Source: Terriglobales bacterium
GTDB lineage: Bacteria > Acidobacteriota > Terriglobia > Terriglobales > SCQP01
DNA length: 36,699 bases
Direction: 5' to 3'
Assembly (NCBI GenBank): GCA_025450725.1
Contig: JANWLQ010000005.1
Location: 1 to 36,699, forward strand
The stretch's first letter is position 1. Each line of letters begins with the position of its first letter. Below, piece by piece: positions 1-36,699 of this stretch. A model generated the notes under the pieces. That model was not told where the DNA came from and did not search any database. It saw only the letters and a list, made by a program, of their open reading frames with translations. The translations under genes were made by a program, and so were the position numbers.

Positions 1-1
1 A

Positions 2-883
2 TTTTTGGGAACGGGCATCATGGGCGCACCGATGGCTGCGAATCTGGCCAAGGCCGGCCACGAGGTGCGGGTCTGGAACCGGACGCGGGAGAAGGCCGAG
101 ATTCCGGGCACAACCTGGGTGGGAAGTCCCGGTGAGGGCACCGATGGTGCTGACGTAGTTTGGTTGTGCCTGAGCGATACGGCGGCGGTGGAATCGGTGC
201 TGCGTGGGCCGGACGGAGTGATTGCCCATGCGCAGCGCGGGCAATTAGTAGCGGACTCAAGCACGATCTCACCCCGCGCCAGCCGCGAATTGGCGCAGGA
301 GTTGGAGCAGTGCGGGGCGACGATGGTGGATTGCCCGGTAACGGGCTCGCGCAAGGGCGCCGAAGCCGGGCAGTTGGTATTTATCGTTGGTGGCCCAGAG
401 GAGGCGGTCCAGACGCTCGAACCGCTATTCAAGGCGATGGGACAGCGAGTGTTTCAGATTGGCGGCAACGGCATGGGGCTATCGGCGAAACTGGCCATGA
501 ACCTGAACATTGTGCTGATTTACCAGGGCCTGAGTGAAGGACTGGTGTTGGCGGAGAAATCCGGCGTGGCGCCAGAGCAGATGCTCTCGATCATTGGCGC
601 CACCATGCTACGCAGCGGGGTAAGCGACTACAAAACGGGGGCCATCGAGCACCGCGACTTCAGGGCCAATTTTCCCTTGCGGCTGATGCTAAAGGACATT
701 CACCTCATGCTCGACCATGCGCGCGAGATGCGGGTGAAACTGCCGGCGCTGGAGACGGTCGAGGAGGTTTATGCGGTCGCCGCAGAGGAAGGCCTGGGCG
801 AGCTCGACTATGCGGCCAGCCTCACGTTGCTCGAAAAATGGGCTTCCCTTCCCGGCGGCGAGCAGTTGACGGCGGCGGATTAA
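2..883 (+). CDS. NAD(P)-dependent oxidoreductase, 3-hydroxyisobutyrate dehydrogenase / beta-hydroxyacid dehydrogenase family (5' truncated by window edge)
   Basis: Frame open from the window edge reads ..FLGTGIMGAPMAANLAKAGHEVRVWNRT (Rossmann GxGxxG plus family signature); DCPVTGSRKGAEAGQL and GxSAKLAMN motifs. Confidence 0.9.
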   Translation, partial: FLGTGIMGAPMAANLAKAGHEVRVWNRTREKAEIPGTTWVGSPGEGTDGADVVWLCLSDTAAVESVLRGPDGVIAHAQRGQLVADSSTISPRASRELAQELEQCGATMVDCPVTGSRKGAEAGQLVFIVGGPEEAVQTLEPLFKAMGQRVFQIGGNGMGLSAKLAMNLNIVLIYQGLSEGLVLAEKSGVAPEQMLSIIGATMLRSGVSDYKTGAIEHRDFRANFPLRLMLKDIHLMLDHAREMRVKLPALETVEEVYAVAAEEGLGELDYAASLTLLEKWASLPGGEQLTAAD

Positions 884-934
884 ACCACCGAATGGGGAAC
901 TGTTTTGGGGGCTGGCGCGTAAACAAGATTAGCT

Positions 935-1939
935 ATGAACTCAACCGTAGTATTTGCCCTTTCCTGTGCCGCCGCGTTGGGTATGGCGGTTAATCCGGCC
1001 CATGGCGACGACGTGGTGGGAAGCTTTCACCGAACCTTCAACGTTTCGGGCGGGGTCACGCTGGACGTCTCGACCGGTTCGGGCTCAATCAGCATTACCC
1101 GCGGCGAGGGAAAGACGATTACGGTTGATGCGACCATCCGGCAGAGTGACGGCTGGTTTGCCAGCCCCGACATGGGGCGGGTAAAACAGATCGAGAACAA
1201 TCCCCCGATCGAGCAAACCGGCAATGCGGTGGTGATCCACACTCTGCGGAAAAGCGTGGATTTCGGCTGGGGCGACCACCTGTCGATTTCCTACGTAATC
1301 ACGACGCCGGTGGACACGCAAGTACGGGCGCACTCCGGCTCCGGCGCGATTGACGTGGGCGGAATTACCGGCGGCGCGGAACTGGAGGCGGGCTCGGGAC
1401 GCTTGCAGGTGAGCGACGTGGGCGGCAACCTGCGCGCGCAGACGGGCAGCGGGCGGATCAGCTTTGACCGGGTGAGCGGCGATGCACGGCTCAGCACCGG
1501 CAGCGGCTCGATTGAGGGCAACGAAGTCGGCGGCCGGCTGAGCGCGTCGACCGGGAGCGGGCACATCAGCGTGCGGCGGCTCGATCACGGCGGCGATCTG
1601 CACACCGCGAGCGGCGGCATGGAACTCGACCAGGTGAGCGGGGATCTCGAGGCGCGGGCTTCGAGCGGGACGATCCGGGTGGGGGGCGAGCTGGCGGGTC
1701 AGCACCGTTGGGATCTCTCAACCGCCTCGGGCGGAATTCGGCTATCGCTGCCGGCGCAGACGGTGGCCAACGTGCGGCTGGATACAGGTTCGGGTGGCAT
1801 TTACATCAACCATCCCGTGCGTACCCAGGGTCGGATTGAACGCCATCATTGGGAGGGCGTTCTGGGCGAAAGCGGCGGCGGCACGGTCACGGCCACGCTG
1901 GACGCGCACGCCGCCAGCGGCAGCATTCACGTGAACTGA
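935..1939 (+). CDS. Secreted DUF4097-like beta-strand repeat protein
   Basis: N-terminal signal-like peptide MNSTVVFALSCAAALGMAVNPAHG, then about 10 quasi-repeats of the form (S/T)GSGxI (TGSGSISI, AGSGRLQV, TGSGRISF, TGSGSIEG, TGSGHISV...). Confidence 0.8.
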   Translation: MNSTVVFALSCAAALGMAVNPAHGDDVVGSFHRTFNVSGGVTLDVSTGSGSISITRGEGKTITVDATIRQSDGWFASPDMGRVKQIENNPPIEQTGNAVVIHTLRKSVDFGWGDHLSISYVITTPVDTQVRAHSGSGAIDVGGITGGAELEAGSGRLQVSDVGGNLRAQTGSGRISFDRVSGDARLSTGSGSIEGNEVGGRLSASTGSGHISVRRLDHGGDLHTASGGMELDQVSGDLEARASSGTIRVGGELAGQHRWDLSTASGGIRLSLPAQTVANVRLDTGSGGIYINHPVRTQGRIERHHWEGVLGESGGGTVTATLDAHAASGSIHVN

Positions 1940-2829
1940 GGTTGGGAAAGGTAGCTCGCCAGCGATTCGCGCCAGTGCGGCAGGGGCGCGGTGTGGGTTG
2001 TATTCCAACGCCTGTTCTCGAGCGCGGTGTGGCGGGCGCGGCGCGCCGGGCGGGCATCCTGATCAACTTCGACGATCACGGTTGCCAGGCCGCTGAGGCG
2101 CAGAACCTCATTGGCGAATTCAATGGCCGAGCAGGTACCCTCACCGGTTAGGTGAAACAATCCGTAATCTTGGCGGTCGAGCAATTCCAGGCAGCGGGGA
2201 ACAAGGTCAATGACCGAGGTGGGATTGAGCACTTGGCCGCGGGTGGCGTAAATGGGCTTGCCTTGCCGCGCGAGTTCGACGAATCGCTCGACCAGATTGG
2301 CGCGTCCGGCGGCGAGCGAATGGCCACCGAAGAGATGGGCAACACGAATGGCGAGCGCTCGTGGATGAGCGCGGAGCACCGCGGTTTCGCCGATTAGCTT
2401 TGAATAGCCGTAGAAGTTGATCGGCGCGGGTGGGTCGGCTTCGGTGCGCAGCCGGGCGAGTTCGTCCGCGCCGAACACATAGTCCGTGCTGAAATGCACC
2501 AGCGGCCAGTCGCGTTGGGCACAGAGTTGAGCCAATTCTTCGGGTCCCAGGGCGTTGGCGGCGAGCGCGGCGCGACGCTGCGTTTCAGCGGCATCCACTT
2601 GGTTAAACGCGGAAGCGTTGATGATGGCGACCGGGCGCAGCGGGGCGAGGACGCGGGCGAGGGCCTCGACTCCGTGGCCGAGTTCAAGCTCGGAACGATC
2701 GAGGCCAACGGCACGCTCGCCGAGAACGCGCAAGAACTCCTGGCCCAACTGGCCGCGCGCGCCTATAACTACGAAGCGACGCTCAGGCAAACAGCGCCTT
2801 CTCGACGGCTTCGCATAAGCAATGGCCAA
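1927..2829 (-). CDS. rfbD: dTDP-4-dehydrorhamnose reductase; start may be TTG at 2790 instead of ATG at 2829
   Basis: RFVVIGARGQLGQEF, INASAFNQVDAAE, HFSTDYVFGA, YGYSKLIGE, C-terminal ARRARHTALENRRW; typical RfbD pattern. Confidence 0.88.
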   Translation of the reverse strand: MAIAYAKPSRRRCLPERRFVVIGARGQLGQEFLRVLGERAVGLDRSELELGHGVEALARVLAPLRPVAIINASAFNQVDAAETQRRAALAANALGPEELAQLCAQRDWPLVHFSTDYVFGADELARLRTEADPPAPINFYGYSKLIGETAVLRAHPRALAIRVAHLFGGHSLAAGRANLVERFVELARQGKPIYATRGQVLNPTSVIDLVPRCLELLDRQDYGLFHLTGEGTCSAIEFANEVLRLSGLATVIVEVDQDARPARRARHTALENRRWNTTHTAPLPHWRESLASYLSQPQFT

Positions 2830-3361
2830 TCAAAATATGACACTCCTGGATGCGCGGCGTCTCGCGGCTGGGGACGTCGAGCAGGATATCGGTATGCTCA
2901 CGCAGCTTACCTCCGCCTTGGCCGGTCATGCCAATGGTGGTCAAGCCGAGTGCGTGGGCGCGGCGAAAGGCCTCGATGATGTTGGCGGAATTGCCGGAGG
3001 TGGTAAGCCCGATGACGATGTCGCCCGGTTGCGCCAATGCCTCAAGCGGTCGGGAGAAAGAATGCTCGTAGCCGTAGTCGTTGCCGATGGCGGTGAGCGA
3101 ACTCGAATTGGCATGGAGCGCCAGAGCGGGCAGCGGCCGTCGTTCGGCCAGATAGCGGCCGACAAACTCCGCCGCCAGGTGCTGGGCGTCGGCGGCGCTG
3201 CCGCCATTGCCGCAGAAGATCGCCTTGCCGCCGGCCTGGTAGGTGGCGACCATGGCTTCGGCGGCGCGCAGCATGGCGGGCAGCAGCGCCGCGAGCGTGG
3301 CGGCCTTGACGGCCTGGCTGCGCTCGAAGTTCGCTCGGAACAGCGAATCGATCGGATTCAT
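2783..3361 (-). CDS. gmhA: Phosphoheptose isomerase (D-sedoheptulose 7-phosphate isomerase)
   Basis: SIS-domain motifs AIFCGNGGSAADAQHLAAEFVGRY, LTAIGNDYGYEHSFSRPLEALAQPGDIVIGLTTSGNSANI, C-terminal ECHILIGHCLCEAVE. Start set at MNPIDSL (3361), outside the tRNA. Confidence 0.93.
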   Translation of the reverse strand: MNPIDSLFRANFERSQAVKAATLAALLPAMLRAAEAMVATYQAGGKAIFCGNGGSAADAQHLAAEFVGRYLAERRPLPALALHANSSSLTAIGNDYGYEHSFSRPLEALAQPGDIVIGLTTSGNSANIIEAFRRAHALGLTTIGMTGQGGGKLREHTDILLDVPSRETPRIQECHILIGHCLCEAVEKALFA

Positions 3362-3394
3362 AGGGAGTTCATTCGCGTGGCGCGTGGTGTGGCC

Positions 3395-3471
<77 letters not shown>

Positions 3472-3494
3472 GAAGTTGTTAGTTTAACAGACAA

Positions 3495-3547
3495 AACGGC
3501 GCGGCCGGCGCATCCAGAACCGTTCTGGTCGCGCCTGCCGCGCCGTT
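3495..3547 (-). terminator. Long near-perfect hairpin, probable intrinsic terminator downstream of hldE (minus strand)
   Basis: AACGGCGCGGCcGGCGCatCCAGAAccgTTCTGGtcGCGCCtGCCGCGCCGTT: 23 of 26 positions pair about centre 3521; on the minus strand it is followed by TTTTGTCTGTT. Confidence 0.7.
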
Positions 3548-3580
3548 CATTGCGGCACGAAATGTGGGCAAAAAGTTGGA

Positions 3581-4564
3581 TTAATGCAATTGGGCGAGAA
3601 TATTTTCGGGTCGGGCCACGGCGGTTCCGGGGACGCCAACAACGTAGCCGGCGGCGAGGTTGGCGAGCGCGGCGGCCTCAAGCACGCTTAGGCGGGCGGC
3701 CAATCCCAATCCCAAAGCGGCGCTCACAGTATCGCCGGCGCCGGTGACGTCGGCGACCAGTTGACTGCCGCCGCCAATCAACACCTCGGCGCGGTTGAGC
3801 GAGAACAGGGCCATGCCGTGCTGTCCGCGGGTAACCAACAGATGAAGGCACTGCTGCTGGCGCAGCACGCGCGCCGCGGCCTGGCGCAGGCGGTCGAGGT
3901 CAGGCACGGGGGCGCCGGCCATGCGCTCGAGCTCGACCAAGTTCGGTTTCAACACGGTGGCGCCGCGATAGCGGAGCGCCACGAGTTTCGGGTCAACGCA
4001 CCAAGGGATGCGGCGAGCCTGGCAGAGGCGGCTGATTCCGTTCACGAGGGTGGCGGTGACGCACCCTTTGGCATAGTCGGATACGATGACGGCGTCGAGT
4101 GCGGGGAGCGCCGATAAGGCCGCCAGTAATTGCCGGGTCGCGGCGAGGGGGAGCGGCGCGGTGACTTCCTGATCGAAACGGAGCAGATGTTTGTTGCGGG
4201 CGAAGACGCGGTGCTTGACCGTCGTGGGGCGATCCGATTGCGGCGGCAACCAGGCCGGAACGATGCCATTCTCGCCGGCCAACGCGCGCAACCGATCTCC
4301 GGCCGCATCGTTACCGATGGGCGCCAACAACAGCGCCTCGCCGCCCAGGGCGACGACGTTGGCGGCGACGTTGGCGGCGCCACCGAGGGAGTGGCTGCGG
4401 TGCGCCAGCAGGACCACCGGCACCGGCGCCTCCGGAGAAATGCGGGTGGCATCGCCCCAGAGGAACTCGTCGAGCATGGCGTCACCCACGACCGCCACGC
4501 GGCGGCCGCGCAGGGTGCGGAGCTGGCGCTTTAGGCTGGGCAAGGTCAGTGTCGCGGACTTCAT
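3581..4564 (-). CDS. hldE: D-glycero-beta-D-manno-heptose-7-phosphate kinase (RfaE domain I only, PfkB family)
   Basis: VAVVGDAMLDEFLWGDATRISPEAPVPVVLL, GGAANVAANVVALGG, ADVTGAGDTVSAALGLGLA; about 327 aa, no nucleotidyltransferase domain present. Confidence 0.9.
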   Translation of the reverse strand: MKSATLTLPSLKRQLRTLRGRRVAVVGDAMLDEFLWGDATRISPEAPVPVVLLAHRSHSLGGAANVAANVVALGGEALLLAPIGNDAAGDRLRALAGENGIVPAWLPPQSDRPTTVKHRVFARNKHLLRFDQEVTAPLPLAATRQLLAALSALPALDAVIVSDYAKGCVTATLVNGISRLCQARRIPWCVDPKLVALRYRGATVLKPNLVELERMAGAPVPDLDRLRQAAARVLRQQQCLHLLVTRGQHGMALFSLNRAEVLIGGGSQLVADVTGAGDTVSAALGLGLAARLSVLEAAALANLAAGYVVGVPGTAVARPENILAQLH

Positions 4565-5550
4565 TGGGTGGCCGCCAAGTGGTTTTGCACGTAGTCCCGC
4601 ACGCCATCCTCCAGAGAGCGGAGAGGCAGGTGGCAGCCGGCCGCGCGCAGGCGATTTAGATCAGCACGGGTGGAGTATTGGTAGGCGGTGCGGATTGGCT
4701 CCGGCATATCCACATATTCGATCTGTGGCGGCCGCCCCATGGCGGCGAACACCGCCCGGGCCAGGTCGTTCCAAGTGCGCGCCACACCGGCGCCGACATT
4801 GAAGATACCAGCGGCCGCAGGATGGTCAAGGAACCAGGCGGTGAGGGCGACCGCATCGTCAACATACACGAAGTCCCGCTTCTGCTCGCCGTCGGCGAAA
4901 TCCGGGCGGTGGGATTTGAACAGCCGCACCTGGCCGGTGGCCTGGATTTGTTCGTAGGCCTTGAGCACCATGCTGCGCATATCGCCCTTGTGGTATTCGT
5001 TGGGGCCGAAGACGTTGAAATATTTGAGCCCGGTGATGGCGCCAGGGCCGGCGAAGGCGCCGTGCTCGAGTGCCCATAGGTCGAAGGCATGCTTGGAGTA
5101 GGCGTACTTGTTACGCGGACGCAGGCGCGGCAGCAGCGCAATGTCGTCGTCGTACCCGAGTTCGCCATCGCCGTAAGTGGCGGCGCTGGAGGCGTAGATG
5201 AAGCGCACCCCATGGGCCAGGCACCACTGCGCGAGGGTGCGGGTGTAGGCGAAGTTGTTGCGCATCAGGAAATCGCCATTGGTCTCGGTGGTATCGCTGC
5301 AGGCGCCGAGGTGAAGGATGGCACGCAGAGGCGGAAGGCCGCGATCCAACTCGATGCGGCGCAGGAAATCGCTGGAGTCGAAGAAGTCGGCCAGCGCCAG
5401 ACCGGATAGGTTTTGGAAGCGGTCGTTCGTGCCTAGATCATCAACCGCGCAGACCGGGCCCCGGCTGTTGCTCACGAGATGACGGGTGAGAGCGCTCCCA
5501 ATGAAACCGGATGCACCGGTAACGGCTATGGGATGTGCGTTGGGGCTCAT
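4561..5550 (-). CDS. hldD: ADP-L-glycero-D-manno-heptose-6-epimerase
   Basis: VTGASGFIGSALTRHL, HLGACSDTTETNGDFLMRNNFAYTRTL, GLKYFNVFGPNEYHKGDMRSM, FKSHRPDFADGEQKRDFVYV; HldD hallmark motifs. Confidence 0.95.
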   Translation of the reverse strand: MSPNAHPIAVTGASGFIGSALTRHLVSNSRGPVCAVDDLGTNDRFQNLSGLALADFFDSSDFLRRIELDRGLPPLRAILHLGACSDTTETNGDFLMRNNFAYTRTLAQWCLAHGVRFIYASSAATYGDGELGYDDDIALLPRLRPRNKYAYSKHAFDLWALEHGAFAGPGAITGLKYFNVFGPNEYHKGDMRSMVLKAYEQIQATGQVRLFKSHRPDFADGEQKRDFVYVDDAVALTAWFLDHPAAAGIFNVGAGVARTWNDLARAVFAAMGRPPQIEYVDMPEPIRTAYQYSTRADLNRLRAAGCHLPLRSLEDGVRDYVQNHLAATQ

Positions 5551-5618
5551 TCAGTAAAACCATTATCGGCCAGTTGCGAGGCAATGCGTGAGCCGGGGCA
5601 GATAGGGAGGGGCGGAAC

Positions 5619-5633
5619 TGTCTCAGTGAGACA
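5619..5633. promoter_or_regulatory. 15-bp perfect palindrome, candidate regulator-binding site upstream of hldD
   Basis: TGTCTCA-G-TGAGACA, 7-bp arms, in the non-coding stretch right of hldD. Confidence 0.35.
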
Positions 5634-5749
5634 ATTTAAGTCCTGCTGTGGCTTGGGAATACTGCGCTTGGCGTCGGGCTCGATGAGATGGTTAACGCTT
5701 GCGCAAGCGCTATGCCGGGTGCGGAGCCCGGGTTGGCTTTGGGAGCAGG

Positions 5750-6163
5750 CTAGCGCTGACATGGGACCACGCCAATCGATTGCGACGCTGCCGCTGGAGT
5801 GCTCGCCGGGGGTGTGGGACACTCGGGAAAAACAGCACGAAATGTGCCATTTTCGGCTGAAGACGCTAGTGGGGCTACAGTCGAGGCTTTCACACCGGGT
5901 TGCGGCTGGGAGGCCTGCCGACCTTCGTTGGGGTGGCCGGCCGTGGCGGAGACGGCGGCGGCGGTGACGAACCAGAGGCGGAAATAAGGATTTTTGGACC
6001 AGCGGTAAAAGGTACTGCGGCCGATGCCGCACTGCCGGCACAACTGCCGGACCGTGGTTATATGCGGGTAACGGTGGACGGCAAGGCAGAGAGTGCGCTG
6101 GGCGGGGCTGGGTTGGAAGGCGAATGCGTCGGCAAGGCTGAAGTCGGCTGTGTCTTTAGTCAT
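5750..6163 (-). CDS. Small putative HTH DNA-binding protein
   Basis: HITTVRQLCRQCGIGRSTFYRWSKNPYFRLWF resembles an HTH of phage/transposase-associated regulators; low-complexity C-terminus. Confidence 0.5.
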   Translation of the reverse strand: MTKDTADFSLADAFAFQPSPAQRTLCLAVHRYPHITTVRQLCRQCGIGRSTFYRWSKNPYFRLWFVTAAAVSATAGHPNEGRQASQPQPGVKASTVAPLASSAENGTFRAVFPECPTPPASTPAAASQSIGVVPCQR

Positions 6164-6373
6164 TGGAAACACCCTTTCACCAACTTTGATTCATGGCGTA
6201 GATTTTAGGGTGGCCGGATGCTGAATGACTGATTGATGTCTGAATTGTTACAAATTGTAGGTTGATCGGCGCACAATTCTGACTGGCGCCCAAGTGGTGG
6301 GCCAGGGCGCCGGCAATGAATCCGAGCTCCCCCCCGCTAATGACGAAGGATGCTGGCATGAAATGCAGCGTGG

Positions 6374-9300
6374 TCAGCGGTAACTGAGGAATACGTTAAA
6401 GACACCGCCGGCGACGGCGGGGTGGCTGACGACCACGGTTCCACTGGCAGCAACGCAGGTCACCCCAGACATCGCGGCAGCGGTTGCATTGGTTGCTTGC
6501 AACGAACAGTGACCTGCAACGGTGAGACCGGCGACGGCAATGGTGTCGGAGGTTGCGTTGGTGGTGGTCAGGGCGCCGACAAAGCGGACGCTGGTATCGC
6601 TGGCGTTGGGATACACCGTCCCGAAGCCGAGCCACGCCGAAGCCGGGGTGGCATCGTAGGTCCAGGTGCAGTTTCCGTCGGCGGTGGTGTTGCCCGCTCG
6701 TGCAATGTTCCAACTGGGAGCGGCGGCGGCACTGGTGCAGGTGGCGCCCAGTGCCACGGCACTCACATAAAAAACGTTGCCCGCGCCGTCGGTAACATAA
6801 TCGCTTCCCTCGCCGAAGGGTGAGGCGGCCAAGGTATAGCCGTGGTTGGGTTGCCAGACCGGCGCTGCCCGCACGGTGGAACCAGGAACGGTGGGCTGCA
6901 GGGTCCAGCCCAGGGGCTGACCCGGCTGCGGATTCTGGTTCCAAACGAAGGCGTGGGGATTGTTGAACTGCACCGATCCGGTGGGCCAGATGCCCGCAGA
7001 GGGCGGCGCGCTCGCCTGCAGGCATGCGGCGGGTCCGGGCACGTAAGGCTGCAATGCGGCCTGCAGGGGGAAGCACCGCAGCCCGGCGTTGGAGGTGGAG
7101 GTGGCGTGGATGGCAACCGTCTGGGACTGATTGAGGGTGTCGTTGAAGGCGGTATCCAAATTGGTGGGGGCAAAGCCCGCCGGCAGTACGCAGGGCGCAT
7201 TGGCGTTGGCAATGTTGATGCCGCTGCAGGTATCGATAAGGGGGGTGGTCACCAAATTGGCGTCGCTTTCCACTGTGACCTGTTGGGGGAAGGTACCGTT
7301 CAGCGCCACAATAATACCGGAGGCGGGGTTGCCGGCGCCGCCGGCAGAACCGGTGCCGACGGACGAGTCACGAATGACCAGGCTGGAACCCATCCATGAC
7401 GGCGGTCCGCCGTGGCCAGCGAAGGTGTAGATCGCGCTCATGCCGCCGTTTTCACTCCCGAGCCGGGTGCCGTTGTCGATAGTGACGTTGCCGCTCCAAT
7501 TATCCACCCAGCGATCATACGGCTTAGGCTGGGGCACGCCGACCATTCCATTGATGGCGAGCCACTCGCCCGAGCCATAAATCTGGGCCTCCCAGGGTTG
7601 GGAGTTCGAGAATATGGGCTCGACCCATGTCTGGGGATCCACCTTCAACCAATCTATCGAACTGAAAGCCAGTCGCCGGTCGCCGACGAAGCGCCCGGAA
7701 ATTTCCGCAGAAGCGCCGCAACTGGCGCTGGCGCAAGCCAGAAACTCAGCGACGTAATCGGTGGCAAACTGGGCGTCAATATCCTTCAAGGAGAAGACAT
7801 TGGTGTCGGAAGCTTCGGTGATCGCATACGGAGTCAAGCTGCCGAACGTGTGCAGCCCTTCGACGGTGACGCGGCGGGCACTGCCGATGAAGATTGGCTG
7901 AAACGGGTTCTGGCCAAAGAGGGCGGCGCTCGAAATACCGTGGATGAGCAGCGCTGCGGAAAACGGAATCGGGCCGCTGACGTTGTAGCCGCCTAAGGGA
8001 AACCACAGCGGCGCGCAGGTGTCGTCAGGGGAGTACCCGGAGGGGGCGATTTGGATGCAGCCGCGCTGCTGGGCGGCGACAGCGGCGCTCAGCGCCGCTG
8101 TGTCGTCGTGGAGCGCGGCAGCCGCTGGGGCCGTGGTGGCCGCCGGAGTCTGCAAGGTGAGAGTACGGCTACCACCGCCAGCTACGATTTGGCTCACCCA
8201 AACATCGGGGGAGGGTGTGAGCGGAGGAGTGCGGGGAACCCAGTTGGGCGTCCAATTGATGGCGGCGGTGCAGGCGGTGGGGCCAGTCGAGTCGGTGCAT
8301 TCGTCCAACCAGGAGAACGGCACGCGCTGCCAGGTCACCGAGCCATCCCCGACGGTGCAGGTGGGGGTGGACGTACGCCAAGCAGGCTCGGTGGCGGCGG
8401 TGGTGCCGCCGGTCAGGGCAACGTAATAGGAGCCATTGGGCGCGGCCTGCGGGCGGGCATAGCGGCCGGCGGCGTAAGCGGTACTCGGCTGCCAGGGTTG
8501 GGCGTAACCGGGGATGGTGACTAAGCCGATGAGTTGAAAATTTGCGTCGCCGGCCTTTTCACCATAGACAAGATAGCCATCGTTATTGGAGTTCAGCCCG
8601 TCGGGAGCGCTCCACGTCAGGAGGTTGGCGCCACCCACCAGATTGCAGCAGCCGAAACCGAGGTTGGCGGCAGCGGTGGCGGTAGCGGCAGTGGCGCCGA
8701 CGGCGGTAAAGCCTTCGGCGGCGTCGGCCACCGCGATCTGGTAGCGGTAGGTGGTGGTGCCGGGCGTGCAGGCCAGCACGCCGTTTTGACCACAAAAATT
8801 CACGACCACCGGCACCGGCGGCTGGAAGGAGGCGCCGGCGAACGGGGCTGGACCGCATCCCGCCAGGGCAATGCCCTGGCTGTTGTCGAAATCGAGGGGT
8901 GCGGCCAGACTCACTTCGGTGCTGCCGGCAGTGCAAGCGGCGGTGGTGGACTGCTGGCTGCCGCTGGCCCCGAAGGTGCGGACATCCAACCAGGTGGGCT
9001 GGCTGGAGAGGGCGAAGGTGGCGGCGTAGCTGGCGCCGTTCCAACCATACCAGGCGTCGCCGGCGCGCGAGTCCTCGATCAAGGTGGTGCGATCACCGGC
9101 GGCCAAGGCGGTAATCGGTGCAACGCCGAGGGGTCCGGCGAAATCCGGCCCGATCTGCACCACGCCGCCGCCGTGGGCGGTGGCGTAGTTGACCGCCTCC
9201 TGCAGTCCGCCGTCGGCCGAGCTGAGGGTGAAATGGCCGGGATGCGGATGCGACCAAACCGCGGTGAGGGTGCAGGCGCCGGCGGCGCAGGCCAGGGCGG

Positions 9301-9595
9301 TGGGTACGACGGTTTCGCTGGCCAGACCATCCGCCACCAGCACGGGCAGTCCAACTGCCAGTGGCTGGAATGCGGGACCGGCCGGAAGCGCCAGGTCGCC
9401 GCTCCCCTCAACCACGATGGAGGCCACGCCCGGCGCATCCGGGGCCGGGCCGGCCGCCAATTGCCAATGCCCGAAGGCGGCGGCGTCGTAACCGCGGGAG
9501 CTAAGGTAAGCCGGCACGGCGGTTTGGGCGACGCTGGGCACGAGCCGCGCCAACACCGCCATGCCGAGCAGGAGTCGCAGGTACATTTTGCTCAT
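6374..9595 (-). CDS. Large secreted protein with right-handed beta-helix (pectate-lyase-like) core, Fn3-like segment and carbohydrate-binding-like modules
   Basis: Signal peptide MSKMYLRLLLGMAVLARLVPSVAQ; DDTAALSAAVAAQQRGC...LWFPLGGYNVSGPIPF typical of pectate-lyase-superfamily beta-helix N-termini; two W.P...Y..G...Y...P.W....DG..TW modules. Confidence 0.7.
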   Translation of the reverse strand: MSKMYLRLLLGMAVLARLVPSVAQTAVPAYLSSRGYDAAAFGHWQLAAGPAPDAPGVASIVVEGSGDLALPAGPAFQPLAVGLPVLVADGLASETVVPTALACAAGACTLTAVWSHPHPGHFTLSSADGGLQEAVNYATAHGGGVVQIGPDFAGPLGVAPITALAAGDRTTLIEDSRAGDAWYGWNGASYAATFALSSQPTWLDVRTFGASGSQQSTTAACTAGSTEVSLAAPLDFDNSQGIALAGCGPAPFAGASFQPPVPVVVNFCGQNGVLACTPGTTTYRYQIAVADAAEGFTAVGATAATATAAANLGFGCCNLVGGANLLTWSAPDGLNSNNDGYLVYGEKAGDANFQLIGLVTIPGYAQPWQPSTAYAAGRYARPQAAPNGSYYVALTGGTTAATEPAWRTSTPTCTVGDGSVTWQRVPFSWLDECTDSTGPTACTAAINWTPNWVPRTPPLTPSPDVWVSQIVAGGGSRTLTLQTPAATTAPAAAALHDDTAALSAAVAAQQRGCIQIAPSGYSPDDTCAPLWFPLGGYNVSGPIPFSAALLIHGISSAALFGQNPFQPIFIGSARRVTVEGLHTFGSLTPYAITEASDTNVFSLKDIDAQFATDYVAEFLACASASCGASAEISGRFVGDRRLAFSSIDWLKVDPQTWVEPIFSNSQPWEAQIYGSGEWLAINGMVGVPQPKPYDRWVDNWSGNVTIDNGTRLGSENGGMSAIYTFAGHGGPPSWMGSSLVIRDSSVGTGSAGGAGNPASGIIVALNGTFPQQVTVESDANLVTTPLIDTCSGINIANANAPCVLPAGFAPTNLDTAFNDTLNQSQTVAIHATSTSNAGLRCFPLQAALQPYVPGPAACLQASAPPSAGIWPTGSVQFNNPHAFVWNQNPQPGQPLGWTLQPTVPGSTVRAAPVWQPNHGYTLAASPFGEGSDYVTDGAGNVFYVSAVALGATCTSAAAAPSWNIARAGNTTADGNCTWTYDATPASAWLGFGTVYPNASDTSVRFVGALTTTNATSDTIAVAGLTVAGHCSLQATNATAAAMSGVTCVAASGTVVVSHPAVAGGVFNVFLSYR

Positions 9596-9710
9596 ACCCG
9601 GTAAGATGCGGCCCCACCTCGCGCGGCTGACGAGTTAGCGTTGCAGTCGTGTGACTATTTAGTGACAGCCCTATCGGCCCGGCTGGCGTTGTGACTCCAC
9701 CAGTCAATGA

Positions 9711-9904
9711 TCAGGTGACCCACCGAATTGCTTGCGCTTCAGGCGCCCGCCGTCCTTCCAGTCGCTGCCGGGTCTCCCCTATATCGGCATCTACCATCAT
9801 GCGTACCAACTCGAGGAAGTCCACACGCGGGCTCCAGTTCAGTACTGATCGCGCCTTGGTGGCGTCATCTAGCAGAGTCTCGACTTCGGCTGGCCGGAAG
9901 TAGC
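9711..9904 (-). pseudogene. gmd: GDP-mannose 4,6-dehydratase 3' remnant, downstream part (interrupted by IS)
   Basis: [41 protein letters not shown] matches the Gmd C-terminus; coding similarity stops at the left IS boundary. Confidence 0.85.
9897..9904. repeat. Target site duplication, left copy (GAAGTAGC)
   Basis: Identical 8-mer at 11955..11962, directly abutting both IS ends. Confidence 0.9.
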
Positions 9905-9944
9905 GGTAATAAATTACTTGACGCACCGTGCCGCAAGGGGTAGG
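9905..9944 (+). repeat. Left terminal inverted repeat
   Basis: GGTAATAAATTACTTGACGCACCGTGCCGCAAGGGGTAGG; 28/40 matches to the right TIR without gaps. Confidence 0.85.
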
Positions 9945-9946
9945 GT
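9918..9946 (+). promoter_or_regulatory. Candidate sigma70-type promoter inside left TIR
   Basis: TTGACG (9918-9923), 17-nt spacer, TAGGGT (9941-9946), then 6 nt to ATG at 9953. Confidence 0.55.
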
Positions 9947-9952
9947 GGGGGG

Positions 9953-10747
9953 ATGGTGCACGATTTTTTGCAAGGCTGGGTCGCTCCGTGCTGGCATTTG
10001 GCCAAACTCGCATGGGGTAATATGATCGCCGCAGGCGGCGTCACCACCCTTGGGGTTGTGGTTTGGCTCTTTATCTTGCCGGGGGCCCTTTGGCTCGCCC
10101 AAAGAGTCGCCGCGTGGTGGCCTCGCAGGAAATCTGCGGGCTCTCTTGTTGCGGCCTTTCGCGGATCGGCACGCGCCGCTCTTGTTGATGCGATCGTTGT
10201 GGTTTGTTTGCTGACCTTGCTCTGGGGGTTATTTTTGCCGCCCACAATCAGGGGCTTGCATCGGTCACTAGTGGCAACCGTGGCCAAACTTCGAGGCGAC
10301 AATAGGCGAATGTATGAGGATCGGCAACATCTCGTCGATCCAAGCCAGTTGCTGTCACAAATTAAATCGTTTACCGACAGGAACCAACTGTTGCAGCGCG
10401 AGATCAATGACCTGACGAACGGACCGATTTTGACGGACGTGTTTAGGTTTCCTAGCCAAGTTCACAACGGCGAATATGGAGACGGATGGCTCTCGGTAGT
10501 TACGGCGCGAAGCCCCAAAAAGCTTTGGAATGTAGACGTGGAGTTGTCGTGTGATTTGGAGGTTACTCCGATTGGGCTCGCCGCGCCGACCGGATCGGAC
10601 TGGATCTCGGGCAGTTCCCACAAGATTGACTCCAAGCACTATAAATTTTCGGAAACTACAGGATGGGGTGGCGCCGACAACCCGCTTCGGATTCCGATTT
10701 TTAGCAAGGAACGTCGCCTGCCGACGTGCTCGGTTGTGCCACAATGA
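9953..10747 (+). CDS. Passenger ORF: putative membrane protein of unknown function within the IS
   Basis: 264 aa; hydrophobic segments [27 protein letters not shown] and [22 protein letters not shown], coiled-coil-like middle, soluble C-terminus; starts at nt 49 of the element. Confidence 0.7.
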
Positions 10748-10948
10748 GTGGTCCTCATGCCGTCCGATGCCTCACGTTTCAATCAGGGAATGGCAGCTCT
10801 ATTTGCCGTGCCCCGCTCGGTCGCGGTAGAGCGTCACGAGGCTCACAAGCGTGCCGCTGCGCTGAATCCAAAGCGGCGCGGACCCAAGCCGAAAAATGCC
10901 CGCGCTTCCCGCGTCCCTGCCGGGGTCGATCAAAAAGCCTCGCGCTGA
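10748..10948 (+). CDS. Small basic hypothetical protein (second passenger ORF)
   Basis: 66 aa (GTG start, or ATG at 10757) MPSDASRFNQGMAALFAVPRSVAVERHEAHKRAAALNPKRRGPKPKNARASR; immediately follows the 264-aa ORF; overlaps the transposase 3' end tail-to-tail. Confidence 0.5.
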   Translation: MVLMPSDASRFNQGMAALFAVPRSVAVERHEAHKRAAALNPKRRGPKPKNARASRVPAGVDQKASR

Positions 10949-11196
10949 TTATCCCCCTTCCCCGTAAGCGTGTCGAACCTGAGCCGCTTACCGGATACTT
11001 GGCTCATTCCGAGGGCAAACCGCTCGGAATCGGTCAGGCGCTTATTGCCCTGCTTTCGATGGTTGTAGCGGAACGCCTGCTCATCCAGGTAGCGGAACAG
11101 GTGGAATAGTTCAACCGAAACGTAGGTCCCATTCAGACCGCGTTTGACCAGACTCCAGTAGTTCTCCATTCCGTTTGTGTGGACCGAGCCATTCAC
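10930..11196 (-). pseudogene. IS1595-family transposase, C-terminal part (frameshifted)
   Basis: VHTNGMENYWSLVKRGLNGTYVSVELFHLFRYLDEQAFRYNHR, the C-terminal catalytic region of ISXO2-like transposases; out of frame with the upstream part. Confidence 0.88.
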
Positions 11197-11906
11197 ATAC
11201 TCGACCGCGTGATTGACACGCCGCGAAGGAAATCGGCCTCCAGGCCGTTGTAGCCTGCGTGCTCATCGCTCATGACCTTCGCGCCGCCCTTGACGTGTCC
11301 GCGGATGATGGGCTGGAGGGTAACACCTTCACGATTGGGGACAACCCTGGTGCGAACCTTCCCGCCTCGCTCCAACATCCCGAGCACGACGGTCTTGCCT
11401 TCGCCCCCGGCCATCTTCCCGAGAGCCATGCGCTTGCGGACGTGCATGTTGCGCGCTTTGCCGCCGATGAAAGTTTCGTCTACCTCGACGCGGCTCCCCG
11501 GCCCGCCGATCTTCCCGCCGCCGTGGAAAGTGTCCTGCATCGCCAGCCGGAGACGATGGAGCATGAACCAAGCCGACTTCTGAGTGATTCCAAGTGTCCG
11601 CGCAACCTCGTAGCTGGAGACGCCGTTCTTGCAGGAAATCAGCATCCAGTAGGCGATCATCCACTTACCAATGTCTATGGGGGAATCCTCAAAGATCGTC
11701 CCTACCTTGATCGTGAATTGCTTCTGGCAGCCCTTGCAGAACCAGAGCCGCCGCGTCTTGACGAAGCGGTTTTGGTCCGACCCACAACGCGGACAGGCAA
11801 CGCCTTCCGGCCAGCGGAGCTTGATGGCATAGGCCAGCGCCTTATCGAGATCGGAGAACATGACCACGGCTTGCTGCAACATTTGCGGAGCTTTTGTGTC
11901 AGCCAT
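11193..11906 (-). pseudogene. IS1595-family transposase, N-terminal part (zinc ribbon plus first DDE residues)
   Basis: CPRCGSDQNRFVKTRRLWFCKGCQKQFTIKVGTIFEDSPI zinc ribbon; VEVDETFIGGK and VMSDEHAGY; terminates prematurely with SITRSSM*. Confidence 0.9.
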
Positions 11907-11912
11907 GAATCC

Positions 11913-11941
11913 AGACTACATCTTGGAGTTCAGTGTGTCAA
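11913..11941 (-). promoter_or_regulatory. Candidate sigma70-type promoter inside right TIR
   Basis: Minus strand TTGACA (11941-11936), 17-nt spacer, TAGTCT (11918-11913), then 6 nt to ATG at 11906. Confidence 0.6.
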
Positions 11942-11954
11942 GTATATTTTTACC
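11915..11954 (-). repeat. Right terminal inverted repeat
   Basis: Minus-strand GGTAAAAATATACTTGACACACTGAACTCCAAGATGTAGT. Confidence 0.85.
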
Positions 11955-11962
11955 GAAGTAGC
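11955..11962. repeat. Target site duplication, right copy (GAAGTAGC)
   Basis: Identical 8-mer at 9897..9904. Confidence 0.9.
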
Positions 11963-12015
11963 GTGGGTCGATTTCGACGTACGCCAGCCGTCGGCCCGCA
12001 GGCCGATGCCGCCCG
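11955..12015 (-). pseudogene. gmd: GDP-mannose 4,6-dehydratase remnant, upstream part on the other side of the IS
   Basis: Removing 9905..11954 plus one TSD copy restores the reading frame [16 protein letters not shown] across the junction; further upstream the frame hits a stop and no more Gmd is seen. Confidence 0.75.
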
Positions 12016-12026
12016 CGAGTGGCGAG

Positions 12027-13328
12027 CTATGCGCTTTTGTGCTGTACGCGAGCTGGGACGGCGAAGGCAGCCGCCGCCAGGATAAAAAATAGCAGAGCAT
12101 TACCGGGTGCGTGGAATTGGAAGTCGCCGTAGCTGTGGACGAGAAAGCCGGCGGTTGCCACGAATGCGGCGAGCTGGGTGTTACGCACAGGGCCATGATG
12201 CTCGTGTCGACTCCAGCACCGCCAAAAAGCCCACGCCCAAATCCCGAGGAACCCCAGCACACAAATCATGCCAGCTGTTCCAGTTTCGGCCAAGGTTTGA
12301 AGAAAATCATTGTGGGCATTTTGGAACATCAAGCCGCTGTCGAATGTTTGATAGGCCGGATAGATGCTGGCAAACGTACCGAATCCGGTTCCAAGCCATA
12401 CGTGGTCGCGAAAAATGTGCAGGGTCGATTGGTCGACCGCCAATCTCTCGATGGTACTGGCATCGTGACTGTCCCAACCGGCAAAACGGCGATTGACCGG
12501 CCCCCAATTGGCCAGCAGGCTGAATGCCAGCAAGCCAGCCGCCCCCGCCATCAGGCCCAGCCTACCACCGCGGCGCCGTCTGAGATCAGGCCAGAAAACA
12601 ACGACGCCCAGAATTGCCTCTATGAGCATAACTAACAGACCGCCGCGTGACTGTGAAATAACAACCGAAATCAAGGCCAGCGCGGGAACTAGGCCCCGGC
12701 GCAGCCAGAGCGCCCAGACGGGTTCGCCACCGCGACCCTTCCGGACTACGAAGACCACCGCAATCGGCATCAGCAGGTCCATGCATCCGGCGTAGAAGTT
12801 GTGATATACGAATGGACCCACCGGTGTAGCGTAGCTGGCATTGTGAAACCAGTAGATATACCCATTGGCGCCGAATTGTTGCAATACGGCTTCGGTGGCC
12901 AATGCGCCACAAAAGAGCCATAACCAATGCCCCAGGCGCAACAGGCTGCTGGCAGTTCGGAAGGTGACGAGAGATAAATAGAATGCCGCGCCGCACCCGG
13001 CGAGTTGCACCAGCTCAGTCAGCGTCGCACCGGGATACGCGGAGAGATGCCACTTCCATTGCACCGCGACGAGCAGCCCAAATCCGGCCATCGGCAGCAT
13101 TATTGGGTGGCCGATCAGTGGGCGGCCCGAGGAAGAACGCTTCCATAGATAGGTAATTAATGCGACAAATAGTGCGACGTCCACAGGTGCCCAAACATAG
13201 CTGTAGACGCCGCCAAAGCCCACCACGGCAGCGAACGTCGGGACCAGAACGGCCCAGTAGGTCCAGGTCGGACGACGGCGCTCGATGCCGCCCGGGCGCG
13301 CGAGGCGCACGGCAGCGCCGGCGCTCAA
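12027..13328 (-). CDS. O-antigen ligase / polymerase (WaaL/Wzy-like) membrane protein; probable TTG start overlapping the upstream stop
   Basis: Multiple TM segments; ISQSRGGLLVMLIEAILG and GTGFGTFASIYPAYQ...QNAHNDFLQTLAETGTAG signature of the O-antigen ligase family. Confidence 0.82.
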   Translation of the reverse strand: MSAGAAVRLARPGGIERRRPTWTYWAVLVPTFAAVVGFGGVYSYVWAPVDVALFVALITYLWKRSSSGRPLIGHPIMLPMAGFGLLVAVQWKWHLSAYPGATLTELVQLAGCGAAFYLSLVTFRTASSLLRLGHWLWLFCGALATEAVLQQFGANGYIYWFHNASYATPVGPFVYHNFYAGCMDLLMPIAVVFVVRKGRGGEPVWALWLRRGLVPALALISVVISQSRGGLLVMLIEAILGVVVFWPDLRRRRGGRLGLMAGAAGLLAFSLLANWGPVNRRFAGWDSHDASTIERLAVDQSTLHIFRDHVWLGTGFGTFASIYPAYQTFDSGLMFQNAHNDFLQTLAETGTAGMICVLGFLGIWAWAFWRCWSRHEHHGPVRNTQLAAFVATAGFLVHSYGDFQFHAPGNALLFFILAAAAFAVPARVQHKSA

Positions 13329-14647
13329 TGCGCCGCCCCCTTTGGACTGATTTGGACCGAGCGGATGAGGACGTTCCCTTGCATCAAACTCTCTCCCAAA
13401 GGACGACGGTAGGCGAGCGTAAGGCGCAACAATGAATAGCCCGGAGGACTCTGAAAGGCGTTGCGTGCAATGGTCCAGTTTGGCGAGAGAAGGGCGGGAA
13501 CAACCGCAAGAATCCTGCCATCGGGTGTTGATATCTCTGCCCGAATGCCGTCTGGGTTGCGGAGGTCCTCGCCTTTGGAATCGAGCGCAAGCATGTATGA
13601 CTTTCCCGGCTCGACGAATAACCATTGCCACAACAGGTTCTCGAATTCAGGTTCATATCCATCCCACTGGACTTGCGCGACATCTCCGCCGTCAAGCTGG
13701 ATGCGTCGAATCTGCGCGCTGGCGGGCTGCCAGCCGAAGCCGCCGTGCTGCCAGTCAAACTGAAAGTTGGGATCGCTAATCCTTCCGCTCTCGGCCCGTG
13801 GACCGGTCAAAAATCCACGCTGGAGCGCATCGTCCCAGGTCGAGACGGCCAAGGCAGCCAGCGATGACACCGATTCGCCGGGCGAGCTTGCTTCCGCGTC
13901 TTGTGCCGCTTTCAAATTGGCCGTGACCAGGTTTTGGGAGGCCCATGCACAGGCATTCGCTTCGTAGGCAGCGCATCGCAATGCCTGCCAGAGACCCCGC
14001 ACCTGCTGGGCCTGACCACGGTTGGCAAGCAAGGCAATTGCGCTCGCCGTCACATCGGCCCGCTGCCGCGGAATGATCTCGACCAGGCGCCTTGGCTGGT
14101 CGCCCGCAATCCGCAGGATGTCCTCCAGTGTGGGGGTCACGTCCGAGGCGGGAACCATGCTGAGTGCGAGCTGCATCTGCTGCCAGAAGAGGTCACTATC
14201 GCCGAGAAGAAATGCGGCGTTTGCAAGGGTGTAATGCGCCTCGTAGCCGGATGAGTATTGCGCCGCCTGGCGGAAGTCTCGCAATGCACCCTGCGAATTA
14301 CCGAGCTGGAAATCGAGGCGGCCCAGTTCCTCCCAATTTTGCCAATTGTTGGGTTCCAAGTTGAGAGCGTGAACCTGGAAGGCCCGTGCCTGCTCCGGAC
14401 TGGTGAATTCCTCCAGCCGAGCGGTTCGGAGCCAGGCCTCGCTCAGGTCCGGGCGCAGCCGCCGGGCCCGTTCCAGCCGCGGTTGTGCCGTCGCGGCTGA
14501 TGTACCGGGATCGTTGTCGATTTGATTCAACGCACTCTCGGCGATGGCAGTCGCAATCGCGACGAGAGCGAACCCTGTCAACATTGCGCTTGTTATCGCA
14601 AAGACAAACCAGCGACCGAGATTCCTTGTGCGCGTTGAAGGGAACAT
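13325..14647 (-). CDS. TPR-containing membrane-anchored protein
   Basis: N-terminal TM (WFVFAITSAMLTGFALVAIATAIA), TPR-like helices ALNLEPNNWQNWEELGRLDFQLGNSQGALRDFRQAAQY. Confidence 0.65.
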   Translation of the reverse strand: MFPSTRTRNLGRWFVFAITSAMLTGFALVAIATAIAESALNQIDNDPGTSAATAQPRLERARRLRPDLSEAWLRTARLEEFTSPEQARAFQVHALNLEPNNWQNWEELGRLDFQLGNSQGALRDFRQAAQYSSGYEAHYTLANAAFLLGDSDLFWQQMQLALSMVPASDVTPTLEDILRIAGDQPRRLVEIIPRQRADVTASAIALLANRGQAQQVRGLWQALRCAAYEANACAWASQNLVTANLKAAQDAEASSPGESVSSLAALAVSTWDDALQRGFLTGPRAESGRISDPNFQFDWQHGGFGWQPASAQIRRIQLDGGDVAQVQWDGYEPEFENLLWQWLFVEPGKSYMLALDSKGEDLRNPDGIRAEISTPDGRILAVVPALLSPNWTIARNAFQSPPGYSLLRLTLAYRRPLGESLMQGNVLIRSVQISPKGAAH

Positions 14648-14711
14648 GTCTGGCTAGGTTACCACTGGCAGCACGGCGCCATTGGCGTCCACACAGCGTC
14701 AGCGGTCCACA

Positions 14712-15263
14712 TTATGAGCGGCCAAGGTGATAACCGGGATTGAAATCTGGATGACGACGATCTCGCTCAGAGATGACCGACGGCTGCCGCGGCCATTCAA
14801 TTCCAATGGCGGGGTCATCCCAGCGCAGCCCTCGCTCCATTTCGGGCGCATAAAACTGGGACACCATGTAAAATGCCTCGGTGTTCGGCTCCAGCGCAAG
14901 AAGACCATGCGCAAAGCCCTCGGGCACGTACATCATTTTTCGGTTCTCGGCGGTCAGCGTGTCGCCAAACCACTGCAGAAACGTGGGTGACTCCTGACGC
15001 AGATCAACAAGAGCATCGAAAAGGGCGCCTCGCACACAGCGTACCAGTTTGACCTCCGCGGCCGGCGCGATCTGGTAATGCATACCCCGCAGAGTGCCGG
15101 CGTGCGAGTTGAACGAAATGTTGGCCTGAACAAAGTTGCTCGCCAAGCCATGATCGGCGAACTCGCGGGCGCAAAAGCCGCGCGCAAAATAACCTCTCTC
15201 ATCGGCAGCCGGCTCGGGTTCGATGATGCAAGCTCCGTGAAGTGGGGCAAAAACAAATTTCAC
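14712..15263 (-). CDS. dTDP-4-dehydrorhamnose 3,5-epimerase family protein (GTG start)
   Basis: DERGYFARGF, QANISFNSHAGTLRGMHYQ, KLVRCVRGALFDALVDLRQ, YVPEGFAHGL, FYAPEMERGLRWDDPAIGIEWP. Start GTG overlaps the rfbG stop. Confidence 0.88.
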   Translation of the reverse strand: MKFVFAPLHGACIIEPEPAADERGYFARGFCAREFADHGLASNFVQANISFNSHAGTLRGMHYQIAPAAEVKLVRCVRGALFDALVDLRQESPTFLQWFGDTLTAENRKMMYVPEGFAHGLLALEPNTEAFYMVSQFYAPEMERGLRWDDPAIGIEWPRQPSVISERDRRHPDFNPGYHLGRS

Positions 15264-16393
15264 GCGCCGCTCGCCCCTTGGAGATTTCGAATCTGACCGG
15301 GAGCGTCCGTCAAGGCGAGATATCGTGTAAGCTCGCCATCGCTGAGAGCGTGAACGTCGGCGCCATCCGCCCACGCTCCGTACCACGCCATCGTCCATCG
15401 AATTGTCGCCGCCAAATCCAATCGTGGGCGCCAGTTCAGCCGCGTGCGCGCCTTGCTCGAGTCCAACCGAAGCACTTGGGCCTCTTCCGCTGCGGCAGGC
15501 TCGGTTTCCCAAGTTCCACCCTGGCGCCATTGCGCAACCGCATAATTGACCACTGCTTCGACACTGTCCGATCCGGCAGCATCCGGGCCAAAATTCCAGG
15601 CCCCCTCATATTCGCTGCTTGCGGTCAAACGTTCAGCCAGCAGAATGTATCCGGAAAGTGCATCCAAGACATGCTGCCAAGGCCGAATTGACCGCGGATT
15701 GCGAATGCGCACCGGTTGATTGCGACCAAGCGCCCGGACACAATCCGGCAACAAGCGATTCGGGCTCCAATCGCCGCCACCGATCACGTTCCCCGCTCGA
15801 GCGGTTGCGAGGCGGACCGCATCGCGCGATTTTCCGAAGAAGGAAGCACGGTAGGCGGCGGCAACGATTTCTGCGCAGGCTTTGCTGCTGGAATAAGGAT
15901 CGTTTCCACCCAAGGCCTCGCCTTCGCGATAGGGCCAAAGCCATTCGCGGTTCTCATAACACTTGTCGCTGGTCACCACGATCGCGGCCTGTACGCTTCC
16001 CGCCTGGCGAATTGCCTCAAGAAGATGGACCGTGCCCATGATATTGGTCGCGAACGTGCCCACCGGATCATCGTACGAGGCCAGCACCAACGGCTGCGCA
16101 GCCAGATGGAACACCAGCGAGGGTTGTACCCGCTTGAGCGCAGCCCGCAATCGGTCCAAGTCGCGCACATCGCCGAATTCACAGTCGATGCGTTCGTGCA
16201 CTCGAGCCAGCTCAAACAGGTTCGGATCGGTTGGCGGCGGCAACGAATAGCCGGACACCTCAGCGCCCATCCGCGCCAGCCAGAGTGCCAGCCAAGCACC
16301 CTTGAATCCCGTACAACCGGTCAGGAATACGCGTCGCCCTTGCCAGAAAGGGCGCTCCGCCGACCCGTTAAAGGGAGTTGCGGCGTTAGGCAT
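15260..16393 (-). CDS. rfbG: CDP-glucose 4,6-dehydratase
   Basis: FWQGRRVFLTGCTGFKGAWLALWLARMGAEVSGYSL, FHLAAQPLVLASYDDPVGTFATNIMGTVHLLEA, VTSDKCYENREW, DPYSSSKACAE, ARAGNVIGGGDWSPNRLLPD. Confidence 0.95.
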   Translation of the reverse strand: MPNAATPFNGSAERPFWQGRRVFLTGCTGFKGAWLALWLARMGAEVSGYSLPPPTDPNLFELARVHERIDCEFGDVRDLDRLRAALKRVQPSLVFHLAAQPLVLASYDDPVGTFATNIMGTVHLLEAIRQAGSVQAAIVVTSDKCYENREWLWPYREGEALGGNDPYSSSKACAEIVAAAYRASFFGKSRDAVRLATARAGNVIGGGDWSPNRLLPDCVRALGRNQPVRIRNPRSIRPWQHVLDALSGYILLAERLTASSEYEGAWNFGPDAAGSDSVEAVVNYAVAQWRQGGTWETEPAAAEEAQVLRLDSSKARTRLNWRPRLDLAATIRWTMAWYGAWADGADVHALSDGELTRYLALTDAPGQIRNLQGASGA

Positions 16394-17414
16394 GATGTTC
16401 TGGCTTCTCGATTCCGAGTGGCGGGCGGCCCGATGCGGCCCGATTCCCGAACCGGTCAGGAATGGCGCCTGCCCACTCATCTCGTGTTGCGCGCCTCTCA
16501 TAATAAACGGCAAATTCATCCCAAGCCGCATCTTCTCGCCAGACCAGAGGCACGCACGCAGCCGGATCCGTATTGATCCGGACCGGCGGTTCGGGAAATT
16601 CCGACTGTTTCGCAAGTTGCAAGTCGCAGGCCAATCCCAACCGCGATTTCATTTCGCGCGCACAGCGCTGTGCAAAAGCACCTTGGGTCTCGACGTAGCC
16701 CGACGGGCAGAACCGCCGCTGGCCCAAGACCGGCAGCTCGGCAGCGAACCGCGCATAGGCCATGGCCAGCAACGAAACATGGATATTGTCGCGCACGTAG
16801 GAAGGCGTCGCCACCCGCGCCGGCTCTGCGGCATACCATGCTTTCATCAAATAGGACGTGAAGCGCGGCTCTTCGTACGGTCCAACTGGATTGGCGATTA
16901 CGAACTTTCCCAGCCCCACCTGCGCGCGCGCTGCATAGAAGGCAAAGGAACGGGCGGTGAGTTCCTTGGAGAGGCCATACGGGTTGATTGCTCCGAGCGG
17001 CTCGGAACCAGCGCCCTCACCGCCTTCGAACACGCTCCCCGTTAGTAACAGCCGGCGGCAGCCGGCGCGCTTGAGTCGCTCGAGCACCTGCGCAACATTG
17101 TGGGTATTTGCCGCCAGCGCGCGGCTGGCGTCAAAGTCGTCATTCCTGTAATTGGCGACTTCAGCCGCATGATGGCAAAAAAGATCGAACGGGCCATGGC
17201 GCTCGATGACGCTTAGAAATTGGGACGTTCCGAATGGAGCTTCCCATTCGCAGTTGGTGTCCGGCGGTATCATGGCCAGGCGCTCCTGCCGAATTCCGTG
17301 ATAGGAATCTTTCGTTCCGCGCATCACCGCGCAGACCCCATGTCCGGCTTTCCCAAGTTCTCGCACGAACCAGATTCCGGTGAAGGAACTTGCTCCTGTA
17401 AACAGAATCCTCAT
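16386..17414 (-). CDS. NAD-dependent epimerase/dehydratase (extended SDR), putative CDP-4-keto-6-deoxyhexose reductase
   Basis: MRILFTGASSFTGIWFVRELGKAG; INPYGLSKEL; located between rfbG and rfbF. Confidence 0.8.
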   Translation of the reverse strand: MRILFTGASSFTGIWFVRELGKAGHGVCAVMRGTKDSYHGIRQERLAMIPPDTNCEWEAPFGTSQFLSVIERHGPFDLFCHHAAEVANYRNDDFDASRALAANTHNVAQVLERLKRAGCRRLLLTGSVFEGGEGAGSEPLGAINPYGLSKELTARSFAFYAARAQVGLGKFVIANPVGPYEEPRFTSYLMKAWYAAEPARVATPSYVRDNIHVSLLAMAYARFAAELPVLGQRRFCPSGYVETQGAFAQRCAREMKSRLGLACDLQLAKQSEFPEPPVRINTDPAACVPLVWREDAAWDEFAVYYERRATRDEWAGAIPDRFGNRAASGRPPLGIEKPEHHA

Positions 17415-17466
17415 CGAAGTTGATTCACTTTCACATACCGCATGGCGCAGTCCGAAGCCGGCATTT

Positions 17467-18306
17467 TCACGCGCCGGCCTTTTGCTGGCGCGCGCGCAGT
17501 GGCACCCGCCAGGGCGCATCGCCCGACGCCCAGAGCTGACAAAGTGCGTCGTGATCGCGCTGCGTATCCATGCATTCCCAAAATCCCCGGTGCCGAAACA
17601 CATTCAGCTGCCCGTCCTCCGCCAAGCGGCGCAACGGAACGCGTTCCAGAACGCAGGCATCGTCAGCGATGACGTATTTCAGAAATTCCCGTCGAAAGAA
17701 AAAATAACCTCCATTGATCCACATGTCTTGAATGGCAGGTTTCTCGTGGAATGCAATCGCCTGGTCGCCATCGATCTGAAACTCGCCGAATCGGGACGGC
17801 GGGTTGACGCCGAGCACGGTTCCGATCTGAGGCCTCGTACAATGAAAATCCCATTCCCGGCCAAGATCCGCATCCGTTAAGCCGTCCCCATAGGTTACGC
17901 CGAAGTGACTGGCGGCGCCGAGATAGCGCTCCGCCGCGCGGCGGACGCGCGCACCCGTCATTGCCTTTTCGCCCGTGAAGGCCACCGTCACCCGCCAATC
18001 CAAGCGTTCGGGCTGCTCATGAAAGGTCACCGAATTCGACGCCAGTTCGATCGTCGCGTCGTGACGATGGGCATAAAATTTCAAAAAGTAATCTTTAATA
18101 TATTCGCTTTTGTACCCCGTACAGAGCACGAAATGCCGAAATCCATGAGTTGCATACGTGTGCATGATGTGGAGCAGAATCGGATCCGAGCCGATCGGGA
18201 CCATGGGCTTGGGGCAAAACTCCGTATGCTCTTTCAGGCGGGTACCCATGCCTCCGCAGAGAACGAAAATCGGCACTGATTTGGGATCGATAATTTCAGA
18301 AGTCAT
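17467..18306 (-). CDS. rfbF: Glucose-1-phosphate cytidylyltransferase
   Basis: VPIFVLCGGMGTRLKEHTEFCPKPMVPIGSDPILLHIMHTYATHG, TYGDGLTDADL, DMWINGGYFFFRREF. Confidence 0.95.
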   Translation of the reverse strand: MTSEIIDPKSVPIFVLCGGMGTRLKEHTEFCPKPMVPIGSDPILLHIMHTYATHGFRHFVLCTGYKSEYIKDYFLKFYAHRHDATIELASNSVTFHEQPERLDWRVTVAFTGEKAMTGARVRRAAERYLGAASHFGVTYGDGLTDADLGREWDFHCTRPQIGTVLGVNPPSRFGEFQIDGDQAIAFHEKPAIQDMWINGGYFFFRREFLKYVIADDACVLERVPLRRLAEDGQLNVFRHRGFWECMDTQRDHDALCQLWASGDAPWRVPLRARQQKAGA

Positions 18307-18326
18307 CTTCTACAGGTCCTCTGACC

Positions 18327-19415
18327 TCATGCCTTGGCGGTGACCGGCTTGCCCTCTCCTGCCAAACGGCTTTCGTATTGTTGCCGGTAGTAGTCCTGAA
18401 AACTGGTGTCGTGCGCCTTTTCGAGCCAAGCCGCGTTCCGTTGGTACCACTCGACAGTAGCGGCCATGCCTTCACTCAGCCGAATCCTGGGGCGCCATCC
18501 CAACTCCTGATGGGCTCGAGTGGAATCCAGGGAATAACGCATATCGTGACCGGGTCGATCGGCCACGCGCCGGATCAAGGTGGTGGACTTGCCCATGATG
18601 GATAACAATTGTTCTAGAAGATCGAGGTTGGCCACCTCGTCCGCGCCACCTAAATTGTAGACTCGGCCCGGCTCGCCGCGCTCCAGCGCGGCCACAATAC
18701 CGCGGCAGTGATCCTCTACGTGTATCCAATTGCGAACGTTTAGCCCGGTGCCGTAAAGCGGAATCGTGCGATCAGCGCTGGCGTTGGCGATCGCCAGCGG
18801 AATCAGCTTTTCGGGAAACTGATAAGGTCCGTAATTGTTGGAACCGCGGGTTATGATCACGGGCAGCCCGTGCGTTTTTCCTGCCGCGCGAGCTAACAGA
18901 TCGCCGCCTGCCTTGGAGGCGGCATAAGGCGAATTGGGCGCCATCGGCGAGTCTTCCCGAAAACTTCCCGTCGGCCCTAAGCTGCCATAAACCTCATCCG
19001 TGCTGACCTGCAAAAAACGCTCAACGCTGTGACGCCGGGCGGCATCCAGTAGTATTTGTGTCCCACCCACGTTGGTGTGAATGAATTGCGAGGCATCCCC
19101 GATGCTGCGATCAACGTGGCTTTCCGCCGCAAAATGAACGACCGCATGGGGCCGGAAACTTGCGAATGCAGTCTCAACGGCTTCCGCGTTCCCGATGTCG
19201 CCCAAGCTAAAGTGGTAGCGCGGGTTTGATTCGAATTCGGCCAGGTTCTCGCGGCGGCCGGCATACGTCAGACAGTCGAGGTTCAGGATGGCCGGACCTT
19301 GAGGATCGGCAAGTAACATTCGCACGAAGTTGGTGCCGATGAAGCCGCAACAACCTGTAACGAGCCAGCGCCGATTTCCGGTGTCGGGCGGGCGGGGGGT
19401 AGTGACTTGTACCAT
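18327..19415 (-). CDS. rfbB: dTDP-glucose 4,6-dehydratase
   Basis: LVTGCCGFIGTNFVRMLL, VVHFAAESHVDRSIGDASQFIHTNVGGTQILLDAAR, VSTDEVYGSLG, PYAASKAGGDLL, RGSNNYGPYQFPEKLIPL. Confidence 0.95.
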   Translation of the reverse strand: MVQVTTPRPPDTGNRRWLVTGCCGFIGTNFVRMLLADPQGPAILNLDCLTYAGRRENLAEFESNPRYHFSLGDIGNAEAVETAFASFRPHAVVHFAAESHVDRSIGDASQFIHTNVGGTQILLDAARRHSVERFLQVSTDEVYGSLGPTGSFREDSPMAPNSPYAASKAGGDLLARAAGKTHGLPVIITRGSNNYGPYQFPEKLIPLAIANASADRTIPLYGTGLNVRNWIHVEDHCRGIVAALERGEPGRVYNLGGADEVANLDLLEQLLSIMGKSTTLIRRVADRPGHDMRYSLDSTRAHQELGWRPRIRLSEGMAATVEWYQRNAAWLEKAHDTSFQDYYRQQYESRLAGEGKPVTAKA

Positions 19416-19519
19416 AATAATTGTACCTGCGCTGTTCTTGTGCCGCCAGCATTCGCAGCTCGCCTACACTGCGCGCGCCGTTTCCCGTTGCCGTAGCGGT
19501 CGCGGGGGGGGGCGGCCGA

Positions 19520-20272
19520 TTACCGCCCGGAGACAGCCGCCATCGTGTGCGATGCGTCGTGCACCATTGCCTCAACCAGTACAGAAACCCGGTGGAGTGA
19601 TTCGAACGTTCCGGCATCGCTCCACCATCCGTCAACCAGCGAGTGGTGAAGATGCTGTTCCGCAAGATAGAGATTATTAACGTCGGTGATCTCGAGCTCC
19701 TTGCGATTCGATGGCCGGCATCGCTCGATTTTTTCAAATACGCTCGCATCGTAGAAATAGCAGCCGGTCACGGCAAAGTGCGATGCCGGTTGCCGCGGTT
19801 TCTCCGCGATGTGAACGATCCGGCCATTTTCAATCGTGGGAACGCCAAAGCGGGTTGGGTCGGAGACTTCTTTGAGTAGCACACGAGCGCCGCCGCCTTG
19901 CTGGTCAAACTCACGCGCTGCCGAGCTGATTCCATTCTGAAAAATGTTATCCCCCAGCAGGACGGCAATGTCGTCGCTCCCAGCGAACGGCTGGGCCAGG
20001 CGAAGCGCGGCCGCAATGCCCCCTTCTCCACGCTGATATGCGTAACGCAATGTGCAGCCAAATTCCTCGCCGTTTTCCAACAAACGCAAAAAATCGCCGG
20101 CATTGTTCCCGCCCGTCACCAGGAGGATATCTCGAATTCCAGCATCCGCCAGAGTCTGAAGCGGAAAATACACCATGGGCCGGTCGTAAATCGGCAGAAG
20201 ATGTTTATTCGTAATCTTTGTTAGCGGCAGGAGCCTACTACCCAAGCCGCCGGCCAGAATGACGCCCTTCAT
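19520..20272 (-). CDS. rfbA: Glucose-1-phosphate thymidylyltransferase (short form)
   Basis: MKGVILAGGLGSRLLPLTKITNKHLLPIYDRPMVYFPLQTL, GEEFGCTLRYAYQRGEGGIAAALRLA, VLLGDNIFQ, VTGCYFYD, LEITDVN. Confidence 0.9.
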   Translation of the reverse strand: MKGVILAGGLGSRLLPLTKITNKHLLPIYDRPMVYFPLQTLADAGIRDILLVTGGNNAGDFLRLLENGEEFGCTLRYAYQRGEGGIAAALRLAQPFAGSDDIAVLLGDNIFQNGISSAAREFDQQGGGARVLLKEVSDPTRFGVPTIENGRIVHIAEKPRQPASHFAVTGCYFYDASVFEKIERCRPSNRKELEITDVNNLYLAEQHLHHSLVDGWWSDAGTFESLHRVSVLVEAMVHDASHTMAAVSGR

Positions 20273-20510
20273 ATTTGAACTCCTTGCCTGTTCCTTCCCT
20301 CAGGACTACCGCAATTCGGACGCGCGGGACAATGGATTATAGCATGGGGTCTGGACATTGTGGTGCACCGCGGCGGCCAGCCGGCGTCCTGCCGGCGGAA
20401 CGGTCTGGCCGCTGGTCCGCAGCGAAAAGCCAAGCCCGGCCGCGCGATGCCTGGCGCGGCGGTTACACAACGGTAACAGAACTTGCGCGGCCCCGATGGT
20501 AATATTGATC

Positions 20511-22340
20511 ATGCTACGATTTACTATGATCAGTGGGGTGATTCTCGCGATTGCGACTAACCCAGCATTACTCGCTCGGCTGGCTTGCCAGCATCTTTCA
20601 TTGATAACTACATCCGAATTCTCGACTTGGACCGCCAACGTGGTGACGCCGGTCACCGCTCCTGGTACATTCGCAATCACCATTGAGCCGGGGTTTATTG
20701 ACAGCACGGCCGGGCGTTCGGCACCCACGCTCACGGAAGGAGGCCAAGTGGCGGTTGATACCGGTGGTGCGGCAGAGGTCGTCACGGCAACCCGAGTCAC
20801 CTGCAGCATGAGTCCGGTCTCGCACTGCAGCGCGACCGCTACATTTCGCAATTCTCACCCCGGCAACGGCACGCCGGCCCACTCGGCGTCGGCAGGCTTA
20901 CAGGAGGCGATTGATTCCGCGATCGCGGCCGGTGGCGGCGGCGTCGAAATTACGCCTAATTATGGAGCCAGCAACGCAAGTCTCAATTCCGCCGTCGGGG
21001 CAGCGACGGTTTTCCTGGTGGACGACCGCGGTAGTGGCCCGGGCTTTTGGGTGTGGCAGGGCGGCCAATACCAGTGGTCTATTCCGAGCGCGGGGGGGCA
21101 ATTGCGCGCGAGCGCGCCGGCTATAACACCGGAATCAATCGAAGGAACGGTTTTCAGCGATCAGTTTGGTTCCGGCACACTGTCCGCTCAAGTAAGTCTC
21201 GCCTGCGCGTCTTTGAGTGGGGCACCAGGAATCGTGGTGGTGCCGGCGAGCGCGCCGGCTGGTTCACTGCCGGTATTGCCCGGGGGTTGCATAGTCCAAG
21301 ACGATCGCGGTAACACCGGCAATGGGGGCATTTTGTTCAGCCGTGAATTGCCCGGGAACGATGAACAATACGGATTTTCATTTGCCACCCAGAATCTGGC
21401 CTCCGACGGCCAATCGTCGGTTGCCCTCCTGGGAGAAGTGGCGCCAGGAGTGAGTGGTGCCAATGTAACTGGCGTGCGGGGCCAGGTTTTTTCGGCCGGT
21501 TCAAGCGGGGTTTACGGAATCAACTTCGGCAGCGGCGGATTCGGCGGCGTGGGCGTGCAGGGAGACGTGACCAACCTGCCGGGAAGCGTGGGCGTCAAGG
21601 GAACCGGCTGCCACAGTGGGGGCACGGAGGCGGCACCATGCATTGGCATTTTTGGATCAGTCGTCGGCAATCCCACCTACAACGGCAACATCGCCGTTTA
21701 TGCACAGAACGACAATGGCATTCCCCTTGCCGCGAATTTGACCGACACTGCGGGGTCCATCGATCCAACCGTCATTCGCGCCCAAAGCGCCGAGCCCACC
21801 AGCACAAATATGTCCATTCTCAATTCTTCGACCGGAGGCAAGAGGTGGGATTGGCTCTCCGCCGGGGCGGCGAATCATTGTTCCGTGGCAGCCGGCTCGA
21901 TGGCATTCTGGGATGCAAGCGACGATCGCTGCCCGGTGGTGATTGCTGCTTCAGCTGCAGGTCAGGAGTTAAGCGTAAGCAGCGCCGGCGTGAGTACGCC
22001 AGGCGCTCTCATATCTACCGTGCCACCCGGAACGCCACCACTCCAGGTGAGCAGTTCGACTCCAGTGCTGAACTTAACTTCGGCACCGGTCGCCTACACG
22101 CCTGCGGGTGTGCAGGCGCTCAATCTGCATCTCGTAAGCGGTACCTGCACGGCCGCGACCAATTGTTCGATCAGCTTTCAGGGGGCAGCCGCCTTCAGCA
22201 ATGCGAGCAGTTATGTTTGCAGCGCCAATGATGCGAGCAACGCGAATCCCGTCGCGGTTCATGCCGCTGACGGTGGACACGCCACACTTTCGGGCACCGC
22301 AGGCGATGTAATCAATTTCCTTTGTGTCGGGAATCCGTAG
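20511..22340 (+). CDS. Secreted hypothetical protein sharing an N-terminal module with the 6374..9595 product
   Basis: Signal-like N-terminus MLRFTMISGVILAIATNPALLA; SAGLQEAIDSAIAAGGGGVEITPNYG...VFLVDDRGSGPGFWVWQGGQYQW parallels the 1073-aa protein; Gly-rich middle (GSSGVYGINFGSGGFGGVGVQGDV). Confidence 0.7.
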   Translation: MLRFTMISGVILAIATNPALLARLACQHLSLITTSEFSTWTANVVTPVTAPGTFAITIEPGFIDSTAGRSAPTLTEGGQVAVDTGGAAEVVTATRVTCSMSPVSHCSATATFRNSHPGNGTPAHSASAGLQEAIDSAIAAGGGGVEITPNYGASNASLNSAVGAATVFLVDDRGSGPGFWVWQGGQYQWSIPSAGGQLRASAPAITPESIEGTVFSDQFGSGTLSAQVSLACASLSGAPGIVVVPASAPAGSLPVLPGGCIVQDDRGNTGNGGILFSRELPGNDEQYGFSFATQNLASDGQSSVALLGEVAPGVSGANVTGVRGQVFSAGSSGVYGINFGSGGFGGVGVQGDVTNLPGSVGVKGTGCHSGGTEAAPCIGIFGSVVGNPTYNGNIAVYAQNDNGIPLAANLTDTAGSIDPTVIRAQSAEPTSTNMSILNSSTGGKRWDWLSAGAANHCSVAAGSMAFWDASDDRCPVVIAASAAGQELSVSSAGVSTPGALISTVPPGTPPLQVSSSTPVLNLTSAPVAYTPAGVQALNLHLVSGTCTAATNCSISFQGAAAFSNASSYVCSANDASNANPVAVHAADGGHATLSGTAGDVINFLCVGNP

Positions 22341-22367
22341 CCCTGGCGCGGCATTGCGAGGCGAGGA

Positions 22368-23336
22368 CTAAACCTCTGGCGGCGAAGGATTGGCGTATAT
22401 GCTATCCCAATAAAAATCTTGAGCGCTCAGTTTTCTGATTAATCCGTGGTGCAAGTGCGCGCCGTTCTCACCAACTTTATAGCCGAGGTATTTCGCCGCC
22501 AGCACCAACAACCCATAAGGGAGCGCCCATGGCTGGCTTTTCCAAAGCTGGCCGAGCATAATGCGGGAATAGTCGCGGCCCCGGCTCTCGTCGGCGGCCG
22601 CCGCAAAGACGCGTTCGGCGCCCCATCGTCTTTCGTAACCGACATCGAAATAGCGCTTAAACTCCTGCTTGAGTCCATATTTATGCGAGTGAAAGACAAC
22701 GGCATCAGCGACGTAGGCAATCCGGCCACCACTCGCCAATAGGCGGACCGCCGCGTTCGCATCTTCCTGGGTGAGAGCCGGACGGAAGCCGCCGATGCGA
22801 TCCAAGGTGGAATTGAGCCAGGCGGCGCAGGAATTGGAGCAAAAGTAAAGATAGGCTCCATATTGGTCATGATCCTGGGCGGTGCGCACGTGACCGACGT
22901 CTGGATAATTAAATTGGCGTGGAAACGATTCCAAGAACCCGGCTCCGGGATGAGGAATTTGACGCGCGTACGCGACATCGGCTTCGCCGGACACAAGGGG
23001 GCGCAGCAGGCGGGTCAGCATGTCCGGGTGGGCTGGAATCGCGTCCGGAGTCATCATGACGACAATATCGGTACCGAGAAATTTCCGCGCCAGCTCACGG
23101 GTGGCGCCATGGTTGAAATGGGAGCGTTCGACGACCAGAGTTTCGGCACCCAAGCGCTGAGCCAGATCGACGGTGCCATCGCGGGAGCTGGAATTGACGA
23201 CGACCAGGCGGGGGCGTTCGGCAAAAGCTTGCAATGGCGGCAGCGAGCGTGGCAGCAGCTGGGCGGCGTTGTGAGTGATGACCGCTATTCCGACCGAGGG
23301 AGACGGCTGGAGCATGGAAGAGTTGGCAAGGGTCAT
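22368..23336 (-). CDS. Glycosyltransferase family 2 (rhamnosyltransferase-like)
   Basis: VGIAVITHNAAQLLPRSLPPLQ, VVNSSSRDGTVDLAQRLGAETLVVERSHFNHGATRELARK, MMTPDAIP. Confidence 0.88.
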   Translation of the reverse strand: MTLANSSMLQPSPSVGIAVITHNAAQLLPRSLPPLQAFAERPRLVVVNSSSRDGTVDLAQRLGAETLVVERSHFNHGATRELARKFLGTDIVVMMTPDAIPAHPDMLTRLLRPLVSGEADVAYARQIPHPGAGFLESFPRQFNYPDVGHVRTAQDHDQYGAYLYFCSNSCAAWLNSTLDRIGGFRPALTQEDANAAVRLLASGGRIAYVADAVVFHSHKYGLKQEFKRYFDVGYERRWGAERVFAAAADESRGRDYSRIMLGQLWKSQPWALPYGLLVLAAKYLGYKVGENGAHLHHGLIRKLSAQDFYWDSIYANPSPPEV

Positions 23337-23343
23337 AAGAGAT

Positions 23344-24717
23344 CTAGCCGCGAGCCGGGGCGGCATTGGCGACCGGTCCGCGAAGTTTTTTATGCCGGAC
23401 GGAAGTCAGATCGGCCTCGGTGACGACTATTTTGGCGGGGGCCTTGAAATTTGCCAACTCTTGCAGGCAGGCCTTGCGTAAGCGCAGCTTCAAGGCAGCC
23501 GCGTCTTCGGGCGCCAAGAGGCGCACGGTGGCGACGACGATGTGGCCCAGCAGAGGATGAGATTCGCCGTACACGGCGGCATCCCGGATATTGTCCTGCC
23601 GAAGGAGAACCTCTTCGACTTCGGCGGGGTAGACTTTCTGGCCTCCGACATTGATAAGGTCGGAGGTGCGACCCAGGATGCGAAAGTATTCACCGTCGAC
23701 TTCGACTGAATCATGGGTGTTGAACCAGCCGTCCTGGTCGAATTCCGAGGGGGCATTGAGATAACCGACCATGGCGTATTGCGATCGGATCCAAAGGACG
23801 CCATCCACCACCTTGGTGGCAAAGCCCTCACCGCCGATGCGGACCCAGGTGGAGCCGTCGGCGCGTGAGCGCGAGTGTAGGACCCCCACCTCGGACAGGC
23901 CGTAGGTCTGCTGCAGTTCAGCCCAGGGAAATTCGGCACGAACCCGGTCGAGGGTGGCCTGGGGCATGACTTCGGTGCCGTAGCTAATCCGGTTCAAACT
24001 TTTGAGAGTGTAGTTTTTATAAACCCCGGAGACCATCAGCATGGTCAAGAACGAGGGCGTGGTAGGCAGCAAAGTCACGTGGTGACGATCAATGGCGGTG
24101 CAGACTGCATCAACGCTGCGCTCTCTCACCGTGACCACGGTACCGAGGCTGGCGGTGATGGCCATCAAGGTATTGATCCCTCCAAAGTGGTCGAGCATGA
24201 GAAAGGGAATGGCAACGACAGGCTGGCGCGGCTTGATAAATTTTCCCGCCACCCGGGCGAGGTCGTGCAGGATGCCTTTCGGCTGTCCGGTGGAACCGGA
24301 GCTAAATAGAATCAGGCCGGGAGCCTGCCCGGCGCGAAATGGGGCGAGAATCGGCTCGGAGGTGAGCGGGGCGACGGGGTGGGGAGCGAGGGAAAAATCG
24401 GCGGCGGTCGGGTCAAATTCCGCCCGCCACTCGCAGCCGGAGATACGCAAGGCGGCTTCGTGCTCGATGACCCCCTGGCGCGCGAGGGGGATGGCCAGAC
24501 AGCGGCGGCGGGCGAGTGCCATGAGGAGGCAGAAAACCGCTGGCGAATAATCGCCGACGGCGGCGACGCGATCGCCGGGGGCGACGTGTGCGGCTTCCAG
24601 GCGCTTTTCGCAGGCGAGGATGCGCGCGAGGACGTCGGAGTAGCTAACTTCCGTATCTTCGTGGATAAAGGCGGTACGGTCGCCGCCTTCCCGGAGCCGT
24701 TCGAAGAACCAATCCAA
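23344..24717 (-). CDS. AMP-dependent acyl-CoA/acyl-ACP synthetase (ANL superfamily)
   Basis: LILFSSGSTGQPKGILHD (P-loop), LQQTYGLSEVG, GWFNTHDSVEVDGEYFRILGRTSDLINVGGQKVYPAEVEEVL. Confidence 0.92.
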   Translation of the reverse strand: MDWFFERLREGGDRTAFIHEDTEVSYSDVLARILACEKRLEAAHVAPGDRVAAVGDYSPAVFCLLMALARRRCLAIPLARQGVIEHEAALRISGCEWRAEFDPTAADFSLAPHPVAPLTSEPILAPFRAGQAPGLILFSSGSTGQPKGILHDLARVAGKFIKPRQPVVAIPFLMLDHFGGINTLMAITASLGTVVTVRERSVDAVCTAIDRHHVTLLPTTPSFLTMLMVSGVYKNYTLKSLNRISYGTEVMPQATLDRVRAEFPWAELQQTYGLSEVGVLHSRSRADGSTWVRIGGEGFATKVVDGVLWIRSQYAMVGYLNAPSEFDQDGWFNTHDSVEVDGEYFRILGRTSDLINVGGQKVYPAEVEEVLLRQDNIRDAAVYGESHPLLGHIVVATVRLLAPEDAAALKLRLRKACLQELANFKAPAKIVVTEADLTSVRHKKLRGPVANAAPARG

Positions 24718-24718
24718 A

Positions 24719-24964
24719 TTAGACCTCTTTCAGTTGTTCGCTCACGGTCAAGCGCAGGAGTGGCAGCGAGGACAGATTGGCTGCCTCCTCATCGGGGATG
24801 GAAATGTGAAACTCCTCTTCGAGGGCGAGAATGAGGTTCATGTGGCGCAGCGAATCCCAGCTGCTCACGGTATCCATGCTCGCCTCGGGCGGGATGTTAC
24901 CCGGGGGTATGCCCAGAACGGCGCCGAGCACACGTTTGATGCGTTCTTCTTGGTTATCCGGCAT
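24719..24964 (-). CDS. Acyl carrier protein (ACP1)
   Basis: 81 aa; phosphopantetheine site motif SSWDSLRHMNLILALEEEFHISIPDEEA. Confidence 0.9.
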   Translation of the reverse strand: MPDNQEERIKRVLGAVLGIPPGNIPPEASMDTVSSWDSLRHMNLILALEEEFHISIPDEEAANLSSLPLLRLTVSEQLKEV

Positions 24965-26765
24965 GTTGAAACTTCGCCTTCGCGGGGTGATATTGACATT
25001 CGATCCAAGGGGCCTCGGGCGGACGCCAGCTGTCGAGGGAGGCCTGAAACCAGCACGGTTCGCCCTCGGCCGGCAAAGGATCAAGGCCGAGCTGTTGATA
25101 ATAATCGGCGACCATGGCGTTCTTCGCCGAGGGCAGGTAGGCGGCGCGAATGGTTGCGACACCGTGCCGCCTACATTCGGCGATGATGGCCGGCCAAATC
25201 GCCCACTCCACTCCGCGTCCGATGACGCGGCAACTCATGAGGAACGCCTCAATTTCCGCGATTTCGGGTAGATAGCGAACGACGACAACGCCGGTGAGTC
25301 CAGCCGAGCCGAAACGGTCCTCGACGTCAACGGAGAAGACGTCGGCGCACGGATCATCCATCGTGGCAGCCAGCTCGGATTGGGTATAGCGGCGGGTGGT
25401 TAAATTAAACTGATTGGATTTCTGGGTGAGTTCGCTGATGCGCGGCAGGCGAGCGCGGTCACTCCGGATGACGGCAGCGCGGAGGCCTAGCGAACGCAGA
25501 TACTCTTCGCGTGATCCGGCCGCGGATTCCAGCTCGCGGGCGGCGGCGCGTTGGCGATACTCGTGGGTCTTGCTGGCGCTTTCGGCAGCGACGCCGCCGC
25601 CCAGCATCAACTCCCGGACTTGCTGGAGCAGCGCGGGGTATTCCGCAAGCTGCGCCGGGACCTGAAGCGTCTTGACGGCGGGAAGCTGGGAGCGGACGGC
25701 CTCACACTCGAAGGGGGAATCGTCAATAAAAATCAGACTGTCGAGGCCGACATTCAACTCGGCGGCGATGGCCCGGAGATTGTCGGGCTTTTCATCCCAA
25801 TTGACCTTTTTCAGGGTCAGGCAATCATCGCGCAGCACCATGGCGGGATGGGAGCGCAGCATTTCATCCACGTCGGCAGGATTGTTCTTGCTGCACAGGC
25901 AGAGCAGCATACCCGCCCGTTCGAGCGCCCGGTATTCCTGTTGAGCTCGCCAGTAGATGCTGCCGGGAGGCTCATGGGGATCCAGTCGTACCCCCGTCAG
26001 GAGATCCTCACCGATCACCCCGCCCCACAGAGTGTTGTCGCAATCCAGCACCAAAACTTTGTAGTAATAAGTGCCGAAGCCGCGGGAGACGACGCGCAGT
26101 TTGTGAGCCCATCGATCGAGCAGCGCGGGGCGGAATGGAGCTTTGGCTCTCTGATAGAAACGCCAATCGAATGCTGCGGGAGCGCCGACGCACGCCAATA
26201 CCTCTGCACTGTCCAAGAGCTGAACTTGCGGATACGATGCCGCCTCCTCGCGCAGCACTTGATTAAAGCGACGGACCGCGCGGCCGACCGGGTCATCCCC
26301 ATCCGCGCCCGGTGCGGGGCTCATGCGGTGATACGTTGCCACCCATACTTGACGAAAACTTCGGCTCGATTCGAATACCAGCCGCCATCGTGAGCGCAGC
26401 TCGGCTTCCCGCTCCGCTAATTCCAGCTCTTCCATCGAGGCCACTTGGGCCTCGAAGGCGGGCTGAATATTGTCAAAAAGCGGCAGACAAAACACGTAGG
26501 CGACGCCGGCGCGGCGGAAGCGATCGAGATCGCCAAGGGTATTGTCATAGTCACTTTCGCTGACCCGCAGTCGGACGCCGCAGAGAGCGGCGTGACGCCG
26601 AAGATAAATGCTGAGCGGGCCGAGTGTCACGTTGGAACTGAGGCCAAACGTTATCTCCTGGGCATTGGGCGATTGTTGATCCCAGTCGGCGAGGGCTTGC
26701 ATAACTTCGCCTAATGGCGAGGCCTGATCAGCTAGAATTTCCGACGCGGAGCGATTCATTTTCAT
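24954..26765 (-). CDS. FkbH-like HAD-IIIC family protein (N-terminal extension, HAD core, C-terminal GNAT-like domain)
   Basis: KVLVLDCDNTLWGGVIGEDLLTGVRL, CSKNNPADVDEMLRSHPAMVLR, DSLIFIDDSPFECEAVRS; C-terminal SCRVIGRGVEWAI. Confidence 0.92.
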   Translation of the reverse strand: MKMNRSASEILADQASPLGEVMQALADWDQQSPNAQEITFGLSSNVTLGPLSIYLRRHAALCGVRLRVSESDYDNTLGDLDRFRRAGVAYVFCLPLFDNIQPAFEAQVASMEELELAEREAELRSRWRLVFESSRSFRQVWVATYHRMSPAPGADGDDPVGRAVRRFNQVLREEAASYPQVQLLDSAEVLACVGAPAAFDWRFYQRAKAPFRPALLDRWAHKLRVVSRGFGTYYYKVLVLDCDNTLWGGVIGEDLLTGVRLDPHEPPGSIYWRAQQEYRALERAGMLLCLCSKNNPADVDEMLRSHPAMVLRDDCLTLKKVNWDEKPDNLRAIAAELNVGLDSLIFIDDSPFECEAVRSQLPAVKTLQVPAQLAEYPALLQQVRELMLGGGVAAESASKTHEYRQRAAARELESAAGSREEYLRSLGLRAAVIRSDRARLPRISELTQKSNQFNLTTRRYTQSELAATMDDPCADVFSVDVEDRFGSAGLTGVVVVRYLPEIAEIEAFLMSCRVIGRGVEWAIWPAIIAECRRHGVATIRAAYLPSAKNAMVADYYQQLGLDPLPAEGEPCWFQASLDSWRPPEAPWIECQYHPAKAKFQHAG

Positions 26766-27955
26766 AACATCAGGCCCCCGCCATTGATGCGCAGGGTTTG
26801 ACCAGTCACGTAGGCGGCTTCGTCAGAGACCAGATAAGCCACCGCCGACGCAATGTCGGCTGGGGCAGCCAGGCGGCGCAGAGGCAACTGGCGCGCAGTG
26901 ATCATTTGCAGCTTTTCGGGAATGTCGCCGATCATGGCAGTCGCGGTCATGCCAGGAGAAACGGAATTGACGGTGATCCCATGCGGGCCTAGCTCTGCGG
27001 CCAAACCGCGGGCCAGCATCGTAAGCGCCGCTTTGGCCATGGCGTAGGCACTCCAACCCGGAGTCGGCGCCGCATCGGCGACCTGGGAACTGATATTCAC
27101 AATCCGCCCCCAGCCGCGAGCGATCATATCGGGAATGCATTGTTGAGCCAGCATCAATGACGCGCGCACTTGGACATCAAGATGGCGCTGGCAGTCGGCC
27201 CAGGCAATGCCTGACAGCGGATGGGGCCGAATCGGAGGCGAGGCATTATTTACAAGGACATCGACCCGGCCCAAGGCTGCCTTCACCCCGTGGTATAGCG
27301 AGATGACTTCCTCTTCTCGGCTCAGATCGGCGGACACGACGCAACTCCGACCGCCCGCAGCCTGAATTTCGGCCGCCAATTGGTCGGCCTGTTCCTGATT
27401 GCGGTGACAATGGATGGCGATGGCCAGCCCGGCCCGGCTGATCCGCCGGCAGATAGCGGAGCCGATACCGCCGGCGGCGCCGGTAACCAGCGCGACGCGC
27501 GGTTCGGGCGAGGCGGGCGCCTCCTGCGGGGCGGCCACGCGCAGCATCTTTACCCTGCCCTCGCCCGCCACAACCACGTCCCCGTGCTGGTTGGTGATGC
27601 TGGTTTCCATATCCAACAGGCGTTCGCGCTCGTGCTTGCGCAGCACCGTGCAGCGAATGGTGAGTTCGTCTCCCAGGCGCACGGGCTTGCGAAACTCAAG
27701 GTTCTGGGAAAGCCAGAGGGCGCCGGGACCGGGCAGCTTGGTGCCGATGACGGTCGAGATGAAGGAGACGCCCAACATCCCGTGCACCACCACATCCTGG
27801 AAGGCGGTCTGCTGGGCGAAGTCGCGATCGAGATGCAGGGGGTTGACGTCGCCACTCAGATCGGCGAATTTTCGAACATCCGCCGATGTGATGCGGCGTA
27901 CGAGAGACTCGGAGTCACCGACGCTGATGGACTCGAATTGGGCAGGGACGGGCAA
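26762..27955 (-). CDS. MaoC-like dehydratase fused to 3-oxoacyl-ACP reductase (SDR)
   Basis: MaoC: DVNPLHLDRDFAQQTAFQDVVVHGML. SDR: ALVTGAAGGIGSAICRR, NNASPP, YAMAKAALTMLARGLAAELGPHGITVNSVSPG. Confidence 0.92.
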   Translation of the reverse strand: MPVPAQFESISVGDSESLVRRITSADVRKFADLSGDVNPLHLDRDFAQQTAFQDVVVHGMLGVSFISTVIGTKLPGPGALWLSQNLEFRKPVRLGDELTIRCTVLRKHERERLLDMETSITNQHGDVVVAGEGRVKMLRVAAPQEAPASPEPRVALVTGAAGGIGSAICRRISRAGLAIAIHCHRNQEQADQLAAEIQAAGGRSCVVSADLSREEEVISLYHGVKAALGRVDVLVNNASPPIRPHPLSGIAWADCQRHLDVQVRASLMLAQQCIPDMIARGWGRIVNISSQVADAAPTPGWSAYAMAKAALTMLARGLAAELGPHGITVNSVSPGMTATAMIGDIPEKLQMITARQLPLRRLAAPADIASAVAYLVSDEAAYVTGQTLRINGGGLML

Positions 27956-27958
27956 GTG

Positions 27959-28963
27959 TTAGGGGAGCGGCGGGCATTGCACCCAATCCCAAACGCTCGC
28001 CGCAAAATTAAAGCCGGCGCCGACCGCGGCCAGGACGATGCGATCGCCGGCGCGCAGGCGGCCCTGGGCGACGGCTTGGGAGAGGGCAATCGGGACCGAG
28101 GCGGACCCAGTATTGCCGATGTCCTGGACATTGGTAAAAGTCTGTTCCATGCCGAAGCCCATCTTTTTCATTAGATATTCAATCAGACGCAGATTGGCTT
28201 GATGAAACAAAAGAAAGTCGATCTCCCCTGGCGCCACTCCGCTCTTGGCGCACGCCTCGCGAATCACGCCGGGGAGGTGAGTAATCGCCTGTTTCCAGGT
28301 GGCCAGTCCATGCATTTCCATGAGATCCAGCTGGCGATCCGGCGCGCGGCCGTGGAAGGGGAAGCTGGAGCCCCCGCCGCGCATGCGGACGGACTCGAAA
28401 TTGGTGCTATCGGTGTGGAAGGCGGAGGCGCGGATGCCGCCGGGGGCGGGGGTGCGGGACAGGACGGCCGCGCCGGCGCCGTCGCCCACAAACATAGCCG
28501 TTTCGACGTCGGTGCCGTCGATATAGCGGGTACAAAACTCGACCCCGACGATGAGGGCGTGATTCACCGCCGGGTCGGCGCGCATGCGGTCGGCGGCCAG
28601 GGTCAGGCCGGTAACAAAGCCACAGCAATTCGCCTGAACATCGAAGATCTGAGCTCGGTTTGCTCCGAGGTCGCGGTGAAGCGCGGCGGACAACGGCGGG
28701 AAGATGTAATCGCCGGAAAAAGTACACGCAATAATCAGATCGAGGGCGCGGGCGGGGATGCCGGCCATGGCGAGAGCATCGGCGGAAGCACGACGGGCAA
28801 AGTCGCTGGCCCGGTCGCCGGGCGCGGCCTTACGGCGCTGGCGAATGCCGCTCTTTTCCAGAATCCATTCCGGCGAGACGGACAGAGACAAACATAACTC
28901 CTCATTCGTCTCGACTCGCTCGGGAAGGCAGTGTCCCACCCCTTGGATCGCAATTCCGCTCAT
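27959..28963 (-). CDS. 3-oxoacyl-ACP synthase III (KAS III/FabH-like)
   Basis: GIAIQGVGHCLPERVETNEEL, FDVQANCCGFVTGL (active Cys), LLFHQANLRLIEYL (His), QDIGNTGSASVPIAL (Asn). Confidence 0.93.
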   Translation of the reverse strand: MSGIAIQGVGHCLPERVETNEELCLSLSVSPEWILEKSGIRQRRKAAPGDRASDFARRASADALAMAGIPARALDLIIACTFSGDYIFPPLSAALHRDLGANRAQIFDVQANCCGFVTGLTLAADRMRADPAVNHALIVGVEFCTRYIDGTDVETAMFVGDGAGAAVLSRTPAPGGIRASAFHTDSTNFESVRMRGGGSSFPFHGRAPDRQLDLMEMHGLATWKQAITHLPGVIREACAKSGVAPGEIDFLLFHQANLRLIEYLMKKMGFGMEQTFTNVQDIGNTGSASVPIALSQAVAQGRLRAGDRIVLAAVGAGFNFAASVWDWVQCPPLP

Positions 28964-29658
28964 GGCCGCGCGGCTGCCGGCTCTGGAACTGCCTCCAGAA
29001 ACTGCCGCAAGGGGCCATTGTCGATCGCTACCTGGCCGGCATCGCCGGGCCACGCATGACCGGGGAAGATTGTCCGCCCGGGTACCAGTTCGCTCGACAA
29101 CTGACGCAGGGTGGCGCGCAACTGTTCGGGATTTTCGCCGGGGAGCCGGGAGAGGGCGAGGCCGCGGGTAAAGAGGGTGTCGCCGGTGAACCAGAATGAA
29201 TCCGTTTCGAATATGCAACTGCCGGCGGTATGGCCCGGCGAATGGCGCCAAGCGAAGCGCCGGGCGCCGGAAGCGAAGCTGCCGCGCTCGCCTTGAAGCA
29301 GTGTGGGTTGCGGCAATTGAATGCGCTGCGGCAGTTTGAATACCATGAGCATGAAATTGGCTTTTTGCAGGAGGGGCGCATCGTCGGCATGCAGCATGAC
29401 TTCGATGCCAAAGCGCTGTTGGAAATAGGCCGCACTGCCGAGATGGTCGAAGTGCGCGTGGGTACAGAGAATCAACGAGGGCACGAGTCCCGAGGCAGTG
29501 AGAAAAGCTTCAATTCCCTCGCGGTCCAAACCCGGGTCGACCATGACACATTTGGAGCCGGGATCCCGCGGGTCGGGGATGAGGAACGTATTGGAACCGA
29601 AGACCGGGCAGCGCCACCAGGATACGCCGGTGGTTTCCTTCCAATACAGGGCGTCCAT
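28960..29658 (-). CDS. MBL-fold metallo-hydrolase
   Basis: LILCTHAHFDHLGSAAYF (HxHxDH), HSPGHTAGSCIFE, FTGDTLFTRG, FPGHAWPGD. Confidence 0.9.
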   Translation of the reverse strand: MDALYWKETTGVSWWRCPVFGSNTFLIPDPRDPGSKCVMVDPGLDREGIEAFLTASGLVPSLILCTHAHFDHLGSAAYFQQRFGIEVMLHADDAPLLQKANFMLMVFKLPQRIQLPQPTLLQGERGSFASGARRFAWRHSPGHTAGSCIFETDSFWFTGDTLFTRGLALSRLPGENPEQLRATLRQLSSELVPGRTIFPGHAWPGDAGQVAIDNGPLRQFLEAVPEPAAARP

Positions 29659-29659
29659 T

Positions 29660-30370
29660 TTAGTGGAGGCCTCCCAAAACGACGGTCTGGGCGGTGATGT
29701 AGGAGCTGTTTGGGGAGGCGAAAAAATCAATGACGTTCATAATATCCTGGGGTTGCGCGATGCGCGGAATCGGCATGCCGGCCAGGATGGCATCGATTTT
29801 TTGCCGCGGCAGCTGTGCCAGCATGTCGGTTTCGATGGCGGTGATCCCCAGGGAATTGCAAGTGATTCCCCAGCCAGCGACTTCCCGGGCCAACACGTTG
29901 TTGAAGGTTTGGAGGCCGGCCTTGGTGGCGGCATAAATCGAATCGCCGGCGGGTTCCAGGCATACCGCCATCGAGCTAATCTGGATGATGCGGCCCCACC
30001 GACGCTTGCGCATGAGCTTGGCGGCCTCGCGGCTCAACAGGCACGCGGCTTGCAGATTGACGGTAAACATGTCCTGCATCGCGCGGGTGGACATCAGCAC
30101 GGCGTACTGGGAGGTCAGCACGGCGGCGTTATTAATCAAGATATCGAGGCCGCGAGCGGCGCCAGCCAGCTCCGCACAGGCGGCCGGAATGGCTTCGGGA
30201 GAGCCGAGGTCCACCGTCAAGTGATGGTAGTCGGGATGGGCCAGCGACGACTCGCCGCGAGCCAAGCCCCAGACGGCGGCACCCTGCGGGAGCAAGTGTT
30301 CAACGATGTGGCGGCCCACCCCGCGGCTGCTGCCGGTCACGAGGGCGGTCTTGCCGGAATAAATACCCAT
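29660..30370 (-). CDS. SDR family oxidoreductase (FabG-like 3-oxoacyl-ACP reductase)
   Basis: ALVTGSSRGVGRHIVEHLL, NNAAVL, IYAATKAGLQTFNNVLAREVAGWGITCNSLG. Confidence 0.9.
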   Translation of the reverse strand: MGIYSGKTALVTGSSRGVGRHIVEHLLPQGAAVWGLARGESSLAHPDYHHLTVDLGSPEAIPAACAELAGAARGLDILINNAAVLTSQYAVLMSTRAMQDMFTVNLQAACLLSREAAKLMRKRRWGRIIQISSMAVCLEPAGDSIYAATKAGLQTFNNVLAREVAGWGITCNSLGITAIETDMLAQLPRQKIDAILAGMPIPRIAQPQDIMNVIDFFASPNSSYITAQTVVLGGLH

Positions 30371-30373
30371 GGG

Positions 30374-30679
30374 CTACTTCCCGGCTGATTGCAGCCGCGA
30401 GGAGATATAAGCCGTCAAGGAAGCCGGCGTGCGATAGAGCGAGTCCGACTGGGAAATGGCGTGGTCATCGGTCAGACTGAGAGGAAAGCCCAAGGCCTCG
30501 GCGAGCGAGGTTTCGACATCCACGATCACCGAAACCAGTTGCAGGGAGTCGAGCACGGCGTTGGCGCCGAAAAGCGGCATGTCCGGCGAAACCTCCAACT
30601 TCTGTCCGGCATCGAGCTCCTGGTTCAGATTTTCTACTGCCGCCAACGCGAGCTGTAAGATTCGATCATCGCTCAACAT
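30374..30679 (-). CDS. Acyl carrier protein-like (ACP2)
   Basis: 101 aa; PLFGANAVLDSLQLVSVIVDVETSLAEALGFPLSLTDD with DSL phosphopantetheine site. Confidence 0.8.
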   Translation of the reverse strand: MLSDDRILQLALAAVENLNQELDAGQKLEVSPDMPLFGANAVLDSLQLVSVIVDVETSLAEALGFPLSLTDDHAISQSDSLYRTPASLTAYISSRLQSAGK

Positions 30680-30681
30680 AA

Positions 30682-31311
30682 TTAAGAGTTCAATTGTTCC
30701 TTCGGGGGCACGGCGGGCGCCGACGCGGCCGGGCCAGCGGCTTGCACCAGAGACTGCATGCGCGGCAAGGCGCAATTACGATACTCCTCGGCGAGCATAC
30801 CCAAAACGACGGCGTCCTGAAGCCTGCCTTCAAGATTATAATGGCAGCGCAGGCGCCCCTCCTCACGCATGCCCAGAAAGAGTTGCCATTTGAGCATGAG
30901 GCGGTTCTCGCCGGCGATGGTACCCCACACCCGAACGAGCTGCAGCGCGTTAAAGGCGAAATCGTAAATCAGCATCATCGCTTCCACTGCGGCGGGGATG
31001 CCGCGCACCGCCTCCGGTTCGCCAATTAGAAATCTGCCAGTCTCGGCATGGCTATTGGTCAGGTCGATGCCCAGCAGCGAAACCATGCCGACGGCTCGAC
31101 CATCGGTGCGTTCGATGATGAAATTAAATTCCGACTGGGGGAGGGTGCGGATCCATTCCCGCTGGGCCGCGACGGTGGGTGCGCCCCGGTTCAAGAAGCG
31201 GGCTCGCTGGGAGTGGCGCCAACTCCAGGTAAGTTCGGCGTCGTCCGGCCGCAGGGGGCGCAGGCGGACGAAAGTTCCGTCCAGGGTGATGGAGGAGGGA
31301 AGGGGTTGCAT
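30682..31311 (-). CDS. GNAT family N-acyltransferase
   Basis: VRLRPLRPDDAELTWSWRHS, WIRTLPQSEFNFIIERTDGRAVGMVSLLGID, VWGTIAGENRLMLKWQLFLGMREEGRLR. Confidence 0.82.
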   Translation of the reverse strand: MQPLPSSITLDGTFVRLRPLRPDDAELTWSWRHSQRARFLNRGAPTVAAQREWIRTLPQSEFNFIIERTDGRAVGMVSLLGIDLTNSHAETGRFLIGEPEAVRGIPAAVEAMMLIYDFAFNALQLVRVWGTIAGENRLMLKWQLFLGMREEGRLRCHYNLEGRLQDAVVLGMLAEEYRNCALPRMQSLVQAAGPAASAPAVPPKEQLNS

Positions 31312-31517
31312 TTAGCTCACCACAGTTTGTACTACTTCAAAAGGCTTTGACTGGCGCGGGAGTCGGACGGCCGACTGGCCGCCCTCAGCCCGCTTACAGC
31401 GGCCCACGCGAGGATGCAGCCATCACAATTTCAAATTATCCCTTCTTAAAAATTAGTGGACCACAAGAATACCATTCCTAGCATCGTGAGAATGACCTAG
31501 CGAGCGAAGCCAGGCGA

Positions 31518-32966
31518 TCAGGCCGAAGTGGGCTCCAGGCGAAAGCCCTGATGCACGATGCGCAAGGCGGGAACCAGGAACAGGCAAGCGATGGCGAGTG
31601 CAATGGGGGTGCGCCATTGGGCCCAGGGCGTCACCGGAAGAATCCGCACCACGGCCACGGCGACCAGCGCCCAGCCGAGGACCCAGCGGTTGGTCTTGCT
31701 CCAACGCAGGGGAACCTCACGCCCGAGGGCATATCTAACGATCAGGTAGTAGACGATGTAGGCCACCAGGTAGGCAATTCCGATGCCCGCCAGCCCCCAG
31801 AGCTTCATGCCCACCCAAGAAGCCAGCAGCAGGGCGACGCCGCCGCTCAGTTCGGTCCAGAAAAACACAGAGCTTCCGCATTGCGCCAGGATGGCAAACG
31901 ACATGGTCCAGCTAGAGAGCTTGAATACATCACCGATTAACTGCCATTCCAGCAGGGTGGCGGCGGGCATGAAGGCGGGCGTAAACAGAATGGGAATGAT
32001 GTGGGGAACCAGCGCCAGCATGCCCAAGATGATGGGCAGGGCGAGCAGGAGCGTGATGCGGTGCTGTTCGTTGATTAAGCGCGCCAACTCGGGGCGATTG
32101 CCGCCGGCCGCGACCATGCGGGGATAATAATCCTGGGCCATGGCGGTGAGCAGGAATCCGACATAGGTGACGGTTATCAGGGCTGCCGCCCGATAAAATC
32201 CGACATTCTCGGGGCCGAGCATGCGGAGCACCAGGAACGGCAAGGCCAACTGCACGCCCGTACCGGCGAGCATGCTGGCGGCATAGGGCGCGCCAAAGCG
32301 GAGCAGGGGCGAGAAGGCGGAACTACGGAGGGAGGGCAGGCGAGTTTGGGCGCTGATGCCAAGACTTTTCTGCTGCAACCACCACTGCGCCGCCAGACAG
32401 TTGGCGAGCGCCAGCGCCAGGACGGCAAACGGAATGCCGGCCTCGCGCCAGCGCGCGATCAAGGCAATGCCGAGGGTTGCGCCCAGAACCGCTCCGGTCA
32501 TGCTCACGGCGGCCAGCGCCTTTACTTGATGATGGGCGTTGAGGGTTCCGAGTTGAACATCATAGATGACGGTGCAGGCCAGTGCCATACCGATCACCGC
32601 CATCTCCCAGCGGGGCACCTGAAGGTCGAACAGCATCCGGTCGATGCCGGTGCGGAAGAGTATGAAGATCAGGGCCGCGAAGATGGCCAATAGGCAAGCC
32701 AGCGTGGTGGCGGCACGCTGACGGTCGGCGGCGGCGTCGACCTCGCCGGAGGCAACCAACTGTGCGCTGGTGCGAACCAGCGCCGTTCCGATCCCGCTGG
32801 CAGCAAAGAGGGTAGCGATGCGGAGAAGGCTTTGCTCCAACCCCAGGATGCCGTAACCGCTGGGGCCCAGGAAATACGCCCAAACCTTGGCGGAAAGCGC
32901 TCCCATTAGGATGGTAACGGTGGTTCCGCCACTCAGAATGGCAGTTGCTCGTACGATTGACTTCAC
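31518..32966 (-). CDS. Polysaccharide flippase (Wzx-like, oligosaccharide/MATE-type)
   Basis: Polytopic; AYFLGPSGYGILGLEQSLLRIATLFAASGIGTALVR; AAALITVTYVGFLLTAMAQDYYPRM; NEQHRITLLLALPII. Confidence 0.88.
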   Translation of the reverse strand: MKSIVRATAILSGGTTVTILMGALSAKVWAYFLGPSGYGILGLEQSLLRIATLFAASGIGTALVRTSAQLVASGEVDAAADRQRAATTLACLLAIFAALIFILFRTGIDRMLFDLQVPRWEMAVIGMALACTVIYDVQLGTLNAHHQVKALAAVSMTGAVLGATLGIALIARWREAGIPFAVLALALANCLAAQWWLQQKSLGISAQTRLPSLRSSAFSPLLRFGAPYAASMLAGTGVQLALPFLVLRMLGPENVGFYRAAALITVTYVGFLLTAMAQDYYPRMVAAGGNRPELARLINEQHRITLLLALPIILGMLALVPHIIPILFTPAFMPAATLLEWQLIGDVFKLSSWTMSFAILAQCGSSVFFWTELSGGVALLLASWVGMKLWGLAGIGIAYLVAYIVYYLIVRYALGREVPLRWSKTNRWVLGWALVAVAVVRILPVTPWAQWRTPIALAIACLFLVPALRIVHQGFRLEPTSA

Positions 32967-33982
32967 GTGGGGGGCAAGGTCTCCGGACCGGGCGGAGCGG
33001 TGCTGACCACGGCGGGCGGGCGGCGGTCGGCGTGCCGGCCATCCGGGAACTTGAGGGACAAATCATAGAGGAACCGATTCGTCCGTTCCAGCGCGACGAC
33101 GAAGGCCATGACCGGATAGGCGCGCCATTTCGGGGCTCCGCGGAAGCGGGCGAGGAATCCGTGCATCCGGAGGTGGCGTCCGGCGAAGCCGCCAAAGGCG
33201 GGGGCGTTGCGGGCCGCGGTCACAAACAACGCCTCGATAATTTTCCATCGCGACCGAAAAATGGAGTTGGCTCCATGGACGCGGTAGTTGGCGACATAGG
33301 CGTCGATGAAGTCCAGCCGTTGACTGGAGGCAAGGCGCAAGTAAATGTCCCAGTCCTCGGCGGCCAAATCCTCGCTGTAGCCGCCCAGGCTGGCAAAGGC
33401 TTCGCGCCGCAATAACATCACCGGACCCGGAATGCCCCAGCGGAAAACCAGCGTGGCGGACAGGCGCTGAGGATGCAGGAGATCCGACTTGCGAATTTTC
33501 TTTTGGCGGTACATGCCTTCGATGCCGCTATCCCAAAGACGGCGGCCGTAGGCATCAATGACACGGCAGTCGGCGAAGGTGGCCCACAACTCCGGATTTT
33601 CTTCCAGGTGACGGACGCGCACGTGAAGTCCCTGGGGGAGCAGCTCATCGTCGGCGGCGATGGGTGCGTAGTAGCGGCCGTGAGCCCAGGCGATGGCCTG
33701 ATTGAGGTTCTTGCCGATGCCGCGATTCTGAGGGCAGCGGTGGAAGGTAACAGAGAGTTTCAAATGGGCATGAGCCTGCAACCAGTGCTCGACGCGAAGA
33801 ACGGAGCCGTCGCGGGAACAGTCATCGATGATGATCCATTCGAGCGCCGGGTATGCGGTCGCCAAGATGCTGTCGAGGCAGCGCTCGACGTACTGCTCCT
33901 GGTTGAACACCAACACCACCACGGTCACCAAGGGCCAAGCCTCGGCGGCGGGCGGCGTCCCGAAACTGGCGTGATCAGGCAT
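32963..33982 (-). CDS. Glycosyltransferase family 2
   Basis: VTVVVLVFNQEQYVERCLDSILATAYPALEWIIIDDCSRDGSVLRV, APIAADDELLPQG, AAEDWDIYLRLA. Confidence 0.9.
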   Translation of the reverse strand: MPDHASFGTPPAAEAWPLVTVVVLVFNQEQYVERCLDSILATAYPALEWIIIDDCSRDGSVLRVEHWLQAHAHLKLSVTFHRCPQNRGIGKNLNQAIAWAHGRYYAPIAADDELLPQGLHVRVRHLEENPELWATFADCRVIDAYGRRLWDSGIEGMYRQKKIRKSDLLHPQRLSATLVFRWGIPGPVMLLRREAFASLGGYSEDLAAEDWDIYLRLASSQRLDFIDAYVANYRVHGANSIFRSRWKIIEALFVTAARNAPAFGGFAGRHLRMHGFLARFRGAPKWRAYPVMAFVVALERTNRFLYDLSLKFPDGRHADRRPPAVVSTAPPGPETLPPT

Positions 33983-35159
33983 GGTGCGGTACAGCGGCTT
34001 TGGCCAAAGCGCGGCAAAAACCTTGGGAATGGGCGGCGTGACCGGCGCAGAACTCAGCCACGGCGTCGGCCACACGGCGAAGCTCGTCCGGGCTCAGGTG
34101 GGGACCCATGGGCAGGCTCACAACGGTTTCCGCCAACTGCTGAGCGCGGGGGAAATCCAGGGGGTTCAAGCCGGCGTAGGCGGGGGTACGATGCGGCGGG
34201 AGCGGGTAATGCACCAGGGTATCGATGCCGCGCTGTTGCAGCCAATGGCGAAGGCAATCGCGGTGAGGGTGGCAAACGACATACAGGTGCCAGACGGGAT
34301 CGGTCGCCGGGGAGGGAGTGGGACAATCAAGTTCGGCCAAGCCGGTCAAAGCTGACGCATAGGCAACCGCGCGCTTCCGGCGGCGCTGATTCCATTCCGG
34401 CAAGCAGGCCAGGCGGACGCGCAGAAATGCGGCTTGCAGTTCTCCCAGGCGGGAATTAAATCCGAGTTCGAGATGTTCGTATTTGCGCACGCCGCCGTAG
34501 TTGCGCAGGGCACGGAGCCGTTCGGCCAGTCGAGCGTCATTGGTGGTTACGGCGCCGCCGTCGCCAAAAGCGCCCAGGTTTTTGCCGGGATAAAAACTGA
34601 ATGCGGCCAAGCCTCCCCATCCGCCCACGATGCGGCCAGCGACGCGAGCGCCGTGCGCCTGGGCGGCATCTTCCAGGACGTGCAGGCCTCGCCGGGCGGC
34701 GAAGTGTTGGATGGCCGGCATATCGGCGGGCTCGCCATAGAGGTGCACGGGAATGATGGCCCGCGTGCGCGGGGTGCAAGCGGCCTCGAGGCGCTCGGGG
34801 TCCAGATTAAATCCGCGCGGAGACACGTCCACCGGCACCGGCCGAGCGCCCACCTGGCTGACGGCCAGGAAGGTGGCAATGAAAGTATGGGCCGGCACCA
34901 GCACCTCATCACCGGGGCCGATGTCGAGCACCCGCAAGGACAGTTGGAGCGCGTCGAGTCCACTGGCGACGCCGATGCAGTGGCGCACGTCGCAGGCGGC
35001 GGCAAATTCGGTTTCGAATTGTTCCAGCTCCGGTCCGAGGAGAAAGCGTCCCGAATCCATGACCCGCGCGTAGGCGGCGTCCAAGTCGGGCCGCAGTTCG
35101 CGAATCATGGAGGCGAAATTCAGGAATGGGACGGGCGTGGCGGCGGGGCTAGGGCTCAT
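33975..35159 (-). CDS. DegT/DnrJ/EryC1/StrS aminotransferase (FdtB/QdtB-like)
   Basis: VPFLNFASMIRELRPDLDAAYARVMDSGRFLLGPELEQFE, VLEDAAQAHGARVAG, FSFYPGKNLGAFGDGGAV (PLP Lys), FNSRLGELQAAFLRV. Confidence 0.93.
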   Translation of the reverse strand: MSPSPAATPVPFLNFASMIRELRPDLDAAYARVMDSGRFLLGPELEQFETEFAAACDVRHCIGVASGLDALQLSLRVLDIGPGDEVLVPAHTFIATFLAVSQVGARPVPVDVSPRGFNLDPERLEAACTPRTRAIIPVHLYGEPADMPAIQHFAARRGLHVLEDAAQAHGARVAGRIVGGWGGLAAFSFYPGKNLGAFGDGGAVTTNDARLAERLRALRNYGGVRKYEHLELGFNSRLGELQAAFLRVRLACLPEWNQRRRKRAVAYASALTGLAELDCPTPSPATDPVWHLYVVCHPHRDCLRHWLQQRGIDTLVHYPLPPHRTPAYAGLNPLDFPRAQQLAETVVSLPMGPHLSPDELRRVADAVAEFCAGHAAHSQGFCRALAKAAVPHHA

Positions 35160-35638
35160 AGGGAGTTCGGCTGCAGGCCGCGGCAAGTAGAAAGAAATTC
35201 GGCGTAATCACGAATATAGTCCGACTCCTCGTAGACTCTCGAAGCGAGGACCATGCAGGTGGAGCCCGAGGAGAAGTTGTCCAGCTCCCGCCAAATCATG
35301 GGGCACATGTACAGGCCGACATAGGACCGGTTGAGGTGGACGGTGCGGCGGTTGCGGCCGTCATCGAGATGGACATCAAAGCTGCCGGCAATCGCAATCA
35401 GGAGTTGTTGCAGATGGCGGTGACCGTGACCGGCGCGTTGGGCGCCGCCGGGGACATCGTAGAGATAGTAGATGCGGGCAATCGAGAAGGGAACGTTGCG
35501 ATTGCCTTCAATAAACGTGAGATTCCCGCGCGCGTCCTGAATCCGGGGCAGATCCACGAGCTGGCATTCATCCACGTGCCCGAGGCGCAGTTGGGGATGG
35601 GGCTCAGGGGCGGATTGGGTGGCAATGGAGGCAGTCAT
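35156..35638 (-). CDS. FdtA/QdtA-like dTDP-4-keto-6-deoxyhexose 3,4-ketoisomerase (WxcM-like cupin)
   Basis: DARGNLTFIEGNRNVPFSIARIYYLYDVPGGAQRAGHGHRHLQQLLIAIAGSFDVHLDDG...GLYMCPMIWRELDNFSSGSTCMVLASRVYEESDYIRDYAEF. Confidence 0.9.
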   Translation of the reverse strand: MTASIATQSAPEPHPQLRLGHVDECQLVDLPRIQDARGNLTFIEGNRNVPFSIARIYYLYDVPGGAQRAGHGHRHLQQLLIAIAGSFDVHLDDGRNRRTVHLNRSYVGLYMCPMIWRELDNFSSGSTCMVLASRVYEESDYIRDYAEFLSTCRGLQPNSL

Positions 35639-35681
35639 GGTCGGGAGGCGGCGCTCGGGCCTGGGCGCGGGGAAAGCAAAA

Positions 35682-36699
35682 TCAGGCGCTCTTACCCCGG
35701 GCTTGCGGGGCAGGGTTGGTGGGCAGAACGGCCGCGGCTGGCCGAGCATTTTGGGGGGGATCGGCTCTGCGCGGCTCCCGGCACCGGCGCAGTACCGTCA
35801 CCACCGTATAGAGCAGAAAAATCCAGTCTTGCAAGGGGGACCAATGGGAAACGTACATCAGGTCGTAGCGACTTTTTTCGGCGGACGAGTGGTGCTCGCG
35901 CAGGCCGTGGACCTGGGCCAACCCGGTGAGCCCGGGCTTGACCAAGAGCCGGCGCCGTTCCCAGTCGGAATAGTGTTTGACGCGCGCGATTGGCTCGGGG
36001 CGGGGGCCGACGATGCTCATTTCACCGCGCAACACGTTCCAGACCTGGGGAAGCTCGGTGAGACTCAGGCGGTTTAACCACACTTCCAGCCCGCGGGTGG
36101 GGTGCCGGTCCACATTCAGACGGTACATGAGGAAGGGCTTGCCCTCGAATCCGCAACGCTGGTCGGTGCGAAATGCGCGCCCGGTGGTGACCTTCACCAA
36201 GGCGGCGCACACCAAAGTGAGCGGGAGGACAACGGGCAAGGTGGCCAAGCCGAGCAGCAAGTCGGCGGTCCGCTTCACGAAACGTCCGCCTTGGGAGAGG
36301 GTCGGTTCGGTGACCGTGATCAAAGGCAGGCCGGCCACGTTGGCCAATTCGGTGCGAGCGGCATCGAGTTGGTATAGATACGGCACGATGCGAACCTTGA
36401 TGCCGCGTTGCCGAGCCTGGGTCAGCAGGGCCATCCATTCCGGCGCCATGTTCTCGGGCAGGCAAGCGATGAGTTCGTCAATGTCGAGCTTGTGGAGATG
36501 ATCGAGCAACTCCAGGCTGGTGTGACTGGTGGCGGCGGGAGCCCCGGAGGTGGCCACGACCACGGCATCGGTGGCGGCCAGGCCGACCAGGCGATAGAGC
36601 GGACTGCGGCTGAGACGCAGCGCGACCTCGTCGATCAGCCGGTCGGACCCGATCAGGACGACGCGGCGGACGATGCCGCGGGGGGGCTTGCGGTAAATC
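35682..36699 (-). CDS. Polyprenyl-phosphate sugar-phosphate transferase (initiating transferase), 5' truncated by window edge
   Basis: Frame continues upstream of the listed ATG to the edge (YRKPPRGIVRRVVLIGSDRL..); RFVKRTADLLLGLATLPVVLPL, LNRLSLTELPQVWNVLRGEMSIVGPRPEP, VKPGLTGLAQVHG. Confidence 0.92.
   Translation of the reverse strand, partial: IYRKPPRGIVRRVVLIGSDRLIDEVALRLSRSPLYRLVGLAATDAVVVATSGAPAATSHTSLELLDHLHKLDIDELIACLPENMAPEWMALLTQARQRGIKVRIVPYLYQLDAARTELANVAGLPLITVTEPTLSQGGRFVKRTADLLLGLATLPVVLPLTLVCAALVKVTTGRAFRTDQRCGFEGKPFLMYRLNVDRHPTRGLEVWLNRLSLTELPQVWNVLRGEMSIVGPRPEPIARVKHYSDWERRRLLVKPGLTGLAQVHGLREHHSSAEKSRYDLMYVSHWSPLQDWIFLLYTVVTVLRRCREPRRADPPQNARPAAAVLPTNPAPQARGKSA

What the first reader, a model, noticed from the sequence alone, without database searches (positions are those of the whole stretch)
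9905..11954. Mirror-image promoters built into both IS termini, each placing an ORF start at nucleotide 49
Left TIR: TTGACG-N17-TAGGGT-N6-ATG (264-aa passenger). Right TIR: TTGACA-N17-TAGTCT-N6-ATG (transposase). The start codon is at nt 49-51 from each end with no gaps in the TIR alignment, and the most conserved TIR positions coincide with the -35 hexamer and the TA...T of the -10. With 6 nt between the -10 and the ATG, transcription would start at or next to the A of ATG, so both mRNAs would be leaderless. The TIR may thus act both as transposase-binding site and promoter, allowing transposase binding to autoregulate both genes and co-express the cargo.
Basis: partly seen in the sequence, partly recalled or inferred. 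Interest (0 to 1): 0.78.

Follow-up and report, generated by a model that had tools for sequence, protein, structure and literature searches.

The report
Promoters inside a cargo-carrying IS's ends
A small bacterial jumping gene of the IS1595 family, found mostly in Acidobacteriota, has its gene switches built into its ends: the switch for its own jumping enzyme is nearly always there and sits right against the start codon, and a weaker mirror-image switch at the other end is kept mainly when a cargo gene points inward from that end.

Summary
The element is window 9905-11954 (2050 bp, IS1595 family, 8-bp TSD GAAGTAGC). The hexamers, 17-nt spacers and both ATGs at nt 49 are as described. By a generic scan both -10s are weak (3/6), so the case rests on relatives.

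I collected 82 elements with TIRs and TSDs. The true TIR is nt 1-25. At the transposase end TTGAC and A38/T42 are almost invariant, at exactly 17-nt spacing, and ATG lies at nt 49-55 in 73/80 with no Shine-Dalgarno. This is a conserved, probably leaderless, TIR-embedded promoter. In distant IS1595 elements the 17-nt spacing holds even where TTGAC moves.

The mirror promoter is conditional. A -10-like hexamer occurs in 30/41 distal ends with an inward passenger, 4/18 with an outward one (p=0.0004), and 7% of internal controls. Distal inner sequences are nearly all mutually unrelated, so this looks convergent. A passenger ATG at nt 49-51 occurs in 8/62 (about 1 expected), but the exact geometry seen here only in 2/82.

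Passengers differ in almost every element; several resemble antiphage-defence genes. Autoregulation is inferred from overlap only. This copy's transposase is frameshifted. Verdict: new variant of a known kind.

The parts
9897..9904 (.). target-site duplication, left copy (GAAGTAGC)
9905..9929 (+). left (distal, D-end) terminal inverted repeat; nt 1-25 is the part shared by both ends across relatives
9918..9923 (+). -35-like TTGACG inside the D-end TIR
9941..9946 (+). -10-like TAGGGT (17-nt spacer), D-end promoter for the passenger
9953..10747 (+). passenger ORF, 264 aa, ATG at nt 49; orphan with hydrophobic N-terminal segments, no Pfam/NCBIfam/PADLOC family at E<=0.001 and only two weak partial matches (E 2e-4, 7e-4) in 399 genomes of the class
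10748..10948 (+). small ORF (66 aa, GTG; ATG alternative at 10757), member of a ~34-residue-core basic protein family found in 67/82 related elements, convergent with the transposase
10930..11906 (-). IS1595-family transposase gene (PF12760 zinc ribbon + PF12762 DDE), ATG at nt 49 from the right end; frameshift at about 11220-11240 splits it into 237 + 88 codons
11913..11918 (-). -10-like TAGTCT of the transposase promoter (17-nt spacer)
11936..11941 (-). -35-like TTGACA inside the T-end TIR
11930..11954 (-). right (transposase, T-end) terminal inverted repeat, nt 1-25
11955..11962 (.). target-site duplication, right copy (GAAGTAGC); flanks read as one GDP-mannose 4,6-dehydratase C-terminal remnant when joined

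Best explanation
This is a cargo-carrying IS1595-family element whose ends carry inward sigma-70-type promoters. At the transposase end the -35 lies inside the 25-nt TIR, the -10 sits 17 nt further in, and the transposase AUG falls on or within a few nt of the expected transcription start, so the mRNA is leaderless or nearly so. Shown: sequence conservation, spacing, lack of SD. Inferred: the actual start site. At the distal end the TIR supplies a -35 that is often degraded, and a -10 is selected separately, mainly when a passenger gene reads inward from that end. In this copy it would drive the 264-aa orphan passenger and probably the 66-aa ORF directly behind it. Because the -35 is part of the transposase-recognition sequence, bound transposase should shut off both promoters (inferred). 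The transposase ORF has no SD, so read-through transcripts from the host should be poorly translated, which would protect against accidental activation (inferred).
For: 82 elements with 8-bp TSD and TIRs. T-end: TTG at nt 14-16 in 81-82/82, A17 81/82, C18 82/82; T37 69/82, A38 80/82, T42 80/82. ATG at nt 49 in 43, 50 in 21, 52 in 7 of 80. SD upstream of those ATGs 0%, against 22.6% of host ORFs (6-7% background), while 5 of 7 late-starting transposases (nt 60-74) have an SD. The -10-to-ATG gap of 6 nt is rare in host ORFs (3.9% vs 1.4% background). 17-nt spacing kept in 11 of 12 distant elements that have TTGAC, including those with TTGAC at nt 17 or 19. D-end: A17 falls to 55/82, separating promoter from recognition constraint. 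-10 score>=3 in 50% of D-ends vs 7% of internal controls; inward 30/41 vs outward 4/18, p=0.0004; D-end nt 26-90 forms 80 unrelated clusters among 82, p=0.0005 after clustering. Passenger ATG at nt 49-51 8/62, expected about 1, p=6e-6; ATG at nt 46-55 associated with a -10, p=0.013. TAnnnT about 12 bp upstream of a start marks bacterial leaderless genes, reported in Acidobacteria among others (PMC3160421).
Against: No transcript data. Both -10s in this copy are weak and a generic scan misses them. The exact D-end geometry of the window is found in only one other element, L076. TTGAC is no better kept in inward than outward D-ends (21/41 vs 10/18). Many inward passengers start later than nt 55. 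Passenger orientation was assigned by ORF length and a codon score, which is noisy. Several classes and thresholds were chosen while looking at the data. The transposase here is frameshifted, so this copy cannot autoregulate unless supplied in trans.
Confidence: 0.72

Rival explanations
1. Only the transposase end is a promoter. The distal TTGAC is there because the transposase needs the same sequence at both ends, and the -10 and nt-49 ATG at the distal end of this copy are chance; the passenger is silent or read from a flanking promoter.
For: The exact mirror geometry is rare (2/82); -35 retention does not depend on passenger orientation; the window's D-end -10 is weak (3.2 bits; missed).
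Against: A -10 in 73% of inward-passenger D-ends vs 22% of outward ones and 7% of controls, in unrelated sequences; ATG at nt 49-51 enriched about eightfold.
Confidence: 0.25
2. The conserved A38/T42 at the transposase end and the D-end hexamers are part of an extended transposase or host-factor binding site rather than a promoter.
For: Position-specific conservation near a transposon end is what a binding site gives; no expression data exist.
Against: The hexamer is not shared by the two ends (identity falls to background at nt 26); at the D-end it depends on passenger orientation; in distant elements it moves with TTGAC and keeps 17 nt; the start codon follows 6-9 nt later.
Confidence: 0.07
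3. Transcripts start at the TIR promoters but are short-leadered and use normal 30S initiation, not leaderless 70S initiation.
For: Start codons at nt 50-55 in 30 of 73 transposases leave room for a 1-6 nt leader; some relatives have SD-led transposases at nt 60-74.
Against: No SD can fit between the -10 and the ATG, and none is found in the nt 49-55 starters; ATG is at nt 49 exactly in 43/80.
Confidence: 0.2

Closest known systems
IS1595 family insertion sequences (PF12762/PF12760, NF033547; Merlin-related)
   Same: Transposase domains, zinc ribbon, 8-bp TSD, TIR starting with GG.
   Different: The published description held here gives a single transposase gene (PMC8101967). These elements nearly all carry a variable passenger and most carry a conserved small basic ORF. 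I recall, but could not check, that IS1595 members with passenger genes have been described before.
Transposase promoters located in or near an IS terminal repeat (IS911 junction promoter, IS10, ISAba3)
   Same: Promoter elements placed in the terminal repeat where transposase binds (review PMC9330008).
   Different: Here a full -35/-10 is read inward from one end with the start codon at the expected +1, and a second promoter of the same layout serves cargo from the other end.
Bacterial leaderless (TA-led) genes
   Same: TANNNT about 12 bp upstream of the start codon, no SD (PMC3160421).
   Different: In host flanking ORFs this spacing is rare (3.9%), but it is the rule for this transposase clade.

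Membership tests
IS1595 family | DDE_Tnp_IS1595 transposase domain with N-terminal zinc ribbon | tested here: met
   PF12762 5.6e-20 and PF12760 2.6e-13; NF033547 above cut-off
IS1595 family | 8-bp target-site duplication | tested here: met
   GAAGTAGC both sides; 8-bp repeats at ends of 82 relatives (required for selection)
IS1595 family | TIRs with terminal GG | tested here: met
   GG at both ends in nearly all elements (GG was also used as a filter when selecting them)
IS1595 family | single transposase gene, no cargo | tested here: not met
   passenger and small ORF present; the source calls this usual rather than required, and domains, TSD and TIR fit, so it is filed as a variant within the family
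IS1595 family | assignment to a named subgroup (ISNwi1, ISSod11, ISPna2, ...) | not testable with these tools
   ISfinder reference elements not available
sigma-70-type promoter | -35 and -10 hexamers with about 17-nt spacing, conserved in relatives | tested here: met
   T-end; D-end in 73% of inward-passenger elements; but this copy fails a generic >=4/6 -10 rule
sigma-70-type promoter | mapped transcription start | not testable with these tools
   no RNA data
leaderless mRNA | start codon at +1, no Shine-Dalgarno | tested here: inconclusive
   geometry and SD absence met; 5' end not mapped
autoregulated IS | transposase binding represses its own promoter | not testable with these tools
   only the overlap of the -35 with the TIR is shown

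The most novel reading that the evidence does not exclude
These elements are a cargo platform: a fixed module (TIR-promoter plus leaderless transposase plus a small basic ORF) combined with an exchangeable passenger, often a defence-type gene. The distal end occurs in two interchangeable states, a built-in promoter serving inward cargo, or a tRNA-Asp anticodon-arm sequence (CCGTGACAGGGC) in elements without near-end inward cargo, which may mark how cargo is acquired or how its transcripts end.
Probability: 0.15. Interest if true: 0.8.

Novelty: new variant of a known kind. Interest (0 to 1): 0.56.

Why it matters
One short terminal sequence appears to carry three overlapping signals: transposase recognition, a -35 box, and, through fixed spacing, a start codon placed at the transcription start. 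Comparing the two ends of many elements separates the signals base by base: A17 is kept almost without exception only at the transposase end. It also offers a simple way for an IS-sized element to carry one self-expressed gene to any site, and several such genes here look like antiphage-defence candidates. Autoregulation and leaderless translation of a transposase become testable with short reporter constructs.

Tried and rejected
A first genome-contig scan with the window transposase found nothing; an alignment of relatives worked. Passenger: no plasmid match, no family at E<=0.001, only two weak partial matches in 399 genomes of the class, weak N-terminal resemblance to the passenger of L073 (E=0.02); no structure predicted because there is no alignment depth. 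A programmed frameshift in the transposase was rejected because relatives encode it in one frame. The idea that GTGACAGGGC at distal ends is a shared passenger start codon was dropped: most occurrences are followed by short or antisense frames. The idea that D-end -10s mirror T-end sequence by descent was dropped: no identity beyond nt 25. Generic promoter scan did not list either site. RNA folding of read-through transcripts failed on length and was not repeated.

Full report
What is there. The element spans window 9905-11954 (2050 bp) and is flanked by the 8-bp repeat GAAGTAGC. Joined flanks read as one C-terminal piece of a GDP-mannose 4,6-dehydratase, so the element sits in a gene remnant. 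It is single copy in its genome, a 75%-complete, 2.5-Mb assembly. The minus-strand gene is an IS1595-family transposase (PF12762, PF12760, NF033547), split by a frameshift at about 11220-11240. The plus strand carries a 264-aa passenger and, directly behind it, a 66-aa ORF.

Is it more than chance? On this copy alone the evidence is thin. Both -10s match TATAAT at only three positions, and a generic scan lists neither. I therefore collected homologues: 70 of 396 genomes of the phylum have the transposase at E<=1e-20, and a scan of named genomes gave 80 further loci, mostly Acidobacteriota such as Granulicella, Edaphobacter and Acidobacterium. Pairing TIRs with 8-bp duplications gave 82 non-redundant elements.

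Transposase end. Per-position counts show TTGAC at nt 14-18 almost invariant, then A38 and T42 in 80/82 and T37 in 69/82, which is a 17-nt spacer. ATG is first found at nt 49 in 43, 50 in 21, 52 in 7, and 53 or 55 in one each, of 80. None of these starts has a Shine-Dalgarno match, while five of seven late-starting transposases do. In host ORFs from the same loci an SD is found in 22.6% (background 6%) and a -10 exactly 6 nt before ATG in 3.9% (background 1.4%). In 12 distant IS1595 elements (29-40% identity) with TTGAC near the end, the spacing is 17 nt in 11, although TTGAC itself begins at nt 14, 17 or 19 and leaders and SDs vary. The TIR-embedded promoter therefore extends beyond this clade, and the leaderless layout is characteristic of the clade.

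Two codes in one repeat. T-end and D-end of the same element agree over nt 1-25 and fall to background from nt 26. Within the shared part, A17 (the A of TTGAC) is 81/82 at the transposase end but 55/82 at the distal end. That base is held mainly by promoter function, while its neighbours at nt 15, 16 and 20-22 are held about equally at both ends. The -35 therefore lies inside the recognition sequence. Repression by bound transposase follows as an inference, not a result.

Distal end. A -10-like hexamer starting at nt 36-39 occurs in 50% of distal ends against 7% of internal positions. Splitting by passenger orientation gives 30/41 for inward, 4/18 for outward, and 7/23 for the rest. Distal nt 26-90 fall into 80 clusters among 82, so these are nearly independent cases (p=0.0005 after clustering). 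Passenger ATG at nt 49-51 occurs in 8 of 62 open frames, against about 1 expected. The window's exact arrangement recurs only in L076. So the mirror promoter is a recurrent and optional adaptation to inward cargo, not a fixed part of the element.

Cargo. 61 inward open frames fall into 39 sequence clusters. That set was taken before orientation was sorted out, and some of them are antisense frames of outward genes. Matches include AbiU/AIPR (L079), a RelA/SpoT protein matching PDC-S33 (L081), a Bro-N protein matching PDC-S13 (L092), DNA methyltransferases (L084, L039), DUF3800, an AbiEii-type AAA protein (L082), a Schlafen-type protein (L045) and a SocA-like protein (L157). No background rate for such matches was computed, so enrichment is an impression. 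The window passenger is an orphan with hydrophobic N-terminal stretches. A small basic ORF with core FERFERAMRKVLRVPKSELKKREKAEKK is present in 67/82 elements, convergent with the transposase.

What is not shown. No transcript, binding or translation data exist here. The leaderless and autoregulated steps are inferences from geometry. Thresholds and orientation classes were set during analysis. The window's own transposase is broken.

Noticed in passing
D-ends of 20/82 related elements, e.g. L094, L138, L145, L035 (nt 37-54 from the end): Motif CCGTGACAGGGC, identical to the reverse complement of the tRNA-Asp anticodon arm of these genomes (6 of 8 genome hits of the 14-mer are in that tRNA context; ARAGORN confirms tRNA-Asp in L186). 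Found in 0/41 elements with inward passengers, 9/18 with outward ones, 11/23 others. Unexplained; could be an attachment-site core, a 3'-end signal or an antisense sequence.
   Followed up: partly
window 10748-10948 and 67/82 related elements: Conserved small basic ORF (about 55-70 aa) convergent with the transposase, without a Pfam or NCBIfam match; possibly an accessory or regulator of transposition.
   Followed up: partly
passengers of L079, L081, L092, L084, L039, L082, L045, L157 and DUF3800 members: Several passengers of these IS1595-like elements match candidate antiphage-defence or toxin-antitoxin genes; no background rate was computed.
   Followed up: partly
window 9714-9904 and 11955-12020: GDP-mannose 4,6-dehydratase C-terminal remnant interrupted by the element; no N-terminal part seen next to it.
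   Followed up: no
window about 11220-11240: Frameshift in the transposase gene, either a real mutation or an assembly error.
   Followed up: partly

Follow-up and report, generated by a model that had tools for sequence, protein, structure and literature searches.

The window (the whole stretch of DNA analysed, 36,699 nucleotides from a Terriglobales bacterium) holds, within a polysaccharide locus, a conserved unit of nine genes in the order GNAT-ACP2-FabG-MBL-KASIII-(MaoC-SDR)-FkbH-ACP1-ANL. On balance, we favour the view that this cassette encodes a sugar-acylation pathway that spreads horizontally and consists of two modules and a transferase, in which a unit derived from FkbH would be elongated and then N-linked to a 3-amino sugar. 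FkbH, ACP1 and the MaoC-SDR fusion would form module A, and KASIII, ACP2, FabG1, MBL and ANL module B.

The first-pass annotation described ten overlapping or nearly abutting genes on one strand between positions 22368 and 31311, and all ten ORFs were confirmed there on the minus strand, without internal stops. From GNAT through ACP2, FabG, MBL, KASIII, MaoC-SDR, FkbH, ACP1 and ANL to GT2, the successive spacings, computed from the likeliest start codons (minus denotes overlap), are +2, +3, +1, -4, +3, -4, -11, +1 and -23 nt; the longest-ORF starts were shifted inward for KASIII (ATG 28963), ACP1 (24964), ACP2 (30679) and MBL (29658). The GNAT-type N-acyltransferase (30682-31311; PF13302) is followed by ACP2 (30374-30679), a 101 aa protein with an LDSL motif that would serve the elongation module as its carrier; it matched none of the Pfam or NCBIfam models, and its orthologues in the equivalent slot are 34-52% identical. 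Next come FabG1, a stand-alone, FabG-like SDR ketoreductase (29660-30370; PF00106/PF13561; orthologues 51-62%), a glyoxalase II-like MBL-fold hydrolase with invariant metal ligands, proposed to be a thioesterase (28960-29658; PF00753, Lactamase_B), the FabH-like condensing enzyme KASIII (27959-28963; PF08541/PF08545, ACP_syn_III N + C), and a MaoC dehydratase fused to a FabG-type SDR (26762-27955; PF01575 + PF13561). The unit is completed by an FkbH-family protein, the proposed glyceryl-ACP1 synthase (24954-26765; TIGR01686), its partner ACP1, of 81 aa with a WDSL motif (24719-24964; PF00550, PP-binding), and ANL, an AMP-forming acyl ligase of 457 aa (23344-24717; PF00501 + PF13193), the orthologues of which are 56-62% identical in complete cassettes and 39-43% in the Bacteroidota. 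The tenth gene, the GT2 glycosyltransferase GT2b (22368-23366; PF00535, Glycos_transf_2), lacks a homologue next to the cassettes of relatives and is therefore excluded from the unit as an ordinary polysaccharide-locus gene.

The catalytic motifs that had been read from the window are intact, and their residues are conserved across relatives. The Cys-His-Asn triad of KASIII is complete in all cassettes, the MaoC motif D-x-N-(P)-x-H and the SDR Ser-Tyr-Lys residues are retained, and both ACPs, which represent two distinct families, keep the DSL serine (ACP2 as aligned with the ACP2s of the other cassettes). The metal motif of the MBL protein, THxHxDH/PGH/GD/PGH, is likewise conserved. FkbH scores 260 bits against TIGR01686, where the curated cutoff is 146.65, and comprises an N-terminal domain, a HAD domain and a C-terminal GNAT-like fold; comparison of its predicted model gave matches to 3slr and to GNAT folds. 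Both its HAD motif D-x-D-x-T (D241-C-D243-N-T) and an S-C-R motif, the cysteine of which is C512, are conserved. The cysteine of the HAD motif (D-C-D) was considered as the glyceryl-carrying residue and dropped, since the FkbH of a tetronate-type operon among the comparison loci (L023) has D-L-D and the S-C-R cysteine is common to both.

Genes assigned to the pathway of the acceptor sugar lie on the minus strand of the same window. An FdtB-type DegT aminotransferase for a 3-amino sugar (33975-35186; PF01041) and an FdtA/QdtA-type 3,4-ketoisomerase (35156-35749; PF05523), the best PDB matches of which are FdtA-type proteins, are accompanied by RmlA, a glucose-1-phosphate thymidylyltransferase supplying dTDP-glucose (19520-20272; best match TIGR01207, under the curated cutoff), and by the dTDP-glucose 4,6-dehydratase RmlB (18327-19415; TIGR01181, over the cutoff).

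The cassette is found well beyond this contig. FkbH loci in genome contigs were recovered with an alignment as query (a single FkbH sequence gave no match), and the identical nine-gene order is present in Modestobacter (L030) and in a Burkholderiales bacterium (L032). A Phenylobacterium locus (L029) keeps the order without MBL, two Bacteroidota loci (L035 and L036) are rearranged, L035 being devoid of the MaoC-SDR fusion, and a Halobacteriovoraceae locus (L031) lies on a truncated contig; hence, neither MBL nor MaoC-SDR seems to be strictly required. As the nine genes recur in identical order in other phyla, the arrangement is not due to chance, and the outcome named in the first-pass annotation as fatal to its proposal, genes not co-conserved elsewhere, is not what was observed. 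That proposal, a dedicated acyl-ACP pathway feeding sugar acylation and tied to fdtA/fdtB, gains further from the presence of FdtA in five of the seven other cassette loci versus one of the 73 other FkbH loci (p = 5e-6; these loci, chosen by an FkbH search, are not phylogenetically independent), and an FdtB-type gene accompanies the cassette in L029, L030, L032 and L036. Pairwise identities of GNAT, KASIII, MaoC-SDR, FkbH and ANL correlate across loci (r = 0.90-0.97), which fits the expectation for genes travelling as one unit. Furthermore, a search for the cassette KASIII across the order (298 genomes) and the phylum (396 genomes) gave only FabH-like matches of at most 40% identity; the cassette therefore looks acquired, and sequence comparison makes horizontal transfer likely. 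When the concatenated cassette was searched against plasmids, only partial analogues were retrieved and no complete copy.

Gene neighbourhoods also indicate that the MaoC-SDR fusion most likely belongs with FkbH and ACP1 and acts on the FkbH product. ACP1, which overlaps the end of FkbH by 11 nt, adjoins it in other loci with or without the remaining cassette genes, while the combination of MaoC-SDR, FkbH and ACP1, to which a SAM methyltransferase is often added, is spread over several bacterial phyla and at least one archaeal contig. The fusion lies beside FkbH in 20 of the 80 loci, and no credible match to KASIII or ANL was found in 12 of these 20. Because the fusion travels with FkbH-ACP1 in these KASIII-less loci, it would act on what FkbH provides, and its earlier assignment as the dehydration and reduction half of a KASIII cycle finds no support here. 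FkbH and ANL had both been put forward as possible loaders; this is refined in that FkbH pairs with ACP1, while ANL, within the fusion-bearing loci, is confined to those that also have KASIII. The suggestion of a glyceryl unit is strengthened by the same pairing and by the occurrence of an fkbH-domain gene in the glyceroyl-Pse locus of C. jejuni.

The 12 loci likewise weigh against a simpler scheme, which we regard as rather improbable, whereby KASIII, FabG1 and MaoC-SDR perform a single KASIII-primed FAS cycle on ACP2/ACP1, so that the sugar would be N-acylated with a 3-hydroxyacyl or 2-enoyl group, for instance 3-hydroxybutyryl or crotonyl, FkbH being separate or a loader only. All FAS-type activities but an enoyl reductase are indeed present and adjacent, 3-hydroxybutyryl amides of Fuc3N and Qui3N are well known, and the substrate of FdhC is 3-hydroxybutanoyl-CoA. 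However, a second ketoreductase, FabG1, is already available for the KASIII cycle, and nine genes would be excessive for a 3-hydroxybutyryl group, for which a transferase and a CoA thioester suffice.

For the favoured two-module pathway, we infer the following reactions, order of use and product. FkbH would take 1,3-bisphosphoglycerate, with removal of phosphate, and load the glyceryl unit on ACP1; the MaoC domain would remove water from this unit at C3, forming the enol of pyruvyl, and reduction by the fused SDR would probably give lactyl-ACP1. KASIII may then condense the module A unit with malonyl-ACP2, a two-carbon extension, and FabG1 may reduce the 3-keto group to leave a 3,4-dihydroxypentanoyl-type chain. 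Release of this chain and its renewed activation, as a thioester of CoA (or ACP), are tentatively ascribed to MBL and ANL; with this thioester, GNAT would acylate dTDP-Fuc3N or dTDP-Qui3N, the presumed product of RmlAB-FdtA-FdtB, at the 3-amino group before Wzx/Wzy-type polysaccharide assembly. Sequence comparison of FdtA did not separate Fuc3N from Qui3N. The best PDB match of a GNAT orthologue profile is FdhC (E 1.4e-21); as a single sequence, the window GNAT matched SpeG-type proteins first and resembles FdhC less than it does spermidine acetyltransferases, and a fold search was unspecific, neither favouring a sugar acyltransferase nor identifying the acceptor. Among the genes of the window that were tested, it is the only N-acyltransferase found. 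A SAM methyltransferase lies near FkbH in every other long-contig cassette; the window has no homologue of it, and a search of the organism's own genome gave generic matches only. The product may therefore differ here, or the pathway may be incomplete.

It is also conceivable, though doubtful, that two separate acyl groups are made, one sugar receiving the module A unit (glyceryl, lactyl or related) directly, while module B builds, on ACP2, a group destined for another position; the modules would then be simply clustered. Module A is indeed found by itself in glycan loci, among them nonulosonic-acid loci, the two ACPs are of different families, ANL could load an acid of its own, and C. jejuni has a simple glyceroyl-type amide; against this, the modules are interleaved in an order conserved in phylogenetically distant hosts, and the cassette has one obvious N-acyltransferase. 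A small secondary-metabolite cluster (tetronate or methoxymalonyl-like), present in the polysaccharide locus by chance, is very unlikely: FkbH, an ACP and a FabH-like enzyme do make up the tetronate core set, as in L023, but the KASIII of L023 lacks the His of the triad and is only 23% identical to the window KASIII, Agg4/Agg5-like proteins, hydroxymalonyl dehydrogenases, PKS and NRPS are all absent among the cassette genes, and in other phyla the cassette shows tight linkage to FdtA/FdtB and GNAT.

More tentatively, MaoC-SDR, FkbH and ACP1 (often with the SAM methyltransferase) might constitute a free-standing converter of 1,3-bisphosphoglycerate to a lactyl-type or methylated acyl-ACP for surface sugars; in the window cassette, this unit would then serve as the primer for a single KASIII elongation step that leads to a new dihydroxyacyl sugar amide. 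Many acyl groups of bacterial surface sugars are without an assigned biosynthesis; through FkbH, the cassette would connect a glycolytic intermediate with the decoration of sugars, and it offers a portable gene signature. It is also carried by the named strains Modestobacter sp. VKM Ac-2985 and Rubrivivax pictus W35, in which the glycan could be solved directly. If FkbH, dehydratase and reductase do yield lactyl-ACP outside PKSs, they would make a compact loader that acyl chemistry could use.

Such a conversion has a counterpart in the loading module of BryA (bryostatin), where FkbH with DH/KR gives D-lactyl. In both cases FkbH, a dehydratase, a ketoreductase and an ACP would act on one glyceryl unit; BryA is integrated in a PKS, whereas the cassette proteins are stand-alone, with MaoC and SDR fused. 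The methoxymalonyl-ACP operon differs in that the two dehydrogenases and the O-methyltransferase that accompany its FkbH and ACP are absent among the cassette genes. In the tetronate glycerate-utilisation operon (FkbH, ACP, FabH-like, Agg4 and Agg5), FkbH and the ACP make glyceryl-ACP (PMC7489565, PMC4979870). The cassette shares with it FkbH, a stand-alone ACP and a KASIII-fold enzyme; it differs in its classical KASIII triad and its linkage to sugar genes, and neither Agg4/Agg5 partners nor an E2-like acyltransferase were found in it.

Among glycan loci, the C. jejuni flagellin locus contains the fkbH-domain gene cj1302 and Cj1295, and its known product, di-O-methylglyceroyl-pseudaminic acid, bears a glyceric-acid amide (PMC7099621, PMC3068675). 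The acceptor there is a nonulosonic acid, and the likeness is that of a gene in a locus, no role of cj1302 in the glyceroyl group being demonstrated in these reports. The flagellin glycosylation islands of Enterobacteriaceae (PMC4875605), Aeromonas (PMC7874193) and Azospirillum (p3 island, L027) resemble the cassette in placing ACP, FabG and ANL beside sugar genes, with a KASIII in Azospirillum as well. They differ in their pse and flagellin genes (no pse, maf or flagellin genes were found among the window genes tested) and in the LuxC/LuxE of the enterobacterial and Aeromonas islands, and an FkbH module is not described for them. A parallel in layout is the R-group locus wfpC-wfpG of the F. 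psychrophilum O-polysaccharide, which encodes an ACP, KAS, KR and acyltransferase for 3,5-dihydroxyhexanoyl-Qui2NAc4N (PMC6519341). In the text consulted, FkbH, MaoC-SDR, MBL and ANL are not named for the locus, its transferase is PglD-like (GNAT in the cassette) and its acceptor is a UDP-4-amino sugar (a dTDP-3-amino sugar in the cassette). Each of the two polysaccharide loci has a dedicated ACP, KAS, ketoreductase and acyltransferase and a proposed polyhydroxy acyl amide on an amino-deoxysugar; the window cassette has its dedicated ACP, KAS and KR beside amino-sugar genes, together with an acyltransferase. Dedicated mini-FAS pathways for the acylation of sugars are known, and the proposed FkbH-primed version would be a new one.

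The first-pass annotation had placed ten same-strand ORFs at 22368-31311, and this was borne out: the order given was correct, all ten are uninterrupted and, with the likeliest starts assumed, the spacing between them ranges from -23 to +3 nt. The proposed gene classes also agree with Pfam and NCBIfam, ACP2 excepted; this protein is without a match to any model of either collection, and its identity rests on its orthologues. The surrounding region is a Wzx/Wzy-type polysaccharide locus, since genes for Wzx, a GT2 glycosyltransferase, FdtB, FdtA and a sugar-phosphate transferase lie upstream of the cassette, while RmlA, RmlB and a CDP-sugar set lie downstream of it, beyond an opposite-strand ORF. 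The locus holds genes for a dTDP-3-amino-3,6-dideoxyhexose. The opposite-strand ORF (660 aa, 20358-22340, plus strand) gave no match in Pfam or PHROGs. A second, CDP-linked deoxysugar is represented at 14712-18306 by a glucose-1-phosphate cytidylyltransferase, a CDP-glucose 4,6-dehydratase, an RmlC-like epimerase and another epimerase, and an IS1595-type transposase (11193-11906) lies at the edge of the locus.

An alignment scan with FkbH yielded 80 loci, with which all cassette proteins were then compared by tblastn. The full order GNAT-ACP2-FabG1-MBL-KASIII-MaoC-SDR-FkbH-ACP1-ANL is retained in Modestobacter (L030) and in Burkholderiales C2 (L032), and Phenylobacterium (L029) has the same order without MBL. 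A Halobacteriovoraceae contig (L031) carries the FabG-to-ANL portion, and in two Bacteroidota contigs (L035 and L036) the GNAT gene is placed after ANL, the former being also without the MaoC-SDR fusion. In Rubrivivax pictus (L033), KASIII to ACP1 are found together, with MBL, FabG and ANL distant and on the other strand. The pairwise identities of five proteins, GNAT, KASIII, MaoC-SDR, FkbH and ANL, are correlated with one another (r = 0.90-0.97). Furthermore, FdtA occurs in five of the seven other cassette loci as opposed to one of the 73 other FkbH loci (p = 5e-6). The tenth ORF, GT2b, has no counterpart adjoining the cassette in the other loci, and a search for KASIII in the window's own order and phylum returned nothing beyond FabH-like proteins of at most 40% identity.

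All other long-contig cassettes possess a SAM methyltransferase with the FkbH module (L029:6106-7029, L030:4523-5434, L032:4460-5395, L033:6770-7699, L034:7897-8826, L035:8393-9379 and L036:7637-8566). This gene is absent from the window and was not found elsewhere in the genome of the organism, an assembly of 230 contigs that is 75% complete. In Rubrivivax pictus, FkbH-ACP1 is adjoined by a DUF4910/DUF2172 gene (L033:12017-13507, minus strand), which we take to be of the Cj1295 family; in Campylobacter jejuni, likewise, Cj1295 is found in one locus with an fkbH gene.

Of the 80 loci, 20 have the MaoC-SDR fusion adjoining FkbH. For 12 of these 20, KASIII and ANL were not credibly matched (best E 7); these are L034, L037, L038, L040, L042, L044, L045, L048, L052, L053, L060 and L066, with L037 and L042 being short contigs. 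Because the fusion accompanies FkbH, and usually ACP1, in these 12 loci, its substrate is most probably the FkbH product. By analogy, a glyceryl thioester may be dehydrated at C3 to an enol-pyruvyl unit, which would then be reduced to a lactyl group; the loading module of bryostatin biosynthesis provides a precedent for such glyceryl-to-lactyl chemistry. When the HAD motif of the window's FkbH (24954-26765) was compared across the 80 loci, D-C-D in place of D-L-D was found in 17 of the 20 fusion-linked proteins versus nine of the 60 others (p = 2e-8, kinship being ignored). NeuB/NeuA genes occur in several of the 12 loci, and L034 has an aminotransferase and a GNAT of its own. Trios of MaoC-SDR, FkbH and ACP1 lie near NeuB/NeuA in L034, L038, L045 and L070, Prochlorococcus included, which suggests acylated nonulosonic acids.

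The Cys-His-Asn triad of the cassette KASIII is intact, whereas the KASIII of a tetronate-type operon (L023) is missing its His; since the triad is complete, the cassette enzyme is expected to carry out a normal Claisen condensation with malonyl-ACP. The L023 operon, on a Pseudalkalibacillus plasmid (11624-24359), runs KASIII-FkbH-ACP-E2-like acyltransferase. FabG1 represents a second ketoreductase of the cassette, and the MBL protein is glyoxalase II-like with every metal ligand present. CoA thioesters are the normal substrates of GNAT enzymes, and it is for this reason that we propose that MBL acts as a thioesterase releasing the acid, which ANL would then re-activate. An Azospirillum island has an alpha/beta hydrolase adjoining ACP-ANL-SDR-KASIII. 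Among solved structures, FdhC is the best match for the GNAT orthologue profile (E 1.4e-21); it was singled out neither by the single sequence nor by the predicted fold. For the exact acyl group made by the cassette we rely on inference; what is said here of the genes themselves was measured.

Sets of FAS-type genes devoted to sugar acylation have been described in Flavobacterium psychrophilum (PMC6519341) and in flagellin islands (PMC4875605, PMC7874193). In C. jejuni, an fkbH-domain gene is part of the locus responsible for di-O-methylglyceroyl-pseudaminic acid (PMC7099621, PMC3068675), and tetronates are made by FkbH-ACP-FabH sets (PMC7489565, PMC4979870). As identities for the cassette, both a methoxymalonyl operon and a tetronate operon failed their defining tests. 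Given this outcome, and given that the cassette unites the features of FAS-type sugar-acylation genes, an FkbH within a glycan locus and an FkbH-ACP-FabH set, it would appear, as classed from its genes, to represent a further, new variant among the sugar-acylation cassettes.
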